From positions 186,001 to 250,000 of the forward strand of contig JAMFSR010000001.1 of the NCBI GenBank assembly GCA_026225395.1: a stretch of 64,000 nucleotides of DNA. The letters are read 5' to 3'. This DNA is from Granulicella sapmiensis (lineage in GTDB: Bacteria > Acidobacteriota > Terriglobia > Terriglobales > Acidobacteriaceae). Below the pieces are notes generated by a model. It made no database searches, had not been told where the DNA came from, and saw nothing but the letters and a program-made list of their open reading frames with translations. Positions 1-64,000 of this stretch are shown piece after piece; within the stretch, counting starts at the first letter, position 1, and every line of letters starts with the position of its first letter. Made by a program: the position numbers and the translations under genes.

Positions 1-63
1 AAAACAGTCGAATGGTATCTTCGGGAGAAGGACGCATCCGTCAACCTTTACACCTACGCATGA
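1..63 (+). CDS. 3' end of NAD-dependent epimerase/dehydratase-like gene (partial)
   Basis: Frame 1 is open from the left edge to a TGA at 61-63 and encodes only about 20 residues, beginning KTVEWYLRE. A TV-x-WYL segment close to the C-terminus is typical of dTDP-glucose 4,6-dehydratase and related extended SDR enzymes. The next gene downstream is a nucleotide-sugar dehydrogenase, which fits. The rest lies outside the window, so the substrate cannot be named. Confidence 0.45.
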   Translation, partial: KTVEWYLREKDASVNLYTYA

Positions 64-190
64 AGGAACGCTATGGGTCGAGTGGCCTCTATCCCAACCC
101 ATAACTCGAACCTCCTGTCCCACATCATCAGCAGCACCATCGCCGCGCAGCGTCACTAAGCCGGCAAATAGCTACGAAACGAGACTCGAT

Positions 191-1558
191 ATGCCAGAAA
201 CACAACAACTGCAGTTCTCTGAAATCGCAACGCAACGTAAGCGCCGCTTCGCGGATCGTTCAGCGAGCGTCGGCGTGATAGGCCTTGGATACGTTGGTCT
301 TCCGCTGTGCATTCTCCTTTCAGAAGCGGGATTCAACGTCACAGGATTCGATATCGATCAAAAAAAGATCGATGACTTGGAAGCTGGTCGTTCGTATATC
401 TTTAGAATCCCCGCTGACGACATTCAGCAAGCTCGAAAGAACGGCTTTCGTGCCACAGCGGACTTTTCTCGTTTAGCCGAACAGGACGCAATCCTTCTCT
501 GTGTGCCCACGCCGCTCACAAACCACCGCGAGCCCGATCTAAGTTACATCCGGGACACGGCCGCCGCGGTCGCTCCTTGGATCCAGCCAGGGCAACTTAT
601 CGTGCTTGAGAGCACAACATACCCTGGAACAACCGACGAGGTTCTGATTCCATTGCTGGAATCCGGCAATCTTCGTGGTCTGAAAGCCCAGAAAAAAGAC
701 GCACCAGGTTTAGCGGATGCATTCTTCGTAGCGTTCTCTCCAGAACGTGAGGATCCCGGCAACACAACAGTCGCGCGACGCGACATTCCAAAGGTCGTTG
801 GTGGACATGATCCCGTAGCCACGGAGCTCGCAGCAACCCTTTACGAAGGCATCTTCAATCGAGCAGTACGCGTATCCGGCACGCGTGTCGCGGAAATGAC
901 CAAGCTGCTTGAGAACATTTATCGCTGCGTCAACATAGCTTTGGTAAACGAACTTAAAGTGCTCTCGCTTCGAATGGGCATCGATATATGGGAAGTGATT
1001 GACACCGCCGCGACGAAGCCCTTTGGTTTCCAGGCATTCCAGCCAGGGCCAGGTCTTGGCGGCCATTGCATCCCGATAGACCCTTTCTATCTCAGCTGGA
1101 AAGCTAAGGAGTACGACTTCAATACGCGCTTCATTGAGTTGGCCGGAGAGGTCAACGAGGCGATGCCTGAATTCGTTGTCCAACAAGTCGCTAAGGCATT
1201 GAATCGGCAAAAAAAGCCGCTAGCCGGATCAAAGATTCTCATGCTCGGAATGTCTTACAAGAAAGACATCGACGATCTTCGCGAATCTCCGTCGCTTACC
1301 ATCATTGAATTGCTACGAGCTGAATGCGCTGAAGTCGAATACAACGATCCCTACCACCCAAAGGTAGGACGCGGCCGACACTACAACTTGAATATGACTT
1401 CGGCATCGCTCGACGACTTAGAAAAATACGATTGCGTTTTGATCCTCACAGACCATACAACGTACGACTATGACGATATTGTTTTGCGAGCTAAGCTTGT
1501 GGTCGATACGCGCAATGCTACGAAGGGCATCCGGTCTCCGACCGTGTTCAGATGCTAA
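191..1558 (+). CDS. UDP-N-acetyl-D-glucosamine 6-dehydrogenase family (WbpA-like nucleotide-sugar dehydrogenase)
   Basis: 455 residues, the usual size of the UDP-glucose/GDP-mannose dehydrogenase family. These cytoplasmic enzymes oxidise the C6 hydroxyl of a nucleotide sugar to the uronate with two NAD+. The N-terminal Rossmann motif GLGYVGLPL lies near residues 31-39. The active-site segment GGHCIPIDPFYLSW, near residues 294-307, carries the catalytic Cys and matches the UDP-N-acetylhexosamine (WbpA/TviB) branch better than UDP-glucose dehydrogenase. The C-terminal domain contains GMSYKKDIDDLRESP, which is characteristic of the family. It follows the tail of a possible sugar dehydratase, so it probably supplies a precursor for polysaccharide. 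A strong hairpin follows the stop. The exact substrate is inferred from motif similarity only. Confidence 0.88.
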   Translation: MPETQQLQFSEIATQRKRRFADRSASVGVIGLGYVGLPLCILLSEAGFNVTGFDIDQKKIDDLEAGRSYIFRIPADDIQQARKNGFRATADFSRLAEQDAILLCVPTPLTNHREPDLSYIRDTAAAVAPWIQPGQLIVLESTTYPGTTDEVLIPLLESGNLRGLKAQKKDAPGLADAFFVAFSPEREDPGNTTVARRDIPKVVGGHDPVATELAATLYEGIFNRAVRVSGTRVAEMTKLLENIYRCVNIALVNELKVLSLRMGIDIWEVIDTAATKPFGFQAFQPGPGLGGHCIPIDPFYLSWKAKEYDFNTRFIELAGEVNEAMPEFVVQQVAKALNRQKKPLAGSKILMLGMSYKKDIDDLRESPSLTIIELLRAECAEVEYNDPYHPKVGRGRHYNLNMTSASLDDLEKYDCVLILTDHTTYDYDDIVLRAKLVVDTRNATKGIRSPTVFRC

Positions 1559-1582
1559 AGTCTTCTTGTTGGTGTGCTTAAA

Positions 1583-1614
1583 CAGGCGATCGCATCTCTC
1601 GATGCGATCGCCTG
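1583..1614. terminator. Bidirectional hairpin terminator between convergent genes
   Basis: A perfect 14-bp stem, CAGGCGATCGCATC at 1583-1596 and its complement at 1601-1614, encloses the loop TCTC. It sits between the stop of the UDP-sugar dehydrogenase and the stop of the sigma-54 activator on the other strand. No long T tract follows, so efficiency is uncertain. Confidence 0.7.
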
Positions 1615-1638
1615 CTTAATTCTGTAACGTCCGTTGCT

Positions 1639-2736
1639 TTATAGAAACCGCGGAGAATTATCTAGCCTGGATTCTCCCGAAGGCTTCGCTTCCCTCTCGG
1701 GCGGCTCCTTTACCCGTCGAATTCTAGGAGCGTCCACCCGGCCTAACGCGTTCAATTTGTATAGCAAGGAGCGATAGCTGATTTTGAGCCACTTTGCCGT
1801 CCGCTGACGATTCCAACTGTTCGCCTTGAGCACCTTGAGGATGATCTGGCGCTCCAGTTCATGGGTTGCCTTCTTCGTCACCTGCTTCAAAGACATCGGC
1901 ATACTCATATCAACATCCATAAGCAGGTCGGGAGCTTTTGAATCTTGAGGGACCAACTCAGACATCAATAGCTCTTCTTCCCCAATCAATACGTATCTTT
2001 GGATGAGGTTCTCAAGTTGACGAATATTGCCCGGCCAGTGGTATCGACGCATCTCATTCATCATGTTTCTTGAGAGTGGAAGAGTATTCTGCCGAAATGT
2101 TCGAGAATGCTTCTCGAGCAGGTAGTCCACGAGATCCGGAAGATCTTCGATTCGATCTCTCAATGGCGGTAGATTGATTGTGATCGCATTGATCCTGTAA
2201 AGAAAATCAAGCCGGAAGGTTCCCTCGGCGACCTGTTCATTCAAATCGCGGTTCGCAACTGAGATCAGACGTGTCTCAATATTTCGTGTTTCATGGCCAC
2301 CGACTCTCATGTAGGTGCCGTCTTGGAGAACCTGCAGCATTTTTGACTGCATACCCATCTCGAGGCTGCCGACTTCGTCCAAAAACAAAGTGCCCCCGTG
2401 AGCCTCTTCGACGCGGCCCTTCTTCATGGAGGATGCTCCTGTGAAAGCCCCCTTCTCATAGCCAAAGAGCTCCGTCTCCAGAAGCGCCTGTGGAATAGCG
2501 GGACAGCTTACTTTAATCAGTCGACCCGTGAGAGGATGTGCAGCATTTTGCACTAAGTGGACACAGACTTCCTTTCCAGTTCCGCTCTCCCCTTGAATGA
2601 GCAGCGGAAGTGTCGTTCTGGCGACAGATTCAAGTGTTCGCTGGACAATAAGCATCTCCGCAGTCTTGCCAAAAAGGATCCTGCTGGGAGGTACGTCAAA
2701 TTGGTGATCACTGTCTCGAATGGCGACCACCTTCAT
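1639..2736 (-). CDS. Sigma-54-dependent transcriptional activator without N-terminal sensor domain
   Basis: About 365 residues from the ATG at 2736; an in-frame TTG at 2745 is the other possible start, and neither has a clear ribosome site. Almost the whole protein is the AAA+ sigma-54 interaction domain: Walker A GESGTGKE near residue 50, the sigma-54 contact loop GAFTGA near 97-102, Walker B GGTLFLDE near 115. The C-terminal 50 residues hold a Fis-type helix-turn-helix (RTAKWLKISYRSLLYKL). Only about 20 residues precede the AAA+ domain, so there is no receiver, PAS or GAF domain; activity must be set by expression or a partner protein. It is divergent from a second sigma-54 activator with similar C-terminus. 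A role in exopolysaccharide control is a guess from position. Confidence 0.85.
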   Translation of the reverse strand: MKVVAIRDSDHQFDVPPSRILFGKTAEMLIVQRTLESVARTTLPLLIQGESGTGKEVCVHLVQNAAHPLTGRLIKVSCPAIPQALLETELFGYEKGAFTGASSMKKGRVEEAHGGTLFLDEVGSLEMGMQSKMLQVLQDGTYMRVGGHETRNIETRLISVANRDLNEQVAEGTFRLDFLYRINAITINLPPLRDRIEDLPDLVDYLLEKHSRTFRQNTLPLSRNMMNEMRRYHWPGNIRQLENLIQRYVLIGEEELLMSELVPQDSKAPDLLMDVDMSMPMSLKQVTKKATHELERQIILKVLKANSWNRQRTAKWLKISYRSLLYKLNALGRVDAPRIRRVKEPPEREAKPSGESRLDNSPRFL

Positions 2737-3089
2737 TTGGATCAACTATGTTCATTGTCTTTCCCTTCGTCAGAGCTGCGGATGATCGCGGAACCCTTCT
2801 TCCTGGTAACTGCACGTTGTCTTCCAAAGGCCGTCATGAGCACAATCGATAGTTTGCTGAATTTCTTTCTTCTGAATTTGCATGCTCGTTGTAATATTCC
2901 CCGTATACCCTATTAGTGGTATGGACATTCCATGCAACTTTATTGCTGCTCGTATGCAATCCAATTGTGAAGAAGATGCAGTCATACGCCCACTTTGCGC
3001 ATCATATGTAGGTAACGAACACACAAGAACATGCACTGTTCTTGATTTGCAGCATCGGGCCCCGGGCTTCTCATCAAGGATTGCGACGC
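2737..3089. promoter_or_regulatory. Divergent intergenic region between two sigma-54 activators
   Basis: About 350 bases, visibly more AT-rich than the flanks, separate the two divergent activator genes. The clearest element is the inverted repeat at 3024-3044 (listed separately). I looked for a -24/-12 sigma-54 promoter; a TGG-TGC pair near 2918-2935 has the wrong spacing and I do not claim it. Confidence 0.4.
3024..3044. promoter_or_regulatory. Inverted repeat, candidate operator upstream of the response-regulator-like gene
   Basis: CAAGAACA at 3024-3031, spacer TGCAC, and the exact complement TGTTCTTG at 3037-3044. It lies about 45 bases before the preferred ATG at 3090 and overlaps the alternative TTG start at 3042, which argues against that TTG. 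Confidence 0.45.
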
Positions 3090-4541
3090 ATGTCTAGGAG
3101 TTTTGCATCTGTGATGACTTCCCCAGGAAACACCCAGCTCAATCGCACCCGGAAACCGTCAATTTTCGTCGTCGAACCGAATCGTGGATTGCTCGAGTAT
3201 GTGCGTCGAACCTTCGCGAACCAATACCGTCTGAGTCTGCATCTTGAAGGTGGCTCAGGGTTCAACGAGTTGAAGACTGAACGCAAGCCTGACCTCTTCT
3301 TGGTCGCTTGCGACGATAACGAAGCGTCGGAAGAATCTCTGCGTAAGCTTCGCGCCCTTTCTCCCGCAACTCCATTGGTCGCGTTGTGCTGCCACCCTAA
3401 TGCAGCGGACTATGAAACGTTCGCCACTCTTGGAGTGGACAGCGTTGTGCTGAAACCTTTTGCACAGAGTGATTTACAGCGTGTATTCGATAGATTTCTC
3501 CCCCCTCCCGAAGAAAATGACATAGAGGCGCCCGAAGTCCACCTGGATCAGGGACACTCTTTCATTCGTTCGAGCAAACGAATGCGGCAACTGGAAGCGC
3601 AGGCAACGATGGTCGCGCGATCTGATATCCCAGTGCTCATCCTCGGCGAAAGCGGTACCGGTAAAGAAATTCTTGCGCTGTTTACGCACAAGATGTCTCT
3701 TCGCAGCAATCGAATGTTTATGAAGATCAATTGCGCCGCTATGCCGGCTGAGCTCCTTGAAAGTGAGCTTTTTGGATACGAGCAAGGCGCATTCACGGGC
3801 GCAATGAAGATGAAACCCGGAAAATTTGAAATTTGCGATAAAGGTACGATCTTTTTAGATGAAATAGGCGAGATGCCCGCCGGACTCCAGGCAAAGTTAC
3901 TTCAGGTACTTCAAGATGGAACTTTTTCTCGCCTCGGCGGCAGGGTACCAATGCGTACCGACGTGCGCATTATTGCCGCTACGAATGTCGACATGAAGAA
4001 GGCGATGGCAGAGAAAGCGTTCCGCGAAGACCTATACTACCGCTTGAACGGAATCTCCCTCAAACTTCCCCCGCTCAGGGAACGGCAGGACGAGATACCC
4101 GTATTTGCGAAGTATTTTATGCAAAAGGGTGCCAAGAAATATGGGTTGGATTCTTTGCCCATATCCAGCCGCTTGCTAGCTGCTTTGATGGAACACTCAT
4201 GGCCAGGCAACTTGCGGGAGATGGAAAATGTCATCAATAGGTATCTGGTGCTTCAGGATGAAAAACCAATCATAGCCGAGCTTCTAGATTCGATTAAGGT
4301 GTCTTCCACCTTGTCGAACCAGTCATCGTCTTCTCTTGCCGCTGACCAGGGCGACTTGAAGAAGCTTGTGCGGAATCTCAAAGGGGAGGCTGAAAGGGTT
4401 GCAATCATGTCTGCACTGGATGACAAGGGTTGGAACCGGAAAGCAGCTGCAGGTCAGCTGCAAATTAGCTACAAGGCGCTTCTTTATAAGATTAAGGAAT
4501 ACAGTCTCTCTCCAAATTCAACATGGACGGAAACCGTTTAA
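3090..4541 (+). CDS. NtrC-family sigma-54 activator with degenerate receiver domain
   Basis: 483 residues from ATG 3090, which has AAGGA nine bases upstream; the frame also opens at TTG 3042. Residues about 23-135 are laid out as a CheY-like receiver, but the acidic pair is Glu-Pro (FVVEPN) and the phospho-acceptor position in DLFLVACDD aligns with Ala, while the LKPF lysine is kept. The central AAA+ domain has GESGTGKE, GAFTGA and GTIFLDEIGE; the C-terminus has a Fis-type helix-turn-helix (KAAAGQLQISYKALLYKI). It therefore should bind enhancer DNA and drive sigma-54 transcription, but probably not through classical phosphorylation. Divergent to the other activator at 1639-2736, and followed 29 bases later by a small unknown gene. 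Confidence 0.85.
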   Translation: MSRSFASVMTSPGNTQLNRTRKPSIFVVEPNRGLLEYVRRTFANQYRLSLHLEGGSGFNELKTERKPDLFLVACDDNEASEESLRKLRALSPATPLVALCCHPNAADYETFATLGVDSVVLKPFAQSDLQRVFDRFLPPPEENDIEAPEVHLDQGHSFIRSSKRMRQLEAQATMVARSDIPVLILGESGTGKEILALFTHKMSLRSNRMFMKINCAAMPAELLESELFGYEQGAFTGAMKMKPGKFEICDKGTIFLDEIGEMPAGLQAKLLQVLQDGTFSRLGGRVPMRTDVRIIAATNVDMKKAMAEKAFREDLYYRLNGISLKLPPLRERQDEIPVFAKYFMQKGAKKYGLDSLPISSRLLAALMEHSWPGNLREMENVINRYLVLQDEKPIIAELLDSIKVSSTLSNQSSSSLAADQGDLKKLVRNLKGEAERVAIMSALDDKGWNRKAAAGQLQISYKALLYKIKEYSLSPNSTWTETV

Positions 4542-4570
4542 GCCCACTCATTTGTGAATAGTCGCTGCCT

Positions 4571-5056
4571 ATGGAAAACGTTGTTATCCAGTTCGGGAAC
4601 AGGATCGTCAAGGGTTGCACGGATGCCGAAGCATGGTTCACTGCGGCTATGGCGGCCGAAGAGCTAGTACCACCCCCACTGCAAATCACCAGCGAGACGA
4701 CATCCGAATCTGTCGCGCTTGAAGGCGCAAAGGGCGTGTTCTTTGTTAAGTCGCTCGAGGGAGCCTCTCACGAAGACCTCCGCTTCTTCGACCACTTAGA
4801 ACCTTTGGCCGCGCTTTGGATTCGCGTTACTTATTTTGACGGAGAGGTCATCGAAGGCATCATCCGCAACGACAGCACATTTGCCTTCAAACGGCATTTC
4901 TTTATGGCGCCGGTCGATCCGGAAGGAAATAACACGTTGATATTGGTCATCAAGTCTCAACTATCCAACTTGCAAATTCTTGGACTTCGGACACCATCCA
5001 GGGACCTGCCAACGCCCGTTCGCGACCACGCTAAGCCAACCATCATCTCGTGCTGA
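4571..5056 (+). CDS. Hypothetical protein, DUF6982-like
   Basis: 161 residues, no signal peptide or membrane segment. The first strand (VVIQFGNRIVKG) and a second region near residues 88-140 (RVTYFDGEVIEGIIR, then a hydrophobic strand and DPEGNNTLILVI) have the small beta-barrel pattern I associate with DUF6982, a domain common in Acidobacteriota near regulators. It starts 29 bases after the sigma-54 activator on the same strand and is likely cotranscribed with it. Function unknown; the domain name is from memory of its pattern. Confidence 0.55.
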   Translation: MENVVIQFGNRIVKGCTDAEAWFTAAMAAEELVPPPLQITSETTSESVALEGAKGVFFVKSLEGASHEDLRFFDHLEPLAALWIRVTYFDGEVIEGIIRNDSTFAFKRHFFMAPVDPEGNNTLILVIKSQLSNLQILGLRTPSRDLPTPVRDHAKPTIISC

Positions 5057-5099
5057 GTGAAGACGGATACGTTCTTTGTCCGGAACGAGCGACGTGTCC

Positions 5100-5411
5100 T
5101 TAGGGCTCCGTACAACCAGTCGTCTCACTTCTCCTTGGGAGTGGCCTTCCCTCGATCGCACCGCCATCGCCGACGTTAGCTCCAGGAAGTGACGCTCCTT
5201 CATACTTCTCAGTCAAAACCAATCGAATGCTCGTTTTGGAATAGTCATTCGTTACCGCCAGCCCTATTACACGGGCACTATGTACGCAAAGCTCCCCGGA
5301 TTCCACCATATCGCCGATTTTGCGTAAAGTTTCTGCTACGGCCTTCGGAGAAACTCCAAACGGAAATCGACTGTTCTCAATTTGAGCAAATTCAATTGCG
5401 GATAACGGCAT
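5100..5411 (-). CDS. Small hypothetical protein
   Basis: 103 residues. The start is supported by GGAGG seven bases before the ATG at 5411. The sequence has normal protein composition with a predicted helix (PKAVAETLRKIGDMVESGEL) followed by strands (RVIGLAVT, TSIRLVLTEKY) and a polar, probably unstructured C-terminus. No recognised motif, signal or membrane segment. Convergent with the gene ending at 5056. Confidence 0.5.
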   Translation of the reverse strand: MPLSAIEFAQIENSRFPFGVSPKAVAETLRKIGDMVESGELCVHSARVIGLAVTNDYSKTSIRLVLTEKYEGASLPGANVGDGGAIEGRPLPRRSETTGCTEP

Positions 5412-6116
5412 CTTTGTGCCTCCATATTCAAATACAGCGAGCAGCCGCTGCTAACCTAGGATGTCCTTCATTTTCATACAGATACGGCCCGAAATTCAAC
5501 ATCGATCCCGACCTATTGGATATCAACTCGGCACAATAGAGAGGCAAAAACCTGGCCCAAACACTCATAGAGAGCAAAACATTTCACATTCAGGATATAT
5601 CTTTTCCTGCTAACCGACTCAATCTTTTCAAAGGTTCATACGCATACGCCTGATCCGGAACCGCAGCGATCACGGTGCCCGCTCGCGTGAAGTGTGCCTA
5701 TTAGGAACCAATCGACATAGAGGTGTCTGTCCTCCATACCAGGAATCGCGTGGAACACCGACGCCTTCGTCCCATCGACGATCTGCCAGTTCAAGCGGCA
5801 GATCCAGTTTGGACGATTTCGACAAGATGCTGCCATCTCATCCTTGCGAGGCTTTTGCAATCAGTCCCGGTATCGCACAGTGTTCCACGCGGATAATAGC
5901 GGACGGCGCAACACGTTCTCTCTATTGAGAGACAACCTCGTAAAAAAACTGCTACTTTCCGCAACTCCCTGCGCTCGGCTCGATACCGATCACGCCTTTC
6001 CAGCGTATTTGCTCATTTTAGATTGGTTGTTAACTTGCTTCCTTGATATAGCAAACCAAGACCATTTTTGTTCCAAGGTGTTGTCTTCAGACGTAGCCTT
6101 TCAGCGGGAGCCAGTT
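5412..6116. other. Long region without a convincing gene
   Basis: About 700 bases with short open frames on both strands, none with consistent coding character. The best is a minus-strand frame ending at 5636 that could start at ATG 5836 after AAGGA and would encode 66 residues; I do not call it. No RNA gene or repeat was seen. It may hold decayed sequence or regulatory DNA. Confidence 0.4.
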
Positions 6117-6221
6117 ATGCTTCAAAACGCAGTTTTCGCAATCGCCGGTGCAATTTACTTTGTCGCTACCAGTCTGGCTCATCGTAGACGGGTCAGACGC
6201 TGGCGTAGCACACTCGACTGA
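6117..6221 (+). CDS. Putative 34-residue single-pass membrane peptide
   Basis: ATG at 6117 preceded by GGGAG seven bases upstream. The peptide has one hydrophobic stretch (AVFAIAGAIYFVATSLA) followed by an Arg-rich tail (HRRRVRRWRS), giving a positive-inside topology with a short outside N-terminus. Too short for certainty; support is the ribosome site and the membrane pattern only. Confidence 0.35.
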   Translation: MLQNAVFAIAGAIYFVATSLAHRRRVRRWRSTLD

Positions 6222-6303
6222 GTTCAATCCTCACACCACTTCGAAATCAATTGAAGCTCCGCTATAGCGACTTCGGTGAACGTAAAATGTTCAACGCTTT
6301 GCG

Positions 6304-6648
6304 CTAATTGACGAAAGAATTGCTTTGATCCGGGAAGAGCATGATCAGCCAGTCTTCAGACGGCGGGGCCTCGTTTTTATAAAGCCACTCGGCGGCGAAC
6401 AGGGCACATACATAAACATATTGATCCACCGACTCGTTGTCGTACCGATCTCTAACTGCCTCTTGACTCAATTGATCACGGAGGACTTCTATTTGAGCGG
6501 CGAGCGCATGATCGTTTGAATTGCCAAAAGCCGTACTTGACGGAATCTGGCCACTAAGTCTGCGTAGAAGCGAAATTTCGCTTTCAACGTCGCACAAACT
6601 CCGGCCATTTTGTACAGCATGCGTTTCAGAAAGAAAGTTATCTTGCAT
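6304..6648 (-). CDS. Small hypothetical protein
   Basis: 114 residues from ATG 6648, chosen because GAGGT lies seven bases upstream; the frame stays open to a GTG at 6714. Acidic protein, mostly helical by composition (ESEISLLRRLSGQ, HALAAQIEVLRDQLSQEAV), with an aromatic C-terminal part (DQYVYVCALFAAEWLYKN). No signal peptide and no known motif. Isolated between the unknown region and the amidohydrolase gene. Confidence 0.5.
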   Translation of the reverse strand: MQDNFLSETHAVQNGRSLCDVESEISLLRRLSGQIPSSTAFGNSNDHALAAQIEVLRDQLSQEAVRDRYDNESVDQYVYVCALFAAEWLYKNEAPPSEDWLIMLFPDQSNSFVN

Positions 6649-6834
6649 CTCTCGCGACCTCATAAACAACGGTCTAAGAAACTTAACACCACAATCCTGT
6701 GTGCGGGATAGCACTTTAGTGGGTGCGCAAAGATTTGCTCATAAGAGAAGCTCTCCTTGCACCCCAATTCTAAAGCTTCGGTATCTCGCCGGAGCCATTG
6801 GGTTGTGTCAACGGGGACGATGGTGAAGTTCGGC

Positions 6835-7905
6835 CTATCGGAGATTCGGCAAGAGGCCCAACGCGTTATCGCGGTACACCTTTTTCAAGACATCTTCAGG
6901 CAGTTGCAAGCCATAGATATTCCATCGCCCCTGTCCTGACGCGTGCGTCGGATACTCGAAGTATTCGTCGTCAGTTTCGAGGAAGCGGTAATAGAGCCGA
7001 TACATCTCGACATCCGGGACGAGATCGGCGCCGAAAAGAATACGATCTGCGAATCTCAGGAAAAACTTCCGCGCACTATATGGCTGGCGACCGAGTTCGG
7101 ATGCCCGTGCGCTGATATCGACCATCACGTTCGGACAGGCTTCGAGCATCTTGGAAACTCGTTGCAGATCTTCGCTATTCTCTGCAATGTGCGCCCCGAC
7201 GAACGTTGTGCCGGGATGACGCTGGAACAAACGGTCGCGCTGCTGAAGAAGGTCGTCTTTGCTGAATGTCGAGCCATAGAAGCCCCAGTCCGGGTGAGCC
7301 GCAAGCTCCTCATAGCGTTCGTTGGTGGCATCAATGGGAAGGAAAAACGCTTCAGGGTCACCTATGTGCAGCATGACAGGAAGGCCAAGTTCGCCGGCCT
7401 TGTCGAAGATAGGCGCCAACCGCTCATCATCGACACGGAGAAGTTCGCCGGTCGCGTCCCTGACGGAAAGCCCAAGGTCCTTCCAGATTTTGAAGCCAAC
7501 GATGCCGCGGTCAAAGAGGCGCTGCAGGCGATCAAGACTGGCAGCAATAAAACGGTCGAAGTTGGGATCATCCGCACCGGCCCAGTCCATCCAGCCAATA
7601 GTCGAAAAGCGCTTCGGGTCCGCAGCCCGATAACGATCAATCATCTCGATGGCTTCGTCCCCAACCTTCATCGTAATGTTTACGATGTGTTCGATACCAC
7701 ACGCGTCCATGATCCGGAGAACATCGGTGGGGTCTTGGGCGTCCAAATGGTTGTGGTAATCGATCACCGGGAACCGCGGCGTTTCAACATAATGTCGAGC
7801 CGTGTTCAGCATGGAGACAGGCTGGAACTCGCTGAGGGGCAGCGTCACCTTCGCTTTCGCTGAAACCATCGCAATAAATTTGTCGTGCTCCACTTCTTCC
7901 GACAT
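6835..7905 (-). CDS. Metal-dependent amidohydrolase (Amidohydro_2 family)
   Basis: 356 residues; ribosome site GGGAG seven bases before the ATG. The TIM-barrel amidohydrolase-2 family includes decarboxylases and lactonases. The first metal motif is DYHNHL at residues 49-54; a later His appears in VMLHIGDP and another in FVGAHIAE, and the last barrel strand ends RILFGADLVP with the expected Asp. No signal peptide, so cytoplasmic. It is divergent from a PfkB sugar kinase 155 bases away, so a sugar-lactone or sugar-acid substrate is possible, but nothing here fixes it. Confidence 0.8.
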   Translation of the reverse strand: MSEEVEHDKFIAMVSAKAKVTLPLSEFQPVSMLNTARHYVETPRFPVIDYHNHLDAQDPTDVLRIMDACGIEHIVNITMKVGDEAIEMIDRYRAADPKRFSTIGWMDWAGADDPNFDRFIAASLDRLQRLFDRGIVGFKIWKDLGLSVRDATGELLRVDDERLAPIFDKAGELGLPVMLHIGDPEAFFLPIDATNERYEELAAHPDWGFYGSTFSKDDLLQQRDRLFQRHPGTTFVGAHIAENSEDLQRVSKMLEACPNVMVDISARASELGRQPYSARKFFLRFADRILFGADLVPDVEMYRLYYRFLETDDEYFEYPTHASGQGRWNIYGLQLPEDVLKKVYRDNALGLLPNLR

Positions 7906-8060
7906 GGTTCTCTCCCGCTACACTTCCGACAAGGCAAATCGGTACCAGAGGATAAATTTTCGGGGTATATTGCTACCCAAAATGCTCCAAAGAGAACCAA
8001 TCGAAACTAAAAGAAATCATAACATCGCTCTTCAATGTCATACTGAAACAGTGAGGATTT

Positions 8061-9041
8061 ATGGGCTTGGCTGAAAGCCGCTTAGACCGATCAAAGAAGC
8101 GATTCGACATCACTCTGGCCGGAGAGACGAATCTGGATCTGATTCTTTACGGTCTCCCCGAACAGATGCCAGTCGAGCACGAGTTGCTCGGCAACGATTT
8201 CAAGATGACCCTCGGGGGGTCTTCATCGATCCTTGCTCATAATCTGGCCACGCTTGGTGTTCGCACCGGGTTTATTTCCGACGTCGGCGAAGACGAGATG
8301 GGGCAGATTGCTCTTGCCAGACTCAGCGAAAGCGGGGTGGACTTGTCGCGTGTCAGCAGGCTGAAGGGTGCTACGACTGGAGTCACGGTGCTGTTACCCC
8401 ACGGAAGCCGTCGTCACATCCTTACCTATCCGGGAGTGATGACGGATTTGACGGTAGAGCGTCTCGATCTTGCTTACCTTGAGGACTCAGGTCATTTTCA
8501 TCTATCGTCGCTGTTTCTTCAGACCGGAATGCACGCTGGCTTACCGGAACTCTTTGACAGGTTGAGGACGGCCGGCTTAACCATTTCGTTGGATACCAAT
8601 GACGACCCATCGGGACAGTGGGGAGGCGTCCTGGACCCATTGCTCGATAGGATCGACGTTCTGCTGCCGAACGAAGAGGAAATCCTCAGGATCGCAAAGA
8701 CAAATACGCTAGACGAGGCACTGGAAAGCCTGTCGCAGCGAGTTCCATTGATTGTGGTGAAATGCGGTAAGCGTGGAGCCGTGATTCAGGAAGGACAGCG
8801 GAGGGAATGGATAGCTCCTCTTCTGGTCGGACCTATCGACACAATCGGCGCCGGGGACAGCTTCAATGCCGGTTTTCTCAGTTCGTACGTGAAAGGTGAA
8901 AATCCACGACGCGCAGCGGCCTTTGGAAACATTACTGGGGCACTCTCCACGTTGCGTGCCGGAGGCATTGAGGCGTTCAGCGATAAAACGCTGAGACAAC
9001 AATTTCTTCGCGAGCACTGTGACAACAACATTTCCGTATAA
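8061..9041 (+). CDS. PfkB-family carbohydrate kinase
   Basis: 326 residues, normal for the ribokinase/PfkB family; GAGGA lies just before the ATG. The N-terminal Gly-rich signature (MTLGGSSSILAHNLATLG, residues 49-66) and the second signature DTIGAGDSFNAGF near 260-272, with catalytic Asp266 in GAGDSF, are intact. It should phosphorylate a sugar, sugar acid or nucleoside with ATP in the cytoplasm. Divergent from the amidohydrolase gene; the two probably share a control region. The substrate cannot be read from sequence: ketodeoxygluconate, fructose or adenosine-type kinases all fit. Confidence 0.88.
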   Translation: MGLAESRLDRSKKRFDITLAGETNLDLILYGLPEQMPVEHELLGNDFKMTLGGSSSILAHNLATLGVRTGFISDVGEDEMGQIALARLSESGVDLSRVSRLKGATTGVTVLLPHGSRRHILTYPGVMTDLTVERLDLAYLEDSGHFHLSSLFLQTGMHAGLPELFDRLRTAGLTISLDTNDDPSGQWGGVLDPLLDRIDVLLPNEEEILRIAKTNTLDEALESLSQRVPLIVVKCGKRGAVIQEGQRREWIAPLLVGPIDTIGAGDSFNAGFLSSYVKGENPRRAAAFGNITGALSTLRAGGIEAFSDKTLRQQFLREHCDNNISV

Positions 9042-9110
9042 CAACGCGAGAGATTGGCATTCCCGCAAGCTCTGGATTGGCTCCTCTGTAGATTGCCATG
9101 AAGTTTTGAG

Positions 9111-9135
9111 GAATGCCGGCGCATGGCCGGCATTC
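9111..9135. terminator. Hairpin between convergent genes
   Basis: Stem GAATGCCGGC at 9111-9120 and its exact complement at 9126-9135, loop of five bases. It sits between the kinase stop (9041) and the stop of the giant secreted protein (9143). No strong T tract. Confidence 0.55.
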
Positions 9136-9142
9136 GCCCACG

Positions 9143-12100
9143 CTAGTGAATGATGTAGCTCGCGTAAGCTACCGGACTCGTTGTGTAGCCCGAGGCGGCG
9201 GCAACTGCTCCCACCGTCCATGTGTAGCCGACACTGAAAGGCCCCGTGTAGACGGTGGACGAGGTTGTCGGTGTAGATCCATTGGTAGTGTAGTAAATCG
9301 TTGTACCTGGTGTTGTGGTGGTGAGCGTTATGGTCTGCGCCCCTGTATAGGTTCCGCTCGCCGGGCTAAAGGTGGGAGCTGCAGCTGTAGCTCCGCTACT
9401 GACGCAGCTCGGGACGCAGTCAGCCTGGAACGAACTCAGGGCATAGACCGACGAGTTTCGCTGGTCGACCATCATACCCGGATTTCCATTGCCAACCGTA
9501 TAGTCCGTGTCGGTTACGTTGGCGCTGGTCCCGGCCGTGATATCCGAACAAGTGATGGTTGATCCGACAGCGGAAAGCTGAATCGTATCTCCGCTTGCGG
9601 GTACGGGGCAGCCGGTCAGCGTAGTTTCATACCAGACGCCATTGCTGAAGGTGACGATCTCTCCGTCATCCGCGACATAGCATAAGGCGTTTCCTCCATC
9701 AGCCATGTGAACACAAGGACCCGTGCCCCCTCCCGCTGTGGAGTGATTCACGAATTTCACCTGCGAGTACTGATCGGTCGTGAAAGGCGCTCCCGTATAG
9801 ATCTCCCAGCCCCAGGAATTCCCTGTACCCGAAGGAGGTGTGGGGATCGCTGTACCGCTGGACTGCTCCAGAGGCACTGGCGGGAATGAGAGGCCGGTCT
9901 CAGCTGCGGCTGAAAGGTTGGTCCAGTTGGAAGACAGGCCGCCGCTTCCGCTAAACGTATCGGTTACGGGATAGCTGACGCTTCCGCTGGCGATGGTATA
10001 CGCCGCGGATCCGACTGCACTGTTCGTGTATCCCGTCTTCACGGCCAATGCCTTCACCGTTTCAGTGACAGCAACCGCAATGGGAGCGGAATACAACGTG
10101 GAACTGGTTGTGGGTGTTGTTCCGTTGGTCGTGTAGTAGATCGTCGTGCCCGAGGTTGTCGAGCTGATCGTCACCGTCTGCGTTGATGAGTACGTCCCTG
10201 CCGCTGGGCTGAACGTTGGCGTTGCCACAGTTCCGTTGATGACATACGCCGCCGATCCAATTGCGCTATTCGTATATCCCGTCTTCACCGCGAGCGCTTT
10301 CACCGTTTCGCTTACAGAGACGGTGATGGGCGCGGAGTACAACGTGGAGCCGGTGGTTGGTGTAGTTCCGTTGGTTGTGTAGTAGATCGTCGTACCGGAG
10401 GTCGCTGAAGTGATCGTCACCGTCTGCGCAGGACCATAGCTTCCCGCCACAGGACTGAACGTTGGTGTGGCTACTGTTCCGTTGATGACATACGCCGCTG
10501 AGCCGATTGCACTGTTCGTGTATCCGGTTTTCACAGCTAGCGCTTTTACCGTCTCGCTCGCCGAGACAGTGATTGCGCTGGAGTACAGCGTGGAGCTGGT
10601 TGTGGGCGTCGTGCCGTTCGTGGTGTAGTAGATCGTTGCACCCGACGTGGACGAACTGATCGTCACCGTCTGCGCTGGACCGTAGCTACCCGCTACAGGG
10701 CTGAATGTCGGCGTAGCGACCGTCCCGCTGATGACATACGCTGCTGAACCGACTGCGCTGTTTGTGTACCCGGTCTTTACAGCAAGTGCTTCCACCGTCT
10801 CGCTTGCGGAGACAGTGATTGCGCCGGAGTACAGCGTGGAGCTGGTTGTGGGCGTCGTGCCGTTGGTGGTGTAGTAGATCGTCGTGCCCGAGGTCGCCGA
10901 GTTGATCGTCACCGTCTGCGATGTTGCATACGTCCCGGCTACTGGGCTGAACGTCGGCGTGGCAACGGTACCGTTGATGACGTATGCCGCGGACCCGATT
11001 GCACTATTCGTGTACCCGGACTTTACGGCCAGGGCTTTCAACGTCTCGCTTATGGAAACCGTGATGGGGGCGGAATACACCGTGGAGCTGGTCGTTGGTG
11101 TGGTTCCGTTGGTGGTGTAGTAGATGGTCGTGCCGGACGTTGCCGAAGTAATCGTCACCGTCTGCGCTGGACCGTAGCTGCCCGCCGCCGGACTGAACAT
11201 CGGCGTAGCCACAGTTCCGTTGATGACATACGCCGCAGATCCGACCGCGCTGTTGTTATAGCCACTCTCCACAGCGAGCACCTTCACCGTTTCACTTGCG
11301 GAGACAGTAATCGGAGCGGAGTAGACCGTGGAGCTCGTGGTTGGGGTGGTTCCGTTAGTGGTGTAGTAAATCGTCGCACCGGACGTCGTCGTGCTGATCG
11401 TCACGGTTTGCGCAGGTCCATAGCTTCCTGCCGCAGGGCTGAACGTTGGCGTTGCTACCGTTGCGTTGATGATGTATGCAGCCGAGCCTACCGCACTGTT
11501 CGTATCCCCCGACTTCACGGCGAGCGCCTCCACCGTCTCACTTGCAGAAACGGTGATGGGAGTCGAGTACACCGTGGAGCTTGTGGTTGGGGTTGTTCCA
11601 TTGGTGGTGTAATAGATCGTCGCACTAGAAGTGGACGAGCTAATCGTTACCGTTTGCGACGCCACGTACGCTCCCGCAACTGGGCTGAACGTCGGCGTCG
11701 CGACCGTCGTTCCGCCAACACCCGTTCCAGTGAAGTTGAGCGACTGGTGAACGCTGCTTCCATTCAGGTTGTTGTCGATCAGGGTTGCCGATTCACTCAG
11801 CACCCCACCGGTTGTCGGCTGGAATGCGAAGCTGATACTGCAGTTCGCTCCGGTCGTCAGGCTCACGCTGCCCGTGGAACAAGTGCCTCCAGTCTCCCGC
11901 GGGTAGTCGGTCGGCGCGGTCACGCTCGAAAGCGTGAAGGTAGTGTTGCCGACGTTGGTCAGAGTGAACGATTGCGAAGCGCTAGTCGAACCCACGTTGG
12001 TGGAGGGATAACTCAACGTAGTGCCTGTTGCGTTCACCTTCTCGACCATGTTGTCGCCGTTGCCGATGTTCTGTCCGTCGGCAATGTAGAGGTTGCCGGC

Positions 12101-15100
12101 TCCATCGACTGCGATGCCTTCGATAAGTCCAAGCTGGGCATTCGTCGCATACTCAGGCGTTGCCGTGGGCACGGTCCCACCTCCGCCGGCAACGACCACG
12201 ATCTGGCCGGCTGTGTTCATCTGTTCAACCCACTGGTTGGAGAAATCGCCGATGTAGAGATCGCCCGCTCCATCGACAGCAAGCTCCGCTGGATTGTTCA
12301 GGGCGATACTCAGCGCAGATTGCGGAGTGGTGCTCGGCGTGTTGCTTCCTCCACCGGCAACCAGCGTAAGTTGTCCCGACGTATTCACCTTCACGATCAG
12401 GTTGGAAGTCTGATCGGAGATATACAGGTTCCCGGACGGATCAAAGATCAAGCCGGTCGGTCCGTTGAGTGCCACACTGGTCGCGGCTTGCGCAGTAGTG
12501 CTCGGTGCGTTGCTTCCGCTTCCCGCCACAACCACTATCTGGCCTGCGGGCGTGAGTTTTTCAACCTGGTTGTTGTAGAAGTCGGCGATGTAGACATTTC
12601 CGGCTGTGTCGGTTGCGAGGCTGTTGACCGCATTGAACTTGGCGCTCAGTGCGGACTCTGCCGTTGTCGTCGGAACTACAGTACCGCCACCGGCGATGAT
12701 CGCGATATCTCCCGTGGTGGCGGAGACCATTTCAACCGTATTGGGATTGCTGCCATCGTTGATATTTTGATCGACGAGGTAGACGTTTCCAGCGCCGTCG
12801 ACCGCGATCCCCTGCGGACAGGTCGCGGAGCCGAGTGCTGGGGACGGCGTCGTTGTCGGAGCCGGCGCGCCGCTCCGGAAGGCATAGTTGCCGGCCACTA
12901 CGACGATCTGGTTGGTCTGTGGGTTCACCTTGTAGGCGAGGCAGTCGTTGTTGTCAGCGATGTAGAGATTGCCTTCACCGTCGATGGCAAGGCCCGAGCC
13001 GTTGTTCGACACGCTGAGCGCAGCGGAGGTCACCGATTCAGGAGTGGCGGTTACGCCGTTCGTTCCGCCACCGATAGCCATGTACAGCGAACCAGGAGAT
13101 ACACCTACTTCCGGTCCCTGGCCGATGCCTGACACGCCTGCGATACCAACGACCTCACCGTTGTTGTTGAGCACCAGCGGCGCGGAGCGAATGCCCGGAT
13201 ATTGCGGCTTGAACGTGATGGGCACATGGCAGACGGTTCCCGAAGCATTTACGGTCCCGCCCAAAGTGCAGCCGGTAACCGTGCCGACAACAAACTCCTG
13301 CACGCCGTTCTGGGCCGTCGGTATCGTAATGCTGCTGATCGCGGTAGACGACTGTAGTGTGATGGAGACGCTCGTTGCTGCCGAGCTCGAACCGACAGCG
13401 GTAGTAGGCAGAGTGGCAAACACACCGTTGGCCACTGCGGAGGTGTAGGTGAATTGATCTGCCAAAGTCGGCGTGCTGTCATAGGTAGACGTGTCCACCG
13501 TGATGTCCACCATGCCGGCGCCACCCGCGGGCGACGTTGCGGTGATCTGCGTGGACGAATTCACCGTAAAGCTCGCAGCATTAGACCCAAACTTCACCGC
13601 AGTTGCGCCGCTGAAGTCTGTGCCGGTGATGACTACCGTTGTTCCGCCGGACGGCGCTCCTGTGTGTACGCTGATACTCGTCACGGTTACGGGCGAAACG
13701 TAGGTGTAAAGATCGCTTGTGCTCGTAGTGCTGGTCCCGTATGTGGTCGTAACCGTGATGTCGACCGCTCCACCGCCCGGCGACGGGCTGGCAGGCGACG
13801 TTACAGTTGCGCTCGTTGACGACGAGACGGCAACGCTGGTGCCGGCAGTGCTGCCGAATTTTACCGTCATGCCACTGGCAAACCCAGTGCCCGTGAGCGT
13901 TACGGACGTCCCCCCGGCAATCGTTCCACTCGTCGGGCTGACGCCGGTGACGGTCGGCAGCGGTTCGAAGGTGTACAGATCGGAGCTATTCGTCGCACTT
14001 GTTCCCTGCGACGTAGTCACAGTAACGTTGACGGTGTCGGTTCCAGCAGGCGCTGTTGCGGTGATGCTCGTCGAGGAGTTGACAACGACACCGGTCGCCG
14101 GCGTGCTGCCAAACAGCACCGTCGCGCCAGCCGAGAAATGGGTGCCGGTGATCGTGACCGAATTGCCCCCTGCAGCTACACCCTGCGACGGGCTCAGTGC
14201 AGTGACGGTTACAGGAGAAACATAGGTAAAGATGTCGGCGCTGCTGTATTGGCTGACGCCGTTTGGACTGAAGACCTGAACGTCGACTGCACCGTTTCCA
14301 GCAGGCGTGACCGCCGTGATACTGGTCGAAGAGTTCACGGTGAAGCTGGTGGCTTCAACACCGCCAAACTGCACTTCGTCCACACCAGTGAAGTTGGTGC
14401 CGCTAATCGTGACGGACGTGCCGCCCGCATTGGTGCCGCTCGTGGGGTTTATGCTGGTGATGGAAGGCGCAGTGCTCGCCGGCGCAAACCCAAGCTGCTG
14501 CGCCATCTCAATCCTGGCTTGCTCGTAGCGATAGGGATTGTTCGTCCACTCGCCCGGGCAGGGATTGGCGTTGAAGTTCGGTCCGGTGGAGGCGGCTCCG
14601 GTTGGGCCGTTGGGCAGCCCGTTCGGCAGACCTCCAATTCCAGGTGTGCTGTCGGTGCAGTAACCGTTATACGCCGAGCTTTCCGGCTCCACGCCCATCT
14701 CGTACCAGGATCCCGTCACGTTCTCCCAATCCAAGGCGTTCCACGAAGTCGTGCCTTGACCGCCTTGCGTTATGCCGGCGCCGCCCATCGCATTGATGAT
14801 GGCCAGCGGCGCCGCGCGCCCGCTCTGTTTGCCGAGCAGATACATGTATTCGTAATCTTCATAGCCGCGGCGCACTGTTTCCAGGCGCATCGACGCCACT
14901 GGACCACTGATGCCGTTGCAAATGCTATAGCCGTTCGACGAGCAGCTCGTGTTCACTACAGGCGACGCGGTTAGGACTGCCTCACCCACAGGATTCGCGG
15001 AGTAGTAGCATCCGACTTCGTTACCCGGGTAGAAGAGTGCACCGTCACCTTTCGTATCGGACGTATTCCCGCCGCTCACGCCGACAAAAGTGACAAAGGG

Positions 15101-17164
15101 AGATGGTGTAGCAGCGTTGGCGCAGTTGCTCGGAGAGGCAGTCCCATAATTACCCCCCCAAAAATTGCCCACCCAATCCCACACACCGCCGGGAGCAGGA
15201 GCCGCAGGACTCGGCGCGCCGGTACTGGCAATCGTCTCATCGAGGCCATACTTATAGGCAATCCAGTAGTTCGCCCGCCAGCCCACGCCGGTATTGGTGG
15301 TGGCGTCGCCCAGGGAAGCTGGGTCACCGCCTTGATAGAACCAGCGCTCAATCGGCACCGGCGCCGTCGAAAGGGCGGGAACGCCGTCCGTAAAGTCCAT
15401 GGTGTACTGATAGCCTGTGCCATCAACCAGCGTGGGAGTTGTATCGGAGTGAAATGCCGGACCAGGACGACCAGGCATGAAAATTATCGGGTTTGGCGAC
15501 CAAACAACGTCCCAGGAGTTGCTGTAGCCGGCAGTAGCGTTCGTCCCTCCCGGATACGACAGATTGATGTGGTCCGCGCACTGAGGATTCCCGTACCACA
15601 CGACACCGTTATACGTATCGTCGTCTTTTTCCTCGCACGCTGGCATGTCAGTCAGAAACGTATGGATCGGAGCCGTTGACGCAGCCCATGTCGAGGACAA
15701 CGACGTGTTCGAGTTGTTGATCGCGGCATTGAAAAGCGAGATGTTCTGATAGACCTGCGGATCATAGCCCAATTTTCCCTTGCCATAGTTGGCAGTCTCG
15801 TCGTAGTCGTACGCGATCAACTCCGGCAAGGTCCAACTCTTACTGGTATGGTTGGCCGCAAAATGCTGTGAAGTCTGCTTCGCCAAATTACCGTACAACT
15901 GAGTCAATCCGCTGGGTACCAAGCTGCCGGAATATCCATCCGACTCGTTGTCGTACCAGGAGTAGCCCCATTTACCCGTGCCGCCCGGCCAGGCTCCCGA
16001 ACCCGCAGTTGATAGCGGCGAGTCGAAGACCCTCATTGCGGTGCCGTCAGCGAATAAACCGCCCGGAGTAAGCGCAGGTCCTTCGTACGCGTCGTATGCC
16101 GTCCAATCGATCGAACTTGTTGTACCGTCGGTTGTGAAGCTGGTGCAGGCGCTGCTTGGATAACATCCATTGATGGTTGGGACGTCTGCATCCATCTGTA
16201 CGTCCATGTAGTAGTTGTGGCCCATGACCTGATACTTCTCATACAGCGCCAGCTCCGTGGCGCATCCCGGGCCACCGCATGTCATGGCCTCACCGCTATC
16301 GAAGTTGTCGCGGTAAAAGGGCAACCAGGACTTCAGCATGTCTGCATAGGTGGAGTTGGTCGAACCGGCATCGAAGGCCGGCAAGTTGCCGTTCCATACC
16401 GTCATCTTGATTGGGATACTCGTCGTGGTAACGCCCGTGCCGCTGATCGTAACCGTTCCCGTATAGGCTCCAGCCGTCTGGCTGGCCGGGATCGAGATAT
16501 TCACCCACACGCCCTGAGTTGTGCCGGCCTGCACATTGAACGGCGTCCCCACAGCCGGGTTTCCCGAATCGTACGGATCGTAAAACGGAATCAGCGGATC
16601 CGGCATCTGCCCATTGGCCTGCACCTGAGTGGGAGTGGTAGGATCGACGCCGCTATAGGGGATATAGCCCTCGAGGTACCGGGTCACATTCGACGTCCCC
16701 GTATTGTCCGATGTCAGCGTTCCCGCTCCGGTTAGCGGACTCACCGTCACCGACACAGCGCCAAGCGCCGTGCTCGCACTTGCGCTGATAAATACCTGAA
16801 ACGACACCGTCTCACGTCCTGCTCCAGCCATCGTGATTACCGGCGTACCCGAAGGGCAAGACCACACGTCGTTCAGCTCTGCGATCGTCTGCGGATGCTG
16901 CTCAAATCCCCACGGGCTGAAGTTGCCGTCATACAGATATGTCGGAATGGTGGGCTGGTTCGTGGTCGCATTGTTGCCTAGCATCACCTTGATGCTGCCG
17001 TCAGCCGCCCAGATGTTGGGGATAGAACTCGTCCAGTTTTGGCTCGGACACGCCTGCCCGGCGGCAGGCGAAACACCTGCGGTAAAAAAGGCTACCGTGG
17101 TGAACAACGCAAAAAACGAAGAAACGGCCTTCAGGACGAGTTTAGAACGCAGCTTTCCCATCAT
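9143..17164 (-). CDS. Giant secreted modular protein (DUF4091-like glycosidase region, IPT/TIG, NHL and chitobiase-C-terminal repeats)
   Basis: 2673 residues. An N-terminal Sec signal (hydrophobic core then AGVSPAAGQA) ends near residue 37. Residues about 40-890 resemble secreted glycoside hydrolases with a DUF4091 tail: a beta-rich N-part, a central barrel-like part and the segment RLETVRRGYEDYEYMYLL near 760. About 895-1240 hold four IPT/TIG immunoglobulin-like repeats (NPTSGTNAGGTSVTISG type). About 1356-1708 hold NHL-type propeller repeats (GIAVDGAGNVYLVD type). Next is an ASH-like domain near 1710-1818. Seven nearly identical 82-residue chitobiase C-terminal repeats follow (YYTTNGTTPTTSSTVYS), then a 200-residue jelly-roll-like segment and an eighth repeat to the end. 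Likely cell-surface or extracellular polysaccharide binding and cleavage. Monocistronic, convergent with the kinase. The catalytic assignment is tentative. Confidence 0.8.
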   Translation of the reverse strand: MMGKLRSKLVLKAVSSFFALFTTVAFFTAGVSPAAGQACPSQNWTSSIPNIWAADGSIKVMLGNNATTNQPTIPTYLYDGNFSPWGFEQHPQTIAELNDVWSCPSGTPVITMAGAGRETVSFQVFISASASTALGAVSVTVSPLTGAGTLTSDNTGTSNVTRYLEGYIPYSGVDPTTPTQVQANGQMPDPLIPFYDPYDSGNPAVGTPFNVQAGTTQGVWVNISIPASQTAGAYTGTVTISGTGVTTTSIPIKMTVWNGNLPAFDAGSTNSTYADMLKSWLPFYRDNFDSGEAMTCGGPGCATELALYEKYQVMGHNYYMDVQMDADVPTINGCYPSSACTSFTTDGTTSSIDWTAYDAYEGPALTPGGLFADGTAMRVFDSPLSTAGSGAWPGGTGKWGYSWYDNESDGYSGSLVPSGLTQLYGNLAKQTSQHFAANHTSKSWTLPELIAYDYDETANYGKGKLGYDPQVYQNISLFNAAINNSNTSLSSTWAASTAPIHTFLTDMPACEEKDDDTYNGVVWYGNPQCADHINLSYPGGTNATAGYSNSWDVVWSPNPIIFMPGRPGPAFHSDTTPTLVDGTGYQYTMDFTDGVPALSTAPVPIERWFYQGGDPASLGDATTNTGVGWRANYWIAYKYGLDETIASTGAPSPAAPAPGGVWDWVGNFWGGNYGTASPSNCANAATPSPFVTFVGVSGGNTSDTKGDGALFYPGNEVGCYYSANPVGEAVLTASPVVNTSCSSNGYSICNGISGPVASMRLETVRRGYEDYEYMYLLGKQSGRAAPLAIINAMGGAGITQGGQGTTSWNALDWENVTGSWYEMGVEPESSAYNGYCTDSTPGIGGLPNGLPNGPTGAASTGPNFNANPCPGEWTNNPYRYEQARIEMAQQLGFAPASTAPSITSINPTSGTNAGGTSVTISGTNFTGVDEVQFGGVEATSFTVNSSTSITAVTPAGNGAVDVQVFSPNGVSQYSSADIFTYVSPVTVTALSPSQGVAAGGNSVTITGTHFSAGATVLFGSTPATGVVVNSSTSITATAPAGTDTVNVTVTTSQGTSATNSSDLYTFEPLPTVTGVSPTSGTIAGGTSVTLTGTGFASGMTVKFGSTAGTSVAVSSSTSATVTSPASPSPGGGAVDITVTTTYGTSTTSTSDLYTYVSPVTVTSISVHTGAPSGGTTVVITGTDFSGATAVKFGSNAASFTVNSSTQITATSPAGGAGMVDITVDTSTYDSTPTLADQFTYTSAVANGVFATLPTTAVGSSSAATSVSITLQSSTAISSITIPTAQNGVQEFVVGTVTGCTLGGTVNASGTVCHVPITFKPQYPGIRSAPLVLNNNGEVVGIAGVSGIGQGPEVGVSPGSLYMAIGGGTNGVTATPESVTSAALSVSNNGSGLAIDGEGNLYIADNNDCLAYKVNPQTNQIVVVAGNYAFRSGAPAPTTTPSPALGSATCPQGIAVDGAGNVYLVDQNINDGSNPNTVEMVSATTGDIAIIAGGGTVVPTTTAESALSAKFNAVNSLATDTAGNVYIADFYNNQVEKLTPAGQIVVVAGSGSNAPSTTAQAATSVALNGPTGLIFDPSGNLYISDQTSNLIVKVNTSGQLTLVAGGGSNTPSTTPQSALSIALNNPAELAVDGAGDLYIGDFSNQWVEQMNTAGQIVVVAGGGGTVPTATPEYATNAQLGLIEGIAVDGAGNLYIADGQNIGNGDNMVEKVNATGTTLSYPSTNVGSTSASQSFTLTNVGNTTFTLSSVTAPTDYPRETGGTCSTGSVSLTTGANCSISFAFQPTTGGVLSESATLIDNNLNGSSVHQSLNFTGTGVGGTTVATPTFSPVAGAYVASQTVTISSSTSSATIYYTTNGTTPTTSSTVYSTPITVSASETVEALAVKSGDTNSAVGSAAYIINATVATPTFSPAAGSYGPAQTVTISTTTSGATIYYTTNGTTPTTSSTVYSAPITVSASETVKVLAVESGYNNSAVGSAAYVINGTVATPMFSPAAGSYGPAQTVTITSATSGTTIYYTTNGTTPTTSSTVYSAPITVSISETLKALAVKSGYTNSAIGSAAYVINGTVATPTFSPVAGTYATSQTVTINSATSGTTIYYTTNGTTPTTSSTLYSGAITVSASETVEALAVKTGYTNSAVGSAAYVISGTVATPTFSPVAGSYGPAQTVTISSSTSGATIYYTTNGTTPTTSSTLYSSAITVSASETVKALAVKTGYTNSAIGSAAYVINGTVATPTFSPVAGSYGPAQTVTITSATSGTTIYYTTNGTTPTTGSTLYSAPITVSVSETVKALAVKTGYTNSAIGSAAYVINGTVATPTFSPAAGTYSSTQTVTISSTTSGTTIYYTTNGTTPTTSSTLYSAPIAVAVTETVKALAVKTGYTNSAVGSAAYTIASGSVSYPVTDTFSGSGGLSSNWTNLSAAAETGLSFPPVPLEQSSGTAIPTPPSGTGNSWGWEIYTGAPFTTDQYSQVKFVNHSTAGGGTGPCVHMADGGNALCYVADDGEIVTFSNGVWYETTLTGCPVPASGDTIQLSAVGSTITCSDITAGTSANVTDTDYTVGNGNPGMMVDQRNSSVYALSSFQADCVPSCVSSGATAAAPTFSPASGTYTGAQTITLTTTTPGTTIYYTTNGSTPTTSSTVYTGPFSVGYTWTVGAVAAASGYTTSPVAYASYIIH
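9983..11704 (-). repeat. Seven-copy 246-bp in-frame tandem repeat
   Basis: The same block recurs at 246-bp steps (for example the GAACGT-GGCGT segment near 10211, 10457, 10703, 10949, 11195, 11441 and 11687). Each copy codes for one 82-residue chitobiase C-terminal-type domain within the giant protein. Copies differ mainly at silent and conservative sites. A more diverged eighth copy lies at the very 3' end of the gene, outside the array. Confidence 0.9.
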
Positions 17165-17500
17165 CGGTCAATGCCTTTCGCAAGCCAATCTATTGTTTTT
17201 TATTGTGTTTTTAGCCCGGGCATTCCGCACTATCCTGAGGCGATCGGACAATGGATCTCGTCGCCTTTTAGACTTCGATCTACTTTCTCTGAACGCCAAA
17301 TCTTTCAGAGAAAGCAGCTTAGGAGCTGCGCAAAGTAATGCACTTACTGGATCGGATGTATTTGTAACCCGTTACACAAACGAAAGCAAGCGAAATCTTT
17401 CATAAGGGTTCAATTATTTCTTTTACCTTCTTTACGCCCAGGGAAAACACCGGCTCGATCCACTCGGCGACTCGTAGATCGCCCGGAAAGGTGATTGTGA
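17165..17500. promoter_or_regulatory. Upstream region of the giant secreted protein
   Basis: No gene is supported. The part nearest the giant gene is AT-rich with runs such as TATTGTTTTTTATTGTG near 17191, suitable for its promoter (read on the minus strand). The remainder shows no clear signal. Confidence 0.35.
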
Positions 17501-17566
17501 GCGCCAGCGAAAGCGCCAGCGAAAGCGCCAGCGAAAGCGCCAGCGAAAGCGCCATAGCAAAGGCGC
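17501..17566. repeat. 12-bp tandem repeat, 5.5 copies
   Basis: GCGCCAGCGAAA is repeated exactly five times from 17501 to 17560, followed by a half unit GCGCCA. It lies downstream of the GH35-like gene. A minus-strand frame through it would give a Leu-Ala-Leu-Ser repeat, which I read as accidental. Confidence 0.9.
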
Positions 17567-17641
17567 GTTTGTCTTCATCGTGATGAACCGGGATAGGCGC
17601 CGCATCCAGCATCCCGATTCCAGGAGTCCCGCATTGCGAGT

Positions 17642-19210
17642 TCAGTCCCAGTGATAGAGCTTCACATGGATAACGTTGTCGTCGTGCTGAAAATTCAACC
17701 CGCGCTGTGTCTCATCGCCGTTCCAGATGCGCTCCGGCTTCCACGCGCCATCAACGTAAATACCTTGTTCCGCCCGAAGAATGTTGTTGATGTGGTACTC
17801 CTGCGGCACAGGCCGCCCCGGTTGATGAAAGATGACCCGTGCATCAACGCCGGTCACGAGAAACTCGTCCGGGCCAAGTCGAGCAATTAGCACTCGCCCA
17901 TGATGGTCCGGCGTTCCTGGCGGCCTCTGCCGGTCGGCCTGCGGATAACCAAAGGAAACCGTCGCCTGCCAATCACCGAAGTCGATTTCCTGTCGTTCTG
18001 CGTTAGGCTCTTCCACAGCCGTCTTCAGATTGCCCTCAAAACTCAACCTTGCCAATTCACGCTGCATCGGACCAACCAAGGCATAATTCTCGGCGTGCGC
18101 CTTCGGCTCATCTTCCGGCGCAACGTGCCAGCCGGAGTGATCGATGCCAAACGGAGAAAACCCGATCGCGCCGCGTCCCAGGGCATAGAAGAAGTACTTG
18201 GCGTAACTGTCACTCGTGCCTGTTTCACAGATCCACAGCGGGTTGTCCGCACGCGCGTAGGACTGCAGCATCTCCTGGTACAGCGGAGAAAAATCGTCAT
18301 ACAAATCCGCTCCAACAAGGTCGATCGATGGCGCCGCGGTCTTCCATATATCCAGCGCTCTGTTCACGCTATCTCGATTGGGCGTATTGACCGCTGCAAT
18401 ATTGATGTACATAGGAACGTTGAACTCAGCCTTGCCTGCTTCCGCAAGCGCATTGATGTACCGCGCCTCCGACCACGTCGCGAACGTCTCGTTGTCGGTC
18501 GTCCCAAACACCTCATGCCAGTTCCCCGGCAGCTTATGGAACGCCGCCACCAGCTCACTCGGTACCGGCTGCGCAAACAGCTTGTTTCCCCGCTCCGTAT
18601 AGTCGCGGTCCGCATAGTAAGGTCCGGCCTCGTTCTCCACCTGCACCATCAGGATGGTGTGGTCCTCACCGTCAATTTTCTTCAGATGCCGCATCAGCGT
18701 CGTGAAAGCCAGCTTGTCGGCTTCAAGATTGGACGGCGCATTGTCATCGAGAATGTCCAGCAACTGCCCGCGAGAGTTCGTCAGCCGCGGATACTTTTGT
18801 GTGTTCGTCTTCACCCACTCCGGCGCATAGTGCATCTGGCCGTTCTTTGAAGCTCCGAACCAGAGAAGCAGCAGATGGACGTGATGCTCTCTGGCCTCGT
18901 GGACGAGTTGATCGACATTCGCAAAATCAAACGTGCCCGGCGTTGGCTCGATCTGCTCCCAGTATGCCGGCGCCGCCAGTGTATTGACATGCATCCGAGC
19001 CACCGCAGCCCAGACATCAGGAAGCGCACTCGGCCATTCGCTCGAGTTATTCATCTGCCCACCGAGCATCAGGTAAGGCTTGCCATCAGCAAACAAAGCA
19101 AAACGGCCGTTTTTATGAACGATTCTCGGTGGCTCGGCAGCATAACCGCGCCAGCCTGATGCAAACATTGAGAGGAGAATCAAACATAAAAATCTACTTG
19201 CCGGTTTCAT
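17642..19210 (-). CDS. Secreted GH35-like beta-galactosidase (DUF5597 type)
   Basis: 522 residues with a Sec signal ending near YAAEPP (residues 23-28); ribosome site AAGGAG before the ATG. The N-terminal TIM barrel carries QVENEAGPY at 190-198, where the second Glu is the expected acid/base of GH35, and WICETG near residue 330 supplies a plausible nucleophile. The C-terminal 170 residues are beta-rich, as in GH35 proteins with a DUF5597 tail. It probably removes beta-galactosyl or related residues in the periplasm or outside. Last gene of a minus-strand run that begins with a TonB receptor. The substrate is not established. Confidence 0.82.
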   Translation of the reverse strand: MKPASRFLCLILLSMFASGWRGYAAEPPRIVHKNGRFALFADGKPYLMLGGQMNNSSEWPSALPDVWAAVARMHVNTLAAPAYWEQIEPTPGTFDFANVDQLVHEAREHHVHLLLLWFGASKNGQMHYAPEWVKTNTQKYPRLTNSRGQLLDILDDNAPSNLEADKLAFTTLMRHLKKIDGEDHTILMVQVENEAGPYYADRDYTERGNKLFAQPVPSELVAAFHKLPGNWHEVFGTTDNETFATWSEARYINALAEAGKAEFNVPMYINIAAVNTPNRDSVNRALDIWKTAAPSIDLVGADLYDDFSPLYQEMLQSYARADNPLWICETGTSDSYAKYFFYALGRGAIGFSPFGIDHSGWHVAPEDEPKAHAENYALVGPMQRELARLSFEGNLKTAVEEPNAERQEIDFGDWQATVSFGYPQADRQRPPGTPDHHGRVLIARLGPDEFLVTGVDARVIFHQPGRPVPQEYHINNILRAEQGIYVDGAWKPERIWNGDETQRGLNFQHDDNVIHVKLYHWD

Positions 19211-19253
19211 ATAGCTCCTTGTTTCTCTCGAACTGAGTTCTCAATGCCAGGCA

Positions 19254-20501
19254 TTACGCGCTCGGCAACGCAGGAAGGTTCATCGTTCTTCCCGTCTCCA
19301 GCGCTTCTTTCCCGATGGCGCAAGGGATCGCCGAAGCATAACCAACCTCAACGCTGGCCAACGGCTGCCGCTTCTCGCGCACGCATTGGATGAAGTCCCG
19401 GCAAGCCGTAAGCGTTGGGTCTTCAGCCGCAGCGTCGAGACGCACGCGATCCCCAAAGCCGCGATACGGCATCTCCCAATTCGTTTGGAACGAGGCTCCG
19501 GTCTTCACTCCGCGATCGACAGCAGCCGTATGCGACGCCTCTGTAATCTTCTTGCTCGTAGCGCTATAGAACGTGGCATCTTCCAGCGTCAACTCCACGC
19601 TGCCCTCTGTTCCATAAACCCACACCGAATCGCCAATCATCGCATTGTCGGTAATGGCACTGAAAAACATGCGCCGACCGCCGGTATACCCAAGCACTGC
19701 CTGCACATTGTCTCCAACCGTTCTGCCATCGTGATACTGCACGATACTCGTGGAACCGACAATCGTCTCCGGTTGGCTCCGGAAAATCCAGTTCGCCATG
19801 TCGATAGAGTGCGATCCGAGTTCTTCTAACAAACCACCAGACGTTTCCTTATAGAGCCGCCAGTTAAATAGGTGCTCCAGCTTTGGATCAGGGACCGAAC
19901 GCCGCCAGTTGTCGGTCCTGTGCCAATAGGCATACACATGCGTCGGAGTGCCAATATCGCCTTGGGCAATGCGCTGAATCGTCTTCTGCGCCCACGGTTC
20001 ATAGCGCAGTTGATGACCGATCTGAAAAATCTGCTTCGTCTGCCGAACAGCCGCGATCACCCTGTTGCAATCTTCCACCGTGAAACCGAGGGTCTTCTCA
20101 CCATAAACAGGAAGTCCATGGTTCATCGCAGCAACAGCATACTCTGCATGAAATACCGGAGGCGTCGCAATAAAGACCGCATCCAGATCCTTGCGGCTTA
20201 ACATCTCACGGTAATCCTTATAAGCCGGCACGGGCTTTCCCACCAATTGGTTCACTTCGGCAAACCTTGGCTCATACACATCGCACACCGCGGCAATGTT
20301 TACACCAGGCACACGCAATAGTTGCCGTATCAGTTCCTTCCCACGGCTACCGGGACCAATCACGCCAACGTTAATGTGGTCGTTTGCACTGATCGGCTTG
20401 GAGGACGGTTCCACTGCCTGTGCCAGCAACGAAGACTTGGAAAGCAGCCCGGTTGAAAGCATGCTCATGGAAAGTCCTTGAAGTACGTCTCTACGATTCA
20501 T
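19254..20501 (-). CDS. Tat-exported Gfo/Idh/MocA-family oxidoreductase
   Basis: 415 residues; GAGAGGA ribosome site. The N-terminus MNRRDVLQGLSMS is a twin-arginine signal followed by a short hydrophobic segment. The Rossmann motif is VGVIGPGSRGKELI near residue 47; the family Glu-Lys signature appears as GEKTLGF near residue 135, with the Lys kept. These enzymes use NAD(P) to oxidise or reduce sugars and cyclitols, and some (as in GH109) use NAD in hydrolysis. Export through Tat, which moves folded cofactor-loaded proteins, fits a periplasmic role. The neighbours are the GH35-like hydrolase and an SDR. The substrate is unknown. Confidence 0.85.
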   Translation of the reverse strand: MNRRDVLQGLSMSMLSTGLLSKSSLLAQAVEPSSKPISANDHINVGVIGPGSRGKELIRQLLRVPGVNIAAVCDVYEPRFAEVNQLVGKPVPAYKDYREMLSRKDLDAVFIATPPVFHAEYAVAAMNHGLPVYGEKTLGFTVEDCNRVIAAVRQTKQIFQIGHQLRYEPWAQKTIQRIAQGDIGTPTHVYAYWHRTDNWRRSVPDPKLEHLFNWRLYKETSGGLLEELGSHSIDMANWIFRSQPETIVGSTSIVQYHDGRTVGDNVQAVLGYTGGRRMFFSAITDNAMIGDSVWVYGTEGSVELTLEDATFYSATSKKITEASHTAAVDRGVKTGASFQTNWEMPYRGFGDRVRLDAAAEDPTLTACRDFIQCVREKRQPLASVEVGYASAIPCAIGKEALETGRTMNLPALPSA

Positions 20502-20565
20502 CGTGTCCTCTCATCCCAAAAGCGGGACGGTTCGTTGTCGTTCCCTTCAAGGGCATCGCATAGCA

Positions 20566-21600
20566 TTAGAAGTTGCCGCTACGAACCTCGAAGTGAGTCG
20601 GCTTCCCTAGCTTCTCGCCGCCACGCTCCACCCAATCGGCGATCCATCCGATCATCTGGTTCACGCCAACACTGGGATAACCAAAATACTCAAACGCCTT
20701 CTGCGCATTGCTTAGAATCGCATCGCCCGATTCCGTTCCTTCAAACGAGACAGGCTTCCCAAATCGATTTGCGAAATCCGTGGCGACTCGCCGCACACTC
20801 ACAAGTTCAGGACCGGCTACGTTCAAGACAAACGGTGGGTACGACGCATGCAGCAACGACAAGAGGCTCATCGCCGAAGCGTCCGTCTGCCAGATCGTAT
20901 TCAAATGCCCCATATGCAACGACACCGGCGTACCGGCAAATACTCGTTCCGCGATATCCAGTAACACCCCGTAACGCAACTCCGTCGCATAATTTAGGCG
21001 GATGATCGATATCGGGATCTCATACGTGCGGCTGAAGTGTTCAAAAATTCTCTCTCGCCCCAGACAGCTCATCGCATAGTCGCCCAGCGGATTGGGATCG
21101 TCAGTCTCAAGCGAACCGCCCAGATTCACGGAAGATAGCCCATAGATATTCCCCGTCGAAAACGCCGCGATGCGGCTTCTGCGATACCTCTCACAGACAA
21201 GTCCCGGCAGGAATGTATTCATCGCCCAGGTTTTGGCTTCCTGTCCGGTCGAACCAAACTTCATGCCCGCCATGAACACAACGTTCGGAGCATCAGGCAG
21301 GTTTGCATAAGCTTCTCGATCGAGCAGATCGCAGGAATGCGGCTCAATACCCCACGCGTTCAACTGCGCGGGCAGCGTCGAGGAGGAAAATCGCGAGACC
21401 CCAATCACGCGCCGCGATATACCAGCCATATCCGATGCCCGTTTCGCCATGCGAGCCAGCGTTGGCCCCATCTTCCCGCCCACGCCGAGAACGACAATGT
21501 CTCCTTCAAGCTGCCCCATTGCATCGACGACTTGCGCCGAAGGCAGACTCAGAAGATCATCCAACTCCCCAACATCCCGTATCTTATTTAGCTTCATCAT
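20566..21600 (-). CDS. NAD-dependent epimerase/dehydratase-like SDR with altered catalytic Lys
   Basis: About 344 residues from ATG 21600; an upstream ATG at 21621 has its AAGGA directly adjacent, with no spacing, so I prefer the inner start. The dinucleotide motif is VVLGVGGKMG. The usual Tyr-x-x-x-Lys site reads YAMSCLGRE: the Tyr and Ser are in place but the Lys is Cys (codon TGT, bases 21064-21066). A Thr-Gly-Asn-Ile-Tyr-Gly segment upstream is conserved for the family. No signal peptide. It lies between the MFS and the Gfo/Idh gene in the operon. It may bind nucleotide and act by an altered mechanism, or belong to a subfamily that does not need the Lys. Confidence 0.78.
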   Translation of the reverse strand: MMKLNKIRDVGELDDLLSLPSAQVVDAMGQLEGDIVVLGVGGKMGPTLARMAKRASDMAGISRRVIGVSRFSSSTLPAQLNAWGIEPHSCDLLDREAYANLPDAPNVVFMAGMKFGSTGQEAKTWAMNTFLPGLVCERYRRSRIAAFSTGNIYGLSSVNLGGSLETDDPNPLGDYAMSCLGRERIFEHFSRTYEIPISIIRLNYATELRYGVLLDIAERVFAGTPVSLHMGHLNTIWQTDASAMSLLSLLHASYPPFVLNVAGPELVSVRRVATDFANRFGKPVSFEGTESGDAILSNAQKAFEYFGYPSVGVNQMIGWIADWVERGGEKLGKPTHFEVRSGNF

Positions 21601-21637
21601 TGCATTCCGTTCCGCGCCCATTCCTTGTTGTTGTCAG

Positions 21638-22945
21638 CTACGAATTGATTGCCTGTGGACTCGTACTCTCGTGCCTTACTTTTAACGAAAGCTTCTTCGG
21701 AACAGCTACGGCGTAGATCGCCATGGCCCCCAGCACCCCGCTCGCAGTCATCAACTTCCAGGCCGCGTCGTAGTTGTGATACGTGTCAAACAAGCGACCC
21801 GCAATCCATGGGGCTACCCACTGGCCTACGGAGTAGCCCATGATGATCAAAGCCAGCAGCTTCCCTAGCGATGCCACCCCAAAGCACTCCGCCGTAACAA
21901 GCGGTATCAGCATATAGTCCGCGCCCATCGCGAACCCAAACACGACAGCGAAGCTCCACGCTGCAACAGGACGCCCCGCGAGAAACAGCAGGGGAATTGC
22001 GCTGCCGATAGTCAGATAGAAGAAGGCCATCGCATTTTTCTTGGACACGCGATCGACGATATAACCAACAAGGACACGCCCCGCGAGGCTGGAGGCGAGC
22101 AATCCGGAAAGAAAATGAGATGCTGCGGTCCTTGAGTAACCGTGATCTTGAAGAAAAAGAATGAAGTGCTGAATCACCGTATTGATGGCGCCGATCACCA
22201 ATGCCGATCCAACAAGAATGAGCCAGAAATTCATCGTCTTCGCCGCGGCGACGACGCCCATCGAGGGCTCCGTCACCTGTGAAATATGTCCGGTCGAACC
22301 CGGCAGGTCTCCGTCAGGCAGCAACCCCATATCCGCAGGAGCCGAACGCGTCACGCCAAGACCAATCGGCAAGAGCACCAGCAGAATCAAAACACCGGTT
22401 GCTTCCAGGGCATGACGCCAGCCAAGCGTCCGAATGAGAAAATTCGCAAGCGGCGGAGAGATCACTCCGCCAAGCCCCAACCCAAGATAGGCCAACCCCA
22501 TCGCCCGTCCGCGACGCAAACGGAACCACTGCGCGATCAATACTTGATTGGCTATCGGCCCCGCGAACACGTATCCCAGCACTTCGAAGAGACAAAGCGT
22601 CTCATACTGCCAAAGCTTCGTCATGAAACCCATGAGGAACAGCGGGACGCTGATGAAAGCAACGCCATAGAGAATCACCCGGCGAGCTCCGATCTTATCG
22701 ATCAAGATACCGGCGAGATACCCAAACGGCAATCCAACGACGATGAAGCCGAGAAGAAAACCCTGCGTCACTTGCGCGCGACTGAATCCAAGTGAGCTGA
22801 CAAGCGACGGATAGAAAACCGGAAACCCATAATAGATAACACCCGTACTGCAAAAGAGATTCAGGAACGCCGCAATGACGATCCACCAACCGTAGAAAAT
22901 CCTCGGCTTGGTGTCGGGCAATCGATTCGGATTCATGAAGGGCAT
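21638..22945 (-). CDS. MFS transporter, oxalate/formate-antiporter-like (OFA/monocarboxylate group)
   Basis: 435 residues from ATG 22945, which has AGGAG five bases upstream; the frame extends to 23029 but that would overlap the next gene. About twelve hydrophobic segments, beginning YGWWIVIAAFLNLFC, with the MFS loop motif GILIDKIGARRV after the second. The YGWWIV opening is typical of OFA-type carboxylate transporters. In this operon it probably imports a sugar acid or similar organic anion for the DapA-like aldolase. This is inference from neighbours. Confidence 0.82.
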   Translation of the reverse strand: MPFMNPNRLPDTKPRIFYGWWIVIAAFLNLFCSTGVIYYGFPVFYPSLVSSLGFSRAQVTQGFLLGFIVVGLPFGYLAGILIDKIGARRVILYGVAFISVPLFLMGFMTKLWQYETLCLFEVLGYVFAGPIANQVLIAQWFRLRRGRAMGLAYLGLGLGGVISPPLANFLIRTLGWRHALEATGVLILLVLLPIGLGVTRSAPADMGLLPDGDLPGSTGHISQVTEPSMGVVAAAKTMNFWLILVGSALVIGAINTVIQHFILFLQDHGYSRTAASHFLSGLLASSLAGRVLVGYIVDRVSKKNAMAFFYLTIGSAIPLLFLAGRPVAAWSFAVVFGFAMGADYMLIPLVTAECFGVASLGKLLALIIMGYSVGQWVAPWIAGRLFDTYHNYDAAWKLMTASGVLGAMAIYAVAVPKKLSLKVRHESTSPQAINS

Positions 22946-23009
22946 CAAAACTCCTGTAGATCCGGGCGCGTTATAACCAGAAATATCGGCGCAGACATTC
23001 TTATGGGGC

Positions 23010-23969
23010 TTATCCGTAAGCTTGAACAATCATTTTTTGGAGAAAGATTTTTGATTTCAGCACATCGCGCTTTCTTTCTTCCTCATTCCCAACCTCGCGC
23101 TCAATCATCATGGAACCGCGGTAATTCACTTTTCTTAGTTGTTCGAACAGCTTAGGAAAATCCACTTTCCCTTCGCCAATTGGAGTCTCAAGCCCCAGTT
23201 CCTTGGGATTTGTCGGAAAGCGACCATCCTTTGCATGAATGCCCCGCACCAGCGGACCAATCACATCCATCGCATCGACGGGATTTCCCTTCCCGTAAAG
23301 AATCAGATTCGCCACGTCGAGGTTCACAAAAACATTGCCTGTGTTCACGTCATCGATAAGCCGAAGTAACGTAATCGGTGTCTCCTGGCCCGTCTCACAG
23401 AGCAGAGAAATGCCACGCCCTTTGCAGTACGTTGCAACTTCCTTTACCGCCGCGACGGCTTGCGGATAGATAGGATCGTTCGGATCTTCGGGGATAAAGC
23501 CGCAGTGCGTATGGATTGCGGAAACCCCCGCCGCCGCAGCAATATCTGCCGACACCTTCAGCGCTCGTATCCGGACCTCGCGCGTTGCAGCTGGAATAAT
23601 CCCGATAGTAAGCGGGCCTTCGTAAAAGTTGAAGACCCTCTTTCCTGGATTATGCTCGCTGATCGAGGTTACATTCACGCCATACTTCGCACACGCTTCT
23701 CGCAGAGGCTTTACCACGTCCAGCGAAGATCGCTCGAAACCTATCTGGCACACATGCAATCCGAGATCAGCCACACTTCGAACGACCGCGTCGATCGTAT
23801 CGTTCTCGCCCACCCATGTCACCTTGCCAAGACCGATCGGAAGGTTCTTATACACTTCAGCACCCTTCGACATCTGGCCAAACGCGGGTTCCACCGCGCT
23901 AACGGCATAAGCCGCGCTGGCGAGCTGCAAGAAACTACGCCGGTCTATCGAAGTGCGTTTATTCAACAC
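23010..23969 (-). CDS. Tat-exported sugar phosphate isomerase/epimerase-like TIM barrel
   Basis: 319 residues from a GTG at 23969, preferred because GGAG lies nine bases upstream; a TTG at 23990 is an alternative without ribosome site. A twin-arginine signal (IDRRSFLQLASAAYAVSA) begins the protein. The rest is an AP-endonuclease-2-type barrel: VSAIHTHCGF, LLCETGQE, VNLDVANLI and RGIHAKDGR carry the His, Glu and Asp expected to bind a metal in xylose-isomerase-like epimerases. It probably isomerises or epimerises a free sugar or keto-sugar in the periplasm, since sugar phosphates would not be expected there. It overlaps the extended frame of the MFS gene. Confidence 0.8.
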   Translation of the reverse strand: MLNKRTSIDRRSFLQLASAAYAVSAVEPAFGQMSKGAEVYKNLPIGLGKVTWVGENDTIDAVVRSVADLGLHVCQIGFERSSLDVVKPLREACAKYGVNVTSISEHNPGKRVFNFYEGPLTIGIIPAATREVRIRALKVSADIAAAAGVSAIHTHCGFIPEDPNDPIYPQAVAAVKEVATYCKGRGISLLCETGQETPITLLRLIDDVNTGNVFVNLDVANLILYGKGNPVDAMDVIGPLVRGIHAKDGRFPTNPKELGLETPIGEGKVDFPKLFEQLRKVNYRGSMMIEREVGNEEERKRDVLKSKIFLQKMIVQAYG

Positions 23970-24007
23970 AAGAAAGTTCTCCAACCGCAAACTTAGTCAA
24001 TCCGCAC

Positions 24008-25072
24008 TCAAGGCCTAAGCCACTCATCTCGATGTTGCTGTACGAAACTATCATCGTTGAGATGAGGATACGCCGCATAGACACGGTCGATCTCCTCCAT
24101 CTGTCCCTTGCTCAAGCCTTCGTGCGGGTCAAGACACCATATTCCTTCCAGCAACCCTTGCCTGCGCAACACCTCATGCAGTCCGGCGATGCAGCCGGCG
24201 AAACCGTTGGCCGCATCGAAGAAGGCTGCGTTTGTGTCCGTCACTTCAACGCTTCTCTTGAGAAGTTCCCGGGAAATATAGTTGGTTTTGCTTATTTCCT
24301 TGCAGTCATTCAGCAGATCTACGGCGCGCTTTGTCCACACCGCCCAGTGCCCAAGCAGACCCCCCCTCATGCGAAGTTCCGTCTCCTTGCCGTTCACCAT
24401 GAACGAATACGGGGTGAGCAAATCCAGAACGATGTTGTCGTCGTTGCCCGTGTAGACAGGGATCGCCCTTCCCGATTCGCAGACTGCCCGCATCACGTCC
24501 AGAGTTTGGTAACGGTTGAACGGCGCAACCTTAATCGCAACAACATTCTCAATTTCAAGAAATTTCCTCCAGAACTCCGCCGATAGCACGCGCCCCCCAA
24601 CCGAAGGTTGCAGATAAAACCCAACGATCGGAAGCACCTCAGCCACACTTCTGCAATGATTCACCAGCGCGCCATCGTCTTCGTTCGGCAACGCGGCGAG
24701 GCTCAACAGCCCAGCGTGATATCCAAGGCGAGAGAGAAGTTCTGCTTCTCTGACAGCCTGCGCGGTCTTCCCAGAAATCCCACCGACGCGAAGCAGCGGC
24801 TCGGCCCTCAAGCGATCAGCGTTATCCATCTCTTCCGCAGCCAGGATAAGCACTGGCTCGAAGAGCCCCACCTCCGGATCGCGAATGCTGAACTGCGTCG
24901 TATGCACACCCACCGCGATACCATTGGCGCCGGCTGCAATGTAATAACGCGTAAGCGCTCTCTGACGTTTTTCACTAAGCCGTCTTTCAGCGGTCAGTGC
25001 TAATGGATGGGCCGGTATAACGCCGCCTCTCGCAAGCAACTCGGCGATTCTGGCGTCTATTGTTCTACTCAT
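24008..25072 (-). CDS. Dihydrodipicolinate synthase/N-acetylneuraminate lyase family protein (DapA-like aldolase)
   Basis: 354 residues, longer than the usual 290; AAGGA five bases before the ATG. The Schiff-base Lys is Lys181 in ENVVAIKVAPF and the partner Tyr is Tyr153 in GFYLQPSVGGR, so the class I aldolase site is intact. No signal peptide. In a sugar-catabolic operon such enzymes usually cleave or dehydrate 2-keto-3-deoxy acids rather than make lysine. It directly follows the TonB receptor and precedes the isomerase and MFS genes. The true substrate is unknown. Confidence 0.85.
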   Translation of the reverse strand: MSRTIDARIAELLARGGVIPAHPLALTAERRLSEKRQRALTRYYIAAGANGIAVGVHTTQFSIRDPEVGLFEPVLILAAEEMDNADRLRAEPLLRVGGISGKTAQAVREAELLSRLGYHAGLLSLAALPNEDDGALVNHCRSVAEVLPIVGFYLQPSVGGRVLSAEFWRKFLEIENVVAIKVAPFNRYQTLDVMRAVCESGRAIPVYTGNDDNIVLDLLTPYSFMVNGKETELRMRGGLLGHWAVWTKRAVDLLNDCKEISKTNYISRELLKRSVEVTDTNAAFFDAANGFAGCIAGLHEVLRRQGLLEGIWCLDPHEGLSKGQMEEIDRVYAAYPHLNDDSFVQQHRDEWLRP

Positions 25073-25196
25073 CGTTTCCTTCTCGGAGCCTCATGCAATA
25101 TCTGTTCTTATAAATCTCACGCGGCATGCGGTTTTCATCTCATCGCTTTAGCAGAGAACCGGCGGGCAGCCTCGCAACCAAGCTACCCGCCACGGC

Positions 25197-28100
25197 CTAG
25201 AACTTCAAACGGACACTCACCAATCCAACCCTCGGCCCAAACATATAACCTTGCACGCTTGTGATTTTGCCAACGTTCGGATCGTTGATCGTAACATCGG
25301 GATTCCCAAAGTTCGGATGATTCAACACGTTCGAAAAGCTGCCTGAGAACTCTACCGAAGTCCCACGAACAAGCGGGAAACTCTTGAACAGTGCGGCGTT
25401 CAGCACTTGAGAATCAGGTCCTTTCAGGATGCCGTAGCCCGCATTGCCAAACGTGCCGGCTGCGGGAATCGCGTAAGCCTTGGGGTTGAACCAGTTGTTG
25501 ATGCTTTGCGTGCCGATGGCCGCCGAAGAGCCAACACCCCTGCTGACGCTACCGGCAAAAGCATTGATGTTCGTCGGATCATACGTACCCGAAAACGTCG
25601 GCGTCAGAAAGTTACCCGTATTGGCAAGATACGCCGCACTCAGCTGCCATCCGCCAAGGATCTTCGAGTAGAGATTGTCCTTGCCAAGGAACGCATGGCC
25701 AGGTCCAAACGGTAGGTTGTACAAGATGTTCGATACAAACTGAATCCGCGGCGTGTACTGCTCGTTCCCATATTGACGGAAGAAGTTATACGTGTCTTCT
25801 GCAACGACGCCATTCTCAGCGTCACTCGTGCTCGGATCATCCGTGAGGTTCTTCGCCAGGGTAACGGCTGCTTCAAACAACAGGCCATGAGTCATGTGCC
25901 GGTTCACCTCGGCAGTGACAGCGTTATACGACTGCGTCCCACCATTGGACTCCTGCGTGATCTTCTTGAAAGCGGGATACGGCGTTCTTGCCTGCGTGAA
26001 CGGTGTCGTGCTCGCCTGCACCTGGTTCAGGTTCCTCCCATATAGAAGATCGCTCGTCTGCGAACCAATGTACGAGAGCCGAATCCCCGTGCTGAATCCG
26101 AGATCCCGTTCGATCGTCAGGTTCCACTGTTGCACATACGGGTTACGAACGTTCTTATCGATCCCCGTAATCGTGATCGCCCCTAGAAGACTCGATTGCA
26201 CCAGTGAATTGATGGGGTTGGTGAATGTGATCGCAGGCGTTCCGGCGGTAAAGCTGTTGGTGAAAGAGATCGTTCCACCGTAGGGCGCCTGGTAAAGATC
26301 ATTGAACAGGTCGACCGTCAGATCGTCGTTATAGATACCGTATCCTCCGCGAATCACGGTCTTCGGATTCACATTTAGCGCGAAGCCGAACCGCGGAAAG
26401 AATCCAGCCTTGAACGGGCTCCTCAAACTGCGCGTCGGAAAACCTGCTGACTGTGCGGAGACAATCGGTATCTGGGCTGTTGGGAAGCCCGGGATAAGGT
26501 AAGGCTGATAGCTCGTAACAGATGGCACGACGATCGAGCCGGTTGCGGGATCGAACGTAGAAACGGTGTTGTACTTGTCCACGGGCGCACTATCAAAGTC
26601 GTAGCGCAGCCCAAAAGAAAGCATCAGGTTACGACGCGCGCGCCAGTCATCCTGGACGAAGCCACTAAGAAAATACTGCCGCGCATACTCTGTTGGACGG
26701 TCAAAGGTATACGTTGTTGCCTGCGGCAAGCCGAGCAGGAAGTCCGCATAAGCATAGCCCGTTTCGGTGCCATTGAAGGTAAACGTCCCAAAGCTCGGGA
26801 AGTACGGCTGCGTACCAAGCTGCGGCCTGTACTCGAAACCGCCTTTGATCGTGTGGCTGCCCCGCTGGTACGTCAGCTGATCGATGATCTGGTTATTTTG
26901 TTCCGTTCCATTGGCTGGCCCAACCTGTCCAACCGCCGTGGTTCCACTGATCGTCACTGCCGGGAAGCCCGTCGCCGATGCCGGCGCAAGCGGGAAGCCT
27001 TGTATGCCAAGCTGGTTCACAATCGACTGCCCCGTCAGTAGAGGATGGAAGTGGTTGTTCGACCACTCCGCTCCAACCTTTGCCACATTGATCAGGTTCG
27101 GCGTAAGGATCCACGTATCGGACAACACACCCGAGAAGGTCTTTCGCACCTGGATGCGATAGCCCGTCTCCGCGGGAGGATAATTGCTGTCCAGAATCTC
27201 CGGCGAAGCGCGGTTATAAGTGAACCGGACAAAGGCGCTGTTCTTTGGTGTAAGGTTGGCATCGAACCGAAGATCGAAACGGTTGCTGTAGATGCTCTGA
27301 GGCACCGTCTGACGAAAGTTCGCAGTCGTCAAAGTCGTAATTCCATAATTGGGATCGGGGTAGAACATGTTCTGCCACATCTGCGCAGCTAGGCTTTGCG
27401 ACGTCTCCAGTGGTGCGCTTCCGGGCGTAATTTTGTTGCCGGCAAACGTTCCTCCCGTGTACGGGTTCTTCAGTACGACCGGCGTGGCCTGCGTCAACAG
27501 TTGTGAAAAATCACCGCCGCGAAACGCCACTGTCGGCACATTGGGACTGATGGCCAAAGGCTGATTGTCGCGCAGCCCTTCATAGGCAGCCTCGTAGTAA
27601 TACTTGCCCCGCACAATCGGTCCGCCGATGCCGCCGCCGAAGTCGTTATCGGTATAAGGCGGGTTCGTCGACGAGAAGTAGCTCTGCGCCTGCAGGTCCT
27701 GATTGCCGAAGTGCTCGAAGATGCTTCCATGCAGATGATCCGTTCCGCTCTTCGTAATCACAGTCACATTCAGCAGCTGGCCCATCTCAGCCTTGTTATC
27801 GACCGCGTCGTACTTCACTTCCTGGATGATGTCGTAAGAAGGAAACGCAGGTCCATCTGCATTGCCGTAGAGAGTCGAGTTAGAACTGATGCCGTCCACG
27901 TTGTAATACGCTTCTCCGGCAGTGGAGCCCGCCATCGACCACTGCGATCCACTCCCTTCGTGTCCGGTGGGCAGCAGCGCGATGTACTCCTCAAGCCCGC
28001 TGTCTCCCGTGGAATCCTTCGTGCCAAGCAGGTTAGACGATGTGTTGTTGATCTCGTCGGAAGTTACCGTCGTCGAGATCGAGGGCATTTCAGCCTCAAT

Positions 28101-28577
28101 CACCGGCGCTCCTCCAGATACCACGATCTGGTCTCCCACCGCCCCAATCTTCAAAGGTACGTCCGTCCGAACCGTCTGTTGCGACTGCACAACGATGCCC
28201 GTTGTCTTGAATGTGCTAAACCCGGGCGCCGTTGCACTCACCGTATAAGTTCCGGGATTCAGCGCCGCAGCAGCATAGGCCCCATGTGAGTCCGAGGTAA
28301 CCGTTTGTGTCGCATGCGTGCCCTCATTGATCACGGTGATAGTGGCGCCCGGCAACGCAGAACCGTCGGCAGTGAGCACCGAACCGACAATCGTTCCAAC
28401 CGTGTTCTGGGCCTGAACCTTATCCATTGGAAAAAATATCGCTACGAGGAGAAGCGCTATCGTCACCAGCCCCGCAATCTGACGGAGATAGCCGGAACAG
28501 AAAGCGATAATCCCGGCTGACGAAGCGCCCTTGGTTCGAACATTGATCTCGAACGATTGGCTCACGAACTTCTGCAT
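25197..28577 (-). CDS. TonB-dependent receptor, Oar-like with carboxypeptidase-type N-terminal domain
   Basis: 1126 residues; GGAGG five bases before the ATG. An unusually long signal region (hydrophobic core near residues 37-50, cleavage near VQAQN) precedes a carboxypeptidase-regulatory-like beta domain at about 60-145 (GTIVGSVLTADGSALPGATITV), a plug domain near 150-280 and a long beta-barrel ending in Phe. It is an outer-membrane active-transport channel typical of Acidobacteriota for large glycan fragments. It heads the minus-strand run of catabolic genes. A 360-base upstream region with a candidate IclR operator suggests regulated transcription. Confidence 0.9.
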   Translation of the reverse strand: MQKFVSQSFEINVRTKGASSAGIIAFCSGYLRQIAGLVTIALLLVAIFFPMDKVQAQNTVGTIVGSVLTADGSALPGATITVINEGTHATQTVTSDSHGAYAAAALNPGTYTVSATAPGFSTFKTTGIVVQSQQTVRTDVPLKIGAVGDQIVVSGGAPVIEAEMPSISTTVTSDEINNTSSNLLGTKDSTGDSGLEEYIALLPTGHEGSGSQWSMAGSTAGEAYYNVDGISSNSTLYGNADGPAFPSYDIIQEVKYDAVDNKAEMGQLLNVTVITKSGTDHLHGSIFEHFGNQDLQAQSYFSSTNPPYTDNDFGGGIGGPIVRGKYYYEAAYEGLRDNQPLAISPNVPTVAFRGGDFSQLLTQATPVVLKNPYTGGTFAGNKITPGSAPLETSQSLAAQMWQNMFYPDPNYGITTLTTANFRQTVPQSIYSNRFDLRFDANLTPKNSAFVRFTYNRASPEILDSNYPPAETGYRIQVRKTFSGVLSDTWILTPNLINVAKVGAEWSNNHFHPLLTGQSIVNQLGIQGFPLAPASATGFPAVTISGTTAVGQVGPANGTEQNNQIIDQLTYQRGSHTIKGGFEYRPQLGTQPYFPSFGTFTFNGTETGYAYADFLLGLPQATTYTFDRPTEYARQYFLSGFVQDDWRARRNLMLSFGLRYDFDSAPVDKYNTVSTFDPATGSIVVPSVTSYQPYLIPGFPTAQIPIVSAQSAGFPTRSLRSPFKAGFFPRFGFALNVNPKTVIRGGYGIYNDDLTVDLFNDLYQAPYGGTISFTNSFTAGTPAITFTNPINSLVQSSLLGAITITGIDKNVRNPYVQQWNLTIERDLGFSTGIRLSYIGSQTSDLLYGRNLNQVQASTTPFTQARTPYPAFKKITQESNGGTQSYNAVTAEVNRHMTHGLLFEAAVTLAKNLTDDPSTSDAENGVVAEDTYNFFRQYGNEQYTPRIQFVSNILYNLPFGPGHAFLGKDNLYSKILGGWQLSAAYLANTGNFLTPTFSGTYDPTNINAFAGSVSRGVGSSAAIGTQSINNWFNPKAYAIPAAGTFGNAGYGILKGPDSQVLNAALFKSFPLVRGTSVEFSGSFSNVLNHPNFGNPDVTINDPNVGKITSVQGYMFGPRVGLVSVRLKF

Positions 28578-28939
28578 ATTGCCTCCATGGAAACAGCTTC
28601 ACCAACAACTTCTGCTGCAGGAACACGGCTCCTCTCGAAAAGGAGCTCGGGCGAAACGCGAACGAGATGAAGCACAATCAATCGACCTTGAAGAAAGATT
28701 TCAGTCGTACTTCGATTGCCCACATTGTGGATAATAAATCCGTCTTGTGGATGAAGTATCCACCTCAAAAACCTCGCCGTCAATCTAATTGTTTCGAAAA
28801 TATGAATTTTTTTGATTGGTCTGAGAACTGTCGCGCCCACACGGTGCGCCAGGACGCAATCGCAGTCGGGCGTATCGCCCCGCGACGCGTCACAGTCCAT
28901 AGAGCGACTGCTTGCTTTGAATATCTTGAATGCCGCGAA
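28578..28939. promoter_or_regulatory. Upstream region of the TonB-receptor operon
   Basis: AT-rich 360 bases with no supported gene. GTGGAT occurs at 28727-28732 and again at 28747-28752, two helical turns apart, and the second copy is half of an inverted repeat (listed separately). A long AT segment near 28785-28820 could hold the promoter. Confidence 0.45.
28747..28763. promoter_or_regulatory. Inverted repeat, candidate IclR operator
   Basis: GTGGAT, five-base spacer GAAGT, ATCCAC. It lies about 170 bases upstream of the receptor ATG and just downstream of the IclR-type regulator gene. Assignment to that regulator is inference. Confidence 0.4.
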
Positions 28940-29770
28940 TTACCGTTTCGTCGTGCGCACGGTACGCGTCGTGGTCAGTGGGTTATAGCCAAGCATCAGG
29001 GATGTCTTCCTACCTGTAGCGCATAACAACGCCGCATGCTTGGCCCCTGTGGTCGGATGGCTATGGTCCACCGGAAGCGTCACGCTGATCGCCGCAACAG
29101 TCTTCCCACTTGCGTCAAGCACAGGCGCTGCAATCACGAGATACCCGGGCAGCAGCTCCTCATCATTCAACGCGTACCCCTGGTCCGCAACGCGGCGAAG
29201 CTCCTCTTTCATCCGCGCAAAAGACACTGTAGTACGTTCCGTATAGCGCTGCACACCGTGCGACATCAGTTGCTCCACCTGCTGCAACGGCATGTCCGCC
29301 AGAAACAACTTGCCTGAAGCAGTCGCATGCAGCGGACGCCGCAACCCGACATCGGCAAACGCATGGGTCGAGCCGGGATATCCGACTGAGTGAATGAAAA
29401 GCACTTGGCCTTCTGAGTAAACGCCAAGCTGTGCCGTTCCCGGTATCTCCTTCACGAGCTCTTGCATCGGAAAAAACGCTGCACGATAAACCGCGGAGTG
29501 ACGCAGATACCCCGAACCGACACGCAACGACTTCGGCGTCAGCCGGTAGCATTTATTCGAAACAACATGCTCCACGAAGCCGCCTTCGAGCAAAGTCGAG
29601 CAAAGCCGGTGTACCGACGCCCGCGGCATCGAAAGCACTTCGGCAATGTCCGAGACCGATAGCTCGAACGGTTCTTCCGCCAGCAGCTCGAGCACTTTGA
29701 AGCAGCGCAACGTCGATGACATCGCACTCGACTTCGCAACCTTGGTTCGCTTGAGTTTTGCCACCGGCAT
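28940..29770 (-). CDS. IclR-family transcriptional regulator
   Basis: 276 residues from ATG 29770; the frame opens as far as a TTG at 29854, and none of the possible starts has a strong ribosome site. The N-terminal winged helix (LSVSDIAEVLSMPRASVHRLCSTLLEGGFVE) is followed by the IclR effector domain, with LHATASGKLFLA and the DDE-like segment DQGYALNDEELLPGYLVIAAPV well conserved. IclR proteins usually control operons for aromatic or sugar-acid catabolism. It lies at the end of the minus-strand run from 35341 and just before the receptor operon, so it may regulate either or both. Confidence 0.87.
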   Translation of the reverse strand: MPVAKLKRTKVAKSSAMSSTLRCFKVLELLAEEPFELSVSDIAEVLSMPRASVHRLCSTLLEGGFVEHVVSNKCYRLTPKSLRVGSGYLRHSAVYRAAFFPMQELVKEIPGTAQLGVYSEGQVLFIHSVGYPGSTHAFADVGLRRPLHATASGKLFLADMPLQQVEQLMSHGVQRYTERTTVSFARMKEELRRVADQGYALNDEELLPGYLVIAAPVLDASGKTVAAISVTLPVDHSHPTTGAKHAALLCATGRKTSLMLGYNPLTTTRTVRTTKR

Positions 29771-29866
29771 ATGGAACAACTGTAGCTGCTGCTGGACAGA
29801 CGCACAAGGTCTGCGACACCTCCCAGAGACAACGCAGTTTTCTCGGCGCTTCAAGCGACAAAGCGT

Positions 29867-31960
29867 CTACCAATTCACCGTAATCAACGCGTAATGCCGC
29901 AACTCCGGAAGGTTGATCGAAGTCACACCCCCGTCATTCTCCAGGGGAAGCTCAGTTTCCGCCGCAACTCCTGGCACGCGTAAAGTCGCTTTCGTCGCCT
30001 TCGCGCCGTTGGGCAACAACACCCGTAGAGAGGTGTCGCGCACCATCGCAACTTTGGCCGCGTTGTAGTTGAGCAGGTGGACCATCATCCTCCGCTTGGA
30101 AGGTTGGACGGTGCAACTCGCAACCGTCCCGGCTGAACCTTCGATGGCCAGCGGAACTCTTTCCTCCGCTCCCCATCGAACCAGATCGATGAACTCCTTC
30201 CAGTTCTTCGGAAGCTTCCAATACTCATTCAGGATTGCAAAGTTTGGCCGAACCGCCGGCAACGGTCCATCGAACTCCAGTGCGGGAAGATACGCCACTC
30301 GCCCGCGGCCAATGCGCTTCCTGCTCGATGTTCCTGCAGTCGCCGCCGTTGCGGTCACGCTTTCCTGATAGCCATCCGCCATAACCTGGTGGTCCACCAA
30401 GCCGTCCAGTCCCGGTGCAACGCGCACGCGCCGCCACTCATCGTAGAGTCCGGTCTGGCCAATCACCACCAGCGATCCGCCGCGATCGACAAAAGCATGC
30501 AATGTCTGTATCTGCGCATCCGACAGACACTCCACATTCGGAAGCACCAGCACCTTGTACTTTGAGAGATCGCCAAGACCATCGTCGAATACCAGATCAA
30601 ATGGCACCGAAGCCTGAATCAATGCCTGCTCGGCCAACACGGTGCATAGCTGTACATCCGCATTGTTATAGGTCAGCGAAGCATACGAGCGATACACCGC
30701 AACGTTGCTTGCATCTTCAGCATCTTCATAGCTGTCCCGGTTCTTCAGGTAGAAATCCAGATACTCCCTCGTCACCGCCGACAACGGGGCCGACCCCAGA
30801 TATCCAATGGTCTGATTGAACATCAGCGACTCGCCAAGCGCGATCGGATCGTTCTCTACATACGTGATCAGCACGTTGTTATAGGCCCGGGCCAGTTTAT
30901 AACTCCGCACCCGGGTCACAAGCCGCCCATCCGGATACAGGTTCGGCTCATTGCCTTCCTCGCTCCAGAACGACCGCGTGTACTTCAAAAGCCTCTGATG
31001 ATCGGCGCCACCGGTCCACGTTGAATTGCGTCCGGTAATGCCGCCAGGGTTGATCTCGAGCGCAACATCCACGTTCAGCGAATGGACCAGGTCGTACATC
31101 TGCTTCAGCGCGTCCGACAGCACTTGGCATCGAAAATCGATCCACTCCTGAAATGCCGGATCATAAATAATCTGCATCTTCGCCGGTGGGTTATCCGCAT
31201 TCCACTGCGGCGGGTTGATATAGTCCACACTCGAAAAGCCAAACCGCTCCTTCAACTGCGCCACGCTGTACTTTGTCTTCAAACGATTTCGAAATCCGGA
31301 AACGCAGGCCGGGCAATGGCACGAGTCAGGCTCCGCATTCAGATCGAAGTTGTCGAAGTGAATGAAATCCGTCTTCACCTCAACGACCGCATACCGCACA
31401 ATCTTCTTCAGATAGTCCAGGTAATCCTGGTTCGCAAAGCACGGCCGATAGCGATACGACTGCTGGTACCCATACGTCAGCAGAATAGGCAGGCCGGCAA
31501 TATCACGCTGAATCCAATGCTGCGCTTTTGGCTCCTCCGCAAAGAACGCCTCATACATCATCGTGTTCCACTGAATGTACGTATCGACCTTCATCCCCAG
31601 CCGATGCGCGATCTCAGCAGCCTTGCGTGTCTCCTCCATCCCTTCGTGCTCGGCTTCCATGCCAAAGCCCTTGTAGAGATGCGTATGAAAGACCTCGACC
31701 CCCTGCTCATGCAGCTGCCGTATCAGCTCCTCGCTCTGCTGGTAATCGGAGGTCTGTTTCGCATCCAGCCTTTGGCCGCCGCGTCGGACGATGAAGATAT
31801 AAGGCTCATGGTTGCCCCCCGCATCGACCAGGCCCTTGCCCATCCAGCGCCCTTGCACCGCCGAAGCCCGCGGCGCAGCCGCCGTTTCCCCGGAAGCAAA
31901 GCGCGGCGCAGTCGCCGCCGCGACCATTCCACCAATAAAGTGTCTGCGATTCAACCGCAT
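29867..31960 (-). CDS. Tat-exported GHL6-like glycoside hydrolase with GH42-type middle domain
   Basis: 697 residues from ATG 31960 (GGGGA upstream); the frame extends to 32044 but would enter the next gene. The N-terminus MRLNRRHFIGGMVAAATA is a twin-arginine signal. Residues about 40-430 form a barrel like hypothetical glycosyl hydrolase family 6 (GHL6), with HFDNFDLNAEP and a CHCPAC cysteine pair near residue 220 that could bind metal. Residues about 450-560 look like the glutamine-amidotransferase-fold trimerisation domain of GH42 beta-galactosidases (VLVLPNVECLSDAQ, FVDRGGSLVV). Probably acts on a sugar substrate in the periplasm; no activity can be stated. Confidence 0.72.
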   Translation of the reverse strand: MRLNRRHFIGGMVAAATAPRFASGETAAAPRASAVQGRWMGKGLVDAGGNHEPYIFIVRRGGQRLDAKQTSDYQQSEELIRQLHEQGVEVFHTHLYKGFGMEAEHEGMEETRKAAEIAHRLGMKVDTYIQWNTMMYEAFFAEEPKAQHWIQRDIAGLPILLTYGYQQSYRYRPCFANQDYLDYLKKIVRYAVVEVKTDFIHFDNFDLNAEPDSCHCPACVSGFRNRLKTKYSVAQLKERFGFSSVDYINPPQWNADNPPAKMQIIYDPAFQEWIDFRCQVLSDALKQMYDLVHSLNVDVALEINPGGITGRNSTWTGGADHQRLLKYTRSFWSEEGNEPNLYPDGRLVTRVRSYKLARAYNNVLITYVENDPIALGESLMFNQTIGYLGSAPLSAVTREYLDFYLKNRDSYEDAEDASNVAVYRSYASLTYNNADVQLCTVLAEQALIQASVPFDLVFDDGLGDLSKYKVLVLPNVECLSDAQIQTLHAFVDRGGSLVVIGQTGLYDEWRRVRVAPGLDGLVDHQVMADGYQESVTATAATAGTSSRKRIGRGRVAYLPALEFDGPLPAVRPNFAILNEYWKLPKNWKEFIDLVRWGAEERVPLAIEGSAGTVASCTVQPSKRRMMVHLLNYNAAKVAMVRDTSLRVLLPNGAKATKATLRVPGVAAETELPLENDGGVTSINLPELRHYALITVNW

Positions 31961-31994
31961 CAGCAAGTCCCCATTCTCTTTGGCGAGCAGCCGC

Positions 31995-32798
31995 CTAAAG
32001 GATCTTCTCCAGCAAATCACCGAGCTCCGAAGACGACTCGTCATCCAAATACACCGTAGCGTCAGGATGAGTCTTCAGCAGCGTAGCCGGGCAGGCATTC
32101 GAAATTTCGTCTTCAATCACTCGTCGAACGATCTTCGCCTTGCGAACTCCCGGCACCGAAACGATCAGCTTCGGCACGCGCACCAGCGCCGGAATCGTCA
32201 ACGTAATCGCCTGCCTGGGCACAGCATCTACAGAAGGAAACCAGCCCTCCGCCACCTGTTGCTCACGGCACTCCGTATCCAGCATCACCAGCCGCACATC
32301 CAGTGGATCGTTGAAGTCGGAAAGAAACGGATCGTTGAACGCCAGGTGGCCGTTCTCTCCAATTCCCAGCAGACAAATCTGCGGATTGCCCGCCTTCAAT
32401 GCAGCGGCATACTGGACACACGCCTGTTCCACATCTGGGTTGCTGCCATCCACCTCATGAAACTCCTTGATCGGCACACGCGACGTCAGCTCCATCCGCA
32501 TGTATCGCCGGAACGACGCAAAGTGGTCCGCCGGAAGCCCCGCATACTCATCCATGTGGAACCCAGTGATCCTCTCCCACGGCACATCTTTCCGCTCAAC
32601 CAGCGAGCGAAGCATGCTCAACTGCGAAGCCCCGGTCGCAAAAATCACACCCAGATCACCCTGCACCGGCAGCGCACGCTGCATCGCCTCCGCCACATCG
32701 CGCGCAGCAGCTTCACCGGCAGCCCGCCGACTCTCGTAAACCTCAAACTTCAGTGTTCCCGCCTTGAATCTCTTCGGCTCTACGCTTGTCGTCTGCAT
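31995..32798 (-). CDS. nagB: Glucosamine-6-phosphate deaminase
   Basis: 267 residues from ATG 32798, chosen for AGGA five bases upstream and because the length then matches the 266-residue E. coli enzyme; another ATG at 32825 is possible. It converts glucosamine-6-phosphate to fructose-6-phosphate and ammonia in the cytoplasm. The active-site segments FHMDEY (general base Asp) and GIGENGHLAFNDP (His and Glu) are intact. No allosteric-site prediction is attempted. It lies among genes for secreted hydrolases and propellers, with NagA 4.5 kb away on the same strand. Confidence 0.85.
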   Translation of the reverse strand: MQTTSVEPKRFKAGTLKFEVYESRRAAGEAAARDVAEAMQRALPVQGDLGVIFATGASQLSMLRSLVERKDVPWERITGFHMDEYAGLPADHFASFRRYMRMELTSRVPIKEFHEVDGSNPDVEQACVQYAAALKAGNPQICLLGIGENGHLAFNDPFLSDFNDPLDVRLVMLDTECREQQVAEGWFPSVDAVPRQAITLTIPALVRVPKLIVSVPGVRKAKIVRRVIEDEISNACPATLLKTHPDATVYLDDESSSELGDLLEKIL

Positions 32799-32858
32799 TG
32801 AATTCCTATCGTTGAGATTGAACATTCATTCTTCATCGCACGAAACACCTGAACATCA

Positions 32859-34010
32859 TCAGGGATAAAAGAGATAGAGCCTCGAAATACGCTCATCTTC
32901 GCCAAGATAAATAGTCCCACGCTGATCCGCGATTACTGTACCGACCTCATAAGCCTGCCATGTGTAATAAGGCCGCCGATTCACATCGACAAAACCCAAC
33001 ACCTCATAGGCGCCCGTCCCCGGATCATAGGAGAACATCCGCGCCATCTCAGAGGTATCGCCTCCCACACCATAGATCTTTCCATCCTCACCGGTCGCCA
33101 GCCCCGCAACGTGATACTGGTTCAGCGGCTTGCCCAGATTCGCTACAGACAGTTTCTGCGGATCGAGCCGGAACAAATACCCATCCGAGGTCCCACCATA
33201 GATCATCCCTGAAACATCAAGCATGAAAGCATCGACTTCCGTATAAGGTTCCCGCCCAGGCACCGCCGGAGCATGGATCGACAGCTTCTCCAGCACTCCT
33301 GCCTCTTGATGAAACCGATACAGCACGCCATCTTCGCCGGACATAAACACATTCCCGCCGTCATCAACCACCAGCATGCGAGACATCATCTTCTCGCGCT
33401 CCCGCTTCTCGCCCCACGGAATACTCTTGGCAACCACACCCAGGTCGCTGAATTTCTTGTCCTCAATCGAGTACTTGAAGAAGTGAGCATTCGGCTTCGT
33501 CAGCCCATAGATCACGTCTCTCTTCCGATCGATGGCCAGCGCCGAAATGCTCTCGCCCGCAACCGCAACCCCGTGGTCCACAACCGTCAGCGGCTTCCCA
33601 ATCTCAATCTGCAGATCGTCCAGGCCTTTCGGCGCATACTCCAGCAGATGCCCGCTGGGCGAAACCCCGAGAAACACGTTACCTTCCGCCGAAATCACCA
33701 ACGCCTGCGTCACAGCCTTCGCCTCGGGAATCACACCGATCGGCACAACATATCCATGCTGCGGATTGATCACAAAAAGATGCGATCGCGCTCCACTCGT
33801 TGCCCCAAACACATTCCCATCCGGAGCCAACGACATCGACGTAATCCCCGATTCACCATCGGGAATAACATCATCCGGGCTATATCCCAGGTCACGAGCA
33901 TCGATCCTCGTTTGCGGCACCACAACGCGGTCATACGCAGCATCACGCTGCGCCCAGGCCGCCAGGCTCATGCCCGTTGCCATCAGAAGAACGGCGCAGG
34001 CTCTCTTCAT
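32859..34010 (-). CDS. Secreted beta-propeller protein
   Basis: 383 residues with a Sec signal (CAVLLMATGMSLAAWAQ). The ATG at 34010 overlaps the TGA of the preceding gene (TGATG), so the two are translationally coupled; a TTG three bases earlier is less likely. The mature part is a series of beta-propeller blades (SISALAIDRKRDVIYGLT, GLATGEDGKIYGVGGD, VIADQRGTIYLGED). No catalytic motif is evident. It may bind carbohydrate or act as a lactonase-like hydrolase; function unknown. Confidence 0.7.
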   Translation of the reverse strand: MKRACAVLLMATGMSLAAWAQRDAAYDRVVVPQTRIDARDLGYSPDDVIPDGESGITSMSLAPDGNVFGATSGARSHLFVINPQHGYVVPIGVIPEAKAVTQALVISAEGNVFLGVSPSGHLLEYAPKGLDDLQIEIGKPLTVVDHGVAVAGESISALAIDRKRDVIYGLTKPNAHFFKYSIEDKKFSDLGVVAKSIPWGEKREREKMMSRMLVVDDGGNVFMSGEDGVLYRFHQEAGVLEKLSIHAPAVPGREPYTEVDAFMLDVSGMIYGGTSDGYLFRLDPQKLSVANLGKPLNQYHVAGLATGEDGKIYGVGGDTSEMARMFSYDPGTGAYEVLGFVDVNRRPYYTWQAYEVGTVIADQRGTIYLGEDERISRLYLFYP

Positions 34011-35341
34011 CAATTCACCGCCTTCGGGTGATACACAAACAGCGCCAGCCGGTAAGGCGTGTCGCCAATCATGCCCGCGCTTTCGCCTTCCGAGCCCTTG
34101 ATGCCCTTCACGCCAATCGCGCCCACAAAGTAGATCGTTCCATCAGGCGCGGTGCTCGCCGCATTGGTTCCCAGCACAGGCCGTCCATCTGGCAGATGCA
34201 TCTCTCCCAGGTCTTCGGTCTTGCCCGTACGCAGATCGTACGTCACCAGGTGCGACGCCTTACCGGCCTCGCCGCTTCCGCCGTAATCAAACTCCTTCTC
34301 TGCCGCCGCATAGTACAGCTTGCGGTCGAGCCCCATCGTCAGGCTCAGCGTGGCATAAGGAACATAGCGCTTATCCGCCAGCTCCGGAATCGCCATCTGC
34401 CCCAGCCGCTTCACCGCTATCTCAGCAGGCGCCGCCGGATCAAACGAGAACAGCGCACTCTCACTCTCATCCAACCCATAAAACAGTTTGTTCGTGTGGT
34501 CCCACACCACCACGCGCCACGCCGTCTCGGACTTCCCATAGTCCCGTCCCAGCGAGACACCCTTCGGCCGTATAGGCAACCGCTCCTTCAGCTCCGTAAG
34601 GCTGTCCGTCACCGGCGAGTACTTATAGATCCGCCCCGCGCCAAAGCTGCCATAAACGTTTCCATCTTCATCGATACCCAACGTCCTGCAGATGGACTCC
34701 CAGTTATTCATCCGCCCCTTGTCCACCTTCGCGCCCGTCGCGACATCGTAATAAACAAAGTGCCCACGCGGGTGCGTCAACCCATAAATGCGGTTGTACT
34801 TCGGGTCATACGCTCCCGTATTCATGCCTTCATACCGCGGCCCGATCCCAAAATCCTGCACCGTCCCCGTGCGCGGATCGAACGCCATATAGTGCGATCC
34901 CGGATACCCTTCCGGCGTCGCATATCGCGCATAGTCGAACCAGAATCCCGCATGTGTCGCAAAGTAGATCCGCCCATCTTTGCCTTCACCGAACTTCGCA
35001 TGGATCTTCGACTGCGGCGCTACGTTCAAGCCATCCTGCCCTGTCAGCTTATTCAGGTCGCCCACATCCACCATGCGGTCCGCCTTCGGGTCGAAGTACA
35101 CAAGGTGCCCATTGCATCCATGGCAAGCCAACCCGGCGTACACCTTGCCGTCGGAAGCCGCCAGCAACGCCGCCCAGTTGCCGTCCATCTCCGCAAGCCC
35201 CGGAAACACCTTGTAATCCACCGTCACCGTGCGCTCCGCGGCCCGGACCGGCTGCGCGGCATACAACATCAACGAAAGCGCGCCCCCCGCGAAAGACTGC
35301 ATCCACCGCCGTCGTTTCACTATCGTCACAAGTCCTTTCAT
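34010..35341 (-). CDS. Secreted beta-propeller protein with CxxC motif
   Basis: 443 residues from ATG 35341. The frame stays open to 36580, but that extension is antisense to the MFS gene at 35624 and crosses the divergent promoter region, so it is rejected. A signal region (KRRRWMQSFAGGALSLMLYAAQPVRAAE) starts the protein. Blades of a propeller follow, with ACHGCNGHLVYFD near residue 70; one CxxC alone, with only one following His, is not a full heme site. It is coupled by a one-base overlap to the next propeller gene, and the pair precedes NagB and a GHL6-like hydrolase. Function unknown. Confidence 0.72.
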   Translation of the reverse strand: MKGLVTIVKRRRWMQSFAGGALSLMLYAAQPVRAAERTVTVDYKVFPGLAEMDGNWAALLAASDGKVYAGLACHGCNGHLVYFDPKADRMVDVGDLNKLTGQDGLNVAPQSKIHAKFGEGKDGRIYFATHAGFWFDYARYATPEGYPGSHYMAFDPRTGTVQDFGIGPRYEGMNTGAYDPKYNRIYGLTHPRGHFVYYDVATGAKVDKGRMNNWESICRTLGIDEDGNVYGSFGAGRIYKYSPVTDSLTELKERLPIRPKGVSLGRDYGKSETAWRVVVWDHTNKLFYGLDESESALFSFDPAAPAEIAVKRLGQMAIPELADKRYVPYATLSLTMGLDRKLYYAAAEKEFDYGGSGEAGKASHLVTYDLRTGKTEDLGEMHLPDGRPVLGTNAASTAPDGTIYFVGAIGVKGIKGSEGESAGMIGDTPYRLALFVYHPKAVN

Positions 35342-35623
35342 AGAGGCCAATGGAGTTCCGCCCACGCCATGTCCACAGCTATAAATAGAAACAAAACAAT
35401 GTCTACCGAAAGATACCACGGCCAGCCACTTCCTCCATTTCCTTCCCTGAAAATACCTACATCTGCTGGAAAATACGCATAGCTCGTTTGTTATCAGTCC
35501 CATATCAAAATTGACTGCTCGTATTTCGATTCGTAATGTATAGTTACCATTCCAATTCAGCATTACATTGGGAATGTCGCCTTCTATCCCATCCTGCACC
35601 CCATCACTCGCGGAGATTCCTGC
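35342..35623. promoter_or_regulatory. Divergent promoter region, propeller operon and sugar-porter gene
   Basis: 280 bases, AT-rich. It includes AGAAACAAAACAATG near 35387-35401, similar to AAAAGAAACA and AAACAATG elements in other promoters of this window, and further AT-rich sequence before 35624. No gene seen. Confidence 0.35.
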
Positions 35624-37321
35624 ATGCCGATGTACACGTTCACGCCAGCCACCTACGGCAAGTTCCTCATCGTCATCGCAGGCTTCGGCGGTCTCTTGTA
35701 CGGCATCGATATCGGCGTCATCGCCGCCGCTCTTCTCTACCTCAGCAAAACCGTAGACCTCACCCTCGCACAAACCTCCGCCATCGTCGCCGCGGTCCTC
35801 GGCGGCAGCATGGCATCCTCGCTCATCGCTGGTCTGCTTGCCGATTGGGTCGGACGCAGAAAGATCATGATCGTCAGCGGCCTTATGTTTCTCGCCAGCG
35901 TCACGCTCATCGTAAGCTCGCAAAGCTTCACCATACTGCTCGCCGGCCGCCTCCTCCAGGGTATGAGCGGTGGCGTCATCGCCGTCGTCATTCCGCTCTA
36001 CCTCGCAGAGTGCCTCGGCGCCCACAACCGCGGCCGCGGCACCGCCGTCTTCCAGTTCATGCTCACCGTTGGCGTTGTGATCGCGTCCTTCACCGGTCTG
36101 CTCTATACCCACGCCGCTGAGGCCGCCATCACTGTCGCCGCCGGCAACCCCATCCTCATCCGCGCCGCCGAAAACCATGCCTGGCGCGGCATGTTCCTCA
36201 CCACCATCTACCCTGGCATCATCTTCTTCGTCGGTACACTCTTCCTCGTCGAAACGCCCCGCTGGCTCTTTCGCAAAGGCAGAATCGTCGAGGCCTCCGC
36301 TTCGCTGCATCGGCTTCTCGTCCCCGCTGAAGCTGAGCTTCAAATGCGCGAGATGGAGTCCCTCGCCCACGAACACACCCGGAAAAAGTTGAGCGCTTCC
36401 AGCGACTCCTTGCTGCAACGCAAATACATACTCCCGTTCGTCCTCGCCTGCATCGTTCTCGCCTGCAACCAGGCCACGGGCATCAACTCCATCCTCGGGT
36501 TCCTCGTCGTCATCCTCAAACAGGCCGGCATGAACTCCGTCCACGCGACTCAAGGCAACTTCATCGTCGAAATCGTTCACTGCCTCATGACCATCGTTGC
36601 GATCCTGTTGGTTGACCGCAAAGGCCGGCGCTTCCTTCTACGCATCGGCACCGGCGGCCTCATCATCTCGCTCATCGGCTGCGCCTTCCTCTTCCACACC
36701 TTCGAGTCGCAGCGTGTCGACGTGCAGCAGACCGTGCAGACAGCGATCAGCGGCAATACCCTGAATCTCCCCATCAACGACGCCACGCTTGGGTCCGGCA
36801 TCGCAGGCCGCAGCATGGCCCTCACAATCCTGTACTCCTACGGACACGGCGACAAGGTCGCAACCGCACTCAACACCGACCACGATCCCACGCTGACCAT
36901 CGCCCCCGACCGCCTCGATGCCGGCGCCGCACTCACCATACGCCGCGCCTTCTACGGCCCCGTCGCCTCCGAAACCACAGGCTGGCTCATCACGCTCTTC
37001 CTCGGCCTCTTCGTCTCCTTCTTCTCACTCGGCCCCGGTGTGGTCGTTTGGCTCATGCTCTCCGAGCTTATGCCCACCCGCATCCGTTCCACTGGCATGG
37101 GGATCGCGCTCTTCATCAACCAGGGCGTCTCCACCTCCATCGCCGCCGTCTTCCTCACGGTCGTCGGCACGTATGGTTACTACGCCATGTTTCTTTTCTG
37201 GACGGCCTGCACCATCATCTACTTCATCACCGCAACCTTCTTCCTTCCGGAAACCAAGGGCCGCACACTGGAAGAGATCGAAGAGTACTTCGAGCATCCA
37301 CAGCAGAAGAAGTTCGCCTGA
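35624..37321 (+). CDS. MFS sugar porter
   Basis: 565 residues, longer than the usual 450-480. Sugar-porter signatures are present: GLLYGIDIGVIAAAL in segment 1, loop DWVGRRK, the PETPRWL-like motif as VETPRWLF after segment 6, and the C-terminal PETKGRTLEEIEEYF. The added length is an extracytoplasmic insertion of about 90 residues near 365-450 between two late membrane segments, rich in polar residues. It should import a monosaccharide by proton symport. It is convergent with NagA (four bases between stops) and divergent from the propeller operon, so an amino sugar or galactose-type substrate is plausible. Confidence 0.88.
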   Translation: MPMYTFTPATYGKFLIVIAGFGGLLYGIDIGVIAAALLYLSKTVDLTLAQTSAIVAAVLGGSMASSLIAGLLADWVGRRKIMIVSGLMFLASVTLIVSSQSFTILLAGRLLQGMSGGVIAVVIPLYLAECLGAHNRGRGTAVFQFMLTVGVVIASFTGLLYTHAAEAAITVAAGNPILIRAAENHAWRGMFLTTIYPGIIFFVGTLFLVETPRWLFRKGRIVEASASLHRLLVPAEAELQMREMESLAHEHTRKKLSASSDSLLQRKYILPFVLACIVLACNQATGINSILGFLVVILKQAGMNSVHATQGNFIVEIVHCLMTIVAILLVDRKGRRFLLRIGTGGLIISLIGCAFLFHTFESQRVDVQQTVQTAISGNTLNLPINDATLGSGIAGRSMALTILYSYGHGDKVATALNTDHDPTLTIAPDRLDAGAALTIRRAFYGPVASETTGWLITLFLGLFVSFFSLGPGVVVWLMLSELMPTRIRSTGMGIALFINQGVSTSIAAVFLTVVGTYGYYAMFLFWTACTIIYFITATFFLPETKGRTLEEIEEYFEHPQQKKFA

Positions 37322-37324
37322 TCT

Positions 37325-38479
37325 TTACGCACAACGGCTTGCATCATTCCACACTCTGCCACCAACAATCACCGTTTCCACCTTCATAGCCGACGTCTTC
37401 TCATCCACCGTGAACCGGATCAGGTCAGCCCGCGCACCCACTTCCAGCACACCGCGTCCGCCCACAAACCGTCCGGGATTCACCGTCGCCATCGCCAATC
37501 CCTGCGCCAGAGTCACACCCGCCATCGCGCATACGCGCGCCACACCATCCTTGAGCGGCAGCACCGCACCCGCTAAATACTCCGTGCCAGCCAGGCTCAA
37601 CCTTCCACTCTCATGCAGCTCAACACGTCCACCAACAGCCGTCTCATAAATCCCCGGTGGATTCCCCGCAACAGACACCGCATCCGAAACCAGGATCGAC
37701 CGCTCCAATCCCTTCGCCCGCACCATCACCTTCAACGCATCCGCCGGAAGATGCTGTCCATCGGCAATAAACGTCGCCGATAAGCGGTCCTCCGCAAGCT
37801 GTGTCCACACCACATTCGTGTGTCGAGGCAGCATAGCGGTTGTGCCGTTGCCCAGGTGTGTCGAAAGCCTCGCCCCCGCATCCACGGCCCTTCGTATCTC
37901 CTCGCTCGATGCGTTCGTATGCCCCAACGCCACCACGACACCTCGCGCGGTCACCGCCGCAATATACTCCGCAGCCCCCGGAGAATGCGGCGAAAGCGTA
38001 ATCAATCCCACCAACCCACAGGAAATCTCCTGCCACCGCGCGAACTCCGCGAGATTCGGTTCCCTCACATGCTCCACCGGGTGCGCTCCACGATACCCTT
38101 CCGTGGCACTGATGTACGGCCCTTCCACATGCACACACGGAATCGCAGCCGCTGCCACACTGCTCTGCCGCCTCGCTTCAGCAATCGCTCTCAAAGCCTT
38201 CGCGATCTTAACCTCGGACGACGTGATCACGGTCGGGAGAAACGTCGTCGTTCCCGTAGCCAGCATCTTCTCCGTAAACCGCAGCACAGTCTCCGCGCTC
38301 ACATCGTCCGCATTAACATCTTCCCCGCCATACCCGTTCACCTGCAGGTCAATCAGACCGGTCGAGATCCACCCCTGCTCGTCATGCTCCACCTTCCTCA
38401 CACCCGCAATCGCGCCATCTTCAAAGCTCACCTCGATCCCCGCCCCATCGACAGGATTTCTTCCCCGTAAAACTTGCAC
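37325..38479 (-). CDS. nagA: N-acetylglucosamine-6-phosphate deacetylase
   Basis: 384 residues from GTG 38479, preferred to ATG 38500 because GAGGAG lies five bases before the GTG and the length fits the 382-residue E. coli enzyme. The barrel carries HVEGPYI (metal Glu), ALGHTNAS and STHLGNG (metal His residues) and ILVSDAVS (catalytic Asp). The STHLGNG segment differs from the more common THLFNAM of enterobacterial NagA. It removes acetate from GlcNAc-6-phosphate in the cytoplasm, feeding NagB. Divergent from the GH36-like gene with a shared palindrome between them. Confidence 0.85.
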   Translation of the reverse strand: MQVLRGRNPVDGAGIEVSFEDGAIAGVRKVEHDEQGWISTGLIDLQVNGYGGEDVNADDVSAETVLRFTEKMLATGTTTFLPTVITSSEVKIAKALRAIAEARRQSSVAAAAIPCVHVEGPYISATEGYRGAHPVEHVREPNLAEFARWQEISCGLVGLITLSPHSPGAAEYIAAVTARGVVVALGHTNASSEEIRRAVDAGARLSTHLGNGTTAMLPRHTNVVWTQLAEDRLSATFIADGQHLPADALKVMVRAKGLERSILVSDAVSVAGNPPGIYETAVGGRVELHESGRLSLAGTEYLAGAVLPLKDGVARVCAMAGVTLAQGLAMATVNPGRFVGGRGVLEVGARADLIRFTVDEKTSAMKVETVIVGGRVWNDASRCA

Positions 38480-38546
38480 GTTGGCTCCTCGCTTCTTCAT
38501 CGTTCGCCCATCCGGTCCAATCCCTATCTTAGAGTTGGCATGCTAT

Positions 38547-38562
38547 AAACAATGCATTGTTT
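38547..38562. promoter_or_regulatory. Perfect 16-bp palindrome in the nagA / GH36-like divergent promoter
   Basis: AAACAATGCATTGTTT reads the same on both strands and sits in an AT-rich stretch about 70 bases from the nagA GTG and 50 from the hydrolase ATG. It is a good candidate operator for a dimeric repressor controlling both genes. The regulator is not identified. Confidence 0.55.
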
Positions 38563-38610
38563 TATATCGTTTTCTTTCTATTTTAAGTCGAGGAATTCAC
38601 CGGGATCCCT

Positions 38611-40593
38611 ATGAGACGGTTTCTGACACTCCATCTGGCAGTTTTGGCGACCTCTTTCGCCGCCGTCCACGCCGCTCCGCCATCCCCGCCACGGTCCGCC
38701 AACGTCAAGCTCATCGGAAACCATGGTCTCACCGCCACCGTAAAACTTGATAGCGGCAAACTCTCAATCGATGCCGTCGAAGACACCGCTCTCCACGCTT
38801 CCATCCACCCCACGGAAGCCTTCGTCCTCGTCCTTGAAAACGGCCGCGAACTCCGTTCCTCCACCATGGACGTGCAGGGCGGCCTCGAATCCTCCACCGT
38901 CACCGTAAATCCCTCCGCATCCCGCCAGGCCGAACACGAACCGGGCCACCAACTCTGCGCCATCCTCACCGACAAGGAAACCGCAACCCGCGTCCATTGG
39001 TGCATGGTCTCGCGCGGCCAACAACCTTATCTCCGCCAGGAAATCACCATCCAGGCTCCAGCTCTTCCGCTCGCACTCACCGACGTCCAGCTCTTCCACT
39101 TCCACGACCCCTCCGCGCATGTCGTCGGCTCCGTAGCCGGCTCACCCATCGTCACCGGCAACTTTTACCTCGGCTTCGAGCACCCGCTCTCCTACACCAC
39201 CACCGTCAACGGCGAAGTCATCGCCGGTCTCAAACGCACCTTACCGCTCGCCGCCGGCCAATCCATCACCTACACCTCCGTCATCGGTGCCGCACGTCCC
39301 GGCCAGCTACGGCGCGACTTCCTCGCCTACCTCGAGCAGGAGCGCGCCCACCCCTACCGCACCTTCCTCCACTACAACACCTGGTACGACATCGGCTACG
39401 GCGAACGCTTCGACCAGGCCGCCGTCCTCAATCGCATCCACGCCTTCGGCGAAGAGCTCGTCCGCAAGCGCAACGTCCACATGGACTCCTTCCTCATGGA
39501 CGACGGCTGGGACAACACCAGCTCTCTCTGGGATATCAACAGCGGCTTCCCCAACGGCCTCGTCCCCGTCCGCGCCGCCGCCGCAAAGTACGGCTTCGGC
39601 ATCGGCATCTGGATGTCGCCCTGGGGCGGCTATCAAAAAGAAAAGCAGCAACGCATCGCCTTCGGCAAAAGCCAGGGATATGAAATCGTCGATGGCGGCT
39701 ACGCTCTCTCCGGCCCACGCTACTACGCAAAGTTCGAGCAAACCTGCCTCAACTTCGTAAAGCGTGACGGCGTCAACCAGTTCAAATTCGATGGCACCGG
39801 CAACGCCGGCCAGGTCTTCCCCGGAAGCCTCTTCGACAGCGACTTCTCCGCCGCCATTCACCTCGTCGAACGCATCCGCCAAGCAAACAATCAGGTCTTC
39901 ATCAACCTCACCACCGGCACCAAGCCCTCACCCTTCTGGCTCCGCTACGCCGACTCCATCTGGCGATCCGGCGAAGACCACGACTTCACCGGCGAAGGCA
40001 CCTGGCGCCAAAAGTGGATCACCTACCGCGACGCCCAAACCTACCGGAACATCGTGCAGGGCGGCCCACTCTTTCCCCTCAACTCCCTCATGCTCCACGG
40101 CATCCTCTACGCCGCCCAGGCCGAGCATCTATCCGACGACCCCGGCCACGACTTCACCGCCGAAGTTCACTCCTACTTCGGCAGCGGCACCCAACTGCAG
40201 GAGATGTACATCACCCCCTCGCTGCTCACCCCCTCCGACTGGGACACTCTCGCCGAATCCGCAAACTGGTCCCGCCACAACGCCTCCATCCTCCGCGACA
40301 CCCATTGGATCGGCGGCGATCCCGCCAAAGCCGAGCCCTACGGCTGGGCTTCCTGGAACGCCAACGCCGGCATCATCGTCCTCCGCAACCCCTCCTCGCA
40401 CCCACAACACATCTCCATCGATATCCAAACTGCCTTCGAACTTCCGCCCAACGCGAAGCCGCACTACTCCATGCACAGCCCCTGGGCCGCCGACGCCAAC
40501 AACCCCTCCATCGAGCTCAACGCCCATCAACCCCACACCTTCGACCTCCATCCCTTCGAGGTCCTCACCCTCCAAAGCGCACCGAACCCATAG
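38611..40593 (+). CDS. Secreted clan GH-D hydrolase, GH36-like (putative alpha-galactosidase)
   Basis: 660 residues with a Sec signal (LTLHLAVLATSFAAVHAAP). A beta-rich N-terminal domain of about 240 residues precedes the barrel. DSFLMDDGWD near 288-297 matches the DDGW/DDCW element of GH27 and GH36; FKFDGTGN near residue 390 would supply the nucleophile Asp, and SGEDHDF near 450 the acid Asp. A beta domain closes the protein. Probably releases alpha-galactosyl or related residues outside the cytoplasm. First of four tightly packed plus-strand genes (11 bases to the next). The family is assigned by motifs and the sugar specificity is uncertain. Confidence 0.72.
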   Translation: MRRFLTLHLAVLATSFAAVHAAPPSPPRSANVKLIGNHGLTATVKLDSGKLSIDAVEDTALHASIHPTEAFVLVLENGRELRSSTMDVQGGLESSTVTVNPSASRQAEHEPGHQLCAILTDKETATRVHWCMVSRGQQPYLRQEITIQAPALPLALTDVQLFHFHDPSAHVVGSVAGSPIVTGNFYLGFEHPLSYTTTVNGEVIAGLKRTLPLAAGQSITYTSVIGAARPGQLRRDFLAYLEQERAHPYRTFLHYNTWYDIGYGERFDQAAVLNRIHAFGEELVRKRNVHMDSFLMDDGWDNTSSLWDINSGFPNGLVPVRAAAAKYGFGIGIWMSPWGGYQKEKQQRIAFGKSQGYEIVDGGYALSGPRYYAKFEQTCLNFVKRDGVNQFKFDGTGNAGQVFPGSLFDSDFSAAIHLVERIRQANNQVFINLTTGTKPSPFWLRYADSIWRSGEDHDFTGEGTWRQKWITYRDAQTYRNIVQGGPLFPLNSLMLHGILYAAQAEHLSDDPGHDFTAEVHSYFGSGTQLQEMYITPSLLTPSDWDTLAESANWSRHNASILRDTHWIGGDPAKAEPYGWASWNANAGIIVLRNPSSHPQHISIDIQTAFELPPNAKPHYSMHSPWAADANNPSIELNAHQPHTFDLHPFEVLTLQSAPNP

Positions 40594-40603
40594 CCCGGCA
40601 CCC

Positions 40604-41731
40604 ATGCTCACAAGACGCTCCCTCCTCCGCTCGCTCCCCGCCGCCGCCCTCCTTCCGCGCACCCTCTACGCCGCCCCCACAACCCACAAACTCTTCATCG
40701 GCACCGGCAAAACCACCAACAGCAAAGGCATCTACCTCGCCCCCTGGAACCCCGACGGCACCATAGGCCCCATCACCCTGGCCGCCGAAATGCCAAGCCC
40801 CACCTTCCTCGCCCTCGGCAAACACTCTCACCACCTCTACGCCACCAGCGAAGTCGCCGAAGGCCAGGCCGTCGCCTTCACCATCGCGCCCACCACCGGG
40901 CAGCTCACCCGCCTCAACGCGCAAAGCACGCAGGGCAACGGTCCCGCGCACATCGCGGTCAGCCCCAACGGCCGCGCCGCCTTCGCGACCAACTACGGCA
41001 GCGGCAGCCTCACCTCCTACACCATCACCTCCTCGGGCGAGCTCTCCACACCCGTCTCGCACTTCCAGTACACACCCATCGACGCGCAACCCGAACACCA
41101 GCAGCCCCACGCCCACCAGGCCACCTCCTCGCACGACAGCCGCTGGCTCCTCGTCAACGACCTCGGCTCCGACCGCATCAACATCTACCGCTCCGACCCG
41201 CACACCGGCTCGCTCACACCCGGCCCGCAACCCTTCTGGCAGGCCCGCTTCCAATCCGGCCCACGCCATCTCGCCTTCCATCCCAACGGCCGCTGGGTCT
41301 ACAACGCCAACGAGCTCGACTCCACCGTCGACCACCTCCTCTGGAACAACCACCACGGCACCCTCACCACCGCAAGCTCCTTCGTCTCCACACTCCCCGC
41401 CGACTACCCCGCCGGCCACTCCACCGCCTCCGAAATCCTCACCTCACCCGACGGCAACTTCCTCTACGTCGGCAACCGCGGCAACGAATCCATCGCCGTC
41501 TTCAACATCCATCCCCACACCGGCGCCCTCACCCTCGCGCAACTCGCTCCCCACGGCGGCAAAACCGCACGCCACATCGCGCTTTCCCCCACCGCAGCTT
41601 TCCTCCTCATCGCCTGTCAGGACTCCAACAGCATCGTCGTCCTCGCGCGCGATGCTATCACCGGTCGCCTCTCCGCCCCACGCAACACGTACCCTATCGA
41701 CAGCCCACAGTGCCTCGTCTTCACCACATAA
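40604..41731 (+). CDS. Exported lactonase-family propeller (6-phosphogluconolactonase type, YbhE-like)
   Basis: 375 residues from ATG 40604, eleven bases after the preceding stop; the frame runs back to 39764 but only antisense-like sequence inside the hydrolase gene lies there. The N-terminus MLTRRSLLRSLPAAALLP is a Tat-type signal. The rest is the seven-bladed lactonase fold: GPAHIAVSPNGRAAFATNYGSG, QPHAHQATSSHD, GPRHLAFHPNGRWVYNANE and TASEILTSPDGNFLYVGNRG match the family motifs, including the conserved His and Arg. It should hydrolyse a sugar lactone, here probably a non-phosphorylated one in the periplasm, next to a flavin sugar oxidase. Confidence 0.82.
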   Translation: MLTRRSLLRSLPAAALLPRTLYAAPTTHKLFIGTGKTTNSKGIYLAPWNPDGTIGPITLAAEMPSPTFLALGKHSHHLYATSEVAEGQAVAFTIAPTTGQLTRLNAQSTQGNGPAHIAVSPNGRAAFATNYGSGSLTSYTITSSGELSTPVSHFQYTPIDAQPEHQQPHAHQATSSHDSRWLLVNDLGSDRINIYRSDPHTGSLTPGPQPFWQARFQSGPRHLAFHPNGRWVYNANELDSTVDHLLWNNHHGTLTTASSFVSTLPADYPAGHSTASEILTSPDGNFLYVGNRGNESIAVFNIHPHTGALTLAQLAPHGGKTARHIALSPTAAFLLIACQDSNSIVVLARDAITGRLSAPRNTYPIDSPQCLVFTT

Positions 41732-41736
41732 TCTCC

Positions 41737-43248
41737 ATGGAGCCCCCGATGCAGGCCGTCCCCGTCACCGTCGATCGCAAAGACCCCCGCTTCGACACGC
41801 TCAAGCGCGGCAACAACATCCGCTTCCCTGCCACCGACGCCGAAGCCGCCGGTCGCATCGTTCTCTGCAGCGACGAGGCCGAAGTCTCCGCTGCTCTCCA
41901 GCGGATCGTCGCCTCCGGCATCCGCCCCACCATCCGCAGCGGCGGCCACTGCTACGAAGACTTCGTCGCCAACAATCCCAACGGCGCCATCATCGACCTC
42001 TCCCTCCACAACCGCGTCGACGCCCCCGCCACCGGCAAGCCCTTCCGCGTCGCCTCCGGCGCGCGCCTCGGCGAGGTCTACCAAACCCTCTACAAGCGCT
42101 ACGACGTCACACTCCCCGCCGGCACCTGCTACATGGTCGGCGCCGGCGGACACATCTCCGGCGGCGGCTACGGCCTCCTCGCTCGCCAACGCGGCCTCAC
42201 CGTCGACTGGATCACCGCCATCGATATCCTCACCATCGACCCCCACGGCAAAGTCATCGAACGCCATATCGACAAAGCCCACGACCCCGATCTCTTCCGC
42301 GCCTGCCGCGGCGCCGGCGGCGGAAACTTCGGCATCATCACCAACTTCTACTTCGACACGCTGCCCGCCTCGCCCCAGCAGGTCGCCGAAGCCTCTGTCT
42401 CCTTCCCGTGGTCTTCCATGACCGAAGAAAAATTTACCCGCCTCCTCGCCCTCTACGGCGACTACTGGAACGGCCCCGGTCGCACTCCAGAAACCTGGGG
42501 TCTCTCCGTCGTCCTCACCCTCGGCCCCAGCAAGCACGGCGCCGGCAACATCAACATAGCCGCGCAATACTGCGACGCCAACGGCAAAGCCTCCGATCTC
42601 TCCATCCTCTACGACTTCTTTGACCGCTTCGCCGAACTCATACATCCACAACCCGCCGGCAAATCAGACGAATCAAAGGCCGAGCGCTACAGTGTCAAGC
42701 TTCGCCCCTGGCTCGAAGCCACACTCGCTGGCTCGGACTCCGGCGGCACCGTTCGCGCCAAGTACAAGTCCACCTACATGAAGAAGCCCTTCGTCCAGGC
42801 CGAGTGTCACACCCTCTACAAATTCCTCAACTCACCCAACATCGACGCCCACGGCTTCGTCCTCGCCGTCGACGGCTACGGCGGCGCCACCAACAACCCC
42901 GACCGTGTCCACGACACCGCCATCGCCCAGCGCTCCTCCATCATGAAGCTCCAATGGCAGTGCTACTGGGCCGAAGCCTCGGAAGACGCCGCCCGCCTCA
43001 AGTTCATGGACGACTTCTACACCGCCATGTACACCGGCCCACACGTCCCACACGAATATCAAGGCACACCCTTCGGCGAGCACTACGAAGGCTGCTACAT
43101 GAACTACGCCGACGCCGACATGCTCCGCTACACCCACTGGCCGCAGCTCTTCTACGGCGCCGCCGGGCTCTATCCGCAACTCCAGCAGGTAAAGTATCAG
43201 TACGACGCCAACAACATCTTTCACAGCTCGATGAGTGTCCGCGCATGA
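41737..43248 (+). CDS. FAD-linked oxidoreductase, berberine-bridge/glucooligosaccharide-oxidase type
   Basis: 503 residues from ATG 41737, five bases after the lactonase stop. The PCMH FAD domain has SGGHCYED, whose His would bind FAD at the 8-alpha carbon, and AGTCYMVGAGGH, whose Cys matches the second covalent attachment of bicovalent flavoproteins. CRGAGGGNFGI is the family Gly-rich segment. The C-terminal BBE tail ends YDANNIFHSSMSV. Such enzymes oxidise the C1 of sugars or oligosaccharides to lactones with O2 or another acceptor. No signal peptide is visible, which is odd beside two exported propellers. The product would be the natural substrate of the lactonase before it. Confidence 0.85.
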   Translation: MEPPMQAVPVTVDRKDPRFDTLKRGNNIRFPATDAEAAGRIVLCSDEAEVSAALQRIVASGIRPTIRSGGHCYEDFVANNPNGAIIDLSLHNRVDAPATGKPFRVASGARLGEVYQTLYKRYDVTLPAGTCYMVGAGGHISGGGYGLLARQRGLTVDWITAIDILTIDPHGKVIERHIDKAHDPDLFRACRGAGGGNFGIITNFYFDTLPASPQQVAEASVSFPWSSMTEEKFTRLLALYGDYWNGPGRTPETWGLSVVLTLGPSKHGAGNINIAAQYCDANGKASDLSILYDFFDRFAELIHPQPAGKSDESKAERYSVKLRPWLEATLAGSDSGGTVRAKYKSTYMKKPFVQAECHTLYKFLNSPNIDAHGFVLAVDGYGGATNNPDRVHDTAIAQRSSIMKLQWQCYWAEASEDAARLKFMDDFYTAMYTGPHVPHEYQGTPFGEHYEGCYMNYADADMLRYTHWPQLFYGAAGLYPQLQQVKYQYDANNIFHSSMSVRA

Positions 43249-44357
43249 AACCAACACACTGGAATCGCCGCACATTCCTTTCGGCCGCCGGCCTCACAGC
43301 AGCCGCAGCAGCTTCGCCGCGTATCCTCGCGTCCACCCCTGCAAGCGAAGCCTTCGCCTGCGTCGCCTCCACAAATCAAATCCAGCTCTTCCACATACGC
43401 GATGGCAACTGGCTTCCACTCACCGATCCAACATCCTGCGAAGCCCCTCGCTCTCTCGCTCTGCACCCCACGCGCGACATCCTCTACATCGCGCACGACA
43501 CGCAACAATACCGCAACCTCCCACGCGCCAGCATCTCCGCATGGTCCATCGATCACCGCACCGGCACACTGCTTCCAATCAACCGCACCCCACTCACACT
43601 CTCCGCCACAAGCCCTCAGCACATCTCCATCTCTCCGGACGGCCGCACGCTCCTCGTCTCCGCAACCGGCGGCGGCGCCTACAACCTCTTCTCGCTCGCA
43701 TCCGATGGAACCATCCTTCCCACCCCGCACGCCCTCAAGCAAACAGGCTGCGGCCCGCACCCACTGCAATCGTCCGCACAACCCCACGCCGCTATCTTCC
43801 ACCCCACCAGCCCCATCGCCTACGCCTGCGACTTCGGCACCGACCGCATCGACCAACTCGATCTCTCCACAGAAACCCCCACCATCATCAGCCGCACCCC
43901 ACTCCCACCCGGCAGCGGCCCAAAACACATCGCCCTGCATCCATCAGGGCATATGCTCGTCGCAGCCAGCCGCCTGCAGCCCACACTGCACGTCATCGCC
44001 ATCGACGAAAAATCCCATCACCTCGGCGCATCCCTGCAGCACCTCTCTCTAGACGCCGCAACCGCCGGCCCACTCTGCTTCAACCCCTCAGGCGACACGT
44101 TATACGCAACCGCATTAACAGCCAAACAGGAATCAACACTCTTTGTCTTTCAGATAGATCAAGCGTCTCTCCGCATACATCAATTCGCAAGCATCAGCCT
44201 CTCCGGTATCGACGCTCCCCAACAACTGATCTCGCACAAGGGCAGACTCTACCTCGCAGGCGCAAGCGGCATAGCAAGCATCGATCCCAATCGGCTGACC
44301 TCTCTGCATGTCCTTCGCAGAAGCAACATCACAAGCGTCACCATGCGCGCCCTGTAG
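43245..44357 (+). CDS. Tat-exported lactonase-like beta-propeller
   Basis: 370 residues; the ATG overlaps the stop of the flavin oxidase (ATGA), so translation is coupled. The N-terminus has WNRRTFLSAAGLTAAAAASP, a clear twin-arginine signal. Propeller blades carry SPQHISISPDGRTLLVSATGGG and GPKHIALHPSGHMLVAASR, the same lactonase-family pattern as the gene at 40604 but more diverged. It may be a second lactonase of different specificity or a binding protein. Confidence 0.75.
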   Translation: MKPTHWNRRTFLSAAGLTAAAAASPRILASTPASEAFACVASTNQIQLFHIRDGNWLPLTDPTSCEAPRSLALHPTRDILYIAHDTQQYRNLPRASISAWSIDHRTGTLLPINRTPLTLSATSPQHISISPDGRTLLVSATGGGAYNLFSLASDGTILPTPHALKQTGCGPHPLQSSAQPHAAIFHPTSPIAYACDFGTDRIDQLDLSTETPTIISRTPLPPGSGPKHIALHPSGHMLVAASRLQPTLHVIAIDEKSHHLGASLQHLSLDAATAGPLCFNPSGDTLYATALTAKQESTLFVFQIDQASLRIHQFASISLSGIDAPQQLISHKGRLYLAGASGIASIDPNRLTSLHVLRRSNITSVTMRAL

Positions 44358-44631
44358 GAATGGCCCAATTAGGCCTGAAAAGCGAAAGAGGAACAACCAT
44401 CGAAGCGGCAAAACGAGCGAAGAGGCACGACCATCGAAGGGGCATGACTTCAGTCATGCCGTAGAAAGCAGCAAATAGATGCGGCTTTAGCCGCTGAGGT
44501 AGGCATGGCAATCTGACCGGGGCCTCCCAATTTGCAGGTGCGGATACTGAGGAAGGCTTCAGCCCCCGGAAGGAGCGCCGACAATCAGACATTTAGGCAC
44601 GGACCGTGCTGCTCAGAAATGCTTGCCCGCC
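44358..44631. repeat. Intergenic palindromic repeat cluster (copy 1)
   Basis: Two perfect hairpins: GGCATGAC-TTCA-GTCATGCC at 44441-44460 and GCGGCT-TT-AGCCGC at 44481-44494, the latter followed by TGAGG. A related GGCTTCAGCC lies near 44555. The same pair of hairpin types recurs upstream of the next gene (46362-46415). The region separates two convergent operons and probably also ends transcription. Confidence 0.75.
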
Positions 44632-46242
44632 CTACCCTCTCACAGCCGTAAACGTCCCATTCCCATACTCTCCCATAGACACATCCCCCGAAAAACGATT
44701 CCCCTCAACAACCCCGGTAAACGTATAAGGCAGGTAATACCCTCCCGGCCGCATCATGCTCTTCAGCGTCACATGGTCCGCCTCCACCTTCCCATGCATC
44801 GGCACACTGAAGATCTCACCCTTCTGCTCGCCGCTAACCGTATCGCCTTCCTGCTGCAACACAAACTGTTGCACCCCCACACCCCGCACATACGCAATCG
44901 ACACATGCCACGTACCCGCCATCTTCGCCGTCTCACCAGCAGGCACCGGCGGATTCTCAAAGTGCCCCGGTCTCCTCAGGTGCTTGCCCAGAACATCCGC
45001 CACCACTTTGTAATCGCCCGGCTGCATCATGTACGGCATTATCTCAATCGATGAACTCATCGCATCCGGCCGATGCCCTTCCCCGCCGCCCACCAGAATC
45101 CGAGGCGTCCCCTTATCCAGCATCTCCACCAGTTCCGTCCCGGTAATGCCAACCGCAGCCGCATCCCATCGAATCGTCATCGTAGGCGCGCGGTTCGAAA
45201 GGTCCTCGGTCGGCGGATGAATCTCCGTCGTCAGCGAAGGAATTCCCTTCAATGCGTCCGCAATAAAGTGATCCCACGCAAGCCACTGCTTCTGTTCCGC
45301 CTCATGGTCGCGCTTGTACCACTGCCGCACCGCGGCAAGCATGCCCATCGCTTCTTCCTTGCCCACCTTCAGCGCCCGCCCCCAGTTATGGTGCGGAGCC
45401 GCATTCCAGAACGCCGCCGCGCATAGGTCCTTCGGCCCCAGCAGCACACCCGCGGCCTGCGGCCCGCGCATGCACTTGCCACCCGAGTACCCCACAAACG
45501 TCGCCCCCGCCGCCAGATGGATGTTCGGCACCACCGGCTCTTCCGCCGCAGCGTCCACAAATACCGGGACGCCTTTCTCCCTGGCAATCGCACAGATCGT
45601 CTTGATCGAAAGCGGCTCCTTGAAAGCCCTCGGTCCGGAGTAGATATAGATCATCGCCGTACGTTCATTGATCTTCGACCGCAACTCCTCGTCGGTCTCC
45701 ACTTCCACAATCTCCGGTCCGCACATCCGCACCCCAAAGTCATACGGATTGCGCGAGTACTTCGGAATGATCACCTGGCTGCGCGTCTTCACATAAGGCA
45801 TCGACTGCGCCAGCTCCGGATCGGTCCCGCAGATGCACGCCACCGTCGCCAAAGCGATGGCCGCCTCGCATCCATTCGTCACAATCGCCATCGGCGCGCC
45901 CATGTGCTGGGCAATCTCCGCTCCCACAGCGAGCATCAGCTCATCCATATTCACGTAGTAGTTCGAAGCCTCAAACATCGCCTGCTTCACTTCCGGCAGC
46001 GACTCCGACCCCGAAATAATCGTGTACGTCCCACGCGCATTCAAAATCGGCCGCACACCAATCCGCGTATACAGGTTGTCCGCAGCCATGCCTGTAGCAA
46101 CCAGCATCCTGCTCGCACTTCCACCCGGCATGACTGAAGCCGCGGAGGCTGCGATCGGGCTCATCGCCGCGGAGGCAGAAAGCAAACCCGTCTGCTTAAG
46201 AACATCACGTCTGGACCAGCGCGCATTGCGAAACAAAGACAT
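44632..46242 (-). CDS. Tat-exported SelA-like PLP enzyme (DgaE-type ammonia-lyase relative) with C-terminal beta domain
   Basis: 536 residues from ATG 46242 (GGAAGG just upstream; ATGs at 46257 and 46260 are alternatives). A twin-arginine signal (WSRRDVLKQTGLLSASAA) opens the protein. The PLP domain is of the SelA/DgaE type: VTNGCEAAIALA, FVDAAAEEP with the PLP-ring Asp, and YSGGKCMRGPQAAG with the Schiff-base Lys near residue 256. DgaE, a family member, deaminates glucosaminate-6-phosphate. About 90 extra C-terminal residues (GTWHVSI to GNGTFTA) resemble a lipocalin-like beta domain of secreted proteins. A true Sec-tRNA synthase role is unlikely given export. It follows exported RidA and RraA genes in one operon. 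Confidence 0.8.
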   Translation of the reverse strand: MSLFRNARWSRRDVLKQTGLLSASAAMSPIAASAASVMPGGSASRMLVATGMAADNLYTRIGVRPILNARGTYTIISGSESLPEVKQAMFEASNYYVNMDELMLAVGAEIAQHMGAPMAIVTNGCEAAIALATVACICGTDPELAQSMPYVKTRSQVIIPKYSRNPYDFGVRMCGPEIVEVETDEELRSKINERTAMIYIYSGPRAFKEPLSIKTICAIAREKGVPVFVDAAAEEPVVPNIHLAAGATFVGYSGGKCMRGPQAAGVLLGPKDLCAAAFWNAAPHHNWGRALKVGKEEAMGMLAAVRQWYKRDHEAEQKQWLAWDHFIADALKGIPSLTTEIHPPTEDLSNRAPTMTIRWDAAAVGITGTELVEMLDKGTPRILVGGGEGHRPDAMSSSIEIMPYMMQPGDYKVVADVLGKHLRRPGHFENPPVPAGETAKMAGTWHVSIAYVRGVGVQQFVLQQEGDTVSGEQKGEIFSVPMHGKVEADHVTLKSMMRPGGYYLPYTFTGVVEGNRFSGDVSMGEYGNGTFTAVRG

Positions 46243-46278
46243 GGAACCTTCCTTCATCATTGAAGTGCTGAATCGGTC

Positions 46279-46330
46279 AAACGAAGTGAAACCCTAGAGC
46301 GTTTTATAAATCTTCGAAACGAAGTGAAAC
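46279..46330. repeat. Direct repeat upstream of the SelA-like gene
   Basis: AAACGAAGTGAAAC occurs exactly at 46279-46292 and again at 46317-46330, 38 bases apart, each followed by a C/T-CTA-G/C-AG segment. It could be a duplicated regulator site or a small dispersed repeat. Confidence 0.5.
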
Positions 46331-46361
46331 TCTACAGCCTGTGTCAAACCACGAACGGTAG

Positions 46362-46415
46362 GGCAGGGCTTCAGCCCTGCCATCAAAAAGCCGAAACGAT
46401 TGGGGCTTTAGCCCC
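46362..46415. repeat. Intergenic palindromic repeat cluster (copy 2)
   Basis: GGCAGGGC-TTCA-GCCCTGCC at 46362-46381 and GGGGCT-TT-AGCCCC at 46402-46415, followed by GGAGG. The layout and loops match the cluster at 44441-44494 while the stem bases differ by compensating changes. The two clusters flank the SelA-like gene. Confidence 0.75.
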
Positions 46416-46444
46416 GGAGGTCAAACTACCCACGGACAGTGCCC

Positions 46445-46963
46445 TCAAACCGAAGCAATGCAGTCAATCTCCACCAGCGAATCCCCCGGAAGCCCCGCCA
46501 CAGCCACCGTCGTTCGCACCGGCGGCACATCGCCCCACCGTCCCGCATACACCGAGTTCATCTTCGTATAGTTCGCCAGGTCGCTCAGGTACACCGTCAC
46601 CTTCAGCACCTTCGCCATCGACGACCCCGCAAGAATCAGGTTCTGCTCCATCTCATCCAGCACATGCTTGGTATGCTCCTCAATCGTCCCCGCAAAGTGA
46701 GCCCCGATGCCCGCAATGAAGATGAGATTGCCGAACGCGACAATGCTGTTGAACAACGGTGGAGCTTTCGGCGCAACCACTGTCGGCGCCACGGCAGGCT
46801 GCCCCGCCGCAGCCGGAGCAGGAGGATGATGAATCGCCTTCTTCTCCCACACGACCCCACCCTGCGCCTTCGCCTCCGGCATCAGCGCAGCACCTCCAGT
46901 CACCGCAACCGCCGCCGTCGCGGCACTCTTCAAAAAACTCCTGCGCGTCTGCTTCTCCATCAT
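46445..46963 (-). CDS. Tat-exported RidA-family protein
   Basis: 172 residues, versus about 130 for cytoplasmic RidA; the extra is a twin-arginine signal (TRRSFLKSAATAAVAVTGGAA) and a Pro/Ala-rich linker to residue 70. GGGAG precedes the ATG. RidA hydrolyses reactive enamines and imines released by PLP enzymes. The catalytic Arg in PPVRTTVAV and the Glu in SLVEIDCIA are kept, as is HTKHVLDEMEQNLILAGSS. It lies between the RraA-like and the SelA-like PLP genes, exactly where an enamine-releasing ammonia-lyase would need it. Export of RidA is unusual. Confidence 0.85.
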   Translation of the reverse strand: MMEKQTRRSFLKSAATAAVAVTGGAALMPEAKAQGGVVWEKKAIHHPPAPAAAGQPAVAPTVVAPKAPPLFNSIVAFGNLIFIAGIGAHFAGTIEEHTKHVLDEMEQNLILAGSSMAKVLKVTVYLSDLANYTKMNSVYAGRWGDVPPVRTTVAVAGLPGDSLVEIDCIASV

Positions 46964-46997
46964 CTCGCTCCCTTTCGCCTAACTCTCGCCGTATCGC

Positions 46998-47876
46998 CTA
47001 AATCCGTCCGAAGTGCTTCACAGCATCGACAATCGAATGAAACTTCTCAATGTACGGATACATACTGTGCTCACTGTTATCCAGGCTCTGCGCCAGAATC
47101 AGCACCGCCGCCGCCCGCGCCCGCGGCACCACCACGACACCATCCTGGTCCGCGACGATAATGTCATTCGCCTCCACATGCGTCCCATCCACATCCAGCG
47201 GTACATTCACGCCACCAAACCGGTAGTGCGAAACCGATGTTGAAGGAACAACGCCCGTCGCATACACCGGAAATCCAATTCGCTTCAACTGCGGCAGGTC
47301 ACGCACGCCCCCGTCGACCACCGCACCCGCAAACCCCCGCGAGAACATCGCCGTCCCCATCAGCCCGCCCATCCCCGCAATGTCCTGCCCATCCTCCACC
47401 TTCATCACATACACCGAACCCGGCCCACCCGCATCAATAGCCGACAACATCCCGGTAAGCGCCGCAGGGTCTTTGTTCTCTTCCTTCTTCAACAACACCG
47501 TAAGCGCCGTACCCGCAAACTTGGTCGCAAAGATCGGCTGCATCCGGTGCGACATGTAGTGCTTCTCATGCAGCAACTGCTCTTCCGCATCCGAAACCGA
47601 AGCCGCCTCCACATGCCGAAACGCCTCAATCATCCGCTCAGGATTTTTCTCATAGTCAGCCTGCGTCATCGGCGCATCCGCATAAACCGCCAACCCCACC
47701 CCACCCAAAACAACAGCTGCGACTCCCAGACAAGCTCCCCGCAACAGACGCTTACGTTTCCCCACTTGCCCCCACAAATTCGTCATCCTGAGCGGAGCGC
47801 AGCGAAGTCGAAGGACCTGCAGCGCAGTACGCTTACTTCCGCCGTTCGAACCTTTCGACCCCAACACATTGTTCAT
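46998..47876 (-). CDS. RraA/HMG-aldolase-like protein with N-terminal membrane or signal segment
   Basis: 292 residues from ATG 47876; an inner ATG at 47786 lacks a ribosome site but would avoid coding through a dispersed repeat. After the repeat-encoded part comes KRKRLLRGACLGVAAVVLGGVGLAVYADA, a signal or anchor. The RraA fold motifs are AGAVVDGGVRD, with Arg and Asp for substrate and metal, and YATGVVPSTS. Relatives cleave 4-hydroxy-4-methyl-2-oxoglutarate or other 2-keto acids by class II aldolase chemistry. Placed outside the cytoplasm it could cleave or decarboxylate a keto-deoxy acid. First enzyme gene after the MFS gene in the operon. Confidence 0.78.
   Translation of the reverse strand: MNNVLGSKGSNGGSKRTALQVLRLRCAPLRMTNLWGQVGKRKRLLRGACLGVAAVVLGGVGLAVYADAPMTQADYEKNPERMIEAFRHVEAASVSDAEEQLLHEKHYMSHRMQPIFATKFAGTALTVLLKKEENKDPAALTGMLSAIDAGGPGSVYVMKVEDGQDIAGMGGLMGTAMFSRGFAGAVVDGGVRDLPQLKRIGFPVYATGVVPSTSVSHYRFGGVNVPLDVDGTHVEANDIIVADQDGVVVVPRARAAAVLILAQSLDNSEHSMYPYIEKFHSIVDAVKHFGRI
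47784..47822. repeat. Dispersed GC-rich repeat (CATCCTGAGCGGAGCG type)
   Basis: The segment beginning CATCCTGAGCGGAGCGCAGC and continuing AAGTCGAAGGACCTGC is a repeat motif I recognise from many acidobacterial and other soil genomes. Here it lies at the 5' end of the RraA-like frame, where it would encode LQVLRLRCAPLRM. The repeat identity is from memory; copies elsewhere cannot be checked here. Confidence 0.55.
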
Positions 47877-47931
47877 AACGGCTACATCCCCGCTTGGCTG
47901 ATGGAATTGATCCTATCCTTTTACCGCCCAT

Positions 47932-47951
47932 AAAAGAAACAAAAAGAAACA
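47932..47951. promoter_or_regulatory. Twin AAAAGAAACA element upstream of the RraA-like gene
   Basis: AAAAGAAACA occurs twice in direct repeat, one helical turn apart, 56-75 bases before the RraA-like ATG. The same ten bases occur at 54572-54581 before the DUF5107 gene. Spaced repeats of this kind are common for DeoR-family operators, and a DeoR regulator gene lies in the same run. The regulator link is inference. Confidence 0.4.
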
Positions 47952-48068
47952 ATCCCCGTTTTAATTCTCCGCCCCTCCACCACGAATCCCACGGTCCATC
48001 CGCCTCCACAAACTCACCGTAAGTCACCACAAACCTCCACAAAAACGCACATAAAATTTGTGGTGTTT

Positions 48069-49355
48069 TCACCTCGAAAGCGCCCGCTCCGGATGCACCA
48101 GCAGCCAGCAACCCGCCCCCATCACCGCCAGCGCCGCCGCCACCCCAAACGATGTCGTCCACCCAAAATGTGCTGCAATAAAAGGAGTTAGCGACGCTGT
48201 CAGAGCCCCACCCACCTGCCCTCCCATATTCACCAGCGAAGAAAACACCCCCGAGTCCTTCCCCGCAATGTCCGCCGAAACCGACCAAAATGAACTCTGC
48301 CCCAAATACAAAGCCCCCGCCCCACCCGCCAAAATCACACCCGCCAATTGCGGGCTATGTACTTGAGAACCAAGGACTAAGAAGCCGGCAGTCAGCAACA
48401 GCGCAACCGCCGCCAGGTAGCACCGCCCCACCCTCAACCCATACAAAACAGTCAACCTATCAGACAGATATCCCCCAACCAGGCAGAAAACGGTCATGCA
48501 CAGGAACGGCAGCATCGCATACCGTGCACTCGACTTCAGATTGAATCCCCTAACTTGTGCCATATAAAGGAAAAACCAGCTGAAAAACACCCACGCCACA
48601 TAGCCAAAACTGAAGTAGCTAGCCATCAAAGCCGCAAGATCTTTGCGCGCAAAAATCGCACGCCAGGAAATGCCCCGGCCAGCGGCCATCCCCTTTATTT
48701 CCAACGTTTGCGGCAACCCCGCACGTATCGTCTCGATCTCTTCTTCCGAGACCCGTGGGTGCTCTTCCGGGGTATCCCGCGCGATCAACCACCACACGCC
48801 ACCCGCCACAAATCCAACCACAGCACTGAACCAGAAAGCCGCCCTCCACCCATGCGCTGTAATGATCCACGAGAGGAGCGGCGGCGTAAGCCCGCTTCCA
48901 GCGCCCACGCCGGCGAAGATGAGACCGTTCACAAACCCGCGTTCCTGCTGCGGAAACCACCGCGCAACGAACTGATTCGCCGCAGGATAGATCACCGCCT
49001 CCCCCGCCCCAAGAGCAAAGCGTATCCCGATGAGAAGGGCCAAAGCATGGGGGATAGATGACGGCAACAACGCGGTGAGAGCCGTAGCGCAACCCCACCA
49101 CAGCACCCCGAACGTCAACACCTTCCTTGGCCCAAATCGTGCCGCCAGAATGCCAGCCGGAACCTGACACCCCGCGTATCCGATCAGGAAAGAAGAGAAA
49201 ATCCACCCAAGTCTCTGATTGCCAAGGCCATATTCCTGACTAATCTGCAGTCCTGCGATCGAAATATTGGTGCGGTCAAGGAACGCAACAGCGCTCAACA
49301 CGAATAGCCAGAACGCCAGCATGAACCTGACCTTCGCCTGCCGCTCCCCAACCAT
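48069..49355 (-). CDS. MFS transporter, anion:cation symporter (hexuronate/galactonate) type
   Basis: 428 residues from ATG 49355, which has AGGAG nine bases upstream; a TTG at 49376 is an alternative. About twelve membrane segments. The ACS-family features are ALFLDRTNISIAG-like sequence in segment 1 (AVAFLDRTNISIAGLQI), GRFGPRK-like loop (AARFGPRKV), GEAVIYPAANQFVARWFPQQERG in segment 4 and the central loop with EEHPRVSEEE. ACS transporters usually import hexuronates, galactonate, glucarate or other organic acids. Located between the DeoR regulator and the exported RraA/RidA/PLP genes, so the likely cargo is the acid they produce. Confidence 0.88.
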   Translation of the reverse strand: MVGERQAKVRFMLAFWLFVLSAVAFLDRTNISIAGLQISQEYGLGNQRLGWIFSSFLIGYAGCQVPAGILAARFGPRKVLTFGVLWWGCATALTALLPSSIPHALALLIGIRFALGAGEAVIYPAANQFVARWFPQQERGFVNGLIFAGVGAGSGLTPPLLSWIITAHGWRAAFWFSAVVGFVAGGVWWLIARDTPEEHPRVSEEEIETIRAGLPQTLEIKGMAAGRGISWRAIFARKDLAALMASYFSFGYVAWVFFSWFFLYMAQVRGFNLKSSARYAMLPFLCMTVFCLVGGYLSDRLTVLYGLRVGRCYLAAVALLLTAGFLVLGSQVHSPQLAGVILAGGAGALYLGQSSFWSVSADIAGKDSGVFSSLVNMGGQVGGALTASLTPFIAAHFGWTTSFGVAAALAVMGAGCWLLVHPERALSR

Positions 49356-49448
49356 CCGCGTCTTCTCCTGCGTCAAATGCGTAATGCATGCACTTTACTT
49401 CAACCAGGAGTGTCTTGTCTTTCGTATTATTACTTTTATGGCTATGGG

Positions 49449-50240
49449 TTAGACGATAGTGAGTTCGATACCTGCTTCACGAATCGCCCTTGCGTCTCTT
49501 TCGGGAAGCTGGCTGTCGGTGACGATGTGATCGATCTCGGACGCTGCGACGATCAGAGAGAGGCTTCTCCGGTTGAACTTGCTGGAATCACATACCACCA
49601 CGACTTTCTCAGCGGCCATCACCATGGCACGATTGACTCGTGCCTCAAGAACGTTCGGGGTTGTGAGACCGATCTTCAGGTCGAAGCCGTCAACACCGAG
49701 AAAGACAATGTCCGCATGCATTTCCCGAAGGACGTCGTCGGCGAGAGGACCAACGACCGACAGGGAGTTCTTGCGCAGTGTGCCACCGATCATGATGATC
49801 TCGAAATCACTCCGGGCCAGGTCCGCGGCGATATTCAACGCGTTGGTAATTACCGTGAGATGGCGCAGAGAAGAGAGGGAACGAGCGATCTCCGTGGTGG
49901 TTGTTCCCGAATCGAGAATGATGCACTGCCCTTCGGAGACCATTGCCGCCGCGGCCTTAGCAATCTTCACCTTCTCGTCGTGATACAGCTCTTCTTTTTC
50001 CTGGATCGTGGGATCGGATAGAGCGCCGGCGTGGGCCGGCAAAGCTCCGCCGTGGGTCCTGATCAACAGTTCCTTCGCTTCGAGATAGTCGAGGTCTTTA
50101 CGAATCGTGATTTTTGAAAGATCGAGGTTGCTCGACAGCTCATCGACAAGCACGCGACCCTGGCTCTGGATCAAGGAAAGGATGTGTTGCCGGCGCTCCT
50201 CGATCAGCATGGGCGCTTTCGCTTTTTTCTTCATCGTCAT
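49449..50240 (-). CDS. DeoR/GlpR-family transcriptional regulator
   Basis: 263 residues. The N-terminal helix-turn-helix (RRQHILSLIQSQGRVLVDELSSNLDLSKITIRKDL) and DYLEAKELLIRTHGGA are the DeoR signature; the effector domain shows IILDSGTTTTEIARSL and the later GGTLRKNSLSVVGP, the sugar-phosphate site. It likely represses genes in the absence of a phosphorylated sugar. It is 93 bases from the MFS start on the same strand and divergent from the GH27 alpha-galactosidase. E. coli AgaR, which controls agaS, is from the same family, and an AgaS homologue lies 3 kb away. Confidence 0.9.
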   Translation of the reverse strand: MTMKKKAKAPMLIEERRQHILSLIQSQGRVLVDELSSNLDLSKITIRKDLDYLEAKELLIRTHGGALPAHAGALSDPTIQEKEELYHDEKVKIAKAAAAMVSEGQCIILDSGTTTTEIARSLSSLRHLTVITNALNIAADLARSDFEIIMIGGTLRKNSLSVVGPLADDVLREMHADIVFLGVDGFDLKIGLTTPNVLEARVNRAMVMAAEKVVVVCDSSKFNRRSLSLIVAASEIDHIVTDSQLPERDARAIREAGIELTIV

Positions 50241-50516
50241 CAGTCTCTAATCGACACTCTGATTCGCAGCGCTACACCTCCTAATATGAGGAAATATAAC
50301 GCAGTTGTGCTCGCCGATTCGTATTGCGAGAAGTGTAGCAAACTGATGGGCGATTGAGCGCTTTATCGAGAAACGCGGGAAATCCGCGGAGCTGCACGGC
50401 TATGGGAGACAGGGACAGGAGAAGTCATCGAAACCAAACGTTGGTTTCTATATGTTATCTTTATCATCGTTCCATACAAGCTTCAAGCACTCACACCCTA
50501 CTGGAGTTCGTTTCTT
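50241..50516. promoter_or_regulatory. Divergent promoter region, DeoR regulator and GH27 gene
   Basis: 276 bases without a gene. The main element is the inverted repeat at 50430-50448. Sequence before the GH27 ATG contains CGTTTCTT, similar to the complement of the AAAAGAAACA elements. Confidence 0.4.
50430..50448. promoter_or_regulatory. Inverted repeat upstream of the GH27 gene, candidate operator
   Basis: GAAACCAA-ACG-TTGGTTTC, an exact 8-3-8 inverted repeat about 70 bases before the ATG, followed by AT-rich sequence. It may bind the divergent DeoR regulator or another dimeric repressor. Confidence 0.5.
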
Positions 50517-51698
50517 ATGCGCAGCCCTCTACATTTACTTCCTGGCAGTTTCTTCCTGGCTTGTTTGTTCCTGGCAGGCACCGGTCATGCACAGACGCCT
50601 TCGCTTGCGATGACGCCGCCCATGGGCTGGAACACATGGACCAAATTTGCATGCCATGTAGATGAAGCGCTCATCCGGTCAGGCGCCGATCAAATGGTAG
50701 CGTCCGGCATGAAGGATGCGGGATATCAGTACATCGTCATCGACGATTGCTGGCATGGACAGCGCGATGCTGCCGGTAACATCCAGCCGGACCCTAAGCT
50801 CTTTCCGGCAGGCATCAAGGCTCTTGCCGATTACGTCCACTCACGCGGACTGAAGTTCGGCATCTACACCGACGCTGGAACCAAAACGTGCGCGGGCAGG
50901 CCGGGCAGTCGTGGCCACGAATTCCAGGACGCGCTGCAGTATGCGGCGTGGGGCGTCGATTATTTGAAAGAGGACTGGTGCTCGACCGGCAAGCAGAATG
51001 CTGAGTCTTCCTACGAAACGATGCACGATGCGCTGGTCGCAGCCGGCCGGCCGATCGTGTTCAGCATCTGCGAATGGGGCACGGCGAATCCCTACCTCTG
51101 GGGCAAGAGCGTCGGCGGCAACTTGTGGCGCACAACCGGCGATATTGCCGATAAGTTTCAGGGCAAGGACGACTACCGCTTCGGCATGATCGATATTGTC
51201 GACATGAACGAGGACCTTTATTCCTTCGCCGGCCCAGGCCATTGGAACGATCCCGACATGCTGCAGGTTGGCAACGGCGGCATGACGCCCACGGAGTATC
51301 GCACGCACTTCAGCATGTGGGCGATGATGGCGTCGCCGCTGATGGCGGGCAACGATCTGGCGCATATGTCGGACGATACAAAGTCGATCCTGATGAACAA
51401 GGAAGTCATCGCCATAGACCAGGATGCTCTTGGCAAGGCCGGGCGCCGCATCCGTAAAGAGGGCGATCTGGAGGTCTGGTCTCGCGAGATCAGTGGTGGA
51501 TATCGCGCTGTAGTGTTGCTGAATCGTGGAACCGCGGCGAAAGATATCACGGTGCATTGGACGGACCTTGGCTATCCGGCCTCGGTGAATGCGGAGGTGC
51601 GCGACCTGTGGCAGGCGAAGAATGTGGAACGCGTCAAGGACTCCTATACGGCCCAGGTTGCTTCTCACGGTGTTGTGATGCTGACCGTGAAGCCCTAA
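50517..51698 (+). CDS. Secreted GH27 alpha-galactosidase
   Basis: 393 residues with a Sec signal ending near GHAQTP. It cleaves terminal alpha-1,6 or similar galactosyl (or N-acetylgalactosaminyl) residues. GH27 hallmarks: MTPPMGWNTW at 32-41, IDDCWH at 75-80, nucleophile Asp153 in DYLKEDWC and acid/base Asp209 in WRTTGDI. The barrel is followed by a short beta domain. Single gene with a strong hairpin after the stop. Divergent from the DeoR regulator and followed by convergent GH172 and AgaS genes. Confidence 0.93.
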   Translation: MRSPLHLLPGSFFLACLFLAGTGHAQTPSLAMTPPMGWNTWTKFACHVDEALIRSGADQMVASGMKDAGYQYIVIDDCWHGQRDAAGNIQPDPKLFPAGIKALADYVHSRGLKFGIYTDAGTKTCAGRPGSRGHEFQDALQYAAWGVDYLKEDWCSTGKQNAESSYETMHDALVAAGRPIVFSICEWGTANPYLWGKSVGGNLWRTTGDIADKFQGKDDYRFGMIDIVDMNEDLYSFAGPGHWNDPDMLQVGNGGMTPTEYRTHFSMWAMMASPLMAGNDLAHMSDDTKSILMNKEVIAIDQDALGKAGRRIRKEGDLEVWSREISGGYRAVVLLNRGTAAKDITVHWTDLGYPASVNAEVRDLWQAKNVERVKDSYTAQVASHGVVMLTVKP

Positions 51699-51730
51699 CG
51701 TGGTTTCCTGTTCTACGAAGCCGCGAACGA

Positions 51731-51763
51731 GAGAAGCCCCAGCCTGGTTGGCTGGGGCTTCTC
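51731..51763. terminator. Strong hairpin between convergent GH27 and GH172 genes
   Basis: Perfect 14-bp stem GAGAAGCCCCAGCC at 51731-51744 and its complement at 51750-51763 with loop TGGTT. It is positioned to end transcription from both sides. Confidence 0.8.
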
Positions 51764-51801
51764 TTCGTGCAAGTGATGGTCCGGATTTCGCGCGCCTGTG
51801 C

Positions 51802-52962
51802 TTAGCGATTCGTTGTGGATACGCCGCCGACCGGGCCGACGTTTCCGGGGCCGCTGACGGGCTGCAGCGCAGGAACTCTTTGATCAACCGGCGGTAACGG
51901 AGGGAAGGGCATGTGCGGTTCGGTTTGATACCAGTACGCAACGGAGTAGTAGTTGTCCGAGCGATGATTCGCGTGCCCGTGTTCGATGGTCGCTTTCATG
52001 CTTTTGGAGAAAGGGATAGGAGAGTCCAAATGAAAACGGTAGACACTGCTGCGGCTGCCGGCCTCTTCTTTTCCGACAACCGGCGCACCATATAGCTGAT
52101 ACGAATAGGGCGTTCCGCCGAAGTCCCACGCTCCAAGGAAGTAGTCTTCCGAGCCCGTCCCTGCGATAGCGCTCAAGGGCGCGCCATCCACGTAGAACAT
52201 GTCATTTCCTTCTCCCCACCAGCCATCCTGGTTTTGAAGGACCGACATCGTGACGCCTACAAACTGACCTTCGCCTTGAGCTTCGAACCAAACATAATTG
52301 TCCGCCCCATCTGGGTTGCGTTTGTAAACGACGAGTGGATCGCCGTTGCCATACCACTCACCACTCCATCCGTGGTTTGGCTGTGCCTGCCGATATTGCG
52401 CGTGAAAGTAAAGCGTATGCGGAGGCAGAGGATGCGAATCCGTACGGTACTCGATGTTGTAGTAAAGGCTCGATATGGCTTGCTTACCTTCATCGGTAAT
52501 CGTGATGCGTGCATGCTTCTGATAGGGCATGGGGAAGAAGCTGTTCAGCGCCTTGATGCTCCCTACCGATAGCATCTCCGATTGCCAACTATAGTAGTCG
52601 CCCGTTCCCAGCCCGAAAAAATCTCCGATGGGAGTTTCCACGCTCGGCGTGCTTTCGCCGTCCCAGTAGATTCGCAAGACGATTCGCTTCAGATGGAAAG
52701 ACTCCGGATCGCTGATCGTAAACCACATGTGGGAGATCATGCCCGGCCCATCCGCATCCAACAGCGTCGCGGTCTCACCCGGATTCACGGTCCGGTAATC
52801 CGTGTTACCGCCGGTGGATTCTTTACTGGTCACACGATGCAGCGTGTAGGTCTGCTTCTCGGTGACGTCCGGCATCCAGTGAGTGTTCTGGGCGAGAGCA
52901 CCGGCGCAAAGAACCGAAGATAGCGACAGGAAAGAAAATGCAACGAGCGGTGACAGTCTCAT
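51802..52962 (-). CDS. Secreted GH172-family protein (DUF2961)
   Basis: 386 residues with a Sec signal (VAFSFLSLSSVLCAGALAQ); GAGGG precedes the ATG. DUF2961, now CAZy GH172, includes alpha-D-fructofuranosidase/difructose-anhydride and D-arabinofuranosidase enzymes. Family segments seen: GPGMISHMWFTI near 73-84, ETPIGDFFGLG, and AGTGSEDYFLGAWDFG with the conserved Glu. The length matches single-domain members. Cotranscribed after AgaS (66 bases apart). It should release a furanosyl residue outside the cytoplasm; the sugar is not determined. Confidence 0.88.
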   Translation of the reverse strand: MRLSPLVAFSFLSLSSVLCAGALAQNTHWMPDVTEKQTYTLHRVTSKESTGGNTDYRTVNPGETATLLDADGPGMISHMWFTISDPESFHLKRIVLRIYWDGESTPSVETPIGDFFGLGTGDYYSWQSEMLSVGSIKALNSFFPMPYQKHARITITDEGKQAISSLYYNIEYRTDSHPLPPHTLYFHAQYRQAQPNHGWSGEWYGNGDPLVVYKRNPDGADNYVWFEAQGEGQFVGVTMSVLQNQDGWWGEGNDMFYVDGAPLSAIAGTGSEDYFLGAWDFGGTPYSYQLYGAPVVGKEEAGSRSSVYRFHLDSPIPFSKSMKATIEHGHANHRSDNYYSVAYWYQTEPHMPFPPLPPVDQRVPALQPVSGPGNVGPVGGVSTTNR

Positions 52963-53028
52963 AAGCCCTCAATCTTCAGCCTTGAATGATTCCAAAAACA
53001 GGCCCGAATCGCTATCGCAAGAAGAAGC

Positions 53029-54198
53029 TTATGCGTAGATGGCAAACTTCTCCACGACCCTGCTGATCAAGCCATTCGGACTGGGCGAATCGGGCTTCAT
53101 GCCAATTTCCATGGAGAAGAAAAGCCCCAGAAGTTGACCGAAAATGACATCGACAGGGGGCCGGTACGCATCCGGGATATCCGCAAACGCGGCGCAACTC
53201 AAGCTATAGTCGCAGGCAGCGTCGGTTCCACCGATCGCCACGATTGTGCGGACTACACGCTTGGCACGAACCTCATTCAACAAGTCGACGTCGTAACGGC
53301 GACGGCTCTCACCACTTGAAAGAAACGCCGTGAACAACGTCTCCATATTCAAGGAGGACATGGGACCATGCCGCAGTCCCAGTGTGGTCTCGTACATCGT
53401 CTGGATCTGCCCGCTGGTTAGCTCCAACAGCTTCAAAGCGGACTCACGCGCGGCCGCGCCCAGGCCACCGGCCCCAACAAAGCAGGCTTTCTCAATACCG
53501 CCATGCCGCACCGTCTTCGAGAGAGCGGAGGCAAGCGTTGCGCCCTGGTCCAGCAGAAAATCCGCTGCGCGGGTCATCGCTTCCAACTTCTTTTCGAAGT
53601 CATCCGGGACCCAGAGCGAAGAGAGCGCCTGGCCCAAAATCACCATGTTCGTGAAGGAGCTGGTCATCGCAAGGCCGCGGTCGTTGACCTTATCGTCCAG
53701 CAGCACAGCGAGCGCGTTTTGGCTCTGCTGTGCGAGCTGCACCATACGCCCTTGTTCGTTACAACTCACAACGAGGTGCTTAACCTTTGGGCAGCTTTCG
53801 AGTGCCTGCTCCAGCACCGCGGCGCCTTCGGGGCTGTCACCGGAGCGCGAGAAGTGTATCCAGAGATAGTTGCGATCCGAGAGGATCAAGTCTTCCCGGT
53901 TGGTGAGCATATCCGTGCTGGCAACCACGGAGACTTCGCAGTTCCAACCGCGACGCAGGAGGTTCGCCACCGAATGCCCAATGTAGTCGGACGTACCCGC
54001 CCCGATGAGACAGATGGGCCAGCGTTGGTCATAGGCCTGGCTCAGAAACGATTTCAGCACCGGCTTCAGCGTCTCGAAGAGTTGGTACGTAGCCTGCCAC
54101 GTTACCGGTTGCTGGGCGATCTCGGAGGGGGTATAAAAGAGCCCCGCCTCGCGCTTTTTTGCATCGGAAAGCGTTAACAGCGTCGATAGTGGATTCAT
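53029..54198 (-). CDS. agaS: SIS-domain sugar isomerase/deaminase, AgaS family
   Basis: 389 residues, close to the 384 of E. coli AgaS. Two SIS domains are seen: IGAGTSDYIGHSVANLLRR with the phosphate-binding SRSGDSPE, and the second domain with VGAGGLGAAARESALKLLELTSG and TTLGLRHGPMS. AgaS acts on galactosamine-6-phosphate or related amino-sugar phosphates as deaminase/isomerase in the cytoplasm. The N-terminal TPSEIAQQPVTWQ matches the family opening. It precedes the GH172 gene; a DeoR-type regulator lies 3 kb away. Assignment to galactosamine is by family. Confidence 0.85.
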   Translation of the reverse strand: MNPLSTLLTLSDAKKREAGLFYTPSEIAQQPVTWQATYQLFETLKPVLKSFLSQAYDQRWPICLIGAGTSDYIGHSVANLLRRGWNCEVSVVASTDMLTNREDLILSDRNYLWIHFSRSGDSPEGAAVLEQALESCPKVKHLVVSCNEQGRMVQLAQQSQNALAVLLDDKVNDRGLAMTSSFTNMVILGQALSSLWVPDDFEKKLEAMTRAADFLLDQGATLASALSKTVRHGGIEKACFVGAGGLGAAARESALKLLELTSGQIQTMYETTLGLRHGPMSSLNMETLFTAFLSSGESRRRYDVDLLNEVRAKRVVRTIVAIGGTDAACDYSLSCAAFADIPDAYRPPVDVIFGQLLGLFFSMEIGMKPDSPSPNGLISRVVEKFAIYA

Positions 54199-54622
54199 TG
54201 CGAAAGCCTTTAGGGATGAAAACGAAAGAATACGCTACTAAAGTAGATCATTCTTTTATACCATTTGCAAATGGAAAAGTGCAGTCGGCCAACCTAACAA
54301 AACCAAAGAAAAAGGGCATAACCACTATCTAAAAAGAAGATGGGTTGTTTTACCGGAGGAAATTCCAGGTGCAATCGAGTTTCCAGAATCGCCCCTCCTG
54401 AAGGATAAGGAAGCATAACGTAATTCGGTTCTCAAGCAAATAGAGTTTCCTCTGGAACCCGCCCCGGAAAGCTGGGGCATGGAATGGGTGCGAACGCAGC
54501 GATTTAGTGTGCAGGTCTGCAAAAATCCTCGATCCTGATTGACAAAGACCTAACGCTGGCAGAGAGTAATGAAAAGAAACAGGCCGAAACAATAAATTAC
54601 AAGATATCGACAGAGGAACGCT
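54199..54622. promoter_or_regulatory. Divergent control region, agaS and DUF5107 gene
   Basis: 424 bases with no supported gene. It contains GAAAACGAAAGAA near 54217-54229, the perfect palindrome at 54261-54274, and AAAAGAAACA at 54572-54581. Several TTTC/GAAA repeats resemble the type seen in AgaR operators, an inference only. Confidence 0.45.
54261..54274. promoter_or_regulatory. Perfect 14-bp palindrome upstream of agaS
   Basis: CCATTTGCAAATGG, flanked by TTTTATA and AAAAG, about 65 bases before the agaS ATG. Candidate operator or promoter-overlapping repressor site. Confidence 0.5.
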
Positions 54623-57600
54623 TTGGATCGTCACGCAACCGCACTGAACTGGCCGTCGTATGCGCCGACGCTGGGCAGAGCGTCGCTTTGTTTTCTGCTG
54701 TTCACCGGGATGCTTCAGGGGTCTGCGGGAAAGCTCTCTGCCCAGGCGACAGCATCCCCTGGCACCTTTACCTGGCCTTCTTACGACGAAGGCAGACCGG
54801 ATCCTAATCCTCCATTCGATATCTATGCGACAACGGAGTTCAACTATCCCTACACGCTGAGAACCAGCCTCACGGGGACAAAGACAGATCATACGTGGCG
54901 CTCCGTCGTCCTGGAAAATGAATACTTGAAGTGTACGATTCTGCCCGATCTTGGCGGCCACATCTATACCTGTTTGGATAAGATCAACGGCCAGCCAATG
55001 TTTTACGCGAACCCCTCCCTTAAGAAAGCCGAGATCGGGCATCGCGGCGCGTGGGCGGCGTTCGGGGTGGAGTACAACTTCCCTGTCTCGCACAACTGGG
55101 TGTCGCTTTCCCCGGTCGACTTCTCGTACCAGACGAACAACGATGGAAGCGCGTCCGTCACCGTAAGCAATATCGATCGGCCCTACGGGATGCAATGGCA
55201 GGTGGAGCTTGTACTGCAGCCGAAGTCTTCTTTGTTGGAAGAACGCGTGACGCTCTACAACCGCAGCGATGTCCGCCATCGTTATTACTGGTGGGATAAC
55301 GCGGGGGTCCAGGTATGGGATGACTCTCGAATCGAGTACCCGATGCGATTCGTGGCATCGCACGGGTTCACTGACGTCTATCCGTGGCCCGTCCTTGCGG
55401 CCGGCGGCAAGGATTTGAGCTTTATCAAAAATCATACCGACGGACCTGTTTCTTACTTCTCGCACGGCAGCCACGAAACCTTTATGGGGGTGTGGAACCC
55501 AAAGACAAACGCCGGTGTCGCGCAGTTTTCGGAGTATCGCGATATTCCCGCGAAAAAGATCTGGTCGTGGGGCTCCGATGCAGATGGCATGGCCTGGCGG
55601 GAAGCGCTTTCCGATAACCACAGCGCCTATGTGGAAGTGCAGGCCGGTCTGTTTCGCAACCAGGAGACCTATGCGTTTCTCGATCCAGGACAGACGATTC
55701 AATTCAATGAGTACTGGATGCCGGTTCGCGGTACTGGCAGCATTTCACGAGCCAACAAGACCGGAGTGGTCAAACTCGAAGCCCAAGGGACGCAGGTCTC
55801 CGTCACGCTGGATGTAAACACGCCTGTGCGGCAAGCGCAGTTGTCGATCACCCAAGGCAGTGATGTTCTATGGAGCGGGACCGCAAATCTGGATCCAGCG
55901 AAAACCTGGTCGCAGACAGTTGCGCTCAAGGACGCAAACAGGAAGGCGACCTTCTCCCTGAAGGACCATGACGGCCACACCTTGCTGGCGCAAACAGATG
56001 GACAGTACGACTGGGACGCCGAAAGCTCGGTCAACGTTGGCCCACAGCCACCTTATGCAATGCCTGGTCCTGACAAACGTACTGAGGACGACTGGCTGCA
56101 GTTGGGTACAGACCAGGAAGTCAACGGACAGGATGTGCAGGCGATGACCACCTATCAGTCAGCGCTGCAGAAGTATCCTGAAAGCCTTTCACTCTCGGTT
56201 GCGGAGGGCCGACTGGCAGCTTCGTTGCAGCGATATCGTGAAGCGGCGCCTTTATTGGAAGCGGCACAGAAGCGTGATACGCCGAATGCGATCGTGGCCT
56301 ACTATCTCGGCATTGCCGAACAAGGTTTAGGTCATTTGCGTGAGGCGGAGACTTCTTACGATATCGCGTACCGTCAAGACCTGATGCGCGCTCCCGCGGC
56401 AATCAAGCTGGGAGAAATGAAGGCGCAAGCTGGAGACTTACAGGCGGCGTTGGCCTTCTTCAAGGCTGCTGTGAGTGCGGCTCCTGAAAATGAACTGGCA
56501 CAAGAAGAGTATGAGGCGGTAACGCGCTCCATGGGAGATACCGCGGATGCCGATGCGCTGGCGCGACAAGGGCTGGCCACTTATCCAACGAATGATTTCC
56601 TCAAAGAAGAGCTCGGCAAACCAGACTCGCATCATCTCGCAGCAGACCCCTATCGCGTTCTGCGCGTCGCAGCGGAGTACATGCAGTTGGGCCTTTACAA
56701 GAAAGCCATCGCCTTACTCGATGCGCAGTATCTCCCGGTTCCTGCGGATCAAAGCGAACCGGGTTCCGTCCTCCCGCAACAACATCCGCTGGTGCTTTAC
56801 TATTCGGCTTACTGTAAATCGAAGCTCGGCGCGGATGACCTACAGAACTGGAACAAGGCATCCGCTCGGTCGGCCGCCCTGGTGTTTCCTTCAACTGAGA
56901 CTGACGCCCTGGTTCTAAGCGCTGCACTGGAAGCCAATAAAGAGGATGCAACCGCACAGTATCTCTTCGGCACTTTGCTTTACTCCGAAGGCATCTACGA
57001 TGCCGGCATAGCTCACTGGAAGGAAGCGAAGCGTCTTTCTCCGCACATGCCGGTCGTCGATGCCGATCTCGGCAAGGCGTACCTCCTTCTGAAGCATGAG
57101 ACCGCAGAAGCGCGCCAGTCCTTTGTGGACGGAACAGTCAACGACTCCGAAAACGCGGATGTGTATGCCGGTCTGGATCAGGCGGCGAGTCTGTCAGACA
57201 CTTCAGCTACGGAACGTGCCGGACTGCTTTCGCGTTATCCAATGGCTGACAGTGCGCAGTCGAAGATGCCGGTGGACCTCGTCTACCAGCTTGCCCTTAC
57301 GCGGGCGGAGGCTGGCCAGTTCGATGCCGCATTGGGCCTCTTCAAGGACCGCTTCTTTCCCAGCGAGGAAGGCGGCATCAGCTCGGATCAGGTCCTCTTC
57401 GAAGTAAAGCTGATGCAGGCCGAGTTCGATGCGCACCATCACAGTTGCGCAGAAGCCGGACAATTCTTCACAACCGAGCTTGCCGCGAAATATTCCTCTC
57501 ATTCGGCACAGGCGCTGTTCCGTATGGCCGGAATCGAGCAGAGTTGCGGGCTCAACGAGCAATCGACTGAGTTCCTGAAGAAGGCGGCTTCCGCAAACCA

Positions 57601-57895
57601 AAGCCCCACGAACTTGCCTTGGATCGCGATGGCCGAAAAATCTCTACGAGCGAATACCGTTGAGCAAACAGAAGCCAGGATTCGCGTGGCGATGCCGGCC
57701 CCAGATCATCTCACGGAGATCAACGACTTCAGCAGCCAGCGGTGGTATGCGATAGGCATGCTGCAGGTTGAATCTCACCAGGACGCGGGAGCACGACAAT
57801 CGTTCACGAATGCCCTGCTTCTGCCGGACTCCTACATGTCCCACCACCTGGCGCGCGTCGCCCTGAAAGATCTTCCCGAGATAGCGAAGCGGTAA
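54623..57895 (+). CDS. Exported DUF5107 and TPR-repeat protein
   Basis: 1090 residues from TTG 54623; GAGGA lies six to seven bases upstream, which decides this start. A signal region (ASLCFLLFTGMLQGSAGKLSAQA) precedes a DUF5107 domain at about 60-370, recognisable by LENEYLKCTILPDLGGHIYTCLDK, a galactose-mutarotase-like fold. A linker then leads to about ten TPR-like helical repeats from about 480 to the end (YYLGIAEQGLGHLREAETSYDIAY type). DUF5107/TPR proteins occur in glycan utilisation loci and may bind or process carbohydrate. Followed after 79 bases by the GH116 gene. Confidence 0.83.
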   Translation: MDRHATALNWPSYAPTLGRASLCFLLFTGMLQGSAGKLSAQATASPGTFTWPSYDEGRPDPNPPFDIYATTEFNYPYTLRTSLTGTKTDHTWRSVVLENEYLKCTILPDLGGHIYTCLDKINGQPMFYANPSLKKAEIGHRGAWAAFGVEYNFPVSHNWVSLSPVDFSYQTNNDGSASVTVSNIDRPYGMQWQVELVLQPKSSLLEERVTLYNRSDVRHRYYWWDNAGVQVWDDSRIEYPMRFVASHGFTDVYPWPVLAAGGKDLSFIKNHTDGPVSYFSHGSHETFMGVWNPKTNAGVAQFSEYRDIPAKKIWSWGSDADGMAWREALSDNHSAYVEVQAGLFRNQETYAFLDPGQTIQFNEYWMPVRGTGSISRANKTGVVKLEAQGTQVSVTLDVNTPVRQAQLSITQGSDVLWSGTANLDPAKTWSQTVALKDANRKATFSLKDHDGHTLLAQTDGQYDWDAESSVNVGPQPPYAMPGPDKRTEDDWLQLGTDQEVNGQDVQAMTTYQSALQKYPESLSLSVAEGRLAASLQRYREAAPLLEAAQKRDTPNAIVAYYLGIAEQGLGHLREAETSYDIAYRQDLMRAPAAIKLGEMKAQAGDLQAALAFFKAAVSAAPENELAQEEYEAVTRSMGDTADADALARQGLATYPTNDFLKEELGKPDSHHLAADPYRVLRVAAEYMQLGLYKKAIALLDAQYLPVPADQSEPGSVLPQQHPLVLYYSAYCKSKLGADDLQNWNKASARSAALVFPSTETDALVLSAALEANKEDATAQYLFGTLLYSEGIYDAGIAHWKEAKRLSPHMPVVDADLGKAYLLLKHETAEARQSFVDGTVNDSENADVYAGLDQAASLSDTSATERAGLLSRYPMADSAQSKMPVDLVYQLALTRAEAGQFDAALGLFKDRFFPSEEGGISSDQVLFEVKLMQAEFDAHHHSCAEAGQFFTTELAAKYSSHSAQALFRMAGIEQSCGLNEQSTEFLKKAASANQSPTNLPWIAMAEKSLRANTVEQTEARIRVAMPAPDHLTEINDFSSQRWYAIGMLQVESHQDAGARQSFTNALLLPDSYMSHHLARVALKDLPEIAKR

Positions 57896-57974
57896 GACAC
57901 GTCCTGCGCCGTGGACGTTCCGTCACCTCGACCGGCGGCCGACGCGGGGTTACGAAGACACGAGGTATAGCAAG

Positions 57975-60644
57975 ATGAAGATTGGGCGTCGAGCTTTTTT
58001 CAAGCAGACTGCGGGAGTTATTGGCTCGGCTGCACAGATGGGTCACTGGCCGGCTCTGGCACAAATGCCGAAGCCGCAAGGCAAGCCGAAGGAAGCGAAT
58101 GGCGGCAAGCCAGGAGGCATCACGTTCCCGCGAGTCTTTACCGGCGATCAGTTACAGATGATCGCTTTTCCGCTCGGAGGCGTAGGCGCGGGCAGTCTGG
58201 CGCTTGGCGGCCGAGGCCAGTTGCGGGATTGGCAGATATTCAATAAACCTCATCAAGGCGCTTCACTCTCTCAGGCGTTTCCCTCCATCTCGATCCAGAC
58301 CGACGGTGCAGGGCCGATCACCCGTGTTCTTGAAGCGCGTATTTTGCCACCCTTCGAAGGACAAAATGGCCTGGACGCGTTCAACTGTCCCGGCCTGAGC
58401 CGCATCGCTACCGCAGAGTTCACCGGAGCTTTTCCTCTGGCCAATATCCGCTTTAAGGATGACTCGCTTCCGGTGAACATTGAGCTCGAAGCGTTTTCTC
58501 CGTTTATTCCACACGATCCTGACAGCTCAGGTTTGCCGGCCACCATCCTTCGTTACCGGGTAAGCAATCCTGGGAAGATGGTGGCAAGGGTCGGGATAGC
58601 TTTCAGCATGGATAATCCAGTACAGCCCGAAACGAAGTCGGCCGACTATAAAGAGGGACGCACGAACGAATACAAGTCACTGGAGGGACTGGATGGTTTA
58701 TGGATGACCAACCCGGCCCTTTCTCTGGATGATCCCATGCACGGCAGCTTCTTCCTTGGCGTCCTTCCTTCCACGGCGGCCCACACGACCTACTGGCGCG
58801 GCTGGCCGAAGAAATCCTGGTGGAGTTCGCCAATGCTCTTCTGGGACGCCTTTTCGCGCGATGGAGAACTTCTAAACGAGCCGAGCAGCTACAGCACTGT
58901 GGGAGCACTTTGCCAGCGACAATCAATTCCTCCCGGGCAGTCTGCTGACTTCACATTTGTGCTCGCGTGGCACTTTCCGAATCGCACACCGGACCGCTGC
59001 GGTTGGACCGCGCCTCCGGGCGAAGGCAATACCGTGATCGGCAACTACTACGCCACAAGATTTAAAGATGCGTGGGAAGTTGCAGAGCACCTTGCAACAA
59101 ATCTTCCGTCGCTGGAGCAACGCACACGAACATTCGTCGATGCCTTTGCCGTAAGTACCCTGCCAGATGTTGTGAAGGAAGCTGCAAGCGCCAACCTCTC
59201 CACTCTCGTTTCCACAACTTGCTTTCGCACTTCCGACGGAGAGTTCCATGGTTTCGAAGGATCCTATGACACCACAGGAAGCTGTTATGGCAATTGCCTC
59301 CATGTTTGGAACTACGAAACCGCGACTGCCTTTTTATTTCCCTCGTATGCGCGGTCGTTGCGAAAATCGGCGTTCGGCTACAACATGCACGAGAACGGAG
59401 CAATGGGTCTCCGTCAACTGCTTCCCGAGGGAAAGAAGCGTCACGAACTCATCGCTGCCGACGGCCAGATGGGACAGATCATTCACGCGTATCTGGATTG
59501 GAAACTCTGCGGAGACCGCGACTGGCTCCAGGCAATATGGCCGCGCGTAAAGAAGGCGATGGAGTATGCGTGGACACCGGCTGGCTGGGACAAAGAGCGT
59601 AGTGGTGTACTGCGAGGAGCCCAGGACAACACATACGATGTTGCCTTCCAGGGACCAAACCCCTTGTGCGGGATCTACTATCTCGGAGCTCTCCGCGCCG
59701 CCGAGGAGATGGCACGAGCCGTGGGAGACAATTCTTCCGCCGACGAATACCGCAAAGTGTTTAGCCGTGGAAGCGAATGGATCGATGCCAATCTTTTTCA
59801 GGGTGAGTACTACGTTCAGCAGATGCCCAATGCTTCGAGTAACGAACAACCCGAGTATCAGGTCGGCGCAGGGTGTTTGATCGATCAGCTGACCGGTCAG
59901 TATCTTGCACATATAGCCGGCTTAGGGCCGCTCGTTTCAGCGACAAACACCCGCAAAGCTCTTCAGTCCGTCTACAAATACAACTACAAACGCACGATGA
60001 TCCATCACGATTGCATGCAGCGGACGTATGTTCTCGACGATGAGCCTGGCGTGGTTGTCTGCGACTATGCCAAGGCAGAGCGGCCGCATATTCCCTTCCC
60101 CTACTACGCCGAAGTGTGGACGGGGCTTGAGCACTCCACCGCGGCACTCATGTTTTTCTTAGGACTGACCGAGCAGGGCGTGGAGTATATCGAGAATGTT
60201 CGCAGCCGCTTTGACGGTGCTAAGAGAAATCCGTGGGACGAGTGCGAGGCGGGACATCATTACGTGCGTGCGATGGCGTCGTGGTCGAGTGTGGTTGCGT
60301 TGAGTGGATTTCAGTACGATGCGGACCTCGCACACGTCACCGCGACACCACGGTACGAAGGTTCTTCGTTTCAATGCTTCTGGGCGACAGGAACAGGATG
60401 GGGAACGTACTCGCTGCACCGATCAGGCGAGCGCAATCTACACTTCACGCTTCGGATACTTTCCGGCAGCCTTCCTTGCGGCTCTCTCGAGCTCGCGGCA
60501 TCGATGGCGCATGTACGCGCAACGGTGGGCTCGAAAATTTTAACAACGAGTTATGCAAAAAGCGGTACAAAGCCTGCTCTTCACTTCGACGAGCGCTTAG
60601 ACCTAAAACAGGGGGAGCAGCTTGAGGTGGAGATCCTCGGATAA
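57975..60644 (+). CDS. Tat-exported GH116 glycosidase (beta-glucosidase/beta-xylosidase type)
   Basis: 889 residues. The N-terminus MKIGRRAFFKQTAGVIGSAA is a twin-arginine signal. GH116 N-domain: IAFPLGGVGAGSLALGGRG then LRDWQIFNKP near residues 62-90. The catalytic barrel contains SYDTTGSCYGNCLHVWNYE, GAMGLRQLLPEG and the segment GAQDNTYDVAFQGPNP, typical of the family's active site, and ends with a beta-rich tail. Members cleave beta-glucosides, beta-xylosides or glucosylceramide. It is probably periplasmic and works with the DUF5107 protein upstream and the TonB receptor next to it. Confidence 0.87.
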   Translation: MKIGRRAFFKQTAGVIGSAAQMGHWPALAQMPKPQGKPKEANGGKPGGITFPRVFTGDQLQMIAFPLGGVGAGSLALGGRGQLRDWQIFNKPHQGASLSQAFPSISIQTDGAGPITRVLEARILPPFEGQNGLDAFNCPGLSRIATAEFTGAFPLANIRFKDDSLPVNIELEAFSPFIPHDPDSSGLPATILRYRVSNPGKMVARVGIAFSMDNPVQPETKSADYKEGRTNEYKSLEGLDGLWMTNPALSLDDPMHGSFFLGVLPSTAAHTTYWRGWPKKSWWSSPMLFWDAFSRDGELLNEPSSYSTVGALCQRQSIPPGQSADFTFVLAWHFPNRTPDRCGWTAPPGEGNTVIGNYYATRFKDAWEVAEHLATNLPSLEQRTRTFVDAFAVSTLPDVVKEAASANLSTLVSTTCFRTSDGEFHGFEGSYDTTGSCYGNCLHVWNYETATAFLFPSYARSLRKSAFGYNMHENGAMGLRQLLPEGKKRHELIAADGQMGQIIHAYLDWKLCGDRDWLQAIWPRVKKAMEYAWTPAGWDKERSGVLRGAQDNTYDVAFQGPNPLCGIYYLGALRAAEEMARAVGDNSSADEYRKVFSRGSEWIDANLFQGEYYVQQMPNASSNEQPEYQVGAGCLIDQLTGQYLAHIAGLGPLVSATNTRKALQSVYKYNYKRTMIHHDCMQRTYVLDDEPGVVVCDYAKAERPHIPFPYYAEVWTGLEHSTAALMFFLGLTEQGVEYIENVRSRFDGAKRNPWDECEAGHHYVRAMASWSSVVALSGFQYDADLAHVTATPRYEGSSFQCFWATGTGWGTYSLHRSGERNLHFTLRILSGSLPCGSLELAASMAHVRATVGSKILTTSYAKSGTKPALHFDERLDLKQGEQLEVEILG

Positions 60645-60707
60645 GTCACGGCGAAGGCACGCTGTTCTTTCGGTAGTCTGATTTCCTCAAATGTAATGGA
60701 AATTAAA

Positions 60708-60742
60708 AAACGACGGATTACCTTTACGGTAATCCGTCGTTT
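60708..60742. terminator. Bidirectional intrinsic terminator
   Basis: Stem CGACGGATTACC at 60711-60722 and its complement at 60728-60739, loop TTTAC. The minus-strand transcript is followed by six T residues, an excellent intrinsic terminator for the TonB receptor gene; on the plus strand TTTCT follows. Confidence 0.88.
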
Positions 60743-60755
60743 CTACTTGCGTTCG

Positions 60756-63700
60756 TTAGAACGAGTAGATTGCAGACAACTGGAGCGCTCTAGGTGCGGA
60801 GCGAGTTGAAGTGATAGTACCGAAGGTTGGATTGGCTCCTCCACCAATGTAGGTAGCAGGATTGCCGTAGCTTGAGATGTTGAAGGCATTGAATGCATCT
60901 ACTCGCAGCTTCAGGCTCTGCTCACTGTACGTCCGGAAGCCCTTCTGGAGCCCCAAGTCGTAGTTCTGGTAACCCGGGCTGCGTTCGGTACCGATGTGGG
61001 CGTTTCCGAAGTCGCCGGTGGCTCCGCCAGAGCGTCCGTAGGCGCTGATGCCATTGTCAACGCCATGCCCGGAGCACGTCGCGATGACGTTTGGGTTGGG
61101 ATTGCAACTGGCCGACGGGTCAGTTCCAAACCACTGGAACACGCCTCCATGCACGCCGCGATTCACGATCTTCATCTTACGGTACTGGTTCACATGTTGA
61201 CCGTAATCGCCGACCTGCGCCTCAGGACAGTTATTGTTGCAGCTCGGTCCCTGGGTGATGGTGAGCGGGAATCCCGTATTCGCCGAGAAGTTCATCGATA
61301 CCTGCCATCCTCCGACTACTTCATCCGCGATACGATTCCAGTCGCTTCCAAACTGCTTGCCATGACCAAACGGAAGTTGATAGACGACCAGACCGGTGAG
61401 ATTCTGCCGGGTATCGAATTCGGTCGGACCATAGTCTCCCAGCGGATTATTGATGTTCTGCCAGTAGGAGTCGCCAGAGGATGCACCGTCTACACCGAAG
61501 TAGCCGGGGCTGTCCGTCATGGATTTGCCAAAGGTGTAGTTCACCATGTAGGTCAGGCCGTTCCATGGCGTCTGCTGCTTCAAAGTAGCCTGCAGCGCGT
61601 TGTAATTCGAAATGGCTCTCGATGCCGTTTCTACAACCTCTCCGCCCTGGCCCACGAGTGTGTTGAAAGGGACGATGGCCTGATAGCAGGCAGCATCGCA
61701 GTTCGCGGGCGGATCTTCCGTGTATTGGTTGAGCGCGATCGGTACGGCAAGATGCTTGCCGATCTGTCCAACATAGCCTGCCTGGAATGTGGTGCGGCTG
61801 TTGATGCGATACTGCGTCGTCAAATTGAGTTGCTGAATGATGGCGGGACGGATATCCGGGTCCCATGCACGGTAGCTGGCGCCATCAACGTTGGAGTTGC
61901 TGGCAGCCGTAAATCCGTTTTCTACCGGCGCACCGTACGCACCGGACGTCCCACTCGGTGTCGCGGGATTGAGTGTAAACGAAGGCTGATACGGCGGGTT
62001 CTGGGTCATGCGAAGACCCGTACCGGTAGATTCCAACTCATCCGTGGTTCCGTAGCCACCACTGACCACAAGCCGCGGATTGATCGACCATGCAAAGCCC
62101 AGCCGTGGCATAACGTTGAAGTAATACGGACGATAAAGGGAGCGGCTATTGGTCGTTCCGGTCGCCGGGTTGTAGGCGCCTGCCTGCTCGAGCAGGTTAG
62201 CGATCGGCGTTCCTGCAGGCGCAAACTTGGCCAGAGGAATATTGACATTGACCATCTTGTTGTTCACTTCATAGATCGGCTGCTCATACGAGTAACGCAA
62301 TCCCAGATTGAGCGTTAGATTAGACCGCACTTTCCAGTCGTCCTGTACATACACGGCATCGCGCCATTGCCGCTGTCCAAACGGTCCCGTCGGTCCGGCG
62401 ATTTGACCAAAGTCCGCTTGGTCGGTCAGGAAATCACCAAAGCCACTGTTTGTGTATTCAGCGCCGTAATCGAACCATCCCAGCTGTCCGCCGATGTTCG
62501 ATGGAGCATAGAAATCCTGCTGATAGCGGACAAACTCCGCACCGAACTTGGTGACGTGATTTCCATGTACCCACGTGACCGTGTCGCTGTAGTCGAAGTT
62601 GTTATCCAGGTTGAAGGCTCCCGTATAGTACGCGGTGCCGAAGTTTGAAATCTCGTCGTTCAACGCCATGTACGTGAACCCTGCGATAGCCTGGTTGGTC
62701 ACTGGGATACCGACCTTAGCATCACCGGTTGTGCCGAACAGGCCCGATGGATCACCCACGATGCCCTGAGTCAGCGAAATCCTGGTGAAACCTGCACGGA
62801 AGTTGTTCACTAACTTCGGAGAGAAAATATGGGTATAACCAAACGAAACATTCGTGAACGGGTAGGAGTTGCTGGTCGGAAACAAGGCCTGCTCCGGCAG
62901 TAGGGTCTGCGCGTCTCCAGCGTCGCCCCGGCTGACCTTCAGCATGAACGTGTTGTTGTTATTGAGCGTGTAATCAACCCGGATATCTCCCTGGTCGTTG
63001 CTGAAGGCGGAATCGGAAGGACCGACATAGTTTCCGCTGGCATAGGTGCCGGCTGCAGCAGGATAGTTCGGCAGAGGAAGAAGATTAGGATGAGTGACGG
63101 ACTGAGCGAAAAGATACTTGGCAACCGGGTTCAAGATTGGGATGTGATTGTTCGGATAATTGGGAGCCGTATTTGAACCGCCGATGGAGTTGTTCACCAG
63201 CTGCAAGCTTTCAACGGAAAGGAGGCCGGAAAGATCGGCGATGCCGGGTGTGCCGCCAGGCGCAAGTCCACGCTCCGCCAGTGTCGGCACGCCCAGGCGT
63301 GATATCCCATTTGACTGGTGCCGCAGACCGAGATAGTTCACGAAGAAAAAGAGCTTGTCCTTGATGATAGGACCGCCGACCGCGCCGCCGAACTGGTTCT
63401 GCGTAAACTGCGTCCGAGGAAGAAATAAGCCTGGACCTTCAATCTTGTTCGCGTAGCTATTGGCCTCCAAGCCGCTTGCCTGGTGATACTCAAATATGGT
63501 TCCGTGGAACTTGTTCGTTCCCCCTTTGGTCACCATGACCACTTCGCCACCGTTTACGTTGCCGTACTCTGCATCGGCATTGCCCGTGATGACGTGTACT
63601 TCCTCAATAGAGAATGGCGATGGGTTATAGCCAAGCGCGTTGTTCAACGTTTCGTTGATATCAATGCCATCCAAAATATAGCTGTTGGATTGCTGGCGAT

Positions 63701-64000
63701 TGCCGTTGAAAGAAGGTTGCGCGTCGGCCGGCTCGCTGGCATTCGGCGTATACGCATCGCGTTCCGTGCCAAGCTGCCCTCCCATAGAACTGACATTCGG
63801 ATTGATTGCGCCCGGAACGAAGAGGGTCGCAATTTGGACATTCAATCCGTTCAAAGGCATGTTTTCCAGTGTCTCTGAGCTGATCGAGGTGCTGACAGTC
63901 GAGTTCTGCGTGTTTAGCAGTGAGCTGCTGGCGTCAACGCTCACAGACTCAGACGACCTGCCGAGCGCCAATTTGGCGTCGATCGAGGCGATCTGATCGA
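60756..64000 (-). CDS. TonB-dependent receptor, Oar-like (5' end outside window)
   Basis: At least 1080 residues and still open at the right edge: codons before the TTG at 63971 read DQIASIDAKLALGRSSESVSV, the usual link between the carboxypeptidase-like domain and the plug, so that TTG is not the start. The plug (SYILDGIDINETLNN, EYGNVNGGEVVMVTKGGTNKFHGTIFEYH) and the whole barrel are present; the C-terminus ends LQLSAIYSF with terminal Phe. An outer-membrane glycan uptake channel. It converges on the GH116 gene with a shared terminator. Related to the receptor at 25197 but with different barrel sequence. Confidence 0.9.
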   Translation of the reverse strand, partial: DQIASIDAKLALGRSSESVSVDASSSLLNTQNSTVSTSISSETLENMPLNGLNVQIATLFVPGAINPNVSSMGGQLGTERDAYTPNASEPADAQPSFNGNRQQSNSYILDGIDINETLNNALGYNPSPFSIEEVHVITGNADAEYGNVNGGEVVMVTKGGTNKFHGTIFEYHQASGLEANSYANKIEGPGLFLPRTQFTQNQFGGAVGGPIIKDKLFFFVNYLGLRHQSNGISRLGVPTLAERGLAPGGTPGIADLSGLLSVESLQLVNNSIGGSNTAPNYPNNHIPILNPVAKYLFAQSVTHPNLLPLPNYPAAAGTYASGNYVGPSDSAFSNDQGDIRVDYTLNNNNTFMLKVSRGDAGDAQTLLPEQALFPTSNSYPFTNVSFGYTHIFSPKLVNNFRAGFTRISLTQGIVGDPSGLFGTTGDAKVGIPVTNQAIAGFTYMALNDEISNFGTAYYTGAFNLDNNFDYSDTVTWVHGNHVTKFGAEFVRYQQDFYAPSNIGGQLGWFDYGAEYTNSGFGDFLTDQADFGQIAGPTGPFGQRQWRDAVYVQDDWKVRSNLTLNLGLRYSYEQPIYEVNNKMVNVNIPLAKFAPAGTPIANLLEQAGAYNPATGTTNSRSLYRPYYFNVMPRLGFAWSINPRLVVSGGYGTTDELESTGTGLRMTQNPPYQPSFTLNPATPSGTSGAYGAPVENGFTAASNSNVDGASYRAWDPDIRPAIIQQLNLTTQYRINSRTTFQAGYVGQIGKHLAVPIALNQYTEDPPANCDAACYQAIVPFNTLVGQGGEVVETASRAISNYNALQATLKQQTPWNGLTYMVNYTFGKSMTDSPGYFGVDGASSGDSYWQNINNPLGDYGPTEFDTRQNLTGLVVYQLPFGHGKQFGSDWNRIADEVVGGWQVSMNFSANTGFPLTITQGPSCNNNCPEAQVGDYGQHVNQYRKMKIVNRGVHGGVFQWFGTDPSASCNPNPNVIATCSGHGVDNGISAYGRSGGATGDFGNAHIGTERSPGYQNYDLGLQKGFRTYSEQSLKLRVDAFNAFNISSYGNPATYIGGGANPTFGTITSTRSAPRALQLSAIYSF

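Follow-up and report, generated by a model that had tools for sequence, protein, structure and literature searches.

Within the analysed window, a stretch of 64,000 nucleotides from Granulicella sapmiensis, genes for an MFS transporter, an RraA-like protein, a RidA protein and a SelA-like PLP enzyme (SelA1) lie together on the minus strand (Table 1), as the first-pass annotation had described. It had called them an operon, but the packing is looser than the word suggests: MFS and RraA are separated by 303 bp, RraA and RidA by 34 bp, and RidA and SelA1 by 184 bp. Simple scans of the cluster gave no excess over shuffled sequence for promoters (1 versus a shuffled mean of 2.8) or terminators (7 versus 6.6). 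The number of matches given for the repeat-like sequence was obtained with this 95-base stretch of the window as query against the genome. A NagB-like gene, which scored below its model cut-off, also belongs to the hexosamine context of the window.

Table 1. Genes and other features of the SelA1 locus, with positions in the window.
Feature	Position	Strand	Remarks
NagA-like amidohydrolase	37325..38500	-	200.8 bits, under the nagA cut-off of 225.65; hexosamine context
Lactonase 1 (PF10282 beta-propeller)	40604..41731	+	N-terminus MLTRRSLLRS, twin arginine
FAD oxidase (BBE family)	41737..43248	+	Best solved relative N-acetyl-D-hexosamine oxidase 7zzk; without signal peptide
Lactonase 2 (PF10282)	43245..44357	+	N-terminus MKPTHWNRRTFLSAAG, twin arginine; overlaps the oxidase stop codon
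SelA1	44632..46260	-	SelA/DgaE-like fold-type-I PLP enzyme with Tat signal; catalytic Lys262 by alignment
SelA1, extra C-terminal all-beta domain	about residues 445-542		
Repeat-like sequence, RidA-SelA1 gap	46349..46443		12 matches in the genome, its own copy counted
RidA (enamine/imine deaminase family)	46445..46963	-	Tat signal
RraA-like protein (pyruvate-aldolase superfamily)	46998..47765	-	Sec-type signal
MFS transporter	48069..49376	-	TTG start, ATG alternative at 49355; best-scoring subfamily D-galactonate transporter
DeoR-type regulator	49449..50240	-	AgaR equivalog model passed, 278.8 versus 260
AgaS-family SIS sugar isomerase/deaminase	53029..54198	-	TIGR02815 280 bits, under the cut-off of 529; hexosamine context

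An assignment of SelA1 to DgaE or SelA by membership was rejected, because both the cut-offs and the active-site residues fail. The score against the DgaE-family model TIGR01437 was 154 bits (the two membership scores were 136.5 and 154.4 bits), below the cut-off of 385, and the selenocysteine synthase family SelA (PF03841) was matched with 19.3 bits, below the gathering score of 22.8. For the alignment, stop signs inside tblastn matches were set as X. The columns aligned to K213 and D189 are kept in all 123 SelA1 sequences and in all 37 sequences of SelA2, a second SelA-like enzyme of relatives, and no histidine occupies the DgaE His-162/163 columns in either group (0/123 and 0/37); two of the 123 SelA1 sequences have a histidine elsewhere in that loop. 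Among the sugar-phosphate arginines of DgaE, R346 is present in 0/123 and R301 in 49/123 SelA1 sequences, a pattern of loss that is expected if the substrate of SelA1 is not phosphorylated. The R332 column contains arginine in 0/123 SelA1 sequences in the MAFFT alignment, while a profile alignment pairs R332 with the arginine of a GKRPD stretch. The loss of His-163 had to be rejected as a general predictor of a neighbouring RidA gene; both histidines are retained in five enzymes from Rhizobium, Martelella, Aminobacter and Salipiger that have RidA close by. That the missing His-163 explains the need for RidA is kept as a prediction for SelA1 only. The predicted structure of SelA1 matches SelA, DgaE and the oxygenase Cap15, and not the fold-type-III enzyme OngC; SelA and DgaE are of fold type I.

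The RidA protein passes PF01042 (74.5 bits) and stays below the cut-off of TIGR00004 (71.6 bits versus 106). In RidA imine deaminases the arginine of the P.R..V motif binds the substrate, and all 46 aligned sequences have the arginine of PPVRTTV. The RraA-like protein passes PF03737 (124 bits versus 24.5) and scores 108 bits against the 4-carboxy-4-hydroxy-2-oxoadipate aldolase equivalog, under the cut-off of 179. A G-G-x-R-D motif marks RraA-like pyruvate aldolases (HMG/CHA aldolase), and the D, G, G, R and D of DGGVRD are kept in all 30 aligned sequences. The transporter matches MFS_1 with 207 bits and, as its best-scoring subfamily, the D-galactonate transporter TIGR00893, also with 207 bits and below the cut-off of 395.

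The export signals that had been noticed on SelA1 and RidA (Tat) and on RraA turned out to be conserved in relatives. The N-terminal Tat motifs are RWSRRDVLKQTGLLSA in SelA1 and QTRRSFLKSAATAAVAV in RidA, and RidA scores above the threshold of the Tat model TIGR01409 as well (21.1 versus 16.7). Tat-like N-termini were found in 97 of 109 SelA1 sequences, including 47 of 47 with at least 53% identity, and in 33/33 SelA2 and 44/47 RidA sequences; internal controls gave 1/109, 0/33 and 0/47, respectively. The rule permits an acidic residue after the two arginines; an earlier version that barred one gave 27/109 for SelA1, and the rule was widened after that count. A rule for hydrophobic stretches was unspecific, with internal controls of 47/109 for SelA1 and 29/33 for SelA2, and therefore the Tat count alone was used for both. 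A signal or anchor is present in 30/30 RraA and 50/51 deacetylase sequences. The RraA gene most likely starts with the GTG at 47765, from about where the relatives align, and a "start" at 47876 reads through repeat-like sequence; with the start at 47765 the N-terminus is a plain Sec-type signal ending in AVYADA. What characterizes a Tat substrate, twin arginines with a hydrophobic stretch behind them and conservation in orthologues, was thus found, and the genome contains a TatC gene. The predicted export of SelA1, RidA and RraA is supported by these signals. It had also been proposed that Tat would carry the folded PLP enzyme out together with its cofactor, and this has precedents in PvdN and PtaA of pyoverdine maturation, which are described as PLP enzymes exported folded via Tat with the cofactor bound (PMC6206403). 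Unlike the pathway proposed here, PvdN and PtaA serve the tailoring of a siderophore and not catabolism. We take both to belong to PLP subfamilies other than that of SelA1.

Relatives carry further genes, namely for an exported amidohydrolase/deacetylase and for SelA2, which also has a Tat signal. In Granulicella tundricola pACIX902, the whole set runs in one direction (MFS-kinase-regulator-outer-membrane barrel-RraA-SelA2-RidA-SelA1-deacetylase-lactonase-BBE), and at two further loci, L141 and L144, the genes for oxidase, lactonase and SelA1 are consecutive on the same strand. Because of its conservation in relatives, a chance origin of the gene set can be excluded. The four-gene unit is therefore real, but a module of only these four genes was rejected, since it is part of a system that in relatives includes oxidase, lactonases, deacetylase and SelA2; compared with the fuller cluster, the one in this genome is reduced. 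This suggests that the two lactonases and the oxidase on the opposite strand belong to the system in its fuller form. At acidobacterial loci of the closer group, RidA accompanies SelA1 in 25 of 32 cases and the deacetylase in 21 of 32, and both lie beside SelA1 at all nine alphaproteobacterial loci with enough flank. More distant SelA1-like genes have RidA in only 5 of 47 cases. At L145 and L130, the two alphaproteobacterial loci with neighbours scanned, the exported RidA-SelA1-deacetylase trio lies among sugar-acid dehydratase genes, which passed models for galactarate, glucarate, L-rhamnonate or 5-dehydro-4-deoxyglucarate dehydratase; at the alphaproteobacterial locus L124, no sugar-acid dehydratase was seen by eye. 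Three plasmids, of Martelella, Aminobacter and Salipiger, carry genes for an ABC transporter, a deacetylase, RidA and SelA-like enzymes. A toxin-antitoxin-like pair was also observed in the Aminobacter stretch.

The oxidase is a homologue of the N-acetyl-D-hexosamine oxidase of Ralstonia solanacearum (7zzk, EC 1.1.3.29) over nearly its full length (E 4e-164, 550 bits, residues 10-501 of 502), and activity with GlcNAc and GalNAc is predicted. The Ralstonia enzyme, described on its own, prefers GlcNAc and GalNAc, and its closest homologues were placed in Acidobacteriales and Burkholderiales (PMC9299179). A plasmid collection queried with the oxidase yielded, at E 1e-90 or better, only a Granulicella record and none outside acidobacteria. 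For the deacetylase family EF_0837/PRK09237 (NF006689, cut-off 371), which relatives pass at L035 (387.6) and L145 (385.5), the best of nine weak matches in this genome reached 53.6 bits. SelA2 was not found either, as the genome gave only one SelA-like match. In this genome, which is 94.5% complete, the pathway could thus be incomplete, could use other enzymes, or could have been missed. The NagA-like protein (Table 1) was rejected as the exported deacetylase, because no signal peptide was seen. A candidate replacement is encoded at L072:1441-2970, in another part of the genome. It is an amidohydrolase with a signal-like start (206.7 versus 340 against its best model, PRK09061), which, we assume, resembles D-aminoacylases.

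Gene order, conserved signals, homology, the predicted PLP fold and the aligned lysine can all be read from the sequence, and on this basis we consider it somewhat more likely than not that the genes represent the deaminating half of a periplasmic pathway, with exported enzymes, that acts on oxidised amino sugars. In its first step, the BBE oxidase would oxidise an N-acetylhexosamine (GlcNAc or GalNAc) at C1. A Tat-exported propeller lactonase would then open the resulting lactone, and the N-acetyl group would be taken off by the exported amidohydrolase/deacetylase of relatives, which is absent, missed or replaced here. The 2-amino-2-deoxyaldonate, presumably D-glucosaminate or galactosaminate, would lose water and ammonia on the Tat-exported SelA1, together with SelA2 in relatives, and RidA would hydrolyse the released enamine or imine to a 2-keto-3-deoxy acid. 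RraA may split this acid into pyruvate and an aldehyde, and the MFS transporter may take up the product. We infer this substrate, this order of steps and this direction of transport, as well as a co-export of the signal-less oxidase with a lactonase. The periplasmic amino-sugar-acid route of the first-pass annotation has thus gained, from the conserved signals and from the oxidase, lactonases, deacetylase and dehydratases in relatives, in both its export and its link to amino-sugar acids, but the fuller cluster is reduced in this genome.

We regard the proposed pathway as the exported counterpart of the dga/ong routes for amino-sugar acids, which run in the cytoplasm; its end product would be a 2-keto-3-deoxy acid, and RidA would remove the enamine. 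The D-glucosaminate pathway of Salmonella (dgaABCDEF) and the deacetylase-DgaE-KDGP aldolase gene sets share with the SelA1 cluster a SelA-fold PLP enzyme, in which the catalytic lysine is the same, a predicted dehydration/deamination of a 2-amino-3-hydroxy acid, and a neighbouring deacetylase. Such sets occur in plasmid records of Klebsiella pneumoniae, there with a lactonase, and Clostridioides difficile, in stretches of about 11 kb each that were used for comparison, as examples of a metabolic DgaE neighbourhood; the Klebsiella stretch also contains a RelB/RelE-type pair. Unlike the SelA1 cluster, dga-type systems lack an export signal, have His-162/163 and the phosphate arginines, and contain a KDGP aldolase in place of RraA; in addition, the substrate in Salmonella is phosphorylated by a PTS, and no RidA is among the listed genes of the two plasmid records, the gene tables of which are incomplete. 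The ong pathway for oxidised chitin in Pseudoalteromonas prydzensis is described to involve deacetylation of N-acetylglucosaminate followed by PLP-dependent deamination to KDG, an essential RidA protein, OngD, and TonB-dependent uptake across the outer membrane, all in line with our proposal (PMC9537276). It differs in that catabolism is cytoplasmic, the deaminase OngC is of fold type III and the deacetylase is D-aminoacylase-like (PMC9537276). Oxidation is ascribed to an LPMO in that system (PMC9537276), whereas an AA10-type LPMO was rejected as the source of oxidised sugar here, because the genome has no PF03067 match.

The same enzymes could instead be exported to deaminate beta-hydroxy-D-amino acids or N-acyl amino acids, e.g., from cell-wall or peptide debris. 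A deacylase would then release the amino acid, which SelA1/SelA2 would dehydrate and deaminate, and RidA would clear aminoacrylate. The unrelated lyase OngC is reported to accept D-serine, D-threonine and glucosaminate (PMC9537276), so that such lyases can be broad, and the deacetylase models that were passed or matched name no substrate. However, the linked oxidase and lactonases are sugar-acting by homology, two alphaproteobacterial copies lie among sugar-acid dehydratase genes, and the window contains hexosamine genes (AgaR over its cut-off; AgaS, NagA-like and NagB-like under theirs), and we regard an amino acid deaminase as unlikely.

The distribution of the oxidase bears on another explanation, namely that two separate systems are neighbours. 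One would be an N-acetylhexosamine oxidase unit in the cytoplasm, which perhaps makes H2O2, and the other an exported unit of SelA1 and RidA that acts on a different substrate. A signal was found in 0 of 36 distinct oxidase cases, so that the oxidase would be cytoplasmic unless a partner carries it out, which speaks against an exported pathway; it is absent from all nine alphaproteobacterial SelA1 loci, and in 9 of 23 genomes it is on a different contig from SelA1 or separated from it by more than 20 kb. Against this stand a distance of less than 20 kb in the other 14 of 23 genomes, the single run in G. tundricola and the oxidase-lactonase-SelA1 order at L141 and L144. The oxidase is present in 23 of 24 sampled genomes with a close SelA1 and in 5 of 275 others, a co-occurrence that is confounded by shared ancestry within one family. 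Two unconnected systems seem quite improbable.

SelA1 shares about a quarter of its residues with DgaE and is equally close to Cap15, and the best Foldseek match of the SelA1 model is Cap15 of capuramycin biosynthesis (8t7j; TM 0.84 on target, 26% identity), on a par with DgaE (7lc0; TM 0.83, 24% identity). To our knowledge, no RidA or deacetylase context exists for Cap15. SelA1 might thus be no lyase, but, like Cap15, an O2-dependent PLP monooxygenase-decarboxylase (PMC7497351), modifying a secreted or imported molecule. Those Sinorhizobium relatives whose alignment extends over the C-terminal part of SelA1 are found in phosphonate or methyltransferase gene sets, and PvdN is described as an oxygenating PLP enzyme exported by Tat (PMC6206403, PMC7497351). 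Nevertheless, the frequent company of RidA and deacetylase in both phyla fits an enamine-releasing lyase, and the gene context looks catabolic, which leaves a monooxygenase only a slim chance. That the signals are unused and the proteins form an ordinary cytoplasmic deaminase set is hardly credible, because the conservation of Tat motifs spans loci from two phyla and, within one cluster, three protein families, even though the rhizobial counterparts have N-termini without signal and export is predicted from sequence here.

The first-pass annotation knew of no described pathway of this shape. For the exported form this agrees with our literature search, largely of open-access papers, in which no description of an exported pathway of the SelA1-RidA-deacetylase kind was found, but the same chemistry is known in the cytoplasm from Salmonella dga and Pseudoalteromonas ong; PLP-dependent catabolic deamination guarded by RidA is already established inside cells. 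If the exported pathway is true, the joint export of lyase, RidA guard and deacetylase would place steps of amino-sugar breakdown in the bacterial envelope, an unusual site for enzymes that normally work inside the cell. A more far-reaching version, which we consider possible but doubtful, is that the whole oxidative amino-sugar pathway is periplasmic. FAD and PLP enzymes would leave the cell folded by Tat, the oxidase hitch-hiking on the abutting lactonase with its Tat signal, and H2O2, enamine and ammonia would be produced outside the cytoplasm, with only a nitrogen-free acid being imported. In such a pathway N-acetyl-D-hexosamine oxidase would have its physiological role. EC 1.1.3.29, the biological function of which was called unclear by its describers (PMC9299179), would thereby gain a role. 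Granulicella tundricola is a named, sequenced host for testing this, and the pathway, if true, would bear on the use of amino sugars by soil acidobacteria.

The four genes that the first-pass annotation had described, encoding a SelA/DgaE-like PLP enzyme (SelA1), RidA, an RraA-like protein and an MFS transporter, lie on the minus strand where they had been placed. The RraA start of the ORF list falls inside repeat-like sequence, and relatives put it further downstream, which gives the protein a Sec-type signal. The set had been called an operon. The genes do share a strand, but 184 bp separate RidA from the PLP gene, and this gap holds a repeat with 12 matches in the window's genome, its own copy included. 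Therefore, the unit is looser in the window than the term "operon" implies.

Table. Features of the cluster and its surroundings (window positions unless another contig is named)
Feature	Position	Strand	Remark
NagB-like sugar-phosphate deaminase	31995-32825	minus	below cut-off
660-aa protein	38611-40593	plus	signal-like N-terminus; between NagA-like gene and lactonase
BBE-family FAD oxidase	41737-43248	plus	
SelA1, PLP enzyme	44632-46260	minus	
Repeat-like sequence	46349-46443		RidA-PLP gene gap
RidA	46445-46963	minus	
RraA-like protein	46998 to about 47765	minus	start placed by relatives
Second sequence, presumably repeat-like	47781-47813		in false 5' extension of RraA; single occurrence in window
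MFS transporter	48069-49376	minus	
AgaR-type DeoR regulator	49449-50240		upstream of MFS
GH27 alpha-galactosidase family protein	50517-51698	plus	
Amidohydrolase	L072:1441-2970		signal-like N-terminus; another contig of the window's genome

Export of the PLP enzyme and RidA by Tat, and a signal or anchor on RraA, had also been proposed, and conserved signals in the homologues support this. A twin-arginine rule was applied to distinct homologues in the fetched loci (duplicates dropped, edge cases and partial matches recorded too). It detected signals in 97 of 109 SelA1 proteins, in 33/33 of SelA2, a second Tat-signal SelA-like enzyme of relatives, and in 44 of 47 RidA proteins, versus 1/109, 0/33 and 0/47 internal control stretches. 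Among the failing proteins, RR is still visible by eye in 11 of 12 SelA1 and in all 3 RidA. A hydrophobic signal or anchor is present in RraA (30/30) and in the amidohydrolase/deacetylase of relatives (50/51; internal controls 0/30 and 0/51). The lactonases beside the oxidase are mixed (lactonase 1: any signal 6/11, Tat 4/11; lactonase 2: Tat 11/19), and the same scan of fetched homologues detected no signal in the oxidase (0/36) or the response regulator (0/24). The window's genome contains a TatC gene, and Tat export of PLP-loaded enzymes is described for PvdN and PtaA (PMC6206403).

A search of 299 genomes of the class at E 1e-30 found relatives of the PLP enzyme in 136. The neighborhoods of 40 regions were read, 20 at family level (L032-L051) and 20 at class level (L052-L071). 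Thirteen of the 20 family-level regions keep the order RraA-SelA2-RidA-SelA1, mostly preceded by outer-membrane barrel and two-component genes and followed by the deacetylase. The cluster is split or partial in L032, L037 and L042, and the SelA1-like gene stands alone in L046-L049, which are second copies from genomes with a closer copy already found. No RidA or RraA match was found in the 20 class-level regions. Among named relatives, the cluster recurs in Edaphobacter, Granulicella, Terriglobus, Bryocella, Acidicapsa and Acidobacteriaceae MAGs. In Granulicella tundricola, the cluster genes on plasmid pACIX902 all run in one direction, in the order MFS-kinase-regulator-barrel-RraA-SelA2-RidA-SelA1-amidohydrolase/deacetylase-lactonase-BBE oxidase, and fucosidase, GH125 and GH35 genes surround this run. 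Its oxidase, lactonase, deacetylase, SelA1, RidA and SelA2 carry the locus tags ACIX9_RS20500, RS20505, RS20510, RS20515, RS20520 and RS20525, respectively. Counted over distinct loci with enough flank (20 short-flank loci dropped, repeat views counted once), 25 of the 32 acidobacterial loci with 53% identity or higher, window included, contain RidA and the same number contain RraA; deacetylase and SelA2 are each present in 21, and the oxidase lies at most 12 kb away in 13. Below 53% identity, 5 of 47 loci have RidA and 3 have the deacetylase. Of the proposed four-gene order, the RraA-RidA-SelA1 set recurs in close relatives, but SelA2 is interposed and the system is larger. The finding is real, and wider than the four genes.

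The best solved relative of the oxidase is 7zzk, an N-acetyl-D-hexosamine oxidase (E 4e-164, residues 10-501). The Ralstonia enzyme prefers GlcNAc and GalNAc, its closest homologues are found in Acidobacteriales and Burkholderiales, and its authors termed its biological function unclear (PMC9299179). The oxidase is present in 28 of 299 class genomes (E 1e-60), namely in 23/24 genomes with a close SelA1 (E below 1e-200) versus 5/275 others, and it lies at most 20 kb from the best SelA1 in 14 of the 23. Because this association is largely confined to one family, the linkage is weightier than the p-value. Of 46 places, some loci being counted more than once, 31 have a lactonase gene on the oxidase strand at most 600 bp away. 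The signal-less oxidase could instead belong to a cytoplasmic unit that merely adjoins an exported SelA1-RidA unit with another substrate; given the linkage, we regard two such separate systems as rather improbable.

The AlphaFold2 model of SelA1 is good (mean pLDDT 85.6), and its Foldseek neighbors are Cap15 8t7j (TM on target 0.84), DgaE 7lc0 (0.83), and then SelA. The proposed likeness to DgaE, a cytoplasmic lyase of the Salmonella D-glucosaminate pathway, holds for the close fold and for Lys213 and Asp189 (kept in 123/123 SelA1), but Cap15 is equally near, and R346 as well as the His-162/163 pair are lost (0/123 each). R301 is kept in 49, and R332 in 0 by MAFFT, while a profile alignment pairs R332 with the arginine in GKRPD. 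His-163 of DgaE protonates the enamine, which is released free without it, and the docked phosphate has the three arginines close by (PMC9529869). Compared with these roles, the SelA1 residues, which include no counterpart of His-163, suggest that its substrate is probably unphosphorylated and that the enamine may be released, so that RidA would be needed. The RidA motif arginine is kept in 46/46, and R and D of DGGVRD in 30/30 RraA. A RidA gene lies close to five enzymes, from Rhizobium, Martelella, Aminobacter and Salipiger, that carry both of the DgaE histidines, and of three haloarchaeal enzymes without the His one has a Rid gene listed in its vicinity; therefore, the link between His and RidA is a prediction, not a pattern. 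The C-terminal part of SelA1 (44632-44930, residues about 445-542) is an eight-strand all-beta domain without a Pfam name. Sinorhizobium plasmid relatives, set among phosphonate or methyltransferase genes, align over it too.

Ten of the 80 named loci carry Alphaproteobacteria or Rhizobium MAG labels, and RidA and the deacetylase accompany SelA1 in 9/9 alphaproteobacterial loci with enough flank. Their sugar-acid context rests on the two scanned loci, L145 and L130, where galactarate, glucarate, L-rhamnonate and 5-dehydro-4-deoxyglucarate dehydratase models passed; L126 has a dehydratase below the model cut-off, and L124 differs, with no sugar-acid dehydratase visible by eye. Signal-less counterparts also exist: deacetylase-DgaE-KDGP aldolase is found in one record each of Klebsiella, there with a lactonase, and C. 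difficile, and Martelella, Aminobacter and Salipiger plasmids combine an ABC transporter with deacetylase, RidA and SelA-like genes. The gene tables of the plasmids are incomplete, so that further genes may be present unlisted. SelA-like enzymes are widespread on plasmids, Rhizobium accounting for 137 of 228 records with a match; most Rhizobium enzymes among the matches listed have about 38-40% identity to DgaE, and the two records read set the gene with RidA and ABC transporters. On a plasmid of Natronococcus sp. CG52 (L203), a SelA-like gene without the DgaE His pair adjoins two heparinase II/III genes and may represent a further amino-sugar or uronate setting, this one haloarchaeal.

In the window's genome (94.5% complete) no deacetylase was found over cut-off, and there is one SelA-like hit. 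The ong deacetylase of the Pseudoalteromonas oxidised-chitin route is described as D-aminoacylase-like (PMC9537276), and for this reason the L072 amidohydrolase could be a stand-in. Among hexosamine models AgaR scored above cut-off, and AgaS, NagA-like and NagB-like below; together with GH27, these genes around the cluster point to hexosamines. Several hexosamine and glycan genes lie in the scanned parts of the window. The 660-aa protein had no match in Pfam, NCBIfam or PDB at the limits used; it contains DDGW, a motif suggestive of GH27/GH36 glycosidases.

In the proposed pathway, oxidase and lactonase would yield N-acetylhexosaminate, the exported deacetylase would free its amine, and SelA1 with RidA would deaminate the product to a 2-keto-3-deoxy acid, which RraA may cleave. 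The MFS transporter would bring the product in, and the one KDPG-aldolase homolog of the genome could act on it after phosphorylation. Two things weaken this scheme most, the missing signal of the oxidase and the losses from the window's genome. We consider an exported amino-sugar-acid pathway, its substrate predicted, somewhat more probable than not as the explanation of the cluster. Judged from its genes and predicted substrate, the cluster represents known amino-sugar-acid chemistry in an exported form rather than a new kind of chemistry.
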